A stretch of 64,000 nt of DNA from Isoetes taiwanensis (lineage: Eukaryota; Streptophyta; Lycopodiopsida; Isoetales; Isoetaceae), in contig JAJEKV010000005.1 in the NCBI GenBank assembly GCA_021234155.1, positions 15,846,826 through 15,910,825 of the forward strand, in the 5' to 3' direction. Made by a program: the position numbers and the translations under genes. This document shows, piece after piece, positions 1 to 64,000 of the stretch. Each line of letters opens with the position of its first letter. Within the stretch, counting starts at the first letter, position 1. The notes under the pieces were generated by a model, which did not search any database, was not told where the DNA came from, and saw only the letters and a program-made list of their open reading frames with translations.

Positions 1-628
1 TAGCCTTTAACAAAATAATAATATTGTCAATGGTTCATAAAAATTATGAAGGCTAATAATCTTCATATCAAAGTTGATGTGAACGAGTTCTTGAAAGTTG
101 TATTCAATGCAACTGAGGACAGTTGCATCCGAGAAGGGAAGGAATTGATATGGTTTAAGGTTAACACCTAACAATGAGCTCGGGTGAGTGGCCAATACGA
201 TTATGCTTTAGGCAAAATCATATAGAGCTAGTATACATATCATGATTGGGACAAAAAGCAAAGGCAAATCCAAAGGTGAAGTCAAAGGCAAAGTGAAAGA
301 CAAAGGCAAAGAGTCTGCTAAAGAAGGTTAAACTCAGTTGGTAATATCTCAGCAGTCAAATATTCGATTTGGAAGATTTTCACTTTTCAAAGCCATCCCA
401 GAGTCTAGTTTTTGAATTGGGATGGTACTATGAAGTCTAGTTTCCGAATTGGAGTGGCACTATTTCTGGTTCGTCCGTATGAGGAAGACATGGAAAAAAT
501 AGTAACTGGTTGTCAAAGAAGACTTCTTTACTTCTTCACTTTTGAATCTATAATGCTATCTCTTTTTCCTAGAGCTTCTGCTGATCTTGTCTATTAACCT
601 ATTACTAGAACTAAGAACTAAATTGGTC

Positions 629-792
629 CACGAGTAGGTGGTAACCAAGAATTAGTGGCCCACGAGTAGGTGACAACCACTAAAATGTGAATACCATGAG
701 TAGGTGGTAGACACAAAAACCACGAGTATGTGGTAATCATGAACCAAGGTGGAAGCCCCAAGGAGGTGGTAATCATGAATTGATAATATTTT
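629..792 (+). repeat. Minisatellite, CACGAGTAGGTGGTAACCA type
   Basis: Short units with core CACGAGTAGGTGGTAA(C/T)CA are repeated imperfectly about five times, with spacer words such as AGAATTAGTGGCC and ACACAAAAACC between cores. It is the first of two such blocks in element E. Confidence 0.8.
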
Positions 793-849
793 ACGATGGG
801 GGAATAGCCTTTAGCAAAATAATAATATTGTCAATGGTTCATAAAAATT

Positions 850-1044
850 ATGAAGGCTAATAATCTTCATATCAAAGTTGATATTAACGAGTTCTTGAAA
901 GTTGTATTCAATGCAACTGAGGACAGTTGCATCCAAGAAGGGAAGGAATTGATATGGTTTAAGGTTAAATTTGGGACAAAAAGCAAAGGCAAAGTCAAAG
1001 GCAAAGTGAAAGACAAAGGCAAAGGGTTTGCTAAAGAAGGTTAA
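850..1044 (+). CDS. Short repeated ORF, Lys-rich C-terminus
   Basis: A 64-codon ORF begins MKANNLHIKVD and ends in a run of GKVKGK-type basic repeats. The first 38 or so residues are re-encoded with few changes at about 49 and 2232 in the other two direct-repeat copies, but there the frame closes early after WFKVNT. I do not recognise a family. The long N-terminal match among copies is what repeat duplication alone would give, so translation is not shown; the Lys/Gly tail is simple sequence. It may be a degraded tail of an element protein or chance. Confidence 0.3.
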   Translation: MKANNLHIKVDINEFLKVVFNATEDSCIQEGKELIWFKVKFGTKSKGKVKGKVKDKGKGFAKEG

Positions 1045-1865
1045 ACTCAGTTGACAATATCTCAGCAATCAAAGATTCGATTTAGAAGATTTTCACTTTT
1101 CAAAGCCATCCCAGAGTCTAGTTTTTGATGGCATTATGGAGTCTAGTTTCCGAATTGGAGTGGCATTATTTCCGGTTCATCCGTATAAGGAAGACATGGC
1201 AAAAATAGTGACCAGTTGTCAAAGAAAACTGCTTTACTCCTTTGCTTTTGAATCTATTCTAAAAAAGCTATCTCTTTTTTCTAGAGCTTCTGCTGATCTT
1301 GTCTAGTAACCTATTACTATCCATAAACCCAACTCATGGTGTATCATATTGAGGACTACTAGCTCAATGGAGGAGCTACAACTGGAAGCTGATTGTCAGA
1401 TATGCCTTATTGTCTTTACGTTCCGGCCTAATATTGCTAACTGAGTGGTCCGGTTGGGTTGAGAGCTCTTTTGAAGAAGGTTTCAGCTACTAATTTGTGT
1501 AAAGGTTTTATATTTGTTCAGGTGGTCAGATGAACATCGTATCAATTGGTATCAGAATTTCCTTTGGAACAATGGTTAATGGAACCACTGCCACGATCTC
1601 TGTCGTGATCATGAAGCAGGTCTAGAGTTTTGAAGGACCAACAAAACAAGAACTTAGACAATTTCTCGAGTCTTAACTAAGGTAGTTCTTAAGTTACTCA
1701 TGACATGAGAGAGTTTTGCAGATACACATGCAGATCAATCTAGAGAGTTAGATGCGTAGTTTTTTTTAAAAAGATACGAGAAAAGGGAAGTGGCATTCCA
1801 AGAATTTTGAGAAGTCAAACTTGAGAGCAAACTTCACATTGAATTATGTTTATCCAGCAATCTAC

Positions 1866-2172
1866 AAGTGGTAATCACGAACTACTGTGATGCACGAGTA
1901 GGTGATAATCACAAGTGAATGTGACCCACGAGTATATAGGGTGAACCCCGAGTTGAATTGGTCTACGAGTAGGTGGTAACCAAAAACTAAACTGGTCCAT
2001 GAGTAGTTGGTAACCAAGGTCCACGAGTAGGTGGTAACCGAGAATTAGTGGCCCACGAGTAGGTGACAACCACTAATATGCGAATACCACGAGTAGGTGG
2101 TAGATACAAAAACCATGAGTAGGTGGTAATCATGAACCAAGATGGAAGCCCCCAGGTGGTGGTAACCACGAA
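1866..2172 (+). repeat. Minisatellite, second block of the same unit
   Basis: The same CACGAGTAGGTGGTAACCA-like core is repeated about nine times, a longer version of the block at 629-792. Its second half (from about 2022) is nearly identical to the first block, as expected if it was copied with the long direct repeat. Confidence 0.8.
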
Positions 2173-3613
2173 TTGATAATATTTTACGATGGGGGAATAG
2201 CCTTTAACAAAATAATGGATCATAAAAGTTATGAAGGCTAATAATCTTCATATCAAAGTTGATGTTAACGAGTTCTTAAAAGTTGTATTCAATGCAACTG
2301 AGGGCAGTTGCATCCAAGAAGAGAAGGAATTGATATGGTTTAAGGTTAACACCTAACAATGAGCTCGAATGAGTGGTCAATATGATTATGCCATAGGCAA
2401 AATCATATAGAGCTAGTATATATATCATGATTGGGACAAAAAACAAAGGCAAAATGAAAGGCAAAGTCAAAGGCAAAGTGAAAGACAAAGATAAAGGCTT
2501 TGCTAAAGAAGATCAAACTCAATTGGTAATATCTCAGCAATCAAAGATTCGATTTGGAAGATTTTCACTTTTCAAAGCCATCCCAGAGTCTAGTTTTTGA
2601 ATTGGGATGGCACTATAAATTCTAGTTTTCGAATTGGAGTGGCACTATTTCTGGTTTGTCCATATGAGGAAGACATGGCAAAAATAGTGACCAGTTGTCA
2701 AAGAAGTCTGCTTTACTCCTTCGCTTTTGAATCTATTCTAAAAAAGCTATCTCTTTTTCCTAGAGCTTCTGTTGATCTTGTCTAGTAACCTATTACTATC
2801 CGCAAACCCAACTCATGGTGTATCATAGTTAGCTCGATGGAGGACTACAAGTGGAAGCTGATTGTCAGATATACCTTACTGTCTTTATGTTTCGGCCTGA
2901 GATTGCTAACTAAGTGGTCCGACTGGGTGGAGAGCTCTTTTGAATAAGGCTTCATCTACTACTTTGTGTAAGGGTCTTAACTAAAGTAGTTCTTAAGTTA
3001 CTCATGACATGAGAGAGTTCTGCAGATACATATGCAGATCAATCTAGGGATTTAGATGTGTAGCTTTTTTAAGAATAGAATAGAACAGGGATCATGGATA
3101 CGTGCATCATAGGAAACCACCTGGAGTCTATGGTTATTATGGAGGATAAGCCATCTCCTACACCAGGGCATAATAGGCATTAGACATGTAGGCATAATAG
3201 GGTGTAGGCATTAGACATGTAGGCATAATAGGCATGTCATATACATGTAGTATAATGCAATGTACATTAAATAGGGGGCGGACCCTTAAAACCACAAATT
3301 ACTAATTAACCTAATGTGATGTGCTCACGTTGGCCAATAGAAGAAAGGGGACCGCCAAGAGGGAGCGCATCACACCAAGAATAGGAGGTACAACATTTTG
3401 AGTTATAAAAATCCTAAGGATGTTATAAGTTAACATGATATAAAGGTTATTGAAACTATATATAAGAATGTGAATATAGCTTCACACTCATACGCATATA
3501 ATTAACAACGAAAGTTTATCAGTGTAATAAAGTTTAAGTGTTATTGTGTATATGGTTGTGATATGTCATGCAAGTTCATCCACCTTATCTAATGCTGAGG
3601 ACAACATTATCCT

Positions 3614-3626
3614 AAAGGGGGGAGAA
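3614..3626 (+). other. Polypurine tract of element E
   Basis: AAAGGGGGGAGAA lies immediately before TGTGGCATTCCCC, the LTR start. This is the position and composition of the plus-strand priming tract of Ty3/gypsy elements; the same GGGGAGAA word precedes the 3' LTRs of elements A, B, D and H. Confidence 0.85.
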
Positions 3627-4716
3627 TGTGGCATTCCCCTAAAATATACGATATAAATACGTATATTTTATGGCCACGTCAACTTACAATTCTACATCAA
3701 TAGACTTGTATGCAACCAATGTGGGGAAGACGACTAAGTTATCTACATAACTTAGCCAACCTAAGGTAAGAAGCCATTTCCACATGGCCTCACCTTATAT
3801 GCGAACCGTCACGTACACACACCTATGGGAGCCAAGTGGCATTCATGTAAACCCTAACATATAAAAAGGCTAAACCCTAAACCTTAGCCACTTTTGGCTC
3901 CACCAACCTCAGGTCCACTAGTCACGATTAGAGCTCCGACTCAAAGACCGTCTTCGACAGCCTGAGTTGCAGCAGCAGAGGAGGATCATCTTCTCCAATC
4001 ACTTGTTAGAAATGGATAACCAGAGAGTTAGCGGTAGCACATCAGGGGCAGGTATTTTGAAAGTAGAGGCATTCTAGAACCTATTGTTCTGAACATGAAC
4101 CCTAATCAATGAACCCTAACTATAAGTTAGATGTATGTAATTAGGATTAGTTGTTATTCTCATTTATTATCATGATTATGTTGATATGATGTTGGTTGAA
4201 CTCACGTTTGCACCTCTTGGGAAAGGGTAGAGACCTAGTAGCCACTAGTAAATGATGCTTCTAGTTTAGACCCATTAGTTCCCATTATTATACAGCCTAT
4301 AATAGAACCCACCTGGCTACGGAGGCTATGGAGTGAATGAGCACCATATAACGAGGTCAATGACAAAGTGGAGGGAGGTCCATGCTGAGCGCGGCTACTG
4401 GGGACCTATAGCAGGCTAGGCTTGTAGTCGGTCACTTTGTGTGGGCCGGGTATGAGTCTGACACTTCCTGGATCAATGGTGTTGCCCTGACTCTCAAGAG
4501 TTGCAAGTGTCGGCTTGGCTCTTGTTTTGGGAAGTTCAGTCGGGTATGGACGTGTGTCTCCACGATCCTTTAGCCGCCCATGGAGCCACTGCACTCCTGG
4601 AAGGGGAGATGCAACCCTTCCTACCTCATCGGATCGGGGAGGTGCAACCCGGAGTAGTCCCATTGGGTGAGACCTTGAGATTACGTCTCCAAGAGGGTTA
4701 CAAATATGATAGAGCA
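3627..4716 (+). mobile_element. 3' LTR of element E, first part
   Basis: The LTR begins TGTGGCATTCCCC just after the purine tract and shares blocks with the LTRs of A and H read in reverse (for example the segment about the strip GGGGAGATGCAACCC and GGTGCAACCCGGAGTAGTCCCATTGGGTGA). It is cut at 4716 by insertion of element D; the rest resumes at 41141. Joined length before duplication is about 1.56 kb, close to the 1.6 kb LTRs of its relatives. Confidence 0.8.
3849..3880 (+). promoter_or_regulatory. LTR promoter: TATA box between two telo-boxes
   Basis: CATATAAAAAGG (3859-3870) is flanked on both sides by AAACCCTAA telo-boxes (3849-3857 and 3872-3880). Telo-boxes are known plant promoter elements of translation and cell-cycle genes. 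The location about 230 bases into the LTR fits a U3/R boundary. Confidence 0.65.
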
Positions 4717-6203
4717 TGTGATCGCCCAAAGACGATATACCTGCGCCAAGACGATATCAGATCAGAATTGCGCCGCGATAACGCCATCCCAATTGACGGT
4801 AATGACGATAGCCAAGCAAGTAGTGCCCTAGGGGGCAACTTGCAAGTGTGTGCACATTATGAATGTGTACACTTTAACCACTAAATATTAAGTGGGCATA
4901 CCAAGGGTCGTTGGAAACCCTATAACCCTAACTGATAGCCTATGTAAGGCAACCAAACCCTAACTTTCCATTTTTGTCCACAGCCCTTCCGAGCTCCATT
5001 TCGCGCGCTCCAAGAGTCAATCTCGACTCCCGAGATCTGTCTGAGCAGTCTAGTTTGTCAGCTTCCCTTTCCGACTGCATCTTCAAGCAAGACAGCGACA
5101 TGGAAGCATTCAAAGCAAGCCAGGGATCAGGTATTTTGCCTCCTAGACATAGAATGAGTAGGTTTAGCCTATTGAATTGCCCATAGCAGCCACATAGACC
5201 TCCAGATAGCGAGCTATAACTAAAGAACCTAGCTTCTGTGATGTAGATTAGATATTATTCTTTAGTTCTTCGATGATATGGATGTATTGATGATCTCTGT
5301 GGACTCATTGTATTGGGAAGGGGGGTAGAGGCCTAAAGCCAAGTAGTTGATGCTCCTAGCTAGTCCTCTTAGTGCACTACTAAATTTTGGCCTGTGTACA
5401 AGAAACAAACCCCGGGTTGTGGGTGGAGGGACCGTGACCGGCTTACAAGGAGGCTCATGTCCCTCTCATGAATTGTCCCTCCGTAGTAAGGCCTATCGGG
5501 GGACTACAAACTAGATCTAGATGCTACGCCCGCTGCGTGTGGGCTTTTGCATGGGTTCGACACTCTTGGGGTGTTGTACACCTTCCATGGAGTTCAGTCG
5601 AGTACGGGCAGTGGCCCTCTAGTCGCCTTGAGTCAGCATGCTAGCCTCTGGTGGGAGAAATCCCTACTTGCCCCATCGGGCCGGGAGATGCAACCCGGGA
5701 ATAGCCCCTTTGGCTATGCATCCGGCGGGCTACTGATCCAGTCCCAAGACTCCGCCAACTTACTCTACAAAGTGTGCATGTGGGAGGTGCGGATGGAGCG
5801 GACTACCCAATTGCCATGTTCCTTTGCCCAACAACTCCAGTGTTATTACTCCTGGCTGTTTGACCTCTGGAGACCCAAACTTGTCAGTCCACCCCTGTGT
5901 CTGAGCCTGGGTAAAATTCCCTTATGTGATGTACTGATCTTTGTCTATGCAGATATGTGACAAGCCATCCCTCGAGGTGGACATATGTTATTGATGTATT
6001 TGCTACTAACATGTATATTACGCTTCCGCAGCTAGGTAGGCCCTGAGGGAGACAGGGTAAATGACCCCTTCATTCTTCCCACTGGAACACTTCAAGGTTG
6101 CAGTGATACGTGGAGGGCCCTATATTAGCATGGAGCTGGTATGGGGGATGAACCTCCTGGTTGTATATGGTGAGTGCACCGTATATGAGTAGGGGACGTC
6201 ACA
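4717..6203 (+). mobile_element. 5' LTR of element D
   Basis: It starts TGTGATCGCCC and ends GGGGACGTCACA, directly before the primer site. Its partner at 39643-41140 is collinear (shared blocks such as CCAAGCAAGTAGTGCCC and TTCTTTAGTTCTTCGATGA), with disagreements concentrated in CG-rich positions. Ends carry the short inverted TGTGACG/CGTCACA seen in all gypsy LTRs of this window. Confidence 0.9.
4941..4963 (+). promoter_or_regulatory. Candidate LTR promoter of D with telo-box
   Basis: TATGTAAGG is a weak TATA-like word and is followed by AAACCCTAA at 4955-4963. The pair has the same order and spacing as the clearer TATA/telo-box pair in the LTR of E. Confidence 0.4.
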
Positions 6204-6204
6204 G

Positions 6205-6216
6205 TGGTATCAAAGC
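6205..6216 (+). other. Primer-binding site of D (initiator Met tRNA)
   Basis: TGGTATCAAAGC lies one base after the LTR. It matches the TGGTATCAGAGC complement of plant initiator methionine tRNA at 11 of 12 positions. Confidence 0.85.
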
Positions 6217-6219
6217 AAT

Positions 6220-6238
6220 GTTCTTGGAGACCAAGAGC
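6220..6238 (+). promoter_or_regulatory. Leader stem-loop of D after the primer site
   Basis: GTTCTTGG AGA CCAAGAGC can pair as an 8-bp stem with one weak pair and a 3-base loop. The same stem sits next to the primer site in A (28641-28660) and B (37227-37245). A role in RNA dimerisation or packaging is inferred from position only. Confidence 0.6.
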
Positions 6239-6411
6239 AAAGTACTGCCCATGCTCCCAGTAGTACTAACTTGATAGAATCCTCAAACCTCGAAAAAAGT
6301 GGGAATTTTTTTTTTCATTTTTGTAGTACATGCTAAGCTAGTAACAGTTAGTAGAATTGAAAACCAAGTAAACTAAAAAAAGTTCAACTAAAATTTGACC
6401 AAAAGTAGAAA

Positions 6412-6480
6412 TGTCTCACACTATGCGCCAGAGCACCAACCTAAAATTGAGGTCGAGCCCTGGGCGCACAATGTGAGACA
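6412..6480 (+). repeat. 69-bp inverted-repeat hairpin, first upstream copy
   Basis: TGTCTCACA at the left end is complementary to TGTGAGACA at the right end, and inside these GCGCC pairs with GGCGC around a core ACCAACCTAAAATT. It lies about 380 bases before the TATA box of the H3-like gene. Its order and spacing relative to the primer site match hairpins in element B. Confidence 0.85.
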
Positions 6481-6623
6481 TTGGCCATAATCACCTTAAA
6501 ACTTGATGAATTTCAATAAGGTAAGATGCTAGATCGAGTTTTAAGCTAAGAATTAGCTAGATTTGTATACTAGACCCCTAGGAATATGCCTAGAAATCAC
6601 ATAATTTAGTCTAAAATGCACAA

Positions 6624-6692
6624 TGTCTCACACTATGCGCCAGAGTCTTGATCTAATTATTAGCTCGGGGCCCCAGCGCACACTGTGAGACA
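6624..6692 (+). repeat. 69-bp inverted-repeat hairpin, second upstream copy
   Basis: It has the same TGTCTCACAC...TGTGAGACA ends and inner GCGCC as the copy at 6412, with a more diverged centre. It starts 212 bases after the first copy and ends 101 bases before the TATA box, which suggests a promoter-proximal array. Function as an enhancer or RNA structure is an inference. Confidence 0.85.
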
Positions 6693-6793
6693 AGTGGCTT
6701 AGAAAACTCTGAAGTAAGCATATGTTATAGGTTAATAGGTGCTTTGGCACATGAGAAAGAGTAACTTAGAATTTGACCTAAAATTGCCCAAAC

Positions 6794-6802
6794 TATAAAT
6801 AG
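6794..6802 (+). promoter_or_regulatory. TATA box of the H3-like gene in D
   Basis: TATAAATAG lies 97 bases upstream of the ATG at 6899, giving a plausible 5' UTR of about 70 bases. The identical word stands on the minus strand at 36645-36653 before the H3-like gene of element B. Confidence 0.7.
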
Positions 6803-6898
6803 ACCTAGACCCCCCTCCCCCTCATTTGTAGACTTCTTGTCTAGAGATTTGCTCCGCGCATCGAGGCAATTTTTTTGGGCGCCCGACCTCCGATCGAC

Positions 6899-7451
6899 AT
6901 GGCGCGCACCAAACAGACCGCTCGACTTCCTCGACAAGGCGAAACAGCCAGAGGCCAAGGAGGCCGAAGAAAACAAGAAGCGGAAGGGCAAAGGCATGGA
7001 GGAGCCCAAACGAAAGATGAAGAAGACCCCGAACGTCAAGGTAGTCATCAAGGAACGGCCAGCCAACCAGCCAGCCTCCTCCGATGATTCAGACGACGAG
7101 GACTTCAACCCAAACCTGGAGGTAGGGAGTTCCTCCAAGCCAACAGAAGGGGACCAGCCAGCCCAGGAGTAGGGATCCCAGGGATCAACGGAAGCACTGG
7201 AGGAAGAGGACATTGGATCTCCGGGTTCAATGGATGAAGAGACCCAAGAAGTGTACGAGCAGATAGATCGGGAGATACAAGAAGAGGAGAGGGCAGAAGG
7301 AGAGCGGGAGGCCAAGGTTCAAGAAGCAGCAGAGCAGAAGCTGGTCCAACATTTTGAAGACTCAATAGCCTGCACAGTACACGCCAAGAGAGTAACTCTA
7401 ATGAAAAAAGATATGCACTTGGCCAGTCATATTAAAGGAGAACCTTATTAA
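6899..7451 (+). CDS. Histone H3-like protein with charged linker (element D)
   Basis: The ATG at 6899 starts MARTKQTAR, the exact first nine residues of histone H3. After one frame change the downstream frame is open from before 6920 to 7451 apart from a single TAG at 7170-7172. It encodes a Lys/Glu-rich linker, an acidic SSDDSDDED stretch, a Glu-rich coiled segment and then VQEAAEQKLVQHFEDS, CTVHAKRVTLMKKDMHLA and IKGEPY. The last 43 residues match the H3 alpha2-L2-alpha3 region at about 25 positions by eye (QEAAE, FED, HAKRVT, KD, LA). The N helix, alpha1 and L1 are missing. The words LMKKD are as in some centromeric H3s. It has its own TATA box. Whether the frame break and stop are real or sequencing error is open. 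Confidence 0.85.
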
Positions 7452-7586
7452 TTTTGTAAATCATAAATTTTGTGAATAGTGTTTTAGAGTAAATTATAAG
7501 TGTATGAAGTTACTTAATTAAGTTGAGTTAGCAATTAATGGCTTTTGTTTTAGCCAAATTGGTCATATTTAGATCGATTAGGAGAA

Positions 7587-7654
7587 TGTCTCACATCAGG
7601 CACCGTAGCACCAACCTAAAATTTAGGTTGAGCCGTGGGCGCACAATGTGAGAC
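7587..7654 (+). repeat. 68-bp inverted-repeat hairpin, downstream copy
   Basis: TGTCTCACA pairs with TGTGAGAC and the core CAACCTAAAATTTAGGTTG is itself a perfect palindrome. It follows the H3-like gene and precedes a TATA-like GTAAATAG (7845-7852), so it stands to ORF2 as the first two copies stand to the H3-like gene. Confidence 0.85.
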
Positions 7655-8052
7655 CTCCAAACTTTGAACCTTCATAACTTTGAGCTACAGAGCTCCAAAT
7701 TGCCTGAAATTTGTTGCAATAGGACCGTTAGACAGTCTAGAATCCATTTATGATGTCAAATTAGGCTAGAAATGTCAAACCCCAGCTCAAAATGACCAAA
7801 ATTGCTCAAACCCTTGAATTGTTTTTCCAAACTGTGGGTTGTTTGTAAATAGAAGCATACCCCATTAGTATCTCGCAAGTATTGCTTCTCTCCTGGGCGA
7901 TGCCTTACTCCTAGATAGAAGTGCTCAAGAACACCCCTTTGTTATAGTCATCTAGGCCTCAAAGATAGCAACCCAAGTTCAACTGTTCAGACATCACCTC
8001 ACCATGCCAAAGGCATAAACCTTGACCTAATTTCGTGTCCTTCTAATAGAGT

Positions 8053-10410
8053 TTGACTTATATAGCCGCCACATTGACACTCCCTATTGCCAGGATACCT
8101 AGAAAGGAGCTAGAGTCTAGAGCTACCCAAGTCACTCCATGTGTAGAGATTGGACCCCCTTCCCCCCTCAAAACCAACATTGCTAGGACCTTAGAGTATG
8201 CCTCAAACATCAAACGAGTAGAACAGGACACCACCGGCCTATCATCAATCTTCATCAAATGGGAAGAATATTTGGTAACCAATGGCATCAAGAATCTTCT
8301 AGATGTCAACCTCCCCCGCTACCACGCCCACGAGCTCACATCGAAGAGGATCTCGACGCCTTCACCAACTCGACGCATATGAGTTTCAAATGGAAGAACG
8401 CAAGGCAGCAAAATACAAAAGTGCGAAGACGCCAGACATCGATGCCGCTAGCATCATGAGCTAGGGCCGGGGCATAATCTCCGTCGAGGAGAGAAGTCAT
8501 GGCGACATAGGAGCATATAGAAACCGGAGGGAAGACCACCACGACCTTGCAGGCCAGTAGCTCAAGCAAATGTCATGCAACGTCAACAAAAGGAGCAACT
8601 AAAACTAAAGGTCGACTCAGACGAAGCTTCCAGCTCCTTGCACCAGCAGAGAACTTTCATCGGTTCCAAAAAGTAGGAGAACATGAGGGGAGGAGATGCA
8701 TATCGGGAAGGAACATCTCCGACTTGAAGGCCTATATCAGCATTAGGGGCAAGATCAAGGAGGAGAATATTCTGCTCGAACAAGAAGAATTCCGGACTGT
8801 AAATACCTAGAAACCAAAGGAAGGACGACTTTTCTATATCCAGCCAAGGAGGCGAGACTCGAATGGATAGGACCCAAAGGATCTTCGGAGGAGACGACCT
8901 AGCCAGCAGGTACAAATCACGCAGATGACCACACTTCCAGGCACAGGAGAAGCACCTCGGAATGAAGCAAAGCCCAAGCAACAGGAGTCCCACTCAGAAA
9001 TTCAACCTGCGGAGGAATGACAATGCCCGCCACCACCCACGATCTCGAGCTTCAAGACATTCAAGAATGCCCGACTGCAACAGCCAGGTGATCCTACTCA
9101 AGCGATCAATGGCACCGCACATCGGCAACCTTGCAACGACACACCGCATGTAGGGACGTTGAGCGGTCGCCGCATTCCTTATGATGGACATACACATTAA
9201 GGATGGCGCTTAGATCAGGAAGCTCCTTCACTTCGACTACCAAGTGAGGAAGCAAGGAAGCACAACTATAGCCCAAGATCAAAATGGAAGAGCAAGTACA
9301 AGGGAGAAACGACCAGAGGCCAAGCAAACCTTCGACTCCAAACACTTCCGCGTATGCCCCCAAGTAGAAGACCGCCATTCACCCAATGTCAGAACAAGAG
9401 ACAACACCGGTCATGTCAAGATCATCAGCGCTGCACCAGGACATCGTCAGGGGCAACACTACCTCTTGTGGCAGCGGCAACACTTGATGAACTTATGACA
9501 CGAGTGGCCTCAACAATAGAAGGAGGAACGACCCGACATCAAAGAACCAACTAAGAAGGCAACATCTCGACGACCATAATTCCACCTTGTGGTAATATAG
9601 GGTGATGCGCTATGACACGCGTATTAGATGGAGACGCACTTACGAAAGGCACCGCGACGAGGAGATATGCCTCCAACAACTAGGTGATGGCTTAGTCAGG
9701 TACTCCTACCAGTAATTAGAAGAGAAGAAGCCGATCATATCCCCGACATGTGGGACATCAAACGCCCAAGGTAGAAGCATTCGACACCTTAACGACAAGG
9801 ATAGCAACTGAAGCACCTTCGACAAAAAGAGAGTTCAAGATAATAGCCAGGCTATTCAATGACAAGAGTATATCTAAGGCAGGTACTTCTTCAACTCAAG
9901 GGTCAAGATGCGTAGATATAAGGATCTATCATCACGACAACATAGCCAGCAGGGAGGAGAGGCATGATGCTTTACTTGCCAGAGAGACCGACATGCATAG
10001 AGGGACAAAGGTCAGGAACTGAAAGCTAGAGAAGTGCTAGCAACCGACTTCTTCCACGAGCTCCCTAGAGGCAACAGGAGGATCAAAACTGACGAGCACA
10101 ATCAAAGCCACCGGAAGGTACCTCAAGATAAGAAGACGGCATAGCAGTGTGGAATGTGACAACGTCCAAGCCATGTGATCGAGGGGATCAAACAAGTAAG
10201 ATTGGAAGCTCGATGGAGAAGCAACTAGGCGAGCCGAGCCGATGACTTGCACGCGGACTTGCATGCAACTTGGTGAACCCAAGGATCGACGATTCAAAGA
10301 ACAACTGCAGAAGAGAACAACTCCAGAGGAGTATAGCCAAAGGAATCGCGCACAGCCTCAAGAGACGCCTCCAAATTCGATTGATAGGAATATTCCAAGA
10401 GTTTAAATAA
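8053..10410 (+). pseudogene. ORF2 of element D, unrecognised, broken
   Basis: A 109-codon open stretch from 8053 (YIAATLTLPIAR, PCVEIGPPSPLKTN, IFIKWEEYLVTNGIKNLLDV) aligns loosely with the start of ORF2 in element B (DIEATINATLLPR, PCVGYFAPNTALKS, LQLEEVVVPYLGV). After that no long frame persists, although the region stays purine-rich and coding-like to about 10410, where IFQEFK then TAA resembles the KKFQE end of the B copy. I do not recognise a family. It follows the H3-like gene and the third hairpin. Many frame breaks would have to be errors for it to be functional. Confidence 0.45.
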
Positions 10411-10489
10411 CTAAGAAAGGGGGAATCTCTAGAATATAAAAGAATAATACATGTAAGGTACATCTAAAATAAGAATTATAGTAATCAAA

Positions 10490-11322
10490 TAGCCTTTTGC
10501 GACAAACAGTGCAAGTTGGTGTTGTTGAAAGGGTGCCATGGGACTGTCATGAAAATATTCACAAAGGCAAGCAATTTGTCGAATCGAAGATATCTCCTTC
10601 TTTAGCACCACAACCCCTCCAGTTGCCAGATGGGTGGCACCTACATGTTCCACAACCCACTTTGTGTCGTACATGGCGATGGCTTTGGGATAGGTTGCTC
10701 CACCCTAAAGTCTACTCGTCTTTGGGTGGCGGGTTATCCACAGTGCTCCCTCGTTTAATGCCTTTTGACATCGCTATGATCCTCGATATCTACCAGATGC
10801 CCTTTGTCTTCGGACGTTGAGACTCTTGAGCATTGTCTCTTTGATTGTCCCGAGGTTCAACCAACAATGTGGGTCCTGGCTACAAGGTTTGTTTAATAAA
10901 GACATTGGACTGCCGATGCATCCTTTTTAAGTCCCTATCCCAACGCATGGCCTCCGGCTAAACAAAGGGCATTTCATCTTGGTTCCGGCTCCTATGGTCG
11001 ATATGGGAGCGCCGCAGACACCACATCTTCGGGCATTTATTCATCCGCGTACGCGTGTTATTACGGTGGCCCGTAAAAAGATATTGACACCTATGAGTGT
11101 TCCTCCCTTGACTCGAACCCATGGAACGATGACGGATTCAGTATCTTCGAATTGATTCTTATCATTAGTCTCCTATTCTGGAGTAAGTACATTGTGCTCC
11201 AGGCTCGTGCTCCTGTGGCATCTTTGTGTGCTTACACAGTTAGATGAGACATGTATATTTTGTACTTTTTCTCTGATTAATAAACTTTTTGGCTTTCGTC
11301 CTTCAAAAAAAAAAAAACAAAA
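10490..11322 (+). mobile_element. 5'-truncated LINE fragment with poly(A) tail
   Basis: The segment ends in a run of A (about 11306-11322) after AATAAACTTTTTGGC, as LINE copies do. Near 10800-10860 shifted frames give ETLEHCLFDCPEVQ-like words, the C..C/ET..H...C zinc-binding signature found after reverse transcriptase in plant LINEs (zf-RVT). The upstream coding part and the 5' end are missing. The left boundary is uncertain because I found no clear target duplication. Confidence 0.6.
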
Positions 11323-12450
11323 GGAATTGTCATGATGACAAAACTTTGTGGTTTAGAATCGTTCTAACTAAGTAGGTAACCCATAACTATATTGAAATAA
11401 ATGATAACATAATATGTGCATCCATCTTAGATGGTTATATATGTTAGCTAAGGCTAGTAAATTAATGCGCTAAGTAAGAAGCGTATAACCTCTTAAGGGG
11501 GTATGTTAGCTAAGGCTAGTAAATTAATGCGCTACGTAAGAAGCGTATAACCTCTTAAGGGGAGAGAATAGATATGACGTTGTGTACAACGTCATTGAAG
11601 GGGTGCAGGACCATTTTCTTTTCGAAGAAAGTGGGGGGGCTCAATCTTATGATTGAACGTACTTGCATCAAATTGACCGACCTGCAGACTAGAGTTCCCT
11701 CCGGCAATGGTCGAAGCGAATAGAGCATAAGATAGATAGATACCTTAGTGCTCAGGAGGCCTTCAACGTGCGAGACTGACGTAGTAGCTAACTACAACAA
11801 TGAAGTGGAGCAAAACTATGGGAGCAATGCAACGACCAAGGCATCTCCAAATTACTCCACGCCGGCTCAATGGGTGGATGCGTTCTAGCCTAGGTAAGGT
11901 GTGCGCATGCATTATAAGCTTTAATGTGTCTTATTGATAAGTTAAATATAGATCCTAATAACTGCATAGAAATTGCCGTACATATATGTATCATAGGGAA
12001 ATAAGTTAAATAACAATGATAATGTGAGGTAGCATGTTAATTAATCCTTCGCAAGGATGCAATTCCTTCCAAGGATAGCTATATGACCTCGGGGTCCTTA
12101 TAAATATAAATAGAAAATAGAATTCAGATATACTTAAGTGCATCTTAGGGTTATACTTCCAAGGGTAATGCAGGAGGTAAGGAAGAGAATAAGAAGCACA
12201 TCTAATTCTTGTGTATGATAATTAAAAACCTTGTCTATGTAACAAGAGGTCTGAATCAGGGTTATTGTTTAAATAATCGCGATCTAAAAGTCGTTAAATA
12301 TTGTAAAGCTTAGAGTAAATATAATAGTACTATCGGAAGTAATGTATCCAATACTATGATAATGTTAATTCATAAATATTACCTTAGCGTAATTATGTTA
12401 ATCGCATGCATTAAAGGAACCATCAGAAATCATGCAGGTTTCAAGTTAAT
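11323..12450 (+). other. Non-coding interior of element D
   Basis: No frame with a recognisable product is present. The stretch includes a 62-bp tandem duplication at 11440 and ends with TTAAT, the target site into which element B was inserted. By position gag-pol should lie here in a complete element, but no zinc knuckle, protease, YVDD/YADD or integrase motif is seen on either strand. Confidence 0.6.
11440..11562 (+). repeat. 62-bp tandem duplication
   Basis: The unit beginning TATGTTAGCTAAGGCTAG and ending CTCTTAAGGGG is present twice head-to-tail (11440-11501 and 11502-11562) with one clear substitution (GCTAAG/GCTACG). It lies in the non-coding interior of D. Confidence 0.9.
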
Positions 12451-14043
12451 TGTGACGACCCCTACTCCTTATACGATGCCCACATCGTACTCGAAGGAGG
12501 AGCATTCCCCCTGGCAGCTGCCTGACAGGGGCCATCCACCTGACTCCACTCCCATGGGGGCAGAGCCAGCACGGGAAGAGTGGATGTGTCATTCATCCGT
12601 CTTCCATCGGATCGACCTATCTGCGGAAGCGTAACAAACAAACGTGAGCACAACTAATAATATACAACACAATCACCATAACAATAGCAACATCACAGAG
12701 TCAGCAATACCTTCATAACAATAATACAAAGGAAAGATCCTACCCATGGCTCTGGACTCAAGGGGATGACCCGACGGCTAGGCCTCCGTGAGTTCATTGC
12801 GCATGTAATTCATGGCAATGGATTTGGCGGGCATAGAACATGGCTTAGGGTAGTCCACTCCATCCGGGCCTCCCCCCACACACTTTGCGCAGAGTAGGCC
12901 GAAAAGTGTTGGGACTTGGCCAGTAGCTCACGGGTGAGTAGCCGAGGGGCTACTACCGGGGTTGCATCTCCCCAACCCCGGCGAGGCGTGAAGAGAGCTG
13001 CCTCTCCTCCAGGGTATCCATGCTCATCGCAGCGCTAGAGGGCCACCGCCCTTATTCGACTTGAACTCACCGGAAGGTCATATCCACCACCCCACGAGTG
13101 TCGAGCTCATGCCTTGCCCACACGCGGTGACAAGCCATTAAGCCTAGCCAAAGAAAGACCCATAGGCTTTACTACCGTGAGGGGTCAGTCCGGCACATGA
13201 GACAAGTTCCTCCTATCAACCGGGCTTTGCCCCTTCACCCACGCCTGTGGGCTCCCCGTGGCACGGGCCGCAATTATGTGGGGAACTAAGGTGCTATGCT
13301 AGGAACATCTTCTACAATGCCTTTTAGGTCTCTACCCCTTCCCACAACAAGGAGATCACAGAGGGAATACATGCAATATCACGTAATCGTAGATAGAGAA
13401 TCATATCAATCTATCTACTTAACATCCAATGTTAGGTTCATTCGTTAGAGTCTCGATCTAGGATCTACAAGGCTTCCCATGTGAGATGATCTAACATACT
13501 AAATCGCATATTGCCATGCCTAAAGACGGTTTTGCACAAATGTAACAACTAGATACCGCCCCTTGGCTTGCTCCCCGATCCTTGGAAGGCGTCCATGCTC
13601 CCATCTTGTCAAGACATACCGCTACTCAAAGAACTCATAGTAAATCCGACTTTTGAACCCCGGTAATGCGATTTCGAGCCTTACCTTGGCCGAATTGGCC
13701 CAGAAAGCCCTAAATGCAAAGGAGGAAAGGAAGCTCTAGAAAACCCTAATTGGCAAAGTGAAAGGAGAGCTAGGGTCTAGGGTTTTAGCCCTTATATAGA
13801 CCCTATCTAGGTTAGGGCATCCACATGGGCAAATGGCTTTAAGCCATTTGGAAATGGATGAACAAGGAACCTTTTTGTTGTGTATGTTTAATTACATACC
13901 CAACATCCAAGGTTGCCCCTAGGTGCAACCTTTAGCTCCTAGGTGCAACGTTGTCCTACTCTCAAGTACATGTCACTTGTGACATGTAATGCGGACGGGC
14001 AAGATAATATACGATGTTAGGCGATATTATGCCGAACGCCACA
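12451..14043 (-). mobile_element. 3' LTR of element B
   Basis: Read on the minus strand it starts TGTGGCGTTCGGC and ends GGGGTCGTCACA. It agrees over long AT-rich blocks with the 5' LTR at 37260-38853. On the minus strand TCTATATAAGGG (about 13790-13801) followed by AAAACCCTA forms the promoter. The next bases outward on the interior side are the purine tract. Confidence 0.9.
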
Positions 14044-14990
14044 TTCTCCCCACCTTGACTTGATGTCGCCCTCGAAGATCACGCCAGCCTCCCCACCTTG
14101 GGTACCGTGATATCCCGCAATTACAACACTTACATATCCATATTATATTAATCACCTCGTAATATTTATAGTTTATCGTAATTGTACTATGGTGAGAGGC
14201 TCTTTCGCCCTCTACTTAAGAATCGATTATAAACAAAATTGACATCAATTATAGCTTTAAGGTTTTAACTAAAACTTCCTTGCCGCCTCCTCACAACACA
14301 TTATGGCAAAACTATGCTTGTGAGTTCTTGTAGCTTACCCTCCCCGCCGCCGGCTCTTCTAGTTGCCCTGCAAGGGATGTACGCTTACATTAGTACATAT
14401 TTAATTATTATTATAAGGGTTGGTTGTGAGGGAACCACCCATTAAATACAATTATATGGATGCAAAGGTATATCTCTTCTAAGATAGGAAGATTATGTTT
14501 CTCCCATCCTGGCCAAAAAGACAAATTCTATATGCCTATATGCCGCCATGCCTACACCTCTAGTTGCCCAGTGGAGGATATCCTTCCCGTGATATGGGGC
14601 GTGAAGGATAGATTCCTCCTATCAAAACATATATGGGGCTAAAGGTGCTTTTCCTATCAATGCATCTCTCAATGACCTCCTTTCTCTCGAGGTCGCCTAC
14701 TTCCGTGGGACGGTGACTTCTAATCTACCTTCCACTCAAACAAGCGAAACGCCGGTCATGCCTACATTGACATTACACCATGCCCTAGAGAGCACCGTAG
14801 TGGTCTCATCATCGGTAACAACGATGCAACCCATGCCTAGCATAGGGTCGCATGATTAGCCTTAGCTACACATGCTTAAATCCAAACCCAAATCGACATG
14901 CCCGAGCCGATTTCTTTGGTTCGATGTCGACTACTTTGGATGACGAAATCTCTTTGCATTGCTCCATAAACTCGGGTATCGCTTCTTAAG
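14044..14990 (-). other. Purine tract and 3' untranslated region of B
   Basis: The minus strand reads AAGGTGGGGAGAA (14044-14056) directly before the LTR, the expected purine tract. The rest has no convincing ORF. It matches, in the opposite orientation, the end of element D at 38859-39642 (shared words around the conserved GTGGTCTCATCATCGG and CATGCCTACA). Confidence 0.7.
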
Positions 14991-15004
14991 ATCCTTTCAA
15001 GTAC

Positions 15005-17180
15005 CCACGTGGCGTCTTCCATCGGTAAGTGCTTCCACTTCACAAGGTATTGGAGGAATTTTGACCTTCTTGTCTTCTTATAAGATCTATTAAGAAGGAC
15101 TTCCTAACGATTTCAATATGCTCGTCCGGCCATTTCTAAAACTCATTTGTCTCCAATACTTCCTGGGTTTGGGGTGTGCCTCTTTAGCAAGCTTACGTGG
15201 AAAACCTTATGTATCTTAAGATGTCTTTGGCAAGTCCAACTTGTAGGATTGGTTACCTACTCTCTTCTCTTCTCAAGGGTCCAACCCATCTTGGAGCAAG
15301 CTTCTTGCAATTGCCGATCGCGGAGCTTGGCCCCTTTGACTTTGATCTTCAACCACACTTTGTCTCCCACTTCAAATTCTCTTACCATCCTATGCTTGCT
15401 TCCACGATGCTTTTCTCACTTTGCTTGGCTGCAAGGAGATATCCTCTCACTTCCTCCACCAAGTCTTGCATTCGAAAAGCATCTGCTGGAGACTTCCACC
15501 TTGGACACGTGGTTGTGCCAAGTATCCGGGTAAGACACTGACACCGTAATTAATCATAAAAGGACTCATCTCGCGATGACTCCCTTTGGTGTCAAGTAGG
15601 CAAACTCTACTAGGTAGATGAGATCATCCCACTTGATTGCTTGTTCCATACATAGCTTCTTAACATATCTTCGATGATCCCGCTTTGTCCTCTCCATCCC
15701 ACCATCCTGTTTGGGGATGATATGCCGTGGCTCATCCCAAGCTCACGGATGGTGGTGAATAGGTCCCGCCAAAGGCACTCATAAACTTGAGTCTCTATCC
15801 CAGATTATCTCCTTGGCATACCATGGAGCCTAAAAAATCTCCTTAACAAATAGGTTGGCTGTGGTCTAATGTCAGACTGTTGTCCCGACCAAGGCTAAAG
15901 TGTGCCATCTTTGACAACTTATCTACTACCACCACCAAGGCATCTTTGCCCCTTTGCCGCTCTTGGGAGTCCCCAGAATAAAATCCATACTTATCACCTC
16001 CCACTTAGCATTTGGCACCTGCAATGGTTCCAAGGCACCGGGATCCTGAGTCTCCGCTTTTGTCTCACGGGGCATATCCGCACTCTCTAATATATATTGC
16101 TATTTCCTTCTTCATGCCGCCAATAATAACCGCTTCTAATCTTAAAATATGTCTTCATGAACCCCGCATGCCCCGCTATGGGACTATTGTGTATCATTCA
16201 AAATAAGCTTTCTAACTTATAAGATTTTGGTACACACAATTTGTTTTTATAATATAGCAAGTTTCCTTCCTTCTTGTAGTGCCTCCTAACATCTCCCTTT
16301 CCTTGTCGGTCCTGGCCTCTTTGGAAAGGCTCACCCAAACTTCCTTTGAAGTCGAGGTCCGCTTAATGTTTCCTCAATCTTCTTGCCAAACTCACTTACA
16401 AGTGTTGATATGGCGCTACAATGAATTCTCGCTTGCCAATGGCTTCCTCGAAAGGGCATCCGCAACCACATTGAGCTTCCCCGGCTTATAACTTATCTCA
16501 AAGTCATATTCTTCCAAGAATTCCATCCATCTCCTTTTGCCTCAAATTAAGGAGCTACTGCGAAATATATATTGAGGCTTTGATGATCCGTCTAATCGGA
16601 ATTTTCTTCCTAATAAATAATGCCTCCAAATTCTTAAAGCCCTTACTATAGCCAGGAGCTCCCTCATCATTAGGTAAGCGGGCCAGCTCTCATTCAACTT
16701 CTTGGAATCATAGGCCACTACTCTTTCCTCCTCATGAGGATCAAGGCTTTTATTTGCTATCACTGCTAGCATCGTTGCTACAAGCTTATCTTTGGTCGGA
16801 TCACGGCACAATACCGCGGCGCCCGTCGTCAAAGCTTCCTTGGCTCAAATGCTTTAAGGCCTTGTTTTGCCAATGGGCTGCCCAATCTTTTTATCTTCCC
16901 ACCTTTTGAGATCAGATTAATGGCGCCTGCTACCTTGGCAAAATTTTTGACAAATCTTCTATAATAGCCTTTGCTAGCCTAGGAAGCTCCCCGACTTCAT
17001 CAGATTCTTTTGGTGCGGCCAGGTAGATCACGGCTTCTATCTTGGCGTAGGTCGTGGAAATGCCTGGCTGCCGGATCACGTGCCCCAATACTCCACTCTT
17101 TCCGATTCGCAGTGGCGCCGATAACCCATGAAGAGTTGATGCCTTCTTAACTTTTCAAGCACCTTCCTCAAGTGTTTGGG
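15005..17180 (-). pseudogene. pol: Pol C-terminal half of B: RT end, RNase H, integrase, chromodomain
   Basis: The minus strand encodes, with several frame breaks, the end of the reverse transcriptase from HLRKVLEKLRRHQLF (next to the A insertion), RNase H (16542-16832: DKLVAT, RVVAYDSKKLN, LLAIVRALRIWRHYLLG), a weakly legible integrase core, the conserved integrase tail LAPRW.GP (about 15300) and a clear chromodomain FLQYLVKWKHLPMEDATW (15005-15061). Chromodomains in this family bind methylated histone tails and steer integration. The frame breaks are dense in CG-rich stretches. Confidence 0.8.
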
Positions 17181-18830
17181 TGTGGCGCCCTCAAGCTAAA
17201 CATACATACTTCACGGGCTGACGTACACTCGGCGAGAAATCCCCATCCCATGCGGAACCGCATGGGCCTTCGTCTACCCCCGCTGAGGTGACTCTTAGTG
17301 CGGGGAGGGAACACGAGAAGGTGTCTTGCGGCGCCCTTCCCTATGGGCTCCTATAATGGTGGCGATAACACGTCGAGAACTAGCATCAACATATACAAAT
17401 ACTACCTCGGAGGTAGTGCATCGCACATCAACCAATGCAAAGATGATAATCACTTAATAGTAAAACATGAGAGCTCCTACCCGCCTCCGGACTCGTAGTG
17501 GAGGATGACCTGACCAGCTAGGCCTCAAGATAGAATCGAAGTCATGGCAATGGCGAGGGCTGGCATAGAACAATGGCTAGGGTTGACCACTCCATCCGCC
17601 CCTCCCCCTGCATACTTTGCAGATGGGCTAGATCAGGCTCGATAGGACTCTAGCCTTCCTGATCACGCAATCCCATGGCATCACCCATCGGACTACTCCA
17701 AAGTTGCATCTCCCCTCGTCCGGTATGAGGCGTGGAAGGGTTGCATCTCCCTTCCTGTGGTCCTAGAGGTGCCGTGGGCTAGAGAATCGTGGCGACCTGC
17801 CCATAAGTACCCATCAACCCCCAAAATGAGAGCCAAGCCAACACTTGCAGCCTCGAGGCGTGGCAACACCATTGCCCTCCTGTGAGGTGTCCACCCATGC
17901 TTGCCCACACGAAGTGACCCACCATAAGCCTAGCCCACTATGGGATCCCCCAAGCCCCCCACCACCGGGCGGATCCTCCCTCCACTTTCCCTCTAGCCCC
18001 CCAAGTTATCCGGTGTTTGAGTCATATCATAGCCTCAATAGCCCCGGGTGGGCTCCTATGCACAAAGCCGCAACTAATAGGAACTAAGGGATCTACTCTA
18101 GGAGCATACTACATATGGCTCTAGGTCTCTACCCCTTCCCAATACAAGAGGAGCAAACATGATCAACCATCATCACATAATCATCACATCATGAGAATAA
18201 TCATAAGAAGAACATCTTAACCTAATCATACAACCAACTAATAGTTAGGGTTCCTTTGATTAGGGTTCAAGATGTTGAATATGGGTTCTAGGATGGCTCT
18301 ACTCTAGATACAAAAATACTAGCACATCCGAATGCTAATCCCGTGATGAGCTATCACAACTACTATCCTACATACCGCCTCCCGATGCTCTCCCTCCAGA
18401 TCCCGGGCGCCCATGGTCTTCGACTCACAAGCCAGCCGTTCCCACCCAAGAACGAGTCTACCTCATTGGCTGCCGCCGCACCAGCCCTATGCCATTGGTC
18501 GAATCCATGTTCAAAACGGGTTTCAACAAGTAGGTGAGTCTCGGGTGCTAGGGGCGGGAAAGAGGTCTAGGGTTAGGGTTTATGCCTATATAAGTTAGGG
18601 TCCACCTAGGATGCCACGGGCACCAATCGGTGAGTCCCGTGGCGGCGCCCCAATAGGTTAAGGCCACGTGGATAATGGCTTAATCTATGGTTGGCTAAGT
18701 TATGAGAATAACTTAGCCATGCCCCCTAGTGCCACAATCTATGGTATACAAGGCTATGAAGATAGACTTGTATGGTGATTTTATCCGAATATACACGCAT
18801 TTATATGGCGATATTCCCCTGACCGCCACA
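17181..18830 (-). mobile_element. 3' LTR of element A
   Basis: Minus strand start TGTGGCGGTCAGG, end GGGCGCCACA. It is collinear with the 5' LTR at 28677-30294. On the minus strand CTTATATAGG (about 18586-18595) and the telo-box AAACCCTAA (18573-18581) form the candidate promoter. Confidence 0.9.
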
Positions 18831-19800
18831 TTCTCCCCTTAGGACAATGTCGCCCTCAAAGATTGCGCTTAAGGTGACGAACCTACCTTATGCCCTCGCA
18901 ACACATCAACAACATGTCATAATCTTTAGTTTAGTTTAGCAATCAAGTTTTATTAGTTCAAGTCAAAAATTTAGGCTATATTTGTACTTATACAAAAATT
19001 ATATAGCCTTAACACCTGCTATTTCTTACGATAATTCAAAACATTATTGTAAGAGTTATTAGGGTTCATAATCTAATTATGGCTCCCCCTATCTTCGTAA
19101 TGCGCCCTCGCTGAAGTCCACCTTCTACTTGCCTCGCAAAGGGAGCACATTACGCTAGTTTAGTTAATAATTTGTGGTTTTAGGGGACCACCCCTTACCT
19201 CCTTGAGCCGAACCATCGACTCAAGGTTGTCCTACTACCTTGCCCAAGATCATGGCCCTTTCGGATTTGAGCTTAAGGATCATTTAAGATGCTCCCTTCA
19301 TCGCCCATGATCGAAGTGCTACCTTGTACTCTGTACTCCTATCTTAAAGAACCCCCCTGCATCATGCCCCATGGGTTTGAAGGTTAGGAACGCCTCACCA
19401 TCCCATCATCGCAAGATGATCACTTTAACCTTCACCATGACCCTCCTACGGCCAGGTGTGCGCATCCGCGATCGCGGGCATAGAGATCATCCCGATCGAT
19501 GTCCCATCATCGCCCACCATGCCTCATTCTCACCACATGACCCTAATGGTCATGCGCACCTCTTTGTGTGCGGTGGCCTCAGAGAATGCCCCAAAGGCGA
19601 TCCCATCATCGCCCACACGATCCAGTTGTTCTCGCACATGCACCCTAGTAACTAGAATGCATGCGCCAGCTTAAGGCTAACTAACAACATACTAGCTAAC
19701 CACCGGGCAAGTCGGGCTCCACTCAAGCCCAGAGACTTTCACCCATCAAACTCCTTCATAAACTCGGTATTGCTTCCCAAGTCTTGCTTCAATACCCATG
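18831..19800 (-). other. Purine tract and 3' untranslated region of A
   Basis: AAGGGGAGAA on the minus strand adjoins the LTR. The rest resembles the equivalent region of element H (58332-59280) in blocks such as GGGGACCACCCC and GATCATGGCCCTTTCGGATTTGAGC and has no supportable ORF; the short ORFs across 19371-19674 are not conserved in H. Confidence 0.65.
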
Positions 19801-19804
19801 TCGA

Positions 19805-22800
19805 TCTTCCACGGGTAAGTGCTTCCACTTAACCAAATATTGGAGGAACTGGGACCTCCTAGTCTTCTTGAATGACTTATCAAGAAGCAATTCAGGCACT
19901 ATTTCTACTTGCTCCTCCGGCCATTTCCAACAAGGTTGGAGTATCTAAAACCTCCTCGGGTTAGGATTGTGCCTTTTAATAAACTTACGTGGAAGACCTT
20001 GTGGACCTTAAGATGGGCTGGAAGATCCAACTTGTAGGCTTGAGAGCCCACTCTCTCCAAAATCTTGAACGGACCAGCCCACCTAGGGGCAAGCTTTTGC
20101 AGCTCCCAACTGCAGCTTTGGCTTGCTTCACCTTGATCTTCAACCAAACGGTATCGCTTCACCTTAAACTCCCCTTACGGTCCTCGGTGCTTGTCGGCTA
20201 CACTCTTCCGCCGACTTCTTGTCGCCAATAAATAACCCCTTACTTCCTCTACTAGTCTGCGTGATATCCCCTAACATCTCGGCTGATACTTCTACCTTGG
20301 ACACAGATTGTGCCGTGTATCCTGGTTAAGCACTGGTACCCGTAATTTACCATAAAAGGAGACATCTGAGATGACTCCTGCTTGGCACTGTTGTAGGCGA
20401 ATTCCACCAAGTGGATGTACTCATCCCACTTGGATTGCTTATTCCACACATAGCTCCGAAGCATGTCTTCAATGATCCGGATTCGGCCCCTTCCGCCCCG
20501 CCATCTCATTGGGGATGATATGCCGTGCTCATGGAGAGCTTCGTCTGAATGGTGCTGAAGAGGTCCTGCCAGAAGGCACTCATAAACTTGGAATCCCTAT
20601 CAGATATTATCTCCCGAGGCATGCCATGGAGTCTGAAAATCTCCCTTACAAATAACTTGGCAGTATCTAATGCGGTGTCAAGAGTTCTTGCAAGGCACAA
20701 AATGTGCCATCTTAGATAACTTATCTACGACCACCATCAATGCATCCTTGCCTCGAAGAGTTCTAGGGAGACCTGTGATGAAATCCATGCTTATGACCTC
20801 CCACTTTGCATTTGGCACCCCCAATGGCTCAAGAGCACCTGGAATCCGAAGTTGCTCCGCTTTGGTCTCAACATAACCGGGTAATCCCGAATATATGCAG
20901 CTATTTGCCTCTTCATTCCTGGCCGTAAGTAGCTACTTCAATCTTGAAATAGGTCTTCATGAAGCCAAAGATGCCCTCGCTATTGGGCGTTATGTGTGTC
21001 ATGAAGAATTAGCTTCCTTACCCCCGATGATTCGCACACACAACTTATGCTTGTGATACAACAAAGTTGCCTTCCTTCTTATAATGCTTGAAGGCTTCCC
21101 CGCCTTATCCTGCTCCGCTTCCTTGGAAAGGCTTTCCCATACCTCCTTGAAGTCCACATCTGCTGGCAAGGACTCCTCAATCTTCTTGCCAAACTCACTG
21201 AAAGAGTGGAAATCGTGATTACAATGCGCCCTTGTCCGAAATGGTCTCCCTGAGAGGGCATCCGCTACAACATTAAGCTTACTAGTGCTTATATATAATA
21301 TAAAAATCATACTCCTCAAGGAATTCCATCCACCTCCTTTGCCTTAAGTTGAGGAGTGGTGGGTGAAAAGATACCAAGGCTCGTGATCGCAGATCCAACC
21401 GAAACTTCCTTCCCAAAGCAGATAATGCCTCCATATCCTCAATGCCCCGACAATGGCTAGCAGCTCCTGATCATGGGTTGGGTAGCATTGTTCGGCCGCT
21501 CATCTTCTTCGAGTCGTAGGCTTACTACCCTTTCCTTCTTGCATCAAGATCGCCTCGCTATCTTGCTTGCATCCGCTGCTACCAACTTATCTTTACCGAT
21601 CCGAGAACAAGCACCGGTGCTGTTGTTAAGGCCTCTTTAAGCTTCTCAAAAGAAGCTTGGACTTTCTAACCAATGGCTAGCCCAATCCTTAATCTTCTTG
21701 GCCTTAGTGAGGTCCGGACAGAGGGGACGCCACTTAGCAAAGTCCTTCACCTAACTTTCAGAGTATCCCGCCAACCCGAAAAGCTTTTACCGCCACATTC
21801 CTTGAGCTGGCCAATCAACTATTGCCTCAATCTTAGATGGATCTGTGGAGATTCCCTGATCCCTACATGCCCCACTTACCCACTCGCCTACAAGGTAAAG
21901 TGGCACTTAGAGAGCTTCCCATACAACCGATGACGCCTCAACTTCTCCAACACTTTCCCTGAGATGCCGACAATGCTCTTCAAGGGACTTGTGTTGTAGA
22001 TTAGATGTCGTCAAGAAGACAATAACAAACTCATCCAAGAAGTCTCTAAAGATGTCGCTCATGAGGCGATAAAACGTTGCTTTGGAGCATTCGATAGTCC
22101 AAAGGGCATTATCAGAACTCAAAGTGACCATACCGCTGCTCGAAAGCCGGTCTTATGGATATCCTCTTCTTTAATTTTATCCGATGGTATCCCCGACCTC
22201 AAATCGATTTTAGAGAATACCTTTGCTCCTTGTAATCGGGTCCATTAGGTCATCTCGCCTTTGGCAATGCATACTTATTCTTTATCGCCCCGCTTATTAA
22301 GTCGGGCGATAGTCTATGCACATTCTTAAGCTCCCATCTTTCTTCTTGACAAAGAGTATAGGTGTTCAAAGGAGACACACTTGCTCTTATAAATCCAAGC
22401 TCGAGCAATTCCTCGCAAATTTCTTTGAGCTCAATCAATTTCGGGATGCTCATTCTATATGGCGCCACCGTGTAGGCTTCAGATCCCGAGCCAATGTGAT
22501 CTCACATTCCACACCCCCCTATAAGGTGGCAAAATGCCGGATTTCATCCGAAATACATCCTTGAACTCCGAAATAAGCCTTGCTATTCCGCCTCAAGCAG
22601 CTGATTTCCTTTGGGTCTTCCATCCCGCTGTTCGCTCAACTGATTCCATCCTCAAGATGTAATCCACCTTTATTCCTTTCTATACTCTTCCTTAGTCGCT
22701 TCAAAGAAATACACCGCATAGGAGAATCTAGCTTTTACCTTTCACTATCAACTTGTCGCCGTCCCGTGTCGCCATGGTGACTTCATTCCGGCCGCAATCA

Positions 22801-23110
22801 ATCATGGCTTTGGCTGGCTTCAAAAATTCCATCCCCACTATCGCATCATATCTTCCGATGTCCATGACTTCTCGCCCCATCGGCCACTTAGCCCCACTAA
22901 GGTCTATGTCAAAGGTGATCCTCCCCCTTAGTGTGTCGAATGGCGCCGCTTTACCATAGCTACTGGCCTTGGCTTAGACTTCAATACCTTTGTTCTTCAT
23001 TAGAGCAAACCAATCTAGAGATGCAAAATTATGAGAGCTACCATCTATGAGGACTACATAAGGATTACTATCTATGATCCCATCAGCCATGACAGCTTGG
23101 ATCGATTCTC
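19805..23110 (-). pseudogene. pol: Pol of element A: protease, RT, RNase H, integrase, chromodomain
   Basis: Minus-strand fragments in order: protease region (about 23110-22750, LIDGSSHNF-like active-site surroundings and GMEFLKPAKAMIDCG), reverse transcriptase (PYRMSIPKLIELKEICEELL at 22468-22250, further RT residues at 22131-21907), RNase H end and linker (21319-20999, [12 protein letters not shown]), integrase core (20700-20252: IISDRDSKFMSAFWQDLF, EDMLRSYVWNKQSKWDEYIH, VEFAYNSAKQESS), integrase tail (20162-19905: [18 protein letters not shown]) and chromodomain FLQYLVKWKHLPVED (19805-19850). No single frame is open; each domain is legible, so this is a recent but broken, or badly sequenced, polyprotein. 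Confidence 0.82.
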
Positions 23111-23253
23111 TATATCACCGACTCAATGTTTGCACATATGTGACACTCACCATCTATGAAGTCCTCCGGCCTCCCGCTGGTCATCGCCCTCGTCCGCTTC
23201 GGTAGGGGAGTCCCAATCCAAGAGTTCTCGCCAAGGCTGGATCGCATGATTAA

Positions 23254-24049
23254 TGGACAATCATGTGTTCTAAGGTGCCACGGCCGGAAGCACCTAAACA
23301 TAGCTTTTCAATGCATTCCCCGTTTCTTTCCTTCGCAGACCGTTTAGGAGACGCTTTAAGAGCCGCGCCTCGATGCATTCTCCCTGGGCTTACGGGTCCC
23401 CAAAAAGCTTTGCTCACGACTTACCTTGCCGCCGACTCTCGATGGTGTAGCCGCCGGGATTGCTTACCCCCTGATATTGTCCCTCGAGCATCGCCTCAAC
23501 TCTACCCCTCAAGGTTGGTCGCTTTTATACCTGAGTTGCTGGTGCCTCTTCCAAACTTATAGCTTTATCTTCGGCCTGCGCAACTGACCTTGGGTTGATT
23601 GCTCTAACAAGCCTCTTGATATTGCTGTTCAACCCCTCAATGTAAGTATCCACGGCTTGCCTCTCTGAGACTCCAGTAACATGCAGCCTGAGCCTCATAA
23701 ATTCTTCTGTATACTTAGCCACCGATAAACTACCCCGATTCAACTCAGAAAACTCACACTGGCTCTACTAGTATGAGACCTTGGCACATAGTGCTTGCGT
23801 GAAAGCCTTGCCAAGGTCTTAAACCTGCAGTTGTTCCTCTTCAGCTTGTTGGATTTAGCATATCCCTTCCACCGGATCCTTGCCGGTCCAATAAGGTTAG
23901 CTGTAGCAACTTTCCCTATGTCCTTGTCTTTCATACCGTATGAGTTGCCAAATTCTTCCATTTCATCAAGCCATGCTTCAGCCTCCATGCCCGACCGCCT
24001 TTCCCCGAACTCGCCGAAGCTTCCTTTGTCTTCCATACATTGCTCATAG
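23254..24049 (-). pseudogene. gag: Gag of element A
   Basis: On the minus strand the frame starting near 24036 gives MEAEAWLDEMEEFG, KDKDIGKVATANLIGPARIRWKG, typical of plant gypsy capsid (Retrotrans_gag). It continues in another frame at 23743-23525 with AKYTEEFMRLRLHVTGVSE and YIEGLNSNIKRLVRAINP, and ends in a CX2CX4HX4C zinc knuckle, CFRCFRPWHLRTHDCP (about 23301-23254), for RNA binding. At least two frame changes are needed. Confidence 0.75.
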
Positions 24050-24718
24050 CACTATCCACCTTTTTCTCGATAATCACCGTCTTTCTTTGCTCTTTTCCTT
24101 GCTTTAGGTGTGCCGGACACCGATCAGTTTGAGCTAGAGCTGTCCTCACCGGAAGAGCTGCCCCTGATGAGCTGAAGCTAGATGATGATGGGCTCCTCGG
24201 TTCTCCTCTTCCTTCTCCTATCCCCCGACGCCCCCGTTTGCCCTCCCTTCCCGGCCGAGGGACTTCGCCACCACCCGAAAACAAGGTGGAGGTGGAGGGT
24301 CATCTTCCCAGCATTCATGAGAGGTGTCGCCCGCTTGATGAGGTGTTGCATCCGGTTCCTCATCTCGCACCAACCTTTGCGTTGGATCAGCCTCGTGACA
24401 TATCCCGCTCAACATCTTCTTGTTCCCGCCAAACAAATTCCTTGGTACCCAATTATGGTGGTCGGTGGCCGATCTTGAGATCCCGCACTTGAGTTCCTTT
24501 GCAAGGATTGATCATCAATACATTTTATTTGGGTTAGATGTTGATCAATTTTACTTGCAAATTGAATTATCTTTAGTTATAAGAAATCATACAAAGCCTT
24601 ACATTGACAAAACCAAGCTTAATAGTCATTAATACATAAGGATTACATGATAAAGTAGATATATCTTAGCACAATGGGTACAAGAAACATTTAGCACAAA
24701 CTTAAGAAATTTTTACAA
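24050..24718 (-). other. Spacer between ORF2 and gag of A
   Basis: Apart from a proline/arginine-rich stretch that may be the upstream end of gag (minus strand about 24280-24100), I see no recognisable coding sequence. The AT-rich part 24490-24700 holds no repeats or promoter words that I can support. Confidence 0.4.
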
Positions 24719-26300
24719 CTATTCAATGGCCTCCCGAAGCCCGAAGAAGTTCTTGACATCCCCGACCTGAGGCCTTTGCCGAGGGTTGCGCAAGATGTTC
24801 CTCGTTGATCTTCCTTCAAGTGCTTGGGCCATCTCCTCGTTCCGGAGTTCTCGGTGTCGTTGCCGCTACCACCGAAAGTGTTGCATCCCTCGTGTGCCCT
24901 CTCGCAAAGTCGAGGCAATGGAGCTTGACCGCCTGCTGTTGAAAAGAATGATGTGATCGGCATGGGCGATATATCTTCAAGTGCTGCCCGGCCCGAAAGC
25001 GCTATGAGAAGTGCCACGGATTCTTCCCCCCTTGGACTGAACTCCTTGTGGAAGACTATCATTTGCCCCTTGGCCGAGGGAAAGATAGTAGCGGCGTGGC
25101 GCCCTTCCCTCCCCTCGCCCACATCCGGTGCCCTTCCTTTGAGCCGCCGTACCGTAGGCATCCACCGCCATAAGGTCTTCATGATCCCTCCACATGCCGG
25201 TTGGCGTTGTCAAGTTAATCTTCTTTGGACCCTTCCCTCATGCTCGCTCGGTCGGGTCGGCTTGAGCTTGGGCCCTTCCCCGTTTGTAGAGTGTGCTGTA
25301 TCTGCTGGAACTCCTCCTCACGAGATGATAGGCTCCTGCTTTGCCGATAGATCTCCCTTATCTGGCTGATAGGTCGCTATATCCGACATTGTCTCCCCGA
25401 TAAGAGTGTCTCTCCAGCCACTCCCTTGGAATCTCTGGTATGAGTAGTCGATGATGTCTGTGCTTTCCCGTGTGCTATCATGCCCAAGAGCTCGCCGCCG
25501 ATTCGAAGACCCTGTTCTCGATGATGGGACAAATTGAGGATGTCATTTGCAAAATGTACTCCTCCCGCCGATGACTATCGCCAAGGCAAGGTCGGATGCC
25601 GACCGTGGGTTTCCAGAGTCGCTTCACGCCGTCGCCATGCCTCGGACATATCTCCGCATTCTTGTTGCCTCCCTCGCTCTCCCATTCTCGGTTCTCGCTC
25701 CCCTAGCCGCCAGAGTCTTCATGGATCAGAGAGATGGTGCCCCCGACGCCGTGTGCAATATTCTCAGAGGGCTTAGGACTCTATATTCGTGATTTGATCC
25801 CGGGTCCTGACTTGCATCAAGTGGCTTAAGTCTAAGGGCTGAACAGGGGTTCCCCTACTTTGTTGATTGACTTATAGTGCATGAAGAGGGCAAGGGTCGC
25901 CCGAAGCCGAAGGTACCTATGCCTATTATGTGTCGCAGTCATGTAACGGGCATGGTCCTAGTCCTATCCCATAGTCGCTTGCCTCGATCCCCGCTAGCTC
26001 CTCACCTAAGGCTTGGGTCGGTGTCTCAAGAGAAACCCAATTCCTCCCCTAGGAGGCAGCCTAACTTCCCAAGGCAGGACCTCGCTGGTCATATTGGCAC
26101 ATAATGTCTGTGGTAGTAGGGTGTTCTAGTCAAAGTTGCGTGAAGATCAAACAAGTGATCAAACACGAGAGAAGGCTTGATCTACCGGAAGCACATGGAT
26201 ATGGTCGGCAGCATTGTACCATCTCTCAAAGTTGCCGGGCCATTGAGCAGAAAGGGTGTAGAAAATGGCTTGCAAAGATCGCTGGAGGATCGTAAAATGC
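24719..26300 (-). pseudogene. ORF2 of element A, unrecognised, broken
   Basis: On the minus strand this region follows the second TATA box and ends with FFGLREAIE and a TAG at 24719-24721. A word in the middle, IVFHKEFSPRGEE (about 25090-25020), parallels KLVIHRQFSPRGEE in ORF2 of element B, at a similar distance from the end, which is the evidence that both are the same gene. No family is recognised. Several frame breaks, mostly in CG-rich sequence, separate the pieces. Confidence 0.5.
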
Positions 26301-26347
26301 CTAAAGGGCCGGAGCAATTCAGAGGGAAGAAAAATGGCAAATGAGAC

Positions 26348-26361
26348 CTATTTTTATAGAC
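26348..26361 (-). promoter_or_regulatory. TATA box before ORF2 of A
   Basis: The minus strand reads GTCTATAAAAATAGG, a good TATA box about 50 bases before the coding-like region of ORF2 and about 620 bases after the H3-like stop. Confidence 0.6.
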
Positions 26362-26519
26362 TATGGGTGACCCGGGGTTTTGTGCAAAAGGTGCTTACCT
26401 AAGACCGACCTTGGTTCTATGGCTCGGGTGTCAAATGAACTACCATGAAGTGCAAACTTAAGCAAAACAAAGCAAGAAACATTACATGGCAATTTGTTGG
26501 ATCAAATTTACTAATTTAG

Positions 26520-26800
26520 ACCCAAAGATGGCCGACCTCGTGAATCACATACGGATGGCCTCTCGCCGCTTACGCAGACGCATTTGGCGCTCACCCGCTT
26601 GGCCCGCTTTTTTCAATTTTTGGCCAATTTAGGGAATTTGAGATGCTAATATGGCTAATTGGGCCGATTCTAACCTAACTAGCAACTTATTTTGAGCAAA
26701 ACCCACACCAAAAAGGCATGTTTTGGGGGTAGGCGAGAATCCGCTGAAACGCTTCGCGTTGGGGGCAGAGGCCATTGGCGCCAGTCACCCGGACCGGCCA
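26520..26800 (-). repeat. Degenerate hairpin words between H3-like gene and ORF2 in A
   Basis: Words such as GGGTGAGCGCCAAATGCG, GTAAGCGGCGAGAGGCC and GTGACTGGCGCCAATGGCC (minus strand) recall the GCGCC/GGCGC arms of the hairpins in D and B and occupy the same place relative to the genes, but the outer CTCAC/GTGAG arms are not clear here. Confidence 0.35.
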
Positions 26801-26983
26801 AATTTTTGCATTTTTGATGATTTTTTTTTGCCAAAATTTTGTTGTAGTCATGATTTCTAGGGTGTTTCTAGGCATGCTATGAAGAATTCTACCACAATTG
26901 GGTTCTATTTCCTATCTTTCAAGCATACAATATTTTTCTAATTTACAGAGGGAAAATGACTTTTATATTAATAAGAAACATAG

Positions 26984-28101
26984 TTACATGAAAATTTTAA
27001 TTCTTCTACAAAATTTACAAAATTTGAGGCCTAGGGCCTCTCCTGCTGATTCTCCGGCTAAGTGGATGTCCTTCGGCATGAGGTTACCCGGCTTAGCATG
27101 GATAGCGTAGAGGTTTCCCTCCTCGAAGAGCTGCACCAGCTCGCCGTGCCACTATTCGGTCATTAGAGGGGTAACCTGTGTCGGGTCCGAACCGCCCAAC
27201 ACCTCTCTAAGGAGGCCTTCGGGCGGGTTCCTTATCGAGGGAGATTAGTGCACATCCGGAAGTGCGAATCTCCTAAACTACCCGGCGTATGTGTGCTATT
27301 TGGCTGGTGAACCTCTTCTGGTTTTTCCGCCTCGGTGGGGGTGGCTTAGAACAGTTCTTCTTGCCCCGCCCCCACTCTGACGCTTATTTGCACCTCCTGG
27401 CCGGTAATACCACTATTGTGTACCTCGTCCCAACGACGCGGTACTCCCCGGTATGCCACCATCTTCGTTTGAACTCCTCGGTCCTCGGCCGGAGGCCCCA
27501 ATGCCCGCTCCCCTACCTTTTGTTCTTCACCACCTTAGGTGGTCCGCCACTTTAGGGTAGGGTGGCTCTAGTACGCCGGGGTCTCATGGTTCTCCTCCCT
27601 CCTCTTCCTCCACTCATGCCTTCTCTCGTCAGCTCTTGAATAACGACGCCCGCGAGAGGCCCGGCTGCTCCTTCTTTCGTCATTTCTCCTCAAGCCTCCT
27701 CGGGCCTCTCTCCTGCCTTCTCCCGCTTTTTCCTGGGCGGCCCTCTCCTCCTGGCCCACTACTTTGGCTCTTCTTCTCTCTCTTTCTTGGGCACTCTAAG
27801 GCTCCCGCTTCCTCCACTCACGACTCCTGCCTCCCCTTCTTTCACCTTTGTCCGAGGGGTCTGGAATGGCTGTAGACTCTCGGCCACTTCCTAGGCACGC
27901 CATGGAGAACTGCCCGGGAAGTCTCCTACACATGGAAGGAGGCTTCACTGGCCAAGCATCAGCTGGCTGGGGAAGCTCCTCTTCCCCTTTCTTGGCCTGG
28001 AGGTGCTCCCGATCTTCTTCACATGTCGCCTGGCCATGGAGCATGGGTGGAGGGTAGGTCTTGTTCCGTGCTTCCCTCAGAGGTTTGTTTGGTGCAGCCA
28101 T
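26984..28101 (-). CDS. Histone H3-like protein, broken frame (element A)
   Basis: On the minus strand ATG at 28101 is followed by GCTGCACCAAACAAACCTCT. In the ATG frame this reads MAAPNKPL, but one base out it gives TKQTS, so a single missing base separates it from the MARTKQT start of H3. An Arg/Glu-rich linker follows (27759-27568: RRSSRASRGRRYSRADERR). Near the end come LLREVLGGSDPT (cf. the LTREILRGVDPS of B) and ELVQLFEEGNLYAIHAK, NLMPKDIHLAGE (27142-27030), matching H3 YLVGLFEDTNLCAIHAK, TIMPKDIQLA. The stop is TAA at 26984-26986. A YRPG-like word near 27410 may mark the N helix. Several breaks are present. It has its own TATA-like box. Confidence 0.75.
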
Positions 28102-28235
28102 ATCTTATGGTTCGAGAAAATGGGTGACGAAGGGTCAAGCAAGAGAGGGTTGGAGGTGAAGGGTTGGAGAGAGAAAATGAGGTGTCGATATTTAAAAGGA
28201 GGGTCCCCGGAATATTCTCCCACCATAATTACCCC

Positions 28236-28245
28236 TATTTATTAG
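28236..28245 (-). promoter_or_regulatory. TATA-like box of the H3-like gene in A
   Basis: The minus strand reads GCTAATAAATAGGGG about 135 bases upstream of the ATG at 28101, the same place as TATAAATAG in D and B. Confidence 0.5.
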
Positions 28246-28640
28246 CCCCCCTTATTAATTACAAGATATTTAATTAATTATTTAACTATTAATGTATATA
28301 TTAACCTATATTAATTGATATTATCTTTAAATTTTGAATTTTCCTAATGGTTCAAGTGCACTTTTATGAATTTGCGCCATTTTCACCGGTCTCCGATTGG
28401 CATGATTCTTTCTGACCCATTTTAGGTGAAATTTGATGCAGATGCATAATTTTCACTCAAAATTTACTAGAAGGTTCGTTTAACTCCCTCGGATCTTAGA
28501 ATTAACACTTAGCCTAATTCTCCCGACCCACTACCTAGGAGAAAAATTTTCCCCCATTTTCATGCGCTCGATGGTGGAAAATGTTTATTTCACACCCCTA
28601 TAGGCCTGTTAGACTACTTCATGGTTATGGTCAGAGTGCT

Positions 28641-28660
28641 GTTCTTGGTCAACCAAGAAC
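28641..28660 (-). promoter_or_regulatory. Leader stem-loop of A
   Basis: GTTCTTGGTCAACCAAGAAC is a perfect palindrome: 8-bp arms GTTCTTGG and CCAAGAAC, 4-base loop. It begins 3 bases after the primer site. It is the best version of the stem shared with B and D. Confidence 0.7.
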
Positions 28661-28663
28661 ATC

Positions 28664-28675
28664 GCTCTGATACCA
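28664..28675 (-). other. Primer-binding site of A (initiator Met tRNA)
   Basis: On the minus strand TGGTATCAGAGC, identical to the usual complement of plant initiator methionine tRNA, one base after the LTR end. Confidence 0.92.
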
Positions 28676-28676
28676 T

Positions 28677-30294
28677 TGTGACGCCTTGCTAAACATACGC
28701 CGGCCGTACACTCGGCGAGAAATCCCCATCCCGCCAAGAACCGCGATGGGTTCTTCGTCTACCCCCAAGACTTTCGAGGTGACTCTTAGTGCGGGGAGGA
28801 ACACTGAAGGTGTCTTGCGCCCTTCCCCTATGGGCTCCTATAACGTGAGGCAATAACACGCCGTAACTAGCATCAACATATACAAATACTACCTGGAGGG
28901 TAGTGCATCGCACATCAACCAATGCAAAGATGATAATCACGAATAGTAAAACATGAGAGCTCCTACCCCGGCTCGGACTTCGTAAGGAGGATGACCGGCC
29001 CGGGCTAGGCCTCAAGATAGGCGGATCGGAGTCATGGCAATGGCGGGGCGGCATAGAACAATGGCTAGGGTTGACCACTCCATCCGCCCCTCCCGTGCAT
29101 ACTTTTGCGGATGGGCTAGATCAGGCTCTGACGGGACTCTAGCCTTCCCATATCGCAATCCCATGGCATCACCCGCCGGGACTACTCCAGTTGCATCTCC
29201 CCGGGTCCGATGGGGCGGGGAAGGGTTGCATCTCCCCTTCCTGTCCCTAGAGGTGCCGTGGCGGCTAGAGAATGGAAGCGACACACGATTATTACCCACC
29301 GAACCCCAAAGCGAGAGCCAAGCCAACACTTGCGGCTCTAAAGGCGGCGAAGGCAACACCATTGCCCGGGGAGGTGTCGGACCCATGCCAGAGCCCTGCG
29401 AAGTGACCCACCATAAGCCTAGCCCACTATGGGATCCCAGAAGCCCCCACTGGGGATCCTCCCTCCACTTTCCCTCTAGCCCCGGTTATGGGTCTTTGAG
29501 TCATATCATAGCCTCAATAGCCTCGGTGGGCTCCTATGCACAGGCCTTCAACTAATGAACTAAGGGATCTACTCTGGGAGCATACTACATATGGCTCTAG
29601 GTCTCTACCCCCTTCCCAATACAAGAGGAGCAAACATGATCAACCATCATCACATAATCATCACATCATGAGAATAATCATAAGAAGAACATCTTAACCT
29701 AATCATACAACTAACTAATAGTTAGGGTTCCTTGATTAGGGTTCAAGATGTTGAATATGGGTTCTAGGATGGCTCTACTCTAGATACAAAATACTAGCAC
29801 ATCCGGAATGCTAATCCCGGATGAGCTATCACAACTACTATCCTACATACCGCTCCTGATGCTCTCCCTCCGGATCCGGGGCCCTCCATGGTCTTGACTC
29901 ACAAGCCGCCGCTCCCACTCCAAGAACGAGTCTACCTGGCAATGGGCCTGCACCAGCCTATGCCACAACAAGCGATGTTCAAACGGGGTTTTGACCAGTA
30001 GGTGAGTCTCACGGGTGCTAGGGCTGGAAGAGGTCTAGGGTTAGGGTTTATGCCTATATAAGTTAGGTCCACCTAGGATGCCACGTGGCACCAACGGGTG
30101 AGTCCTGTGTGGCGGTGCCCCCCAATAGGTTAAGGCCACGATAATGGCTTAACCTATGGTTGGCTAAGTTATGAGAATAACTTAGCCATGCCCCTAGTGC
30201 CACAAACATGGTATACAAGGCTATGAAGATAGACTTTTATGGTGATTGATCCGAGAATATACGTATTTATGGCGATATTCCCCCGGCCGCCACA
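28677..30294 (-). mobile_element. 5' LTR of element A
   Basis: Minus strand start TGTGGCGGCCGGGGG, end GGCGTCACA before the primer site. The CCTATATAAG promoter (30051-30060) and the telo-box repeat the features of the 3' LTR. Long AT-rich stretches, such as that covering CATCAACATATACAAATACT, are identical between the two copies. Confidence 0.92.
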
Positions 30295-31500
30295 TTGAAG
30301 CGTCTCCTCCCATTCCTTCATCAGAAACCAAGATATCGCCGAAGAAGACTATGATGAAGAAATCTAGAAATTCGCGAAGACGCGTGCTCATTAACCTCAT
30401 GAATGTTGCTGGTGCATTAGACAATCCAAAGGGCATAACCGGTGAACTCATAGTGCCCATATCTTGTCCCGAACGCCGCCTTCTTATGAATGTCTTCCTC
30501 CTTGATCCTAATTTGGTGATATCCCCGACCGAGATCTATTTGGAGAAGATCTTTTGCTCTCACACCTTCGATCCATTAAGTCATCTACCTAGGCAAGGCA
30601 TACTTATTTTTTGATGGTGTGCTTATTTAACCGCGTGTAATCAATGCACATCCTAAGGCTCCCATCCTTCTTCTTCACAAAGAGAATAGGGCTCGACGGG
30701 GAGACACTAGGTCTTATGAACCCTAGGTCTAGCAATTCTTGCAACTGCTTTTTAACTCGTCAACTCCTCGGTTGACATCCTATAAGGTGCCTTGCTTGTA
30801 GGCTTCGTCCCAGGTTGAAGTGCTATTTCACACTCGACTCCTCTATAGGGCTTTGCTGCTTAATCTCATCGAGGAACAAGTCGTGGAAATTCCTCGATCA
30901 ACTTTGCTATTGGCCCGAAGCTTGCCGATTCTTTTGATCTCTTTATCTCCCTCCGCCTCCCGATCTTGGAGCTCAAGCTTAAGGAGATAGGCCACCTGCT
31001 TTCTTATGCACTTAAGCAATTTTTCACTACTCATGCATTGCATGATTGGGGTTACTTTTTTACGTGATTTCGATGACTTTGCCCTCTGGCGTTGTTAAGG
31101 TCACCTTCGTTTCCCACAATCGATGATTGCTCCTGCTGGTCCAAGATATTCCATTCCAATAATGAGATCATACTTGCCTATATTCATGACTTCCGCTCCC
31201 AATGCAACATTAACACCCGGCAAGTCTACATTGAAGTTTATTCTCTTCCCTGTTGTATGCCTAATTGCTCCATTGGCTAGCACGACCGGCCCGGGCTTGG
31301 ACTTTAACGCTTTAACTTCAACATGCTTACCATCCTAGGGATGCAAAATTATGACCGCTTCGAGTCTATCAATACTATAAAGGATTTCTCTTGGGCTTTT
31401 CCCGGTCGTTGAGATCACCTTATCTTCGACTTTTCTTGCATTCCCTCAGATCAATAGTCGCAAAGATGTGACACTCACCATGGATGTAATCTCATGCTTA
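30295..31500 (-). pseudogene. pol: Protease and N-terminal RT of element B
   Basis: Minus-strand pieces: protease (31283-31101: FNVDLPGVNVALGAEVMNIG, YDLIIGMEYLGPAGAIIDCG), a region giving SIDS..S.FCIPR-like active-site traces near 31370, reverse transcriptase start with KKKDGSL-like and PLYR-like residues about 30780-30620, and the RT palm just before the A insertion ([35 protein letters not shown] with a degenerate active-site aspartate pair). The frame stops exactly where element A enters and resumes at 17180. Confidence 0.78.
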
Positions 31501-32257
31501 AACTGCCGTCTGCGTCCGATGGTGTCTCCCATCCAGCTCCGCCAATGCCGCATTCATAATCGGGGGCAATTGTTGGTCCGATGCTACTGGCTGGACCCGA
31601 AACACAAACGCTTCTCTATACATTCCTCGCTTCTTCTCCTTGGGAATGGATCAAGAAATTGCCTCACCGCCAGGGAGTAGTTAGACTTGGCTCCTTGCTC
31701 CTTGAAGCTTACACATTTCTTTTCCCTTGCCACTACTTGTGTTGCCTTGCTTCCCATAATTTGAATTGTACCGCGTCTTGCTAGCTCTGGGCTTGCAGCC
31801 CTTGGGCTATAGCCCCCCCGTGCTCTTCCCCTTATCCCCGAAATATTGCCGCCTTTGATGCCTGCTCTTGTGGACCTCAAGGTTCCTTGCAAACTTATGG
31901 CCTTTGCTTCTGCGCCTCGACCACCCGGACTTTTGGGTTTATTGCCCTTACAAACTTGCGGATCTCATCGTTCAAGCCTTCAATATAGCCTTCCACCGCA
32001 TGCTTTTCACTCAACTTTGGCACATAAAGCCCCAGTCTCATGAATTCCTCGATTGTATTTACGACTGATTTGTTGCCCCCATTGCCTATAGAACTGCTTT
32101 GCATCATGTTGCCCTTATGTTCTCGGTTACATAATGATGTTTGAATGCCTTGGCGAACTTTGGAACTTACAGAATCCCACCTGCTTTCATTACATGTGCT
32201 TTGGCATACCCCTTCCAATTCTAAATTCGGTGCGCGAGGTTTGTTTATTGCTACCAC
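31501..32257 (-). pseudogene. gag: Gag of element B
   Basis: The minus strand gives VVNTIEEFMRLGLYVPKLSE, KHAVEGYIEGLNDEIRKFVR and AINPKVRVVEAQ (32090-31900), collinear with gag of element A (YTEEFMRLRLHVTGVSE, YIEGLNSNIKRLVRAINP). The start of gag is probably further right in another frame (about 32400-32260). The zinc knuckle that A has is not clearly legible here. Confidence 0.72.
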
Positions 32258-32945
32258 CGCCTTTGTCTTTTATCTTTCATGCCATAGGCGTTGCCATACT
32301 CACTCATCTCATCCAGCCTACCTCTGCTTCCATTCGGATCTGTTTTCTCCTGGCCTGCTCTAACTTTTCGGCTTTCCACACATTACTAAGGGCGGAGTCA
32401 ACTTTCTTCGATAATCAGTGTGATACGGCCACGTCACGGTTTGGCTCCTGCCGCGACCTCGTGCCTCTTCTTCCTGCTCTTCCGATCACCCATCAGCCAT
32501 CCAGAAATGGAGCTTGAGGATCCCGAGCTGGGAGATCTTCTCCCTCTGCTTCTCTTCGCCGTTTACCGCTCGCCGGCCGGTGGCGTTTTCCGCAAGGGTA
32601 CATTCGTCTGTCCTCCTATTGCTGCTTGCCCGCAATGCCCTTATGTCGTGGATGTCGATTCGATTTGAGATAGCTCCTCCTCGGTGTTACCGCTCACTGG
32701 GGCGCAAATTCCTCGGTGAAGCCTTTGGCGGGGTATGCGTTGTTGTTCTCGCTGCTTTTTGTTCATCATCAAGGTTTCTAGGTACTCTAGTCGCATGCAC
32801 ATTAGAGTACATTCGATCATTAGTTCTTGTTTTGTGTGTTACGTTGTTTTACTTGCTTATACAATTTGAGGGAGCAATTATATACAAAAAGAGATATATA
32901 TTATATTCATATATAATAAGCTTTTACATGCAAATTAATAGACTT
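32258..32945 (-). other. Spacer between ORF2 and gag of B
   Basis: The right-hand half (32800-32945) is AT-rich and non-coding. The left-hand half likely holds the N-terminal frame of gag, given the CAT-rich and Glu/Lys-like minus-strand reading around 32330, but no clear frame is open. Nothing else is supported. Confidence 0.35.
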
Positions 32946-34418
32946 TTACTCTTGAAATTTCTTGAGGTAGTCGGTGGTCCTCCAAAAAATTTCTTCACTT
33001 GGGCCGCACCTAATGACCCCATTAAGTTCCCGAGAATATTTGTTGGCGTCCCTCCTTGGAGTAATGCCTCCATGTCGCAATTCTCCTATCCAGATGTACC
33101 GCACCGGTATCCGCGCCAATCGCCGCCTATAAGGGATTGCAAAGTCGAAGATGGTCAATGCAATGCGCTCTCTTGATCGAGACAACATGGTGCGATGTTT
33201 GGAGGTAATCGTGCATGGTGTCCAAAACCCCGAGAGGGCGATAAGCATAAAGACCCTTCTTCACCTCTTGGGCTAAATTGGCGGTGAATAACCAGCTTAT
33301 TCTTCCCAAACAGTGAAATCGGCGGAGTAGTATCCGAAAGCCTTATCATGCCTGTTTCTTGGCAGACGAGGAAGTTGCCACGTGCCTTCCCGCCAAGTCA
33401 TCCAACGTATCTCCTCTAGCTCTGCAGTCTTGGTGCACCAACCCTCCTTAGGTTGATACCGCCTCCATCTTCGCCTGGATGGGTGTTGGCGAGCTCGGTA
33501 ATAATCTTGTGGGACTTGCCTTTGATGCCCATTTGTTCACGGTGCCATGAACTCCTCCTCCGAGGGCATTCCGTTTCCGGCATCATGCATCACGTTACTG
33601 CGTAAGCCTCTATATCGATGATGTCTCCGGGGGTGAAGGTCCTCTTCTCTTATCTTCGATAGGAAGTCTGAGCTTCGATCGATGAAGTCGTCGAGATGCT
33701 GTCGTGAAGGTGTAAAATCTCATCCACCCTAAGGCCTGCAACCGGCGGCAGCGTGGAAGATTCTTGATGCTCGTGAAGGGTTAGATATGCCTGCTTTGCT
33801 ATGAACCACCCAGCGCCAAGCTTGTAATGCCCTCCCAGAAAGTGGTGGGGCTCTTCTTGTTGCTTTCATGATCCCTCTTAGAAGTTTTGGATCTGGCGCT
33901 AAAACTTCTTTGCCTCTCTTGTTCTAGATCCGGTCTTCCTCGGTCTGATTCGTACTCATCCTCCTCCTCTTCTTCACCCCAGTATTCGAAGTAAGCATCC
34001 GTTCCTCTCCTCTGCTTTACCATGGCTATGGGTTCAACTTCTAAAAGGACCTTGAGGGTTCCCCTATCCGAGTTTGACCGAAGAGATAGAAAGATGGCTA
34101 CACCCAGATATGGGACAACTACCTCCTCCAATTGGAGTGAGATGGACATCTAGTTGGGAAGGCGAACTGCTTTATTCTCTAAGTACTTATCTACATTTGG
34201 GATATCTTGCAGGGCTGACTTGAGGGCAGTGTTAGGTGCAAAATACCCTACACAAGGTGGGAGTTCTACCAGAAAGGGTCCTATCTTGGCATGGAACTCA
34301 GACATGATGTTCTCGGTAGAAGGGTGGCGTTGATGGTGGCCTCAATGTCAAGTTCCTTCGGAAGACAAGCGAAGACCGATTCGATGTCAGCTTGACCACA
34401 TGGTTGTGGCTGCACCAT
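32946..34418 (-). pseudogene. ORF2 of element B, best-preserved copy, unrecognised
   Basis: The minus-strand ATG at 34418 starts MVQPQPCGQADIESVFACLP and continues KELDIEATINATLLPR. One frame change on it reads KIGPFLVELPPCVGYFAPN and LQDIPNVDKYLENKAVRLPN, then after a TAG the same frame runs on from 34149 to 33799 (LQLEEVVVPYLGVAIFLSLR, EYWGEEEEEDEYESDRGR, a basic SARSKTSKRDHESNKK). Later pieces include KLVIHRQFSPRGEE and a C-terminal block ending YLKKFQE with TAA at 32946-32948. Counterparts exist in A and D, so it is a conserved gene of this family. No domain is recognised. A TATA box stands just upstream. Confidence 0.6.
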
Positions 34419-34550
34419 CGCTTGAATGAAGAAGTGGCCATGAGCAGGAGGCAGGGGATGGGATGAACCAGATCTGATGCGCCCTAAGAATCAGGGAAAT
34501 CGGCTTGGAGCAGAGAGCGAGGTTGGAAGGTGCAAATGACACTTGGGTTC

Positions 34551-34562
34551 CCCTTTATAGGC
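34551..34562 (-). promoter_or_regulatory. TATA box before ORF2 of B, with telo-box-like word
   Basis: The minus strand reads GCCTATAAAGGGG. Immediately upstream on that strand is the complement of AAAACCCTAA (34563-34573), the telo-box seen near other TATA boxes here. It lies about 135 bases before the ORF2 ATG. Confidence 0.6.
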
Positions 34563-34720
34563 AAAACCCTAATTTTGGGAAAATTTTAGGTTTACAATTC
34601 TCGACTTTACGGGGTCTAGAGGTATGATTTATAGGCTAAATGAGCTTGGAAATGCTCCAAGGGTCCCTAAGCAATGATTTTGGTTAGATCTACGGACAAC
34701 TTGGATCAATTCGGACGAGA

Positions 34721-34793
34721 CCACTCACACAAAGGCGCCAGGTGGGATGGGTTTTGCAAACCGAATGGGTTGGGGCGACTCTGTGAGGGGTGG
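34721..34793 (-). repeat. Inverted-repeat hairpin, nearest to ORF2 of B
   Basis: CCACTCACACA and CTGTGAGGGGTGG are complementary ends, with inner GGCGCC near the left arm, GGGGCG near the right arm and the core TTTTGCAAACCGAATGGG. It is one of three copies between the H3-like gene and ORF2. Confidence 0.85.
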
Positions 34794-34927
34794 GCTGCTT
34801 TGTTTAGGTCACTAATGATGCTAAACTAGAGAACTAAAGACATAATCCTGGATATCTCATCCGAGATAGATAGGATTGAGCCTTCACTAAGCTATTTGGG
34901 CAAGTTGTGGTGGAGTTTGGGGTTCCA

Positions 34928-34996
34928 CCACTCACACGCTCGCCAGGTGGATGGGATTCCAAACCAAATGGGTCGGCGCGCACTCTGTGAGGGTGG
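34928..34996 (-). repeat. Inverted-repeat hairpin, middle copy in B
   Basis: CCACTCACAC...CTGTGAGGGTGG ends and the core CCAAACCAAATGGGTCGG; same design as the copies at 34721 and 35129, spaced about 200 bases from each. Confidence 0.85.
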
Positions 34997-35128
34997 AGCT
35001 CCATTTGACTTCGGCGTTAGCCAATTTGGACAGATTAGGGGTCAATTCCCACTAAGCGGGATGAGTTAGGTCGAATAGTATACCTACTTTCTGCATTTAG
35101 GCAAGATTTGGCACCAAACCATGCTCAA

Positions 35129-35202
35129 CCACTCACACAGTGCACAAGGGTGGAATCGGTTTGCAAACCGAATGGGTTGGGGCGCACTCTGTGAGGGGTG
35201 GG
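35129..35202 (-). repeat. Inverted-repeat hairpin, copy next to the H3-like stop in B
   Basis: CCACTCACACAGTGC and GCGCACTCTGTGAGGGGTGG pair at the ends; core TTGCAAACCGAATGGGTTGG. It begins about 130 bases beyond the stop of the H3-like gene on the minus strand. Confidence 0.85.
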
Positions 35203-35330
35203 ATCAAAATGCCTGGTTTGTTCCGAACTTTGCTATTTCTAAATGTAGAATTTGGCAATACACCCTATTTAAACTCGATTGGACTTATTTATTTATCAAA
35301 ATTATAGACTTACACCAGAGAAAAGGTCAT

Positions 35331-36543
35331 TTACAATAGTTCGGGGCCCTCCTTCTTAATAAACCGAGCTAGTCTAATATCTTTGGGCATACAAGTCACT
35401 CTCTTTAGCGTGTTGAGCACACGCCGGCCGAGTCTTCGGCACGTAATGTGCGATGTCTTTGCTCGACGCCCGCTGCGGTCACGAGCAACATGTCGTCTGA
35501 CCCCCGCTTGGATGGGTCAACTCCCCGCAAAATCTCCCTCGTTAGGCGTGCAAAGGGGGCTCACGGGAATGAGAAGCCATAGCTCTGGCGGAAGTGCTTA
35601 ATTTCTTGGGGCGCCCTCGCCCGAATTTTGAGTCATGCGGCCTTTTCATGGCTTCTTCGGAGGGTTGGCAGTTCGGTGGCAGCTTCAAGCGTGTTCTTCT
35701 TCGTTGGCCGACCTCCTCAATAGTCTTCACTCTGTGTTCTTAAGTAATATTTGGAGTATTCTTCGTGCATTTTCATAATGCAGCGGTATACTCCCTTTAG
35801 CTCTTTCCTTTTGCAAAGTCGTTTGGCCTTATAGGACTCCCCTCTGCGGCCTTGAACTCTTGATGCTTTGCACATTTGCAGGAGGTGTGGCGGCAGCCAT
35901 TTAGGATAGAGGCGGTCGTTATGCAGGGTCTTCATCCTCGGTATTGGGTTTGAAGGGCCGAAGTCTCTCGAATTTCGTGCCCTCCGTTTCCCCTCCTGGG
36001 TTAGTCGGACCCGAAGATGGGGGCTTCTCGGGATCCAGAGCTCTGTATGGTTCTGCCCAGTACGGTGTCTTCCTCTTCTTGGCTTCTCTGCCCGGCACTT
36101 CGAGGGTCCTTACCCTTCTCGCTCTCACCCTCTCCCGCTCCTCTTTCGCTTCCTCCTTTCTTCCCTCTTCATTTCCTTCTCCTCCCTCCTCCTCTTTTTC
36201 GCTCTTCCTTTTCCTTCCGGCGCTCGCCTTGGTTTCCTCGGCTCGCCTTCTTCCCTTTCCCTCTTCTTCTTCTTCGGTTCCTGCTCTGGTTCCTCATTAT
36301 CCCCGAAGATCTCCCTCGGCTGACTCCCTCCGCGCGGCTCGCGCCGCCGCGTCGCCTCGGTCAAGGTTCTCCGTGCCTGTTCCTGCTCCTCGGGGTTAGG
36401 GTTTAGGTGGTTTCAACCAGTGCCTCCTCTTCCCCGATGTGCACTTGCCTCCGTCGGCCTTATGCCGGACGGCTCGCTCTTCAAGGCTCCACATAGCCAG
36501 GTGGCACAACCTTGCCGGGCGATCTGTTTCGTCCCAGTGCCAT
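35331..36543 (-). CDS. Histone H3-like protein, broken frame (element B)
   Basis: On the minus strand the ATG at 36543 is followed, one frame over, by TKQIAR (36532-36515), the H3 tail word TKQTAR with one change. A very basic and acidic linker follows (36364-36125: KKKKREREEGEPRK, KRRREEKEMKREERRKRKR). Then the H3 fold: LIP and PFARLTREIL (35559-35530; H3 PFQRLVREIA), CAQHAK (about 35420) and, one base out, RVTCMPKDIRLARFIKKEG (35402-35348; H3 RVTIMPKDIQLARRIRGE), ending PELL and TAA at 35331-35333. The LIP before PF is typical of centromeric H3. Frame changes sit in CG-rich DNA. The C-terminal match alone makes the H3 origin safe; whether the gene is intact is not. Confidence 0.82.
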
Positions 36544-36644
36544 GCTTTTTGTTTGTCGGGTTTAGAGGCTTTGGCCCTAAAGATCGTCTTCTTGGGCGAG
36601 CTGTTCTCCGGAAAGGTGGGGGGTAAAATGGAAACCCTAATTTT

Positions 36645-36653
36645 CTATTTATA
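36645..36653 (-). promoter_or_regulatory. TATA box of the H3-like gene in B
   Basis: The minus strand reads TATAAATAG, identical to the box at 6794 in D, about 105 bases upstream of the ATG. A telo-box (AAACCCTAA on the plus strand, 36632-36640) lies just downstream of it. Confidence 0.7.
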
Positions 36654-36765
36654 GGGAGGTGGGATTTAGGGTTGGGACCCTGCAATTCATATGGGAAAAA
36701 ACAAACTAGGGCATTAGCGAAGGTACGAGGCATTCGTGCAGGTTCACCATACTCCAAAACACCCA

Positions 36766-36830
36766 CCACTCACACAGTCTTTGGGCAGATTGGATTACCA
36801 ACCTAAAGGGTCTGGCACACTCGTGAGGGT
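36766..36830 (-). repeat. Inverted-repeat hairpin upstream of the H3-like gene in B (near copy)
   Basis: CCACTCACAC and CACTCGTGAGGG are the arms; the core TTACCAACCTAAAGGG shares ACCAACCTAAA with the hairpins of element D, which links the two sets. Confidence 0.8.
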
Positions 36831-36973
36831 CGAATTGTTTTCGAGGCTATTTTACAATTCTGAGGGAGTTTCTTAGTGTTATAACATACAAACCTATCTA
36901 GAACTAAGGAAATAAGCCAAACTACACCATTATCTTAATTAATTGGGACACCTAACTATGTCAACGAGGTCAA

Positions 36974-37050
36974 CCACTCACCAAAGTCGTTGGGGAATCG
37001 GTTTCTTGACCAGGAATGGTCTTTGGCGGGCGACTTCGGTGAGGGGGTGG
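36974..37050 (-). repeat. Inverted-repeat hairpin upstream of the H3-like gene in B (far copy)
   Basis: CCACTCACCAAAGTCG is complementary to CGACTTCGGTGAGGGGGTGG with minor mismatches. It lies about 200 bases from the primer site, the same distance as the first hairpin in D. Confidence 0.8.
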
Positions 37051-37226
37051 CCCATTTTTTGGCAATTTAGGTTGGGAAAGGTGCTATCCTTCACTAGCAA
37101 TCTATCATGGAACTAAATTCTACCCGAAATTGGGAATTTTCCCAATTGTTGAAACTCTTGCTTGGGTGGCTATACCCCAAGACTCGAATCTACCGTTAGT
37201 CCTAAGGGAAAAATGGCCAGATTCTC

Positions 37227-37245
37227 GATCTTGGATGCCAAGATC
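37227..37245 (-). promoter_or_regulatory. Leader stem-loop of B
   Basis: GATCTTGG (3-base loop) CCAAGATC is a perfect 8-bp stem one base after the primer site. Relative to A both arms changed together (GTTC to GATC, GAAC to GATC), so pairing is kept. Confidence 0.7.
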
Positions 37246-37246
37246 A

Positions 37247-37258
37247 TGCTCGATACCA
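37247..37258 (-). other. Primer-binding site of B
   Basis: The minus strand reads TGGTATCGAGCA, resembling the initiator methionine tRNA complement TGGTATCAGAGC with differences from the eighth base on. It is one base from the LTR. Confidence 0.75.
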
Positions 37259-37259
37259 C

Positions 37260-38853
37260 TGTGGATCGCCCCCTACTCCTTATCACGATGCCCCGATCGT
37301 ATTTCGCGGAGGAGCATTCCCCAGCGGTTGCGGCTCGACAGGCCATCCACGACTCCACTCCCATGGGGGCGAGCGGACGAAGAGTGGATGTGTCATTCAT
37401 CCGCCTTCCATCGGATCGACCTATCTGCCGGGCGTAACAAACAAACGTGAGCACAACTAATAATATACAACACAATCACCATAACAATAGCAACATCACA
37501 AGTCGGCCAATACCTTCATAACAATAATACAAAGGAAAGATCCTACCCATGGCTCCTGGACTCAAGGGGGATGGTGACGGCTAGGCCTCGAGTTCATTCG
37601 CGCATTTAATTCATGGCAATGGATTTGGCTGGCATAGAACATGGCTTAGGGTAGTCCACTCCATCCAGCCCCTCAGTGCACACTTTGCGGTAGGTTTGAA
37701 AAGTGTTGGGACTTGGTCAGAACTGCCGGGTGAGTAGCCGGAGGGCTACTAATGGCAGGTTGCATCTCCCCAACCCCGATGAGGCAGGGAAGAGGCTGCC
37801 TCTCCTCCGGAGGGTATCCATGCTCATCGCGAAGGGCTGGGAGAGGGCCACGCCTTATTAGGACTTGAACTCACCGGAAGGTCATATCCACCACCCCACG
37901 AGTGTCGAGCTCATGCCTTGCCCACACGCCGTGACAAGCCATTAAGCCTAGCCACCAAAGACCCCCGATAGGCTTTACTACCAGAGGGGCGGTCCACGAT
38001 GAGACAAGTTCCTCCTTATCAACCCGTGCCTTGCCCTTCACCCACGGCCGAGGTGGGCTCACGATACCGCGGGCCGCAATTATGTGGGAACTAAGGTGCT
38101 ATGCTAGGAACATCTTCTACATGCGACCTTTAGGTCTCTACCCCCTTCCCACAACAAGGAGATCACAGAGTGGAATACATGCAATATCACGTAATGAGAT
38201 AGAGAATCATATCAATCTATTTACTTAACATCCAATGTTAGGTTCATTAGTTAGAGTCTCGATCTAGGGATCTACAAGGCTTCGAGATGATCTAACATAC
38301 TAAATCGCATATTGCCATGCCTAAAGACGGTTTTCACAACAGAACAACTAGATACCTGCTCCTTGGCTTGCTCCTGATCCTTGGAAGGCATCCATGCTCC
38401 TGATCTTGCGAAGACAAACCGCTACTCAAGAACTTTGTTGTGCAAATCCGACTTTTCGAGCACAGGCAATGCGATTTGAAACCTTACCTTGGCGATTGGC
38501 CCAGGAAAGCCCTAAATGCGAAGGAGGAAAGGAAGCTCTAGAAAACCCTAATTGGCAAAGTGAAAGGAGAGCTAGGGTCTAGGGTTTTAGCCCTTATATA
38601 GACCCTATCTAGGTTAGGGCATCCACATGGGCAAATGGCTTTAAGCCATTTGGAAATGGATGAACAAGGAACCTTTTGTTGTGTATGTTTAATTACATAC
38701 CCAACATCCAAGGTTGCCCCCTAGGTGCAACCTTTAGCTCCTAGGTGCAACGTTGTCCTATTCTCAAGTACATGTCACTTGTGACGTATGCGTAATAACG
38801 ATAGACGCGTATAATATATATATTACGGTATTATCTTATTAACGCCGAACACA
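37260..38853 (-). mobile_element. 5' LTR of element B
   Basis: Partner of the LTR at 12451-14043, almost equal in length (1594 and 1593). The promoter word TCTATATAAGGG (minus strand, about 38593-38604) is conserved. It is followed on the plus strand by the TTAAT target duplication. Confidence 0.92.
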
Positions 38854-38858
38854 TTAAT

Positions 38859-39642
38859 CTCCACGATGCAGCCCTAGGTATAGGTTGCATGCGTTCTTAC
38901 CGATGATGGGACCACTACGGTGATCTCTAGGACGTGGTGTAATGTCATTGTAGGCATGACTGCGATTCTGCTTGGATTAGTTGTAAAGTAGATTAAAAAG
39001 TCTACTTCCGTCTCACGGAAGTAGATGATCTCGAGAGATAAGAGGCCATTGAGGAATGCATTGATAGGAAAGCACCTCTAGTCAATGCCTACGGGAAGGA
39101 CGCCACCTTCACGCCCAGGGCAACTAAAGGTGTAGGCATGAGTGTCATCTTAGGCATTATAGGGCGCTGTCTCCACGACCACGATGGAAGAAGCATCCTC
39201 TTCCTACGCCGGGAGATTAGTCATGCATTCATTTAGTTAATTAGATGGGTGGTCCCCTTATAACCATAATATTATTAATTATTAAAATGGTACTAACGTA
39301 GTATCGACCTGCAGGCCAATAGAGCGTTCCGGAGGGCAAAGGGGTCGAGCTACAAAGACTTGCAACACAAGTGTATTTGAAATATGTTGCAAGGAATGAA
39401 GAGTACCAGGAAGCATAATAGATATGTGATTGATAAACTTGGATAAACACAAATATTGTATGAATTTATTGAATAAAGTAATGTCATAATAATGTTTTAA
39501 AAAAATATTACCTTAAGGTAATCCAAATAAATGTGTAAGATAAAAATGATAAATTGGATGCATCAAGTTGGTTGCAGGACAAGCAGGTCCCAAGGTGGGG
39601 ACCCGTGCTCGCGGACAAAGATCATTTTAAGTGGGGGGAGAA
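38859..39642 (+). other. 3' untranslated end and purine tract of element D
   Basis: After the B insertion, D continues with the same type of sequence that B has (in reverse) between pol and its 3' LTR, and ends with TAAGTGGGGGGAGAA (39628-39642), the purine tract, next to the LTR. No ORF is supported. Confidence 0.75.
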
Positions 39643-41140
39643 TGTGACGTTCGATGCGATATCACGGTGCCAAGGCGTGTATCATGATTGCACCATCACG
39701 CCGCATTACACGCCATCCCAATTGACGTGTACGCCGACGTATAGCCAAGCAAGTAGTGCCCTAGGGGGCAACTTGCAAGTGTGTGCACATTATGAATGTG
39801 TACACTTTAACCACTAAATATTAAGTGGGCATACCAAGGGTCGTTGGAAACCCTAATCCTAACTGATAGCCTATGTAAGGCAACCAAACCCTAACTTTCC
39901 ATTTTCGTCCCACAGCCCCTTCCGAAAAACTGGTTTGGCTCTCAAGAGTCAATCTCGACTCCCGAGATCTGTCTGAGCAGTCTAGTTCGTCAGCTTCCCT
40001 TTCCGACCGCATCTTCAAGCAAGACAGCGACATGGAAGCATTCAGAGCAGGAGGAGCAAGCCAGGGATCAGGTATTTCATCAATTCAATAGTCTAATCCG
40101 CCTCCCAGATATAGAATGAGTAGGGTTTATCCTATTGAATTGCCCATAGCAGCCACATAGACCTCTAGATAGCGAGCCATAACTAAAGAACCTAACTTCT
40201 GTGATGTAGATTAGATATTATTCTTTAGTTCTTCGATGATATGGATGTATTGATGATCTCTGTGGACTCATTGTATTGGGAAGGGGGGTAGAGGCCTAAA
40301 GCCAAGTAGTTGATGCTTCTAGCTAGTCCTCTTTAGTGCACTACTAAATTTCGGCCTGTGTACAAGAACCAAACCTGGCTGTGGGTGGAGGGACCAGACT
40401 GGCTTACAAGGAGGCTCATGTCCCGACTCATGAATTGTCCCTCTGGTAGTAAGGCCTATTGGGGACTACAGCGCACTAGATCTAATGCACTGCCACTACT
40501 TGCAGGCTTTTGCATGGGTTCGACACTCTTGGGGTGGTGTACACCTTCCATGGAGTTCAGTCGAGTACGGGCAGTGGCCCTCTAGTCGCCTTGAATCAGC
40601 ATGCTAGCCTCTGGTGGGAGAAATCCCTACCCCCCCCCGGGAACGGGGAGATGCAACACGTGGAATAGCCCCTTTGGCTATGCATCCCGCTGGCTACTGA
40701 TCGGTCCCAAGACTCGGTCAACCTACTCTGCAAAGTGTGCACATGGATGGGCGGATGGAGCGACTACCCAATTGCCATGTTCCTTTGCCGACCAACTCCA
40801 ATGTTATTGCCCTCTGTTGCCCCTCCCCCAAGCTTGTCAGGTCCACCCACGTTTGCGAGGCACTCCGAATTCCCTTATGTGATGTCTTGATCTTTGTCTA
40901 TGTCTCTGCAGATATGTGGCCATCCCTCGGTGGACATATGTTATTGATGTATGTGATGTATATTACGCTTCCGGACGGTGGCCCTAAGGAGACAGGGGTA
41001 AATTACCCCTTCATTCTTCCCAGACTGAACACTTCAAGGTTCGCGGTGGGTGGATGTTATATTAGCATGGAGCTGGTATGGGGGATGAACTCCTGGTTTC
41101 TATACGGTGAGTGCACCATATATGAGTAGGGGACGTCCCA
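39643..41140 (+). mobile_element. 3' LTR of element D
   Basis: It starts TGTGACGTTCGATGCG and ends GGGGACGTCCCA. Partner of the LTR at 4717-6203. The final CCCA instead of CACA is also present in the duplicated copy at 41600. Confidence 0.9.
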
Positions 41141-41990
41141 GAGCCTGATTTAGCCTATCTGCAAAGTACGCACAGGAGAGGCGGATGGAGTGGTCAACCC
41201 TAGCCATTATCTATTGCCAGCCCAAGTCATTGCCATAACTCGGTCTGTTTTATCTAGAGACCCCCAGCCATCAGTCGATTCCCCCTTGAGTCTAAGCCCT
41301 GGATAGGCGCCTCTATTTGATGTATTCGATGTATTTGATGTATTGTTGTATTCGATGACATGGATGGATGGATTATCACTACCCTACGGGGTAGTTTATT
41401 GTTGTTATGTTATTGCTAGTGCTTATGTATATATGTTTTGCTTCCGGTGATGTAAGGACCCCTAGAGGACGGGATGGAATGACACCTCTGTGTCCTCTAT
41501 TTGATAGTCTGGCCACCCTAGACGCGAGGTAGACAGAATGGGGGATGAACTCCTGGTTTCTATACGGTGAGTGCACCATATATGAGTAGGGGACGTCCCA
41601 GAGCCTGATTTAGCCTATCTGCAAAGTACGCACAGGAGAGGCGGATGGAGTGGTCAACCCTAGCCATTGCCAGCCCAAGTCATTGCCATAACTCGGTCTG
41701 TTTTATCTAGAGACCCCCAGCCATCAGTCGATTCCCCCTTGAGTCTAAGCCCTGGATAGGCGCCTCTATTTGATGTATTCGATGTATTTGATGTATTGTT
41801 GTATTCGATGACATGGATGGATGGATTATCACTACCCTACGGGGTAGTTTATTGTTGTTATGTTATTGCTAGTGCTTATGTATATATGTTTTGCTTCCGG
41901 TGATGTAAGAACCCCTAGAGGACGGGATGGAATGACACCTCTGTGTCCTCTATTTGATAGTCTGGCCACCCTAGGCGCGAGGTAGACAGA
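41078..41990 (+). repeat. Tandem duplication across the D/E junction
   Basis: 41078-41537 is repeated head-to-tail at 41538-41990, with a 7-base deletion and only a couple of substitutions. The unit contains the last 63 bases of D's LTR plus about 397 bases of E's LTR, so the duplication happened after D was inserted, or is an assembly artefact. Confidence 0.92.
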
Positions 41991-42071
41991 GGGCCCATAC
42001 GACAGATAGCCATTGGATGGGAAAGGTCTTTGTTGTATACTGCTGCCGTATATAGTGCAAGGAGCATCACA
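41141..42071 (+). mobile_element. 3' LTR of element E, second part
   Basis: It continues the LTR interrupted at 4716 (GATTTAGCCTATCTGCAAAGTA... and GGCGGATGGAGTGGTCAACC match LTRs of A and H in reverse) and ends CCGTATATAGTGC...GCATCACA, comparable to the LTR ends of the other elements. It includes most of the tandem duplication. Confidence 0.75.
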
Positions 42072-42238
42072 CTGTTTCTGTAATGCCCCTGCTTCTTGCG
42101 GATCTGAAGAACCGAGCTCCGGAGCTCTTGGCGAGCTTGCAATGCAGTGGAAATCACCGGATGCTGGCATTGCACCATTTCTTCCAGATCCTCCAAAGCT
42201 TTGGTGATGCTGCCCGAGCTCCTGACCAGGCTGGTTTC
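42072..42238 (-). pseudogene. Exon-like fragment, coiled-coil-like peptide
   Basis: The minus strand has one open frame with SLVRSSGSITKALEDLEEM, QCQHPVISTALQARQELRSS and VLQIRKKQGHYRN. It is preceded by TATCTCTTTGTTTAACATAG, a fair intron acceptor. The frame is cut at 42071 by the LTR of E. I do not recognise the protein. It could be an exon of a host gene that E disrupted, or an exon-like piece of an older element. Confidence 0.4.
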
Positions 42239-42289
42239 CTATGTTAAACAAAGAGATAAAAAACATGAAAATTCTGCTTTGCAGACGTT

Positions 42290-42466
42290 TGCGAAGAGAT
42301 ACTAGAGCTTGAGAAGATCTTTACACATCAAGACAAGGAGACATCAGATCTTCTTAGTAAAGTTTAAGTTTCATCCACCTTCTAATGCAGCATGGTACTC
42401 CAAGGTTCAATTCAAAGAGTATAAAGCACTTGTGGATGAGTATGAAAAAGCTCTGAGACATGTTTA
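42290..42466 (+). pseudogene. Coding remnant of unknown origin
   Basis: After CTGCTTTGCAG (acceptor-like) the plus strand reads VCEEILELEKIFTHQDKETS, DLLSKV and a stop, then in a second frame FHPPSNAAWYSKVQFKEYKA and LVDEYEKALRHV. The composition looks protein-coding and the two pieces are adjacent, so one frameshift or a short intron may separate them. No family recognised. Confidence 0.35.
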
Positions 42467-42718
42467 ACTTGAAATTATTTCAATCATATGATATTTAATT
42501 TGTTATAACATTATTTATATGGCCATGACAACCAAAGGAATTCCACGTGGAATATCTAATGATTGATATAGGTTGATCAGGCTTAATAGCCTAAGGCTCA
42601 AACATCCCTAAATGAATTAAGATGAAATCCCTCAGATTGACTTGAGGGCAACTCTAAATGAATTGAGATAAAAGGATTCAGATTGACTTGAGAAGAAAAC
42701 CCTCAGATTGACTTGGGA

Positions 42719-42906
42719 CCATCTCTGAACGAATTGAAATAAACAATTTTTTTCCTATGATTAATGAGGACATTCAATCTTAGAAAGCGAAGGATTGTTA
42801 TGGTACTTGAGGCCATCTCTAAGCAAATTGAGATAAACAATTTTTTTCCTATAATTGACGAGGACATTCAGTCTTAGAAAGGGAGGATTGTGATGATACT
42901 TGATTA
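42719..42906 (+). repeat. 94-bp tandem duplication
   Basis: Two imperfect copies (42719-42812, 42813-42906) of a unit with ATCTCT.A.C, AAACAATTTTTTTCCTAT, GAGGACATTCA and TCTTAGAAAG. The second ends in AGAAAGGGAGGATTG, a purine-rich word that could be a decayed priming tract. Confidence 0.75.
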
Positions 42907-43600
42907 AAATACTAGCTCGGGTTGGGATCTGATATCAACCAATCTGACCTTGTCATTATAGGCTTTGAACCTTGCTCAACTTAAAGGAAGGCCTAATAAA
43001 GATACTAATCTTGGAATTATAACCAATATAGCGAGGACAAAACCCAGGAACTCGTACCCGACCCACCAGGGAGTGGGACTCCAAGTGTCAAAAAACCCCA
43101 AAACAAGTAAGATCAGTACAGAGAGCGTCATCCCCGGCTAATCAACTGGACAGAGCAGGTTAAACCTACCATCTAGACCTTCTGCCAGTATCAAGGAGCC
43201 ATTGGGATAGACAACAAAGCCATATAAGCAATCATATCAGGGACATGTAGCCGAGCTGTAATGATCCCAATAAAGGAGAATGAAGCACAATTACATTAAA
43301 ATAAGAAATTTCTTGATTCTAATTGGGGACGAAATTGCTTTTGAGCATGTCTTATGGTCATTTTCTGTGCTACTATGGCGCCATTATGTGAAATCATGCA
43401 TCTGAAGTGTCATTTTTCTGGTGCCGATAGTGCAGATGATGGAGATAATGCCGATAGTCATTTTTAATAGTGCAGATAATGAAGCTAAAGAAACATAGAT
43501 TACAATATTAACACAATTTACATATTCATAGATAAGAGTTGACACACCAAGCCAAGATTTGGAAGAGTTTACAAACAAAAGTATTATTGTATATGTGATC
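42907..43600. other. No supportable feature
   Basis: I see no convincing ORF, RNA gene or repeat here. A single GGCGCCATT word occurs near 43378. It may be old LTR sequence (a TGATGATACTTG start follows the purine-rich word at 42900) but no partner is present. Confidence 0.4.
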
Positions 43601-43639
43601 AACACAATTTATCAAATCTGTTCCATGAGAGGATTTAGT

Positions 43640-45235
43640 TCACTCAGTAGGATCAGGTGCACCATAGCTAGATGTCTCGACCATGGGATCAACTTGAAAT
43701 GTCTCAAACCCTCTGGCATTGAACGGGATCGTTGAGAATGCCCAGGTCGAACTCAATATTTTTTATCACATCATAGTCGACATCAAGAATATCTTCAGGT
43801 ATTTATTGACTTAATTGTCTTGCTCGACCGCCTGCACCTTGTTCAACAACAACATCTTGTTTCTCAGTCACAGGGACTGAAGTCAGGACAGGGTTTAGGA
43901 GACGTTCAAGCCTAGTAAGAATGCCCTACATGCACTATCGCCTGGTAGCTCATGCTCAAACACAATGCAAAATATCTTATGGATCAATGCAGCCCGACCA
44001 AACGAATTACAGGAGAAGTAATCAAGGACTCATGTTCCTGGCTGTACTAGCTTTTGCACGAGATAAGAACATGTGGCAGGTCCCAGCTGGTTTCTCATGA
44101 TTATGTCGGATTAAATGGAATCACATCAACAGCAGTAAACATTGGATGGGTCTCTTTGAAAAGAATCCACTAGTATTTTTATGTGCTCCATATTCCTTGG
44201 CCTAGACTTTAAGTTTGGAGGCCCTTGGTATATATCGAACACGTTTATCATTTTCATGAACGTGATGCCCAGAGGAAAACGATGGCGGTGCTCAAAGATC
44301 TTCTGCAATGTTGTTTCTGCCGTCTTTTCCCCCTCCGACCTTTCCGCCTTAAGATTCTAAGGCACTTCTAACAAGTGCTGGGCAATCCTCAATGTCAGCA
44401 TGTGCTCTTTAGGCTACTGCTCCGCGATGGCTGTTCTGGCCGGAGTGCCTGCAGTATCCAATGAAGCTTCCCTAGTGTGCGATGGGCTTGTAGGGTGGTC
44501 ACCATCACTACCAGTTACCTGCTCCGTATTCCTTTCCAGCCTGTTTGGACTTGCCTCAGGACTAGGTGTATGAATTTGTCTGCGATGTTTTTTAGGAGTG
44601 GCCTCCATGTCAGAAGACTCTAGCTCGGAATAGCAATTTTAGGTGCAATGGGGAAGAATGTTGTAATCATAGTGGGTGAACCCTCGTGAACATCAGGTGC
44701 CCACACTTCCTTTTCTTTTCCTCAATCTCTTCCGTCACCTATTTTCCTTTCTTTCTATCTTTGTCCTTCTCCGATTTCTTTTTTTTTTCTCTCTCTCTCT
44801 TGCTAGCCTTTCCCTCTTTCTCTTTATCAGGATATTTATGATTCTTCTTCTTAGCTTAACCTTCTCAGTAGCTTTTGCTTCCTCTACTCTGTGGCCTTCC
44901 TCTTCCGTATCAGAAGAAGGGTCTTTTTCAGTTGCAACTACCTCTTTAACTTGTCCTGCCTTCTTCTTAGTAACCGTCTGAAGCCAGGCTGTGTCCCATT
45001 GCGGCCATTCTTAAGAACCTTCTTCATGTTGACAATGATATCCGGCTGGTAAATTCCTTTAGAATCTCCAGACATCTCTCTTATCAGCAAAGAAAGCTCT
45101 CTTCTAGTGTCACCCATGGAATCTGTAAGAGCAGACGTGCTCACCTTCATTATCTCAATGCACCAGCTCTAGTTTATCATCATAATCGTATGATCGGACT
45201 GGAACTGTGCATCCAAGCGGAGCACAACTGAAACA
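43640..45235 (-). pseudogene. Decayed gene of unknown function, possibly with introns
   Basis: Minus-strand pieces read like one protein: VSTSALTDSMGDTRRELSLL and MSGDSKGIYQPDIIVNMKKV (45150-45000), a Lys/Glu/Arg-rich stretch, a Pro/Ser/Thr stretch with PKKHRRQIHTPSPEASPNRL (44590-44520), then FPLGITFMKMINVFDIYQGP and RPRNMEHIKILVDSFQRDPS (44280-44140), and IPEDILDVDYDVIKNIEFD (about 43780). A T-rich stretch ending TTCTTTGTTTCAG (about 45232) is a good acceptor. The RP.N.EHI..LV.SF word loosely recalls ParB-like folds, which is only a hint. Many stops lie between the pieces. Confidence 0.35.
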
Positions 45236-45796
45236 AAGAAGTATGTCAGTCATGGCCAAGCTACATCTTTTAGCTTGAAAATCAGGTGCTCGTTAAGGAA
45301 CCTAAACAAAACACAAGCACACCTAAACATTACTTCTATTTTGCTTGTTTAACTGCACGAATGCAGATGCATTACAGGCAGCCTGGTGCAGCAAGAAATA
45401 GAGCCATGGCACCATTTGCATACTAGATGCATGTATTGACACATATGAAGAAGCACCCTAGCAAGCAAATGGCAGGACAAATGCTTAAAGCACAACATCA
45501 AGTTTCTTAAGCTAGCACCGCAATTTTTATATTGGCTTAACAAACTTGATGTTGTCCTTTAAGCATCTGTCCTGGTATAACTAAGCAATTTGCATGCTGG
45601 GGTTCTTCTTCTTGTATGCACAGAGCCATTTTCTTGCTTGTTTATGCCAAGCAGATGCTTAAAACACAACAACAAGTTTGCTAAGCCAACATAAACATGA
45701 TATCTGCGCCATTTGCCATACACATACCAGTTTTAGTGTTGACTTAGCAAACTTGCTGTTGTGTTTTAAGCATATGTCCTAGCATAATCAAGCAAG

Positions 45797-45820
45797 TAAA
45801 TGGTGCCAGGGTGCCATTTG
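45797..45820. repeat. Short palindrome, AAATGGTGCC/GGTGCCATTT type
   Basis: AAATGG TGCCAGGGTG CCATTT can form a small hairpin. One of at least five similar words between 45.8 and 47.3 kb. Confidence 0.6.
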
Positions 45821-45860
45821 TAGCTTTTAAACAGACAACAGATATATAAGCGATCTTTGG

Positions 45861-45886
45861 GCAAATGGCGCCATGGCACCATATGC
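45861..45886. repeat. Short palindrome, GCAAATGGCGCC type
   Basis: GCAAATGGCGCC is followed by the nearly complementary ATGGCACCATATGC arm. Confidence 0.6.
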
Positions 45887-45966
45887 ATGCTTCTACAGTC
45901 CAATCTAGCTCATGTTAAACTATACTATCGAAAATAGAAAAGATCCCTAAACAGTATAGATGCCGT

Positions 45967-45993
45967 GCAAATTGCACGATGGTGCCATTTGCC
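45967..45993. repeat. Short palindrome, GCAAATTGCACGATGG type
   Basis: GCAAATTGCACGA pairs imperfectly with TGGTGCCATTTGCC. Same design as the neighbouring words. Confidence 0.55.
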
Positions 45994-46059
45994 TGACTCT
46001 ACATGCCATCCGAGTTCATTTAAAACAAAACCCAGGACCTTAAACTGAGCTAGATAGCA

Positions 46060-46087
46060 GGCAAATGGCGCAGTGGTGCCATTTGCC
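46060..46087. repeat. Short palindrome, best copy (GGCAAATGGC/GCCATTTGCC)
   Basis: The 10-base arms GGCAAATGGC and GCCATTTGCC are perfectly complementary around an 8-base centre. A related word lies at 47241-47266 (TTAAATGGCGC/GTGCATTTTAA). Confidence 0.75.
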
Positions 46088-46099
46088 TGGAAACAAACT

Positions 46100-47345
46100 G
46101 AATATATCCATTCACAAGGAAGGACATACATGTGCATTGTTGGGCGCTGGCCTTTGTTTCCACACCTTCGGTGTCTCCCAGTCTGCTCATTTCCATGTTG
46201 AGGGTCTTGATTTTCAACCAAAAAGTGGAGGTCTACTCGGAGCAGCTAGGCACTGAGCACTAGTCACTGAGCGCTAAATAAGATCAGAAATATGGGTGCT
46301 GGTGCTGAAGCATCTGGGCGCTAGGCGCTAGGCGCTGTCAGCTACGAGAAAGGTGCTGGCCTGGAGCTGTGCGCGCGAATAGCAAATGAGCCAGCTCCAG
46401 AAGGAAAACTCAAAATGTAGACATGGCCACTGGTGGTCTCGCTAGCGTCTAGCAGGTGCTGAGCGGCGAGCGGTGGGCCAGCCAGGCGCCCATCACCAAA
46501 TTAACAAAAATCGGCAAATTGCGACACTTCAAACCCCCGCCCACCAAATTTGAACTTCAAAATTTCCCGCCCACCATTCCACCTGCCCAAATTTGAACCT
46601 AAATTTAAAAATTCCCGCCTACAATTTGAAATTTGAACCTGTCGCCCATCCAAATTTGAACTGCCTGCTTTAATTTGAAAATTGCCGCTATTGTTTTTAA
46701 AAAGATTCCGCCCACTAATTTAAAATATTCCTTGACCTTTAAAGATTCGTCTTTCATGTCGTCCTCTTAAGGATCATGGTTCATTACAAATGTTTACGTG
46801 TGCAATTTAGGCGATTTCAACTCGGCTTTATCACTCCAGCTGCCGTTCGCATAAGACGTATGGCTTTTCTCATATGCTTAAACAGAAAACCTTGCGCATG
46901 CGTGCTGTTAAACGATTCCTTCTGGGCGCTCACTAAAATCCTTGGCTTCGTCCAACTTTAGGCAATTCCACTTCCGAGCGATTCCAAGTTATTCAAGGTG
47001 CATCATGCTTTAAAACCTGCTTGCTTTTGTGAGTTTAATCTCCCATTCCAGGAGTCTATACTACAACGAATCTGTCCAATATCAAGTAAGTCTACTATTG
47101 TTAATATAACTTGCATTATATTTCTAATAAATATATATATCTACTTCAATGATCTATATCCTGTTCTCCCAATGCTAAAATCCCTGCCATGTATATCCCT
47201 GAATAAAGGGGCTCAAAGTTTTTCTTTTTTGTTATATCAATTAAATGGCGCAAAGGTGCATTTTAAGGCTTCCACACTATGCGCCCTGGCTCTATTTGCA
47301 CAATGGATTGTTGCATAATGGTCAGAAAATATTCTCTGATATTAT
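46100..47345. other. Non-coding, TTTGAA/CCCGCC-rich stretch
   Basis: From 46500 to 46700 short words AAATTTGAAC and CCCGCCCACC recur irregularly. I see no ORF with support. The segment ends at the proposed LTR start of element F. Confidence 0.45.
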
Positions 47346-47885
47346 TGTGACCTCTAATAGATAGATCCTATGCTAGGTTGTTATACCTAAGTTATTAGAG
47401 GCGCATACACAATTAAGAATCATATGTGCATAGCTGATAGAAGTATTGTAAACTATTGGTTCATGGGTTAAGGTTATTATTAACCATTATACCTATGGGA
47501 AAGATTATTTCTTTTAATATCAGCATATAAGATCGAAACAGATGGTTCAAATAGCTCGGTGGTGGCAAAACCATTGGAGCTTTGGATCTCGGTTGCTTAA
47601 CCGCCGGATCCTGTTTTACCATATAACCAGAAGCCAAGATCCATCTCTTAGTGAGCCGGATCTAGCAGAACAATGTCGAATGAGTACGGTTATTTGTGCT
47701 ACAGTGTTTGAGCCATTCCCATTGCTACAGTAATATTCGACATTGAGTTTAATGGTCTTTTGTTTTATTATCAATAAGGAAGTTGAGACTTAAGCTATTG
47801 AATCAAGTTGATACTTATTAGACTAGATCAAGTTGTTTAAATTGAAAGTGATTTTATCTTGTTGAATTTACTTGATCTAACAACA
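47346..47885 (+). mobile_element. Probable 5' LTR of copia element F
   Basis: It ends two bases before a clear primer site. The start is placed at TGTGACCTCTAATAG because a TG is needed; no second LTR is in the window to test it. A 50-base imperfect palindrome (CCTCTAATA near 47350, TATTAGAGG near 47400) lies at the start. Confidence 0.4.
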
Positions 47886-47887
47886 AG

Positions 47888-47899
47888 TGGTATCAGAGC
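47888..47899 (+). other. Primer-binding site of copia element F
   Basis: TGGTATCAGAGC, the perfect initiator methionine tRNA complement, followed 15 bases on by the gag ATG at 47915. Confidence 0.92.
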
Positions 47900-47914
47900 A
47901 CCAGGTTCAAGGTC

Positions 47915-48594
47915 ATGGCCAGTAGATTTGGAGCAAGTTTGCTCAATGCTGTTGAAGTCTATAAAGGGGGGGCAGAATTTCAAATCTGGAAAAACCAGAT
48001 TATGCATATTCTGGAAGTAGAGGAACTTCGGGAACTTGTAGATCCCAATACAGGTGAGGATGATGCAGATGACACATCTTCTACAAGTGTTGCTGGTGCT
48101 GGTGCAAGCTCAACAGCTGGAGAAGTTAGAGGAGGAGGATCAGCAAATCCTAGTGGAGAAGGAAGCAGCTCAGCAAATGCAATCAGAATTGCAAAAATAA
48201 AGGAGGCCAAAGGAATCATTTGAAGTAAGGTTGGCCCGACCATTATGCTGAAACTCAGAGGTAAGACACCCAGGCAGATGTGGAATTATTTGCTTAAAAA
48301 TTATGAGGCTAAGACATCTTCCCAAATTGATGTTTTGGAGACTGAACTAAGGAATCTAAGATTTCATGAGGATGATGATGTATCAGAATTTTTTAATAAA
48401 TTTGATAACATCATAGCAGACGTAGATGGAGCTGGAGTAGTTATTAATGAAAGGTATCAAGTCTTATCTATTGCTAGGGTAGTGGCATCCAATGAACTTC
48501 TATCTGTCCTAATCAGAAATGTAGCAAAAACCAACTTAAGGCAGAAAACATGTTGAGGACAGAAATTGAACAAAGGAAGGTTAGAAAAGAATAT
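47915..48594 (+). pseudogene. gag: Copia gag of F, N-terminal part
   Basis: MASRFGASLLNAVEVYKG, AEFQIWKNQIMHILEVEEL start a Ty1/copia capsid (UBN2/Retrotran_gag type). After a Ser/Gly-rich stretch and one in-frame TGA at 48221 it continues LKLRGKTPRQMWNYLLKNY, LETELRNLRFHEDDDVSEF, FDNIIADVDGAGVVINERYQ. One frame change near 48540 leads into TEIEQRKVRKEY, where the LINE is inserted. It resumes at 52585. Confidence 0.85.
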
Positions 48595-48657
48595 TATTAT
48601 TATATCATTGCCCTATGGGGCCTTGAAGGCCAAAGATCCTGAAAACAAACATTATTT

Positions 48658-50396
48658 TCACAAGGTTCTCAATAGGAATGAACGATGTTCATCTATTGTT
48701 TTAATATAACATCTAGTTTCTTCTAAATCTAATGTAAAGAGGGAACTAAATCTTCCAACATGGATATTGTACCTTTCTCTGATATCTGCATAAGCTGAGC
48801 ACACAGTGAAAACATGATTTTCATCTTCTACACATGCCAAGTCACACAACTTGCAGACCCGATTCTCGATGGGTATTTTGAGCCATCTGCCCACTTCGAT
48901 TTCCAATTTGTGTGAGCTGACCCGGTATCTGGAAATCACTTGTCTGGTTCTTCTGGGCATGTAAGCGGATAGGTATGCCTGCTCCATATAATCTGTCATG
49001 GTGTTTACTGTATTTTTGTAATGCGACATCCTGCGCCCTGGTGTGGCCCAAAGTTTGTTTATGGCCAGCCCTTGGAGCAAAACTCGTGTTTCCTCTTTTC
49101 CCTTCGGCCAATTTGCATGTGTGACCCCCCATTTGCTGGCCCATTCCTGCATATCTCGGAACCATCCCTGCTCTTTTGAACTTTGTAGTGCTTGAAAGGA
49201 GAGTCTGCTTTCCGGTTGTTCTTCAATTCTGTTAACGAAATTGATTGTCTGATACAAAGCTTCCAGCTCAAGAGGGAACATGCCAGTCTCTGCCAGAATG
49301 ATTGCATATGGAATAGTATATTTAATGCCTAATTCTCCACAGATAAATAGCTTCTGAACAGATTCGATCTGCCCCCATAATTTCTGAGATATTCTCGGTC
49401 CCCAGATTGGTGACCCATAAAGGATTACCGTTTGTACCAAAACCTTGAAAAGCATTTTCCTGAGATCCCAATCCCAGAGAAAAAGTTTAACACATTTCGA
49501 AAGCATGGCATATAGAGCAGATTTTCCACCTGTCACCCTTCTCTGAATACACTCCTTCCATGTGTATTTTGCAGCAAAATCTATACCCAAATACTTGAAA
49601 CACTCCACAGTTTCTATCTTCTCTCCTTTATATGTGAAATCTGGCCGATCTCGTGTTCCAAATTGCATAATTTTGGTTTTCTTCACATTGACTTTCATTT
49701 TCCTTGCCATACAAAATTGCTCTAACCTGTCAAGGTGTGCTTGAAGGACATGTCTCTTTTCAGCCAGCAGAACCACATCGTCCGCATAAAGCAGTAATTG
49801 GACCACATATTGTCCAAGTCTGGTACCTGCATGATGATTTCCCTGCATCCACTCATCAAGTTCATCAATGAATAAGCCAAATAATGTTGGAGATAGCGGG
49901 CAGCCTTGACGAACACCTATATTGTTCTTTATCAGGGTCGATGTATCTTGGGATAGTGTTACCAACACCTCAGAGTAAAGCTGAGAGACTTCCCCTTTGA
50001 GTTCATCTGGGACTCCAAGCTGCACCATTCTTTCTCCCAATTCCTTTCTTGGGACAGTGTCAAACGCTTTCGTGAAATCCACGAAAGCCACATATAGGGC
50101 CCTGTTTGGTGCTTTAGCTTGTTCAATAAGAACACGAAGCGTGAGCGCGTGATCTAAAGTATTATGTTCTCTCCTAAAGCCAGCTTGTGATGGAGCTCGT
50201 TTGTCATGATCTTCTGCCCAAGTACTAAGTTTTCTCTCCAGCAATGCTCCTAAAAGTTTAGTGTATGTGCTGCCAATTAAGATTGTTCAGTAATTCTGGA
50301 CTTGATTTTTATCTCCTCCCTTGTATATTGGATGCACTCGATTTACTGTCCACTCTTCTGGCAGCCCTTCTCTAATGCTTTGATTTAACGTACTGG
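48658..50396 (-). pseudogene. LINE ORF2, reverse transcriptase part
   Basis: The frame is open from 50244 to 48658 (528 codons) and extends upstream through TSTLNQSIREGLPEEWTVNR and HPIYKGGDKNQVQNY with one TAA at about 50287. Motifs: QAGFRREHNTLDHALTLR, VDFTKAFDTVPRKEL, GVRQGCPLSPTLFGLFIDEL, the catalytic YADD (LLLYADDVVLLAE), KTKIMQFG, and a C-terminal zinc-like CKLCDLACVEDENHVFTVC. This is a complete non-LTR reverse transcriptase fold. One frameshift near 50396 separates it from the middle part. Confidence 0.93.
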
Positions 50397-50948
50397 TAAG
50401 TTTTGTGAGAGTATGAATGCCCCCCATTTAAACAGCTCTATGCAAATGCCTTGCACATCATGTGCTTTGCCATTTTTCATGCTTGACAGTGTCTCACACA
50501 CCTCTGATATAGAGAAAAGATCTATGTCTGGCGCTGAGAATTGCATGTTCTCAATCCCGTCTATATTGTATATTGACTTAACCAAACCCATCAGATCGTG
50601 CTGGTCCAGGACAGGTGCATCTGCGTTTCCCTGTAGAGCTTTCCAAAAAGATCGTGGGTTTTCCTTAATTTGTGCTTCTAGATTCAACTGTCTTTTCTTA
50701 AAATAAGCTCTCTTTTTCTGCCTCAAGTACGATCTGTACCACTTTGGTTTGTGAACACATCCCTGTGGCAATGCCGCTCTTGCTTTCTGACAGTCTGCAT
50801 CCCACCAAGCATTGATTGGTTTGCTTTGCGAACGTTTTCTTGTTAAGCCAAAAACCTGTTTTGCAGCTTGCAGCAGCACTTGTGAGAGTTGGTTGACATC
50901 TGGAACAAGTTTCCCTTGCCACTCTACAGATGCCATTGTTTCTTCCAC
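50385..50948 (-). pseudogene. LINE ORF2, linker between endonuclease and RT
   Basis: It reads VEWQGKLVPDVNQLSQVLLQ, INAWWDADCQKARAALPQG, RSFWKALQGNADAPV and SSMKNGKAHDVQGICIELFK, the last being the N-terminal RT motif (NGKA.G.DGI..E) of LINEs. A TAA at 51003-51005 separates it from the endonuclease and a frameshift at its end from the main RT frame. Confidence 0.88.
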
Positions 50949-51002
50949 CTGCCTTGCATATGATTCTTTCCAGCTTTGATTAATCTTGAGTCTCGGACGG
51001 AA

Positions 51003-51812
51003 TTAAGCTTCATTCTTCCTTCTGGCTGTGATCTTAAGTTCCAAGAATATGGGTTTGTGATCTGATTCCGGTAGCAACTCGCCAATTCTGAAATTGGTGA
51101 TCCGGTCTGCCCTTCCAGTGATAAGATAATCTATTGTGCTGGAACCAGCATGATTTTCATATGTATACTTCCCAGAATGTGGAAAAAAGCTTGTGCCATT
51201 CAATATTTTCAAACTGCAAATGGTGCACAATTCTAGAAGTTTTTCTCCCATCGAGTTCATGATCCGATCCTCTGATGTTCTTTCATAACACGGTTCTTCC
51301 ACTTCCTGTAACCGGACATCTGAAATATCTTCAAATGTCACGGATTGTTTTTGCCCTGTTCTTGCATTGAAATCACCTAACAATATTACTTCTCCTATTT
51401 TGTTGTATTCCATGACCTCCATACAAAGTTCACGAAGTGGATCTGATCTATCATATCCTTGTTTATCATATGTACTGGCAGACAATGGAGCAAAATAGCA
51501 TACCCCTAAATATAGACCTCTTATTTTGATCCATATGAATTGTTTATTGCTGTCTATACATACGAGTTCTATATCTGATGAGATTTCTTTTTTGCTGTAT
51601 ACTGCTATTCCACCAAACCCGCGTCCCACTATGTTTTCTTTTTTATTCCAGATATTCCCAATTAAAACAAACCCTGGTAAATCTGGTAATGGTTTTGTCT
51701 GGTGCTCCCAAGTTTCGTTGAACAGAAGGATATCTTGTTGCTCCCAATTTGACCAAGTAGCTGCTATCTTAACCTGGTGAAGACCGTGTGCATTCCACAT
51801 ACTAACCTTCAA
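51003..51812 (-). CDS. LINE ORF2, AP-type endonuclease part
   Basis: A 269-codon frame with the apurinic endonuclease motifs in order: N in WNAHGL, E in FNETWE, GFGGIAVY, Y in GVCYFAP, D in LLGDFNART, TIDYLITG and the terminal SDHKPI. The enzyme nicks target DNA to prime reverse transcription. The frame closes with KNEA and TAA just before the linker, so ORF2 is interrupted once here. Confidence 0.93.
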   Translation of the reverse strand: MKVSMWNAHGLHQVKIAATWSNWEQQDILLFNETWEHQTKPLPDLPGFVLIGNIWNKKENIVGRGFGGIAVYSKKEISSDIELVCIDSNKQFIWIKIRGLYLGVCYFAPLSASTYDKQGYDRSDPLRELCMEVMEYNKIGEVILLGDFNARTGQKQSVTFEDISDVRLQEVEEPCYERTSEDRIMNSMGEKLLELCTICSLKILNGTSFFPHSGKYTYENHAGSSTIDYLITGRADRITNFRIGELLPESDHKPIFLELKITARRKNEA

Positions 51813-51824
51813 GGCCCGAGATTC

Positions 51825-52475
51825 CTAGCTTCTCTGCTTCTTGGTTATCACAGCTTTTCCATTCTGATCCAGGTAAGCCACTACTCTTGTGTCCCTTGCC
51901 TCCTTGACTTTACTCCATTCCTTCTTCCTAAACTCTTGTTGTGCAGGTGTCAGGTCTACATCTAACCAGATCTTGTGGCCTTTGAGAGCTATTCTGTTTT
52001 GAATGATTTGGTCACGGGCTTCTTTCGAATTGAATCTGACTAATATAGGTCTGGTGTACAGACCAGGTTTCCCCAGCCTTCTCCCAGACACAAATTGTGG
52101 ATCGTGTATGTGCATGATTTCTTTAAAGCAATGGCTAATTACTTCGTTTATATCTTCATCATTTGTCTCTACCAAGCCTGAAATCTTCAAGTTCTTAGCT
52201 CTAAGTTCTAGGTCAGCTTGTTCTGCTATGACATGTTCTTGATGAAGTTGCATCTGTTCCCTTGTGGTCTCCGCAACTAAGGCTGCCAGCTTTAATTCCA
52301 GCATTCGGATTTGTGCTGTATACTCTTCGTTTGGTGACTGTACTATGGCTTCATGCTGAATTTTCCAAGCTTCTGTGTTTTTTTCTAGAGCATCGTGCAA
52401 CTCTTTTTTGAGCGATGAAACTTCTTCTCTTAATCCCAAGACCTCTGATTTCAATTCATGGAGTAGAGCAACCAA
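51825..52475 (-). CDS. LINE ORF1 protein, coiled coil plus RRM-like domain
   Basis: A 216-codon frame. The first 100 residues are heptad-rich (LKSEVLGLREEVSSLKKEL, AQIRMLELKLAALVAETT), followed by LKISGLVETNDEDINEVISH, SGRRLGKPGLYTRPILVRFN and LKGHKIWLDVDLTPAQQEFR, the pattern of L1 ORF1p (Transposase_22: RNA-binding RRM and C-terminal domain). It acts as an RNA chaperone that coats the LINE transcript. The start may lie further upstream, near 52560, beyond an in-frame stop. Confidence 0.85.
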   Translation of the reverse strand: MVALLHELKSEVLGLREEVSSLKKELHDALEKNTEAWKIQHEAIVQSPNEEYTAQIRMLELKLAALVAETTREQMQLHQEHVIAEQADLELRAKNLKISGLVETNDEDINEVISHCFKEIMHIHDPQFVSGRRLGKPGLYTRPILVRFNSKEARDQIIQNRIALKGHKIWLDVDLTPAQQEFRKKEWSKVKEARDTRVVAYLDQNGKAVITKKQRS

Positions 52476-52584
52476 CTGGGCCGAATCCCCTTCGTATTCA
52501 ATCAGTTTCCCTGGTGAACGTCAGATCTCGTCCTTCTCTTTTTTCTTAGCCATACGAAAACCCTGATCTCTTTTTTCTTAGCCA

Positions 52585-53634
52585 TATGAGGAAGCTAGTG
52601 AAATACTCTATGCTAGGGGAAAAGGACGAGCAGGTCCTTGCTTTTATTGTAATGCTGAAGGTCACATTAAAGCCAATTGCCCTAAGTTATCAAAAACAAA
52701 TAGATGCTTTAATTGCTAAGGGTTTGGACATGTTGCTGCAAATTGTTTCAGCCCAAAAGATCAAGATAGAAACAGAGGTGCAGCCAGTAGAGGCAGGGGA
52801 TACAATGCAAGAGGAGCTAATTCTAGAGCAAGAGGGGATTTTAGAAACAAAGGGAGAGGAAGACCAACTAGTGTGAACATAACAAGAGAAGCAATTGAAG
52901 AAGAACCTGAGGAAGAATTGGACGAGAATGCAGAGGTAATTTCAAAAACACTTTCAGTTTCTGAAAATGGTTCTAAGAATGATGATAATCTATTTGTCAT
53001 AGATAGTGGAGCTGAAAGAAGCGTAATTAAATCCAAATGCAGATTAAAGGAGAAGAATAGCAGAATTTCCAGTTTTGTTTCAATGGGAGATGGCAAACTA
53101 GAGAAAGTTGAAGAAGGACTTTTGGAGCTTTATGATTTGGAAGGGAAAATTGTCGTGCTTGACAAAGTGTTTTGGGTGCCTAATATAGTGAAAAATCTCA
53201 TTTCTGTTACACAGTTGGTAGATCTTGGGTATCATGTGACCTTTGAAAGGTTATTTTGTAAGGTTATGATGGATAATAAAATCAAATTTCTTGGGAAAAG
53301 AATTGGCAAACTTTTTGGTTTTTATAATGATATGGCAGATTCAATTAATTCTGTAATGATGCCTACTTTACAAACATGGCATGAGAGACTTGGGCACACA
53401 CATGCAAACAATATAAACTATATGATTAAAAGAGGAATGATTATAGGAGAAGAAAGCAATGAAGTGAATTTTCAATGCAAGGGCTGTCTACTGGGAAAAA
53501 ACAGCAGGCTACCATTTCCAAAGCATGCAAAAAGAGCAAAGGAAATTCTGGAAATCGTGCATAGTGATCTTTGTGGACCTTTAAATGTAAGGAGCATACA
53601 TGGAAAGAGGTATTTTATTACCTTCATAGATGAT
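52585..53634 (+). pseudogene. pol: Copia F: gag C-terminus, protease, integrase N-terminus
   Basis: After the LINE the frame resumes YEEASEILYARGKG and a zinc knuckle CFYCNAEGHIKANC; a second knuckle follows with a TAA inside (CFNC-stop-GFGHVAANC). From about 52873 the frame is open: protease active site VIDSGAERSV, the VFWVPNIVKNLISVTQLV segment, gag-pre-integrase WHERLGHTHANNINYMIKRG, the HHCC zinc ligands in C..C (CKGCLLGK), and integrase core start HSDLCGPLNVRS and YFITFIDD. It is cut there by element G. Domain order PR-INT before RT is copia-type. Confidence 0.9.
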
Positions 53635-54145
53635 TTAGTCCTGTACGTGTTGGTACAGGACTATTCATGCATACGACGGACCAAGTCAAGGACAAGGATC
53701 CACAGGCAGGCACAGGTCAGTCATCAAAGGCCCCGCAGAAGACCAAGCAGACCACGCAGTCAAAGCCCACGCCTGCCGTCAAGAGGAGGCGCTCAGACAA
53801 GTGATGGCCCGTCACCGCCAGCGTCAGCGTCAGCGTGATTTCAGGCATTTCAAGAGGCACCGCCAGTGTTCCTGCAAATCAGGCCTCTTTCCAGGAGTCG
53901 GCACCGAAATCAGTCAGAGTGTCTATATTGGGCCAAAGGCCATTGTACTATATATATGAGTAGAGCTAGCACATGAGTTTTTAGATGAGTTTTGAGTCTC
54001 ATCGCATTGTTCTCTTTTGCTTTCTGTTCTCTTTTTCTTGTTCTTTTTGCAAATCCCGCGTGACATAGCTCCCAGATTCTCCTTGTTAGATCCAAGGGTC
54101 CTCACGGAGGGCTGTCTTTGCGAGGGATTCGAACCGGACCTCAAA
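53635..54145 (+). mobile_element. Left terminal repeat of G
   Basis: Nearly identical to 55605-56193 except for one internal deletion. It contains TATATATATGAGTAGAGC (about 53939), a candidate TATA box, and the palindrome AGTCCTGTAC..GTACAGGACT at its very start. Confidence 0.85.
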
Positions 54146-54275
54146 TCTTGCGCATGCTGCCGGGTACGATCTTTCTTTTTCCTCTCTTTCCATCATGTCG
54201 GCTTCGGGTTTCCTCTGAAGAACTTCTTTGCCAAAGCGGTGGCTGCGCTGGACAGGCGCCATCAACGGCCTTGGT

Positions 54276-55608
54276 GTTAGGGACATGTATGTCTTCACTT
54301 ACGACATTGAGGGCGGTCATGTCCGCTCCAGAGCTCAGTCGGTACCTCCTACACCTCGTGCTCATTCTCGACCAGGGTCTCCCCCTGTGTGTAGGCATTG
54401 CTCTCAACCGCAGTCCCCACAACATACCCCTGTTCAGCCCACGCCTCACTATTTCCAGACTCCTGAAAGCACCTATATTAATATCCCTTCAGGCCATACC
54501 CCTCAGCCATCCCAACCTTCTTCACCTCCTGCTGGAATGGGCTACCATCATGTGTCCTTTGGCCCTTCCCACGTTCATGGACTTCCATCTTCTCCATCTT
54601 TTCAGCACGCTCTTCCTGTTTACCAAACCACTGATCTCAAGCCTAATGAGGAAGGCTCTCATGCCCCTTCCCCACCTGATGCTACTTTCTTTGGACCACC
54701 GGGTTTTTCCGTTCCACCACCTTGCTCTCAGTCACAGGCTATTCCACCTCTCTATGCCTCTGCATATCCTCCACCGAATCCACCTGTCTATGCTCAAGTT
54801 CCACCTTCATCTCCCACTCATAATTTGAAGCTGACTTATCCAACTTTTGGTAACACTAAAACCTCTGGATCAGAGTGCTCAAGCCCACATGGAGGAATTC
54901 GAAGCCTTGGCCATTTTGAATGGTCATGCGCAACCACAACTCAAATTTTACATCTTTTCGACCACGCTCAGAGGCGCCCCTCATCAGTGGTTAATGGCCA
55001 ACAAAAGTCACTGGAAACAGAGTTGGCATGAAATGAAAACCGCCTTTCTGTCTCATTATGGCACCACGGATGATGATCAACTTCTTCTCAAGCAACTCAA
55101 TGACCTTCAGCAAGAGCCCACGGAGTCAGCCGGGGACTTTGCGGGTCGTCTTCACATACTGGTCAGCAAACTTCAGGAGTACCCCACGCAAAGCCAGATT
55201 CTGGTCTAGTTTCTGCAGGGCCTTCCTCCTGCCATTTGCCTCATGACAGAATACCTGCGTCCGAAGTCTCTGGAGCAGACCATTGAGTTGGTCAGTCACT
55301 CGGTCAATGTTTCTTCTCGAGGTGTTGCTCTCACGGAACTCCCTTTCATGCCCCCCGTCATGGTCCCACAGAATGTTGTCCAGCCTCAGCAAACGAATCC
55401 TCAACGCTCACAGATCTGGTGTCATATTTGCAAACATCAAGGCCACTTGGCAAATGAATGCAACTCCTCAAATGGACCTCCTCACTGTAAACGGTGCAAT
55501 ATGTGCAATCATGCCACAGAAGAATGCACTCGTTCTCATCCTACCCCTTTCAGGCAAAAGATGGTCTTTCAAGTCCAGACCACGCCTCAACAACAACAGT
55601 CATATTAG
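54276..55608 (+). pseudogene. gag: Gag protein of G
   Basis: A Pro/Ser-rich N-terminus (YDIEGGHVRSRAQSVPPTP, TPQPSQPSSPPAGMGYHHV) leads through one frame change near 54890 to a plant gag domain (FEALAILNGHAQPQLKFYIF, LRGAPHQWLMANKSHWKQSW, LNDLQQEPTESAGDFAGRL). One TAG (55207-55209) interrupts it. It ends with zinc-binding CHICKHQGHLANEC and CKRCNMCNHATEEC. The final stop, TAG, is formed by the first bases of the right terminal repeat. No protease, RT or integrase follows. Confidence 0.82.
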
Positions 55609-56193
55609 TCCTGTACGTGCTGGTACAGGACTATTCATGCATACGACGGACCAGGTCAAGGACAAGGATCCACAGGCAGGCACAGGTCAGTCGTCAAAGG
55701 CCCTGCAGAAGACCAAGCAGACCACGCAGTCAAAGCCCACGCTTGCCGTCAAGAGGAGGCGCTCAGACAAGTAACGGCCCGTCACCATCTGCGTCAGCGT
55801 CAGCGTGATTTCAGGCATTTCAAAAGGCACCGCCAGTGTTCCTGCAAATCAGGCCTCCTTCCAGGAGTCGGCACCGAAATCAGTCAGAGTGTCTATATTG
55901 GGCCAAAGGCCATTGTACTATATATATGAGTAGAGCTAGCACATGAGTTTTTAGATGAGTTTTGAGTCTTGTCTCACTTCAGTTTTCTCTCGATTGTGAG
56001 AGCTCATGTATCTTCATTGACATCAAGGAAGTTATTCTCATTATTGTCATCGCATTGTTCTCTTTTGCTTTCTGTTCTTTTTTTCTTGTTCTTTTTGCAA
56101 ATCACGCGTGACATAGCTCTCGAATTCTCCTGTTAGATCCAAGGGTCCTCACAGAGGGCTGTCTTGCAGGAGTTCCCGAACCCAGACCTCAAA
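55605..56193 (+). mobile_element. Right terminal repeat of G
   Basis: Partner of 53635-54145. It includes CTCACTTCAG...GATTGTGAG and GAAGTTATTCTCATTATTG, missing from the left copy. Both copies also hold a frame that reads HTTDQVKDKDPQAGTGQSSK and ends KRRRSDK, which may be an old gag C-terminus. Confidence 0.85.
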
Positions 56194-56687
56194 CAAAATG
56201 CTACACTCTGAGGAGCAAAGATCAAGCTTTTGAAGCATTCAAGATATTTCAGGCTGAAGCAGAAAGACAAATTGGTAAGCAAATTAAATGCTTGAGAACT
56301 CACAGAGGAGGTGAATTCATTTCTTACAGGTTCAACAAATATTGTCAACAACTTGGAATCAAAAGACAACTTACTTGTGCACATACACCTCAACAAAATG
56401 GAGTAGCAGAGAGGAAGAATAGGACACTGCTCAATACTGTGAGGTCTATGCTGAAACATTCTGGATTGCCCAATTTTCTATGGGAGGAAGCACTCAAAGC
56501 TGCTGCCAACATTCAAAATAAATTACCTACAAGGAGTACAAATGGGGAAGCACCTGACAAATTATGGTATGGTACTGAACCCTCTTTTGATCAATACAAA
56601 GTGTATGGTTGTGCAGCTTATGCCCATGTACCAGAAGAGACTAGGAAGAAATTAGATGATAGGGCCTGCCTATGTTATCTTATAGGT
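56194..56687 (+). pseudogene. pol: Copia F: integrase C-terminal part
   Basis: The integrase frame resumes after G with KDQAFEAFKIFQAEAERQIG, LRTHRGGEFISYRFNKYCQQ, AHTPQQNGVAERKNRTLLNT (catalytic E in GVAERKNRT), WEEALKAAANIQNKLPTRST and KVYGCAAYAHVPEETRKKLD. It stops at YLIGCD where the LTR of H begins. The rest of F lies beyond the window or inside H's far flank. Confidence 0.9.
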
Positions 56688-58331
56688 TGTGACGCTTCCT
56701 ACTAAATATACGGCTCCCAGCCGTACACTCCGTAGGAAATCCCCCATCCGGTCCTCCGACCGCACGGGCCCTCCGTCTATCCTGCACTCTGGGACCCCCG
56801 TAGTGCGGGAAGGGGACACGAAGGTGTCTTGCGCGCCCTTCCCCTATGGGCTCCTATCACAGCAGAAGCATAAACATCGTCAGAACTAGCAATAGCAATA
56901 CATCATACTACCTCGAAGGGTAGCTCATCCACATATCCATAGCTACAAAGAACATAATCATATGTCATAAAACATGAGAGCTCCTACCCGTGGCTCCGAC
57001 TCACAAGGAGGTAGACTGACTGGATAGGCCTCAAGATAGAGCAGACCGAATCATAACAATGGCGGGGCTGGCTATAGACAATGGCTAGGGTTGACCACTC
57101 CATCCGCCCCTCCTGTGCATACTTTGCAAATGAGCTAGATCAAGCTCTGGCATGACTCTAGCCTTCCGGATACGCAATCCCATGGCATCACCCATCGGGA
57201 CTACTCCAGGTTGCATCTCCCTGGTCCGTCGAGGCAGGAAGGGTTGCATCCCCCCTTCCCGGGGTCTAGAGACTCCATGGGCAGCTAGAGAATCGTGGCG
57301 ACACACGATTCGTACCTGACTTAACCCCCCAAAACAAGAGCCAAGCCAACACTTGCAACTCTTGAGAGGCAGGGCGACACCTTTGCCTCAGGAGGTGTCG
57401 GACCCATGCCCGGCCCACACGAAGTGACCGACCATAAGCCTAGCCCACTATGGGATCCCCCGTAGCCCTCGCTCGGCAGGGATCCTCCCTCCGCATTGTC
57501 TCGAGCCCCGTTGTATAGTGCTGAGTCACATCATAGCCTCCATAGCCCGGTGGGTTCCTATGCACAGGCCGCATAATAATAGGAACTAAGGGGTCTAAAC
57601 TAGGAGCATACTAGTAAGTAAGGCTACTAGGTCTCTACCCCCCTTCCCAATACAAGAGGAGCAAACATGATCAACCATCATCACATCACATCATGGTAAC
57701 ATCATAAGAACATCTTAACCTAATCATACATATCTAACTTACAATTAGGATTCCTTGATTAGGGTTCAAGATGTTCGACAAGGGTTCTAGGATGGCTCTA
57801 CTCTAGATACAACATACAGACCCATCTGGAGTGCTAACTTCCAGATGAACTACCATGACTCTACTCCACCTACCCGCTCCAGAAGCACTTCCTCCCATCC
57901 CTGGCGTCTCCATTGCTCCTTGACGTGGTCGAAGTCGTGCTCCCTCTATGATCATGCACACACTTCGGGGGCTGCTGCACCAGGCTATGCTACGACGAAC
58001 GATGCTCGAAACGGGGTTTCGAGCGCGTAGATCAGTGTTCAGGTGCTAGAGTCAGGAAAAGGGGTCTAGGGTTAGGGTTTGAGCATATATAGGTTAGGGT
58101 CCACATGGGATGCCACGTGGCACCAATAGGATGGGGCCGTGTGGCGGGTTGCCCAATAGGATAAGGCCATGTGGAAATGGGCCTTATCCTAAGGTTATCT
58201 AAGTTAATCAATTAACTTGGATATGTGCCCCTTGCCACTTCTAAGGTATACAAGGCTACATGGGTAGACTTGTATAGTGACGGGTCCAGGAATATATGTA
58301 TTTATGGCGTATATTCCGCTGGAACGTCATA
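56688..58331 (-). mobile_element. 3' LTR of element H
   Basis: Plus strand start TGTGACGCTTCC and end AACGTCATA before TTCTCCCCCC (complement of the purine tract). It is similar to the LTRs of A over most of its 1.64 kb. Minus-strand promoter words: ACCTATATATGC (58083-58094) and telo-box AAACCCTAA near 58072-58080. Confidence 0.9.
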
Positions 58332-59280
58332 TTCTCCCCCCCTAGGACAATGCTATCCTCAGCATTGAGCTAAGGTGACGAACCTACACTATCCCTGCAA
58401 AAACGATGTAAGTATATAACTTTAATTCAATTTAAACGATCAACTTCCAGGCTATATTTGTATCTATACAAAATCATATAGCCTTAACAAGATTACTCCA
58501 TATAATAAATCAAAACATTACTATAAGAGTTATTAGGGTTCATAATTTAAATCTAAATCATGGTCCTCCCCCATCTTCTCGTAATGCGCCCCTCCTCGAT
58601 GCTCGCTTCTCACTTGCCTGCACGAGTAGCACATTACGTTAGTTTATTTAATAAATTTGTGGTTTTAGGGGACCACCCCCCTTACTCTACTATCTTGCAC
58701 TCGATCATGGCCCTTTCGGATTTGAGCTTAAGGACCATTTAAGATGATCCCATCATTGCCCATGATCAAGTGCTACCGTGTACTCAGTTACCCGGTGCCG
58801 AGTACCCCTAGTGCATCATGCCCCAAGGGTTTTAAGCTAGGGAACGTCTCATGATCCCATCATCGTGCATGATCACTTTGACCTTTACCATGAGTCCCCT
58901 ATGGCCAGGTGTGCGAGCCCCGCATCACGGTATAGAGAGCATCCGATAGATGTCCCATCATCGCCCACCATGCCTCACTTCCTCTCTCGCATGACCCTAT
59001 TGGTCATGCGCACCTCTTGGTGCATGTTGGCCTAGAAAATGCCTTAAAGGCATATCTCATCATCGCCTACACGTTCCAAGGTTCTGGCATATGCATTCCA
59101 CTAGCTAGAATACATCTGCCAGGCCTAAGGCTAACTAAGAAACATACTAAGCTAACCTCCTGGCAAGTCGGGGTCGACCAAGTTGGAGACGACTCGCCCA
59201 TCAAACTCCTTCATGAAGTCCGGGTATTGCTTCTCCAAACCCTGCTTCAATCGTCTTCCACTGGCAAGTGTTTCCACTTG
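58332..59280 (-). other. Purine tract and 3' untranslated region of H
   Basis: AGGGGGGGAGAA (minus strand) adjoins the LTR. The rest is collinear with 18831-19800 of element A and has no supported ORF. The direct words CCCATCATCG and GATCATG recur in it several times. Confidence 0.65.
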
Positions 59281-59594
59281 ACTAAATACTAGAGGAACTG
59301 AGATCTCCTAGTCTTCTTGAATGGCTTATCAAGAAGTAATTCAGGCACAATTTGAACTTGCTCCTCCGTCATTTCCAACAAAGTTGGAATATCCAAAACC
59401 TCCTCAGGGTTTGGGTTGTGCCTTTTTAATAAACTTACGTGGAAGACTTTGTGGACTTTGAGGTGCGCCGGGAGATCCAATTTGTAGGCCTGAGAGCCCA
59501 CTCTCTCCAAGATTTTGAATGGACCGGCCCACCTAGGGGCAAGCTTCTTGCAATTCCCTATGCGAAGCTTAGCTTGCTTTACCTTGATCTTCAA
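59203..59594 (-). pseudogene. pol: H pol: integrase tail and chromodomain
   Basis: The frame 59594-59289 gives [59 protein letters not shown] and KPFKKTRRSQFL; after one TAG it continues YLVKWKHLPVEDD, a chromodomain. By family knowledge this module binds methylated H3 tails and directs integration to such chromatin. Confidence 0.88.
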
Positions 59595-59644
59595 CTACAC
59601 ACTATCGCCTACCTTGAACTCCCTTACAGTCCTGTGCCTGTCGG

Positions 59645-60310
59645 CTACACTCTTCTGCCGACTCTTGCTGCTAATAGGTACCCCCTTACTTCTTCCACCA
59701 GTTGCTGCATATCTCCTAGCATCTGCTGGGATACTTCAACCTTTGACACGGGATTGTGCCAATTATCCGGGGTTAGGCACTGGTACCCGTAGTTGATCAT
59801 GAAGGGAGACATCTGGGATGACTCCTGCTTCGTACTATTGTAGGCGAATTCTACCAAGTGGATGTAATCATCCCACTTGGATTGCTTATTCCACACATAA
59901 CTTCTGAGCATATCTTCGATGATGCGATTCGTCCGCTCCGTCTGGCCATCTGTCTGAGGATGGTATGTCGTGCTCATCGAGAGCTTGGTCTGGATCGTAG
60001 CAAAAAGATCTTGCCAGAATGCACTCATGAACTTGGAATCTCTGTCTGATATTATCTCTCGAGGCGTGCCTTGGAGTCTAAAAATCTCCTTTACAAATAG
60101 TTGGGCAGTGTCTAAGGCTGTGTCTGTAGTTTTGCAAGGCACAAAGTGCGCCATCTTAGATAATTTATCTACGACCACCATTAGAGTATCTTTGCCTCGT
60201 AGAGTTCTAGGAAGGCCTGTGATAAAATCCATGCTTATCACTTCCCATTTTGCATTCGGCACTGCTAAAGGTTCCAAGGCTCCCGGAATTCAAAGCTGCT
60301 CTGCCTTGGT
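59645..60310 (-). CDS. pol: H pol: integrase core
   Basis: A 210-codon open frame with the DDE triad: D in [14 protein letters not shown] in IISDRDSKFMSAFWQ, E in YHPQTDGQTERTNRIIEDM, then YVWNKQSKWDDYIHLVEFAY. The upstream piece supplies the HHCC zinc finger. It inserts element cDNA into the host genome. Confidence 0.93.
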
Positions 60311-61235
60311 CTACTGGCACAATTGGCATTTCTGAATATATCTGGCTATCTGTTTCTTCATTCCCGGCCAGAAGTAGCTACTTCGAATCTTGAAGTAGGT
60401 CTTCATAAACCCCGCATGGCCTGCTATTGGGCTGTTGTGTATATCATGAAGAATTAACTTCCTTACACCTGACGATTCGGGCACACACAACTTGTCCTTA
60501 TGGTACAACAGGTTGCCTTCCTTCCTATAATGTTTGAAGGCTTCTCGTTCCTTATCTGTTCTAGCCTCCTTAGAGAGGCTTGCCCATACCTCCTTGAAAT
60601 CACCATCAGATGGTAATGTCTCCTCAATTTTCTTGCCATACCCACTCGAAAGAGTTGATATAGCATTACAATGTGTTCTCGTCTCAAAGGGTCTTCTAGA
60701 GAGAGCATCAACAACCACATTCAACTTACATGGCTTATAAGCAATCTTAAAATCATACTCTTCGAGGAATTCCATCTACCTCCTTTGCCTTAGATTGAGG
60801 AGTGGTTGGGTAAAAATGTATTGGAGGCTTTGGTGATCAGTATCTAACTGAAATTTTTTTCCAAGCAAATAATGCCTCCAAATACGAAGAGCTCTCACAA
60901 TCGCTAGAAGTTCCTGATCATGGGTTGGATAACGCTGCTCGGTGTCATTCAACTTCTTAGAATCATAGGCCACTACTCTTCCTTCTTGCATAAGGACTCC
61001 ACCTGTTGCTAGCTTGCTTGCGTCAGTTGCTACTAGCTTGTCCTTATCTGGATCCGGCAGAATTAGCACTGGTGATGTTGTTAAGGCTTCCTTGAGCTTT
61101 TCAAATGAAGCTTGAACATTTTCTAGCCAATGTGCTCTCCAATCTTTCACCTTAACGTTCTTAGTGAGGTCCGTCAAAGGGGACGCCCACTTAGCGAAGT
61201 CCTTCACGAACTTCCTGTAATATCCTGCCAGACCT
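60311..61235 (-). pseudogene. pol: H pol: RT end, RNase H, integrase zinc finger
   Basis: Two abutting open stretches: GLAGYYRKFVKDFAKWASPL, SFEKLKEALTTSPVLILPDP, DKDKLVATDASKLATGGVLM (RNase H catalytic D in ATDAS), RYPTHDQELLAIVRALRIWR (61207-60776), then NVVVDALSRRPFETRTHC and the HHCC finger HNSPIAGHAGFMKTYFKIRS...CQLCQ (60775-60311). Only a TAG between them interrupts the frame. The RT palm itself lies beyond the break at 61235. Confidence 0.92.
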
Positions 61236-63371
61236 TGTTAGCCTAAAACCTGGAACTTTTAGTCTAACCTCAAAGGAAGTGTAAACAAAGTGGTTAGAAC
61301 CTCCAGATCACTTAGGGTGATCAATCCTTGTCATGTGAAGCAAGAAAAGTCATTTTGAAGTGCTGGTTTTTTCAAAATCACTAGAGTCCCTGAAACTGAA
61401 AAAACTGTCAGAGCAAAATCTGGCCTTGCAGACACACCTTGTGGGATTTTTGAGATCTGATTGGTGGTATAGATGGTCAACAAGCAGAGGAAACTTGTGG
61501 TGAAAATTTGATTGGATTTGAATAAAGGAATGTCAAGCAAATCTAGGTCAAAGTCGGGTCAAAAAGTTGGCCAGTGCCAACACAGAGAGCCAAAATTTGC
61601 AGATGGAGTCTGATAGGGAATTTTGGGTTGGGATCTGTGCAGGCAACTTCAGAATAGCCTCTAGATCACGTGCATAAGGTTTAACTAGCAAAAAGATGTT
61701 TTAATTTTTCTGTAAGTAGCCAAAGCTTCAAGAAAAAGACAAACTCTGTAACAGTTATGAAGAAAAATCTTTTTATATGTTTTCTCTGGATGTATAGGCT
61801 TCTAGGATTTTTATGAGGATGAAATGCAACTACCTGAAGGGGATATAACTTGGAGTAAATATTTTGGCTTTGTATTTAGTTTTTAGCTTTAACAAACAAT
61901 GCAAGGTTATAAAGGATGAATGAATAATGATGACAATAATTTTCCAGGCAAAGACTATGTATTATAGCAAGATGATACCGAAAAATCTAATAGTATCAGA
62001 AGGTATTACCAAAATAATGGTGCTTGAGAGCAAATTCCAGGGCTGTCTGAGCCTCTAGAAAGCCTCAAACTACCAATGAAGCAAAATGAAGTGATTATTA
62101 GAGTTGCAGTTGAAGTGTTTTGATGTCGAACAAGTCACACCATGTCAGATCTTCGGTTTGAATTTAATAGAGCAAAATTTGAGCAGAGTAGAGCAAGATA
62201 ATATCGAAGTATCAAATGCGCCAGGATCACAGAGGTCTATCTCTGAGGGGACGTGTTGATTAAATCTGTATTGCTGGCTTAAGAACTGTCCTTGGCCGAG
62301 TGATTTAAGGCCAAATTAGAGCAATTCTTCCCGGATCAAGTGCCACAGAGGATCCCCAAGGTCTCGGAAAAGGTTCAGGAGGTAATTTCGGGTGAAAATT
62401 GGCGGGCTTCAATCAGATTTAGGCACGAATTGGCGGGATTTAGCGCTTTCCCCATTTTTAGGGTTCTTGAAAAACTCTTAGTATATATATCCCACAGGCT
62501 AAAATGGTCTTGGCAGCTCCTGTATATAAGGAACAATGCCGACGTGTTTAATAAACTTGCGTGCCACGCAGAGGGGACTCCCAGCCCGTGTCTGGCCCCC
62601 ACGCCCTGCTGCCACGTGGAAATGGGAATGAAAATGGGGGTGATGTGGAAACGATGTAGAGATGATGTGGAAATAGATAGGGTAGATAGGCTAGAATAGG
62701 TTTTTTATTTTTTTATGGCACGCATCCCAAGAATCCAAATTTGAAGGCCTTTACAAGGGTTTTTTCAAAATTTAAAAAAGCCAAATTAGCTCTTTTTTGC
62801 TAGGCTTTCCATCTAGAGAAATTTTAGGTTGAGCTGAAACACTTCAATTTTTGCCCTTTTGACCCATGGTCAATGAATACTGCAACTTGGGGATGGTGAA
62901 AAAATCATGGGAAAAAGATGGGGAAAAGGTGTAAATAGGCTATAATAGGGTTTAGGAAGATAAAATGAGGGTGAAATAGAGTTTTCTTGCCTTTTTCGGT
63001 TTTCAAGATCATTAGGGGGCAATTCTCAAATGAAGGTAGGACCAATAAAAAATGGGTATGAGAAAAGAACTCAAAGGTGGAAAAAATGGTGAAAGAAAGG
63101 TTTTTGAAGGCTCTTGGGATATAAAAAGGTGGATATAAGATGAATGGAATGAGGAAAAGATGGGTACCTCTGTAGCACTTGATTTCATCTCACATTGCTC
63201 TGCAAGAGTGTCCGGCATATACGCATATCCGAGCAACACATGCTGATCTTAGATGCTCTGCGGCACCGCTGCATCAATTGCTGGCATCGCCAATGGTTGC
63301 ACGTCTCGCATCCTACATTTTGCAAGTCTCTACCGTCAGAGAATCCCTTACAGGACAAGGGATTTGAGAGC

Positions 63372-63423
63372 CTACTACCAGGGTTTTTCCTCCCATGTGG
63401 GGGTTTTTTCATCCCAGTAGTAG
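63372..63423 (+). repeat. Imperfect hairpin in element I
   Basis: CTACTACCAGGG at the left pairs imperfectly with CCCAGTAGTAGG at the right, around poly-T and GGGGG words. Confidence 0.45.
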
Positions 63424-63532
63424 GGACACATTGTATAGTGGCATTTGTCTTTTTGGTGTGGTTTTATCTGCTTTGTGTACTGCATGTACCGTCTCATAGG
63501 TCAAGTTTGGCCTCCGCGGACGTTAAAATATA

Positions 63533-63556
63533 CTTCCTTCCTTCCTTCCTTCCTTC
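63533..63556 (+). repeat. (CTTC)n microsatellite
   Basis: Six head-to-tail CTTC units. Confidence 0.95.
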
Positions 63557-64000
63557 TAAAGCTCAAATCATACCTCATAGTGAAAATAAGTTTGCTCAAA
63601 ACCTAAGGGTCTTCCAAACTTCTATAGGGGTCTTCCAAACTTCAAGGCTAGAATAAGAGCAAATTTCACTTCCAAGATGGCATTCTCATGTGACCTCAAA
63701 ACTACTAATGCAACTCAAGTAAGCTCCATAAGGTTGAACTTTGGTAAAATGCCTTGTGGCTCCTTGATAAACGTGCTATAGCCTTTGCCTGGTCTTCAAA
63801 TCAAAGGGAAAATGTTAAACAAATGGGAATGTATCTAGAAAGGTGCTTTACCTCAAGGAAAAGACTAGGCTATAAAATGAGATCCCCAATGCCTTCCAAT
63901 CTTGGTCAAATGTCTTCCAAACTCTAATGGGATCATAATAGCCTGGAACTTTTCCTTAGAGGAAATATAAATGAAACAAAAGGTTTGATACATAGATGCT

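Follow-up and report, generated by a model that had tools for sequence, protein, structure and literature searches.

Three related LTR retrotransposons, nested in a 64-kb window of Isoetes taiwanensis DNA (the whole stretch analysed here), each hold, by sequence comparison, a decayed gene of the histone H3 family, read in sense shortly past the primer binding site. In each of these elements, called D, B and E below, an ARTKQ-type N-terminus is followed by a charged stretch and by what aligns as the H3 fold, which is complete only in B. Intact copies number 0 of 3, and all three come from this one window. The arrangement suggests that elements of this kind once made their own chromatin protein. 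The best explanation overall, which we consider somewhat probable, is a single capture kept by selection as an accessory chromatin protein of the elements.

The copy in element D was noticed in a first-pass annotation, which read an ATG opening MARTKQTAR as the H3 N-terminus; H3 comparison and an N-terminal pattern confirm an exact match at 6899–6925 (+). Further along, 25 of 42 residues at 7317–7442 are identical to the α2–α3 end of H3 (tblastn of H3, E 1.5e-12). The histone profile search proposed with that annotation returned a significant match: the stop-free piece 7173–7451 (+), which holds the acidic linker end, the H3 α2–α3 end and the stop codon, matches Pfam PF00125 (Histone) at 6.1e-9, above the gathering score, and PDB H3 chains at 1.5e-10. 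The annotation had also treated MARTKQTAR and the H3 end as one gene; they do not form one open frame. Copy D is broken today: the MARTKQTAR frame differs from that of the linker and C-terminus, with a frameshift between 6925 and 6936, and the charged linker (6936–7169, +; 22% K+R, 22% D+E), in a frame other than that of the ATG, runs into an in-frame TAG at 7170–7172. The acidic linker could inflate the score of D; a low-complexity artefact was rejected on the 7317–7442 match and on copies E and B, all independent of the linker. A protein search with D alone as query found relatives in 0 of 123 candidates, and in an IMG/VR scan 14 stretches fitted a pattern, with 0 confirmed.

Comparison of H3 with the whole window revealed two additional loci, both on the minus strand, in B and E. 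With the H3 fold as query, a scan that tolerates frameshifts and covers both strands scored 139 for D (7245–7442), 92–102 for B (35349–35614) and 92–97 for E (27038–27139), with only 34–38 at the next best places in the window. Depending on frameshift cost, the maximum with this query was 48 or 60 in 60 one-strand shuffles and 52 or 54 in 100 two-strand shuffles, and a chance match for the three loci was rejected on these scores. With full H3 as query, other places in the window reached at most 55, and D's own N-terminus 54–55; full-length alignments of the copies cross several frames and thus flatter D and E. The proposal that an H3 was captured by a retroelement and remodelled is supported, and gains strength from these two further copies, which occupy the same place in two other elements. 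The competing case raised with it, a single-copy host H3 pseudogene, fails: such a copy would lie outside a repeat, whereas three copies in three elements were found.

The copies differ in how much of the fold they retain. In E, the α2–α3 end (27038–27139, −; H3 comparison, scan, PDB and shuffles) matches Pfam at 4.6e-5, just under the gathering score, and PDB H3 at 8.3e-6. The B piece alone is weak (Pfam 0.023, best histone chain 0.04) and is outscored by a ribosomal L37e profile; this copy extends, frameshifted, from α-N to α-3 at 35349–35716 (−), the fold-only match covering 35349–35614. Tested alone, α-N/α-1 scores 43 in B, which none of 300 shuffles attains; the scores of E (24, reached by 128 of 300) and D (23, reached by 140 of 300) are no better than chance. 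Since B keeps α-N/α-1, the captured gene had the full fold. The idea that a linker replaces the N helix and α1 thus fits D, and also E, where α-N/α-1 is unrecognisable, but not B, where it is still present.

All three copies have an ARTKQ-type start, which in E and B is interrupted by an indel. The N-terminus of B (36512–36543, −) reads ATGGCA, an indel and then TKQIAR, and that of E (28067–28101, −) reads MA, a one-base shift and TKQTS, both by alignment and N-terminal pattern. A relaxed pattern (ATG-GC, a few bases, TKQ[T/I][A/S]) matches only three sites on the two strands, 6899 (+), 28101 (−) and 36543 (−), each of the three folds being preceded by one of them, and 100 shuffles yielded no match; as the pattern was drawn from these three sites, the evidence lies in its exclusive placement, not in the count. 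No reading has K at position 9 (TARL in D, TSEG in E, TARQ in B), each being read next to a frameshift. The retained N-terminus, together with the unrecognisable α-N/α-1 of D and E, is what would be expected of a histone mimic, whose ARTKQ end baits readers of the H3 N-terminus and whose fold is a remnant. We judge this distinctly unlikely, as the best-kept part in all three copies is α2–α3, not the tail.

Self-comparison and end mapping place E inside B inside D, three related LTR elements. D (+) has its 5′ LTR at 4717–6203 and its 3′ LTR, with a polypurine tract ahead, at 39643–41140; the pair is 85.6% identical (5′ LTR against 39657–41141), and the target-site duplication agrees at 4 of 5 bases (GAGCA/GAGCC). 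B (−), inserted in D, has LTRs at 37260–38853 (5′) and 12451–14043 (3′) that are 88.7% identical, with an ATTAA target-site duplication on both sides (5 of 5). E (−) splits the reverse transcriptase of B, a domain named by eye from tblastx; its LTRs at 28677–30294 (5′) and 17181–18830 (3′) are 86.9% identical, and its target-site duplication agrees at 3 of 5 bases. The primer binding site of D, TGGTATCAAAGC (6205–6216, +), is presumably of the tRNA-iMet type, and E (TGGTATCAGAGC) and B (TGGTATCGAGC) have similar motifs behind their 5′ LTRs, all three being TGGTATC-type. LTRs, primer binding site, polypurine tract and target-site duplication, the features of an LTR retrotransposon, were thus found.

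The H3-like start lies in sense 0.58–0.72 kb past the 5′ LTR in D, B and E, and it follows the primer site in 3 of the 3 related elements whose 5′ end was found in the window. The 5′ ends of two others are missing from it: F (pol from 61.2 to 59.2 kb) and the fifth element G, whose 3′ LTR runs from 3626 until D interrupts it at 4716. H3 is highly expressed and its processed copies are common, so host H3 retro-pseudogenes might have inserted independently into the elements. We consider this highly improbable: all three copies are in sense and about 0.75 kb or less from the 5′ LTR, for which a rough estimate, taking three targets of 1 kb each within 128 kb of strand, gives ~1e-5, and the copies have non-H3 residues in common and, in D and B, flanking hairpins. 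Random pseudogene insertion was dropped on position and shared residues.

Several other repeats were observed in the window. A copia element at 53635–56193 is seemingly split by a short LTR element (repeats 53635–53999 and 55605–55969, 96.7% alike) that holds a zinc-knuckle gag-like frame, assigned by eye. A LINE with long open frames occupies 48661–52520 (−); its upstream frame is endonuclease-like by eye, and the closest named matches of its reverse transcriptase frame (48664–50286, −) are from Calypogeia, Riccia, Taxus, Cryptomeria and Adiantum, at ~37–49%. A tandem duplication of ~455 bases, 98% identical, spans the end of the D 3′ LTR and a flanking older LTR (41078–41990), and interleaved long direct repeats, 86–98% identical by blastn, fill 1–3100, upstream of the G 3′ LTR.

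In tblastx, the similarity between E and B extends through gag-pol into the chromodomain, with domain names given by eye. The chromodomain of B, at the end of pol (14876–15103, −), matches Pfam PF00385 at 8.9e-8. Downstream of its H3-like gene, E has a gag-like frame (23528–23764, −; Ty3_capsid 1.2e-5, Retrotrans_gag 5.8e-5) and a protease-like frame (7.5e-4), all of these Pfam matches being below the curated cut-offs, and the related element F contributes RNase H (2e-31) and integrase (2.9e-10) matches. Judged by gag-protease-RT-RNaseH-integrase-chromodomain content, E and B are of the Ty3/gypsy chromovirus type, with the H3-like gene upstream of gag. Between the two, a coding-like stretch with an FSPRGEE motif is alike in E (~24740–25059, −) and B (~32981–33295, −); it has no Pfam match in the frames tried and is possibly a second accessory gene. 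The interior of D has no tblastx match to the gag-pol of B, E or F, and Pfam found no family up to 0.1 in 10 of its frames and DUF1244 alone (0.079) in a set of 3 frames; from the H3-like gene to the B insertion (7700–12450, +), several short frames without a Pfam match were observed. D and B have a 3′ untranslated part in common (64.9% over 840 columns), and D looks like a non-autonomous relative of these elements because no gag-pol was found in it.

The three genes have departures from canonical H3 in common: Q102, L119 and H125 in D and E, and A109 and K131 in D and B, with none for E and B in the stretch compared. Fold residues retained in D and B include C110, H113, R116, D123 and L126, which we take to build the H3–H3′ contact in nucleosomes. 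From N-terminus to fold, the stop-free stretches are 44% charged in D, 35 and 53% in E and 34–58% in B; 343 stretches across the window average 20%, and their 95th percentile is 33%. The linker DNA is purine-rich (12–14% T) and yields charge when read in several frames, which makes the charged linker partly an effect of composition. No alignable similarity was found between the linkers of the copies, and stop-free length from N-terminus to fold was not significant (p 0.085, 0.145 and 0.225). We read the derived residues and charged linkers in common as a sign of one capture, long kept.

Differences between the copies fall mainly at third codon positions. At positions 1/2/3 they number 9/8/23 in 34 codons for D–E (one-sided p 4e-5), 42/25/49 in 66 codons for D–B (p 0.001) and 16/13/24 in 34 codons for E–B (p 0.007), in protein-guided alignments across frameshifts, which favour matches at positions 1–2 and bias the test towards this result. 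We read the pattern as that of a protein probably under selection during divergence of the elements, the copies decaying once they had inserted. A captured message could instead have been a passenger, taken up once by template switching and carried along as the elements copied themselves, without serving them. Gene capture of this kind is known in plant LTR elements, usually in one or a few copies, according to the available part of PMC7264820; all three copies here are broken, and D and E have no recognisable α-N/α-1. The LTRs, however, are far diverged (D–B ~68% alike across roughly half their length; D–E barely aligning, over only 34–135 bases), yet the H3 scores are 139, 97 and 102, N-terminus and position have been retained, and third-position differences are in excess, in a test biased as described. 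We therefore hold a mere passenger to be rather unlikely.

In D and B the gene is flanked by an imperfect hairpin, CTCAC..GTGAG, with 8 occurrences in the window, 3 in D, 5 in B and no other match; the pattern was drawn from D, and shuffles gave an expected 1.59 and a largest count of 5 (0 of 100 reached 8). By pattern search and folding, two of those in D form leader hairpins before the H3-like gene (6415–6477 and 6627–6689, +) and one lies just past it (7590–7652, +). The five of B (span 34724–37043, −; pattern search) lie upstream (36977–37043, 36769–36827) and downstream (35132–35195, 34931–34991, 34724–34787) of its gene; none was found in E by the same search. They are possibly packaging or translation signals. 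With Rfam, 4700–8400 matched miRNA families twice, weakly (E 0.066 and 0.11) and far under the gathering scores, and these matches were set aside; the element hairpins probably resemble precursors.

The first-pass annotation had raised a centromeric origin, and on this point the copies disagree: several residues of D are like those of plant CENH3, E fits canonical-type H3 better and B has traits of both. H3.1 outscores three plant CENH3s and human CENP-A in all three copies, with 139 for D (the others at most 120), 97 for E (91) and 102 for B (95). A profile built from D, E and B was searched against 627 candidates, of which 63 pass 0.001; all 63 have a histone domain and 9 are named plant centromeric H3. 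Coverage of the query is 42% at most, which leaves every protein match short of the whole linker. D prefers some of these proteins over H3.1 (59.7 bits), among them a Lactuca protein, CENH3-like by sequence (65.5). MPKD-type (13) and non-P (34) proteins, with 17 of 64 unclassified, give mean scores of 119/133 for D, 98/88 for E and 93/99 for B, and maximum scores of 139/154, 112/97 and 130/116, in a comparison that is not neutral, as the candidates had been selected for sharing words with the query.

The captured gene may have been CENH3, its protein allowing the elements to mark or find centromere-like chromatin. In favour are the LVQ.FED, the LMKKDM (K for P in MxKD) and the G-x-P-Y end (GEPY, where the CENH3 type has GxPW) of D, which resemble plant CENH3-type proteins; LLIP.APF (LLIPVAPF) and HF in B; the ARTK start with a long variable tail in many profile matches; and the absence of the P of MPKD from D's five best matches of 63. 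MPKD is nonetheless kept in E and B, the five proteins of the 63 that match E best, and the one that matches B best (130, followed by 116), are MPKD-type, H3.1 outscores the plant CENH3s and CENP-A compared, the matches were chosen by shared words, and pol ends in a chromodomain. We see a CENH3 origin as doubtful. In comparison with plant CENH3 itself, the ARTK start, variable tail, H3 fold and several residues of D are alike, whereas MPKD in E and B and carriage by an LTR element are not.

Our favoured explanation, a single capture kept by selection, would proceed as follows. The gene would have been captured once, in an ancestor of D, B and E, when a host message for H3 or CENH3 was reverse-transcribed, and kept under selection as the elements diverged, the present copies having decayed after insertion. 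Its product would be an accessory chromatin protein, first translated from element RNA, whose H3-like fold would join with H4 and either become part of nucleosomes or cover newly made cDNA. Silent transposons of plants bear H3K9me2, which is looped with CHG methylation, as described in the available part of PMC9033089. A tail with the K4 end and without K9 would let its chromatin escape the K9 methylation that silences elements, and an element-made K9-less H3 could locally break the H3K9me2–CHG methylation loop. The main variant is a CENH3-like role in target-site choice. As α-N/α-1 is at chance in D and E, these two copies may code for half a fold, which weakens the nucleosome idea and argues, for them, against a full role in nucleosomes. 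Chance-level α-N/α-1 in E, and a best match of B that is MPKD-type, lowered our estimate for this explanation, for a replacement histone and for a CENH3 origin a little, and raised those for a passenger, pseudogenes and a mimic. A more specific proposal, which we offer tentatively and think less probable, is that the LTR lineage encodes a replacement histone (K4 end, no K9, charged linker, H3 fold) placed on element chromatin or target sites to escape silencing by K9 methylation or to set a CENH3-like address, in parallel to the fungal case below.

The nearest precedent is an H3 gene in fungal hAT transposons; for the LTR-retrotransposon setting we found no report of a histone gene among titles and abstract openings, in a literature with few subscription papers and bioRxiv preprints, so that any priority is tentative. 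The available parts of PMC9289625 and PMC7264820 name no histone gene in LTR elements, and a term search of the available part of PMC13317346 gave 0 occurrences of 'histone'. hAT DNA transposons of Pyrenophora tritici-repentis carry H3L, with tail insertions and a fold that fits neither H3 nor CenH3 completely, and the gene is retained in a short non-autonomous hAT form (PMC3538342, available part); H3L of Mycosphaerellaceae hAT elements is described as old and mostly truncated in the part available of PMC6710886. Like D, B and E, these are transposons carrying an H3-family gene. They are, however, DNA transposons with terminal inverted repeats and a transposase, in fungi, whereas the carriers here are plant LTR retrotransposons with the gene just past the primer site and, in E and B, gypsy domains. 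Phalaenopsis Gypsy elements with a 2-ODD (m6A demethylase) ORF likewise show a plant Ty3/gypsy lineage that kept a captured host-type gene, although an enzyme and not a histone; 15 extra domains were retained in the same screen, which took in 121 angiosperm genomes, with no histone among those named in the available text (PMC9289625). Chromoviruses (Tekay, Galadriel, Reina, CRM) have the LTRs, primer site, gag-pol stretches and C-terminal chromodomain in common with these elements, but the literature found, seen in part, describes no H3-family gene for them.

Transposons are usually viewed as objects of histone marks, whereas an element supplying its own H3 would act on the nucleosome itself. 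If true, the present case would mean, together with that of the fungal hAT elements, that a tail-modified H3 has been acquired repeatedly by transposons of unrelated kinds. It would make testable the evasion of silencing, or the choice of sites, by selfish elements through histone replacement, and would bear on the origin of, and conflict over, variants such as CENH3.
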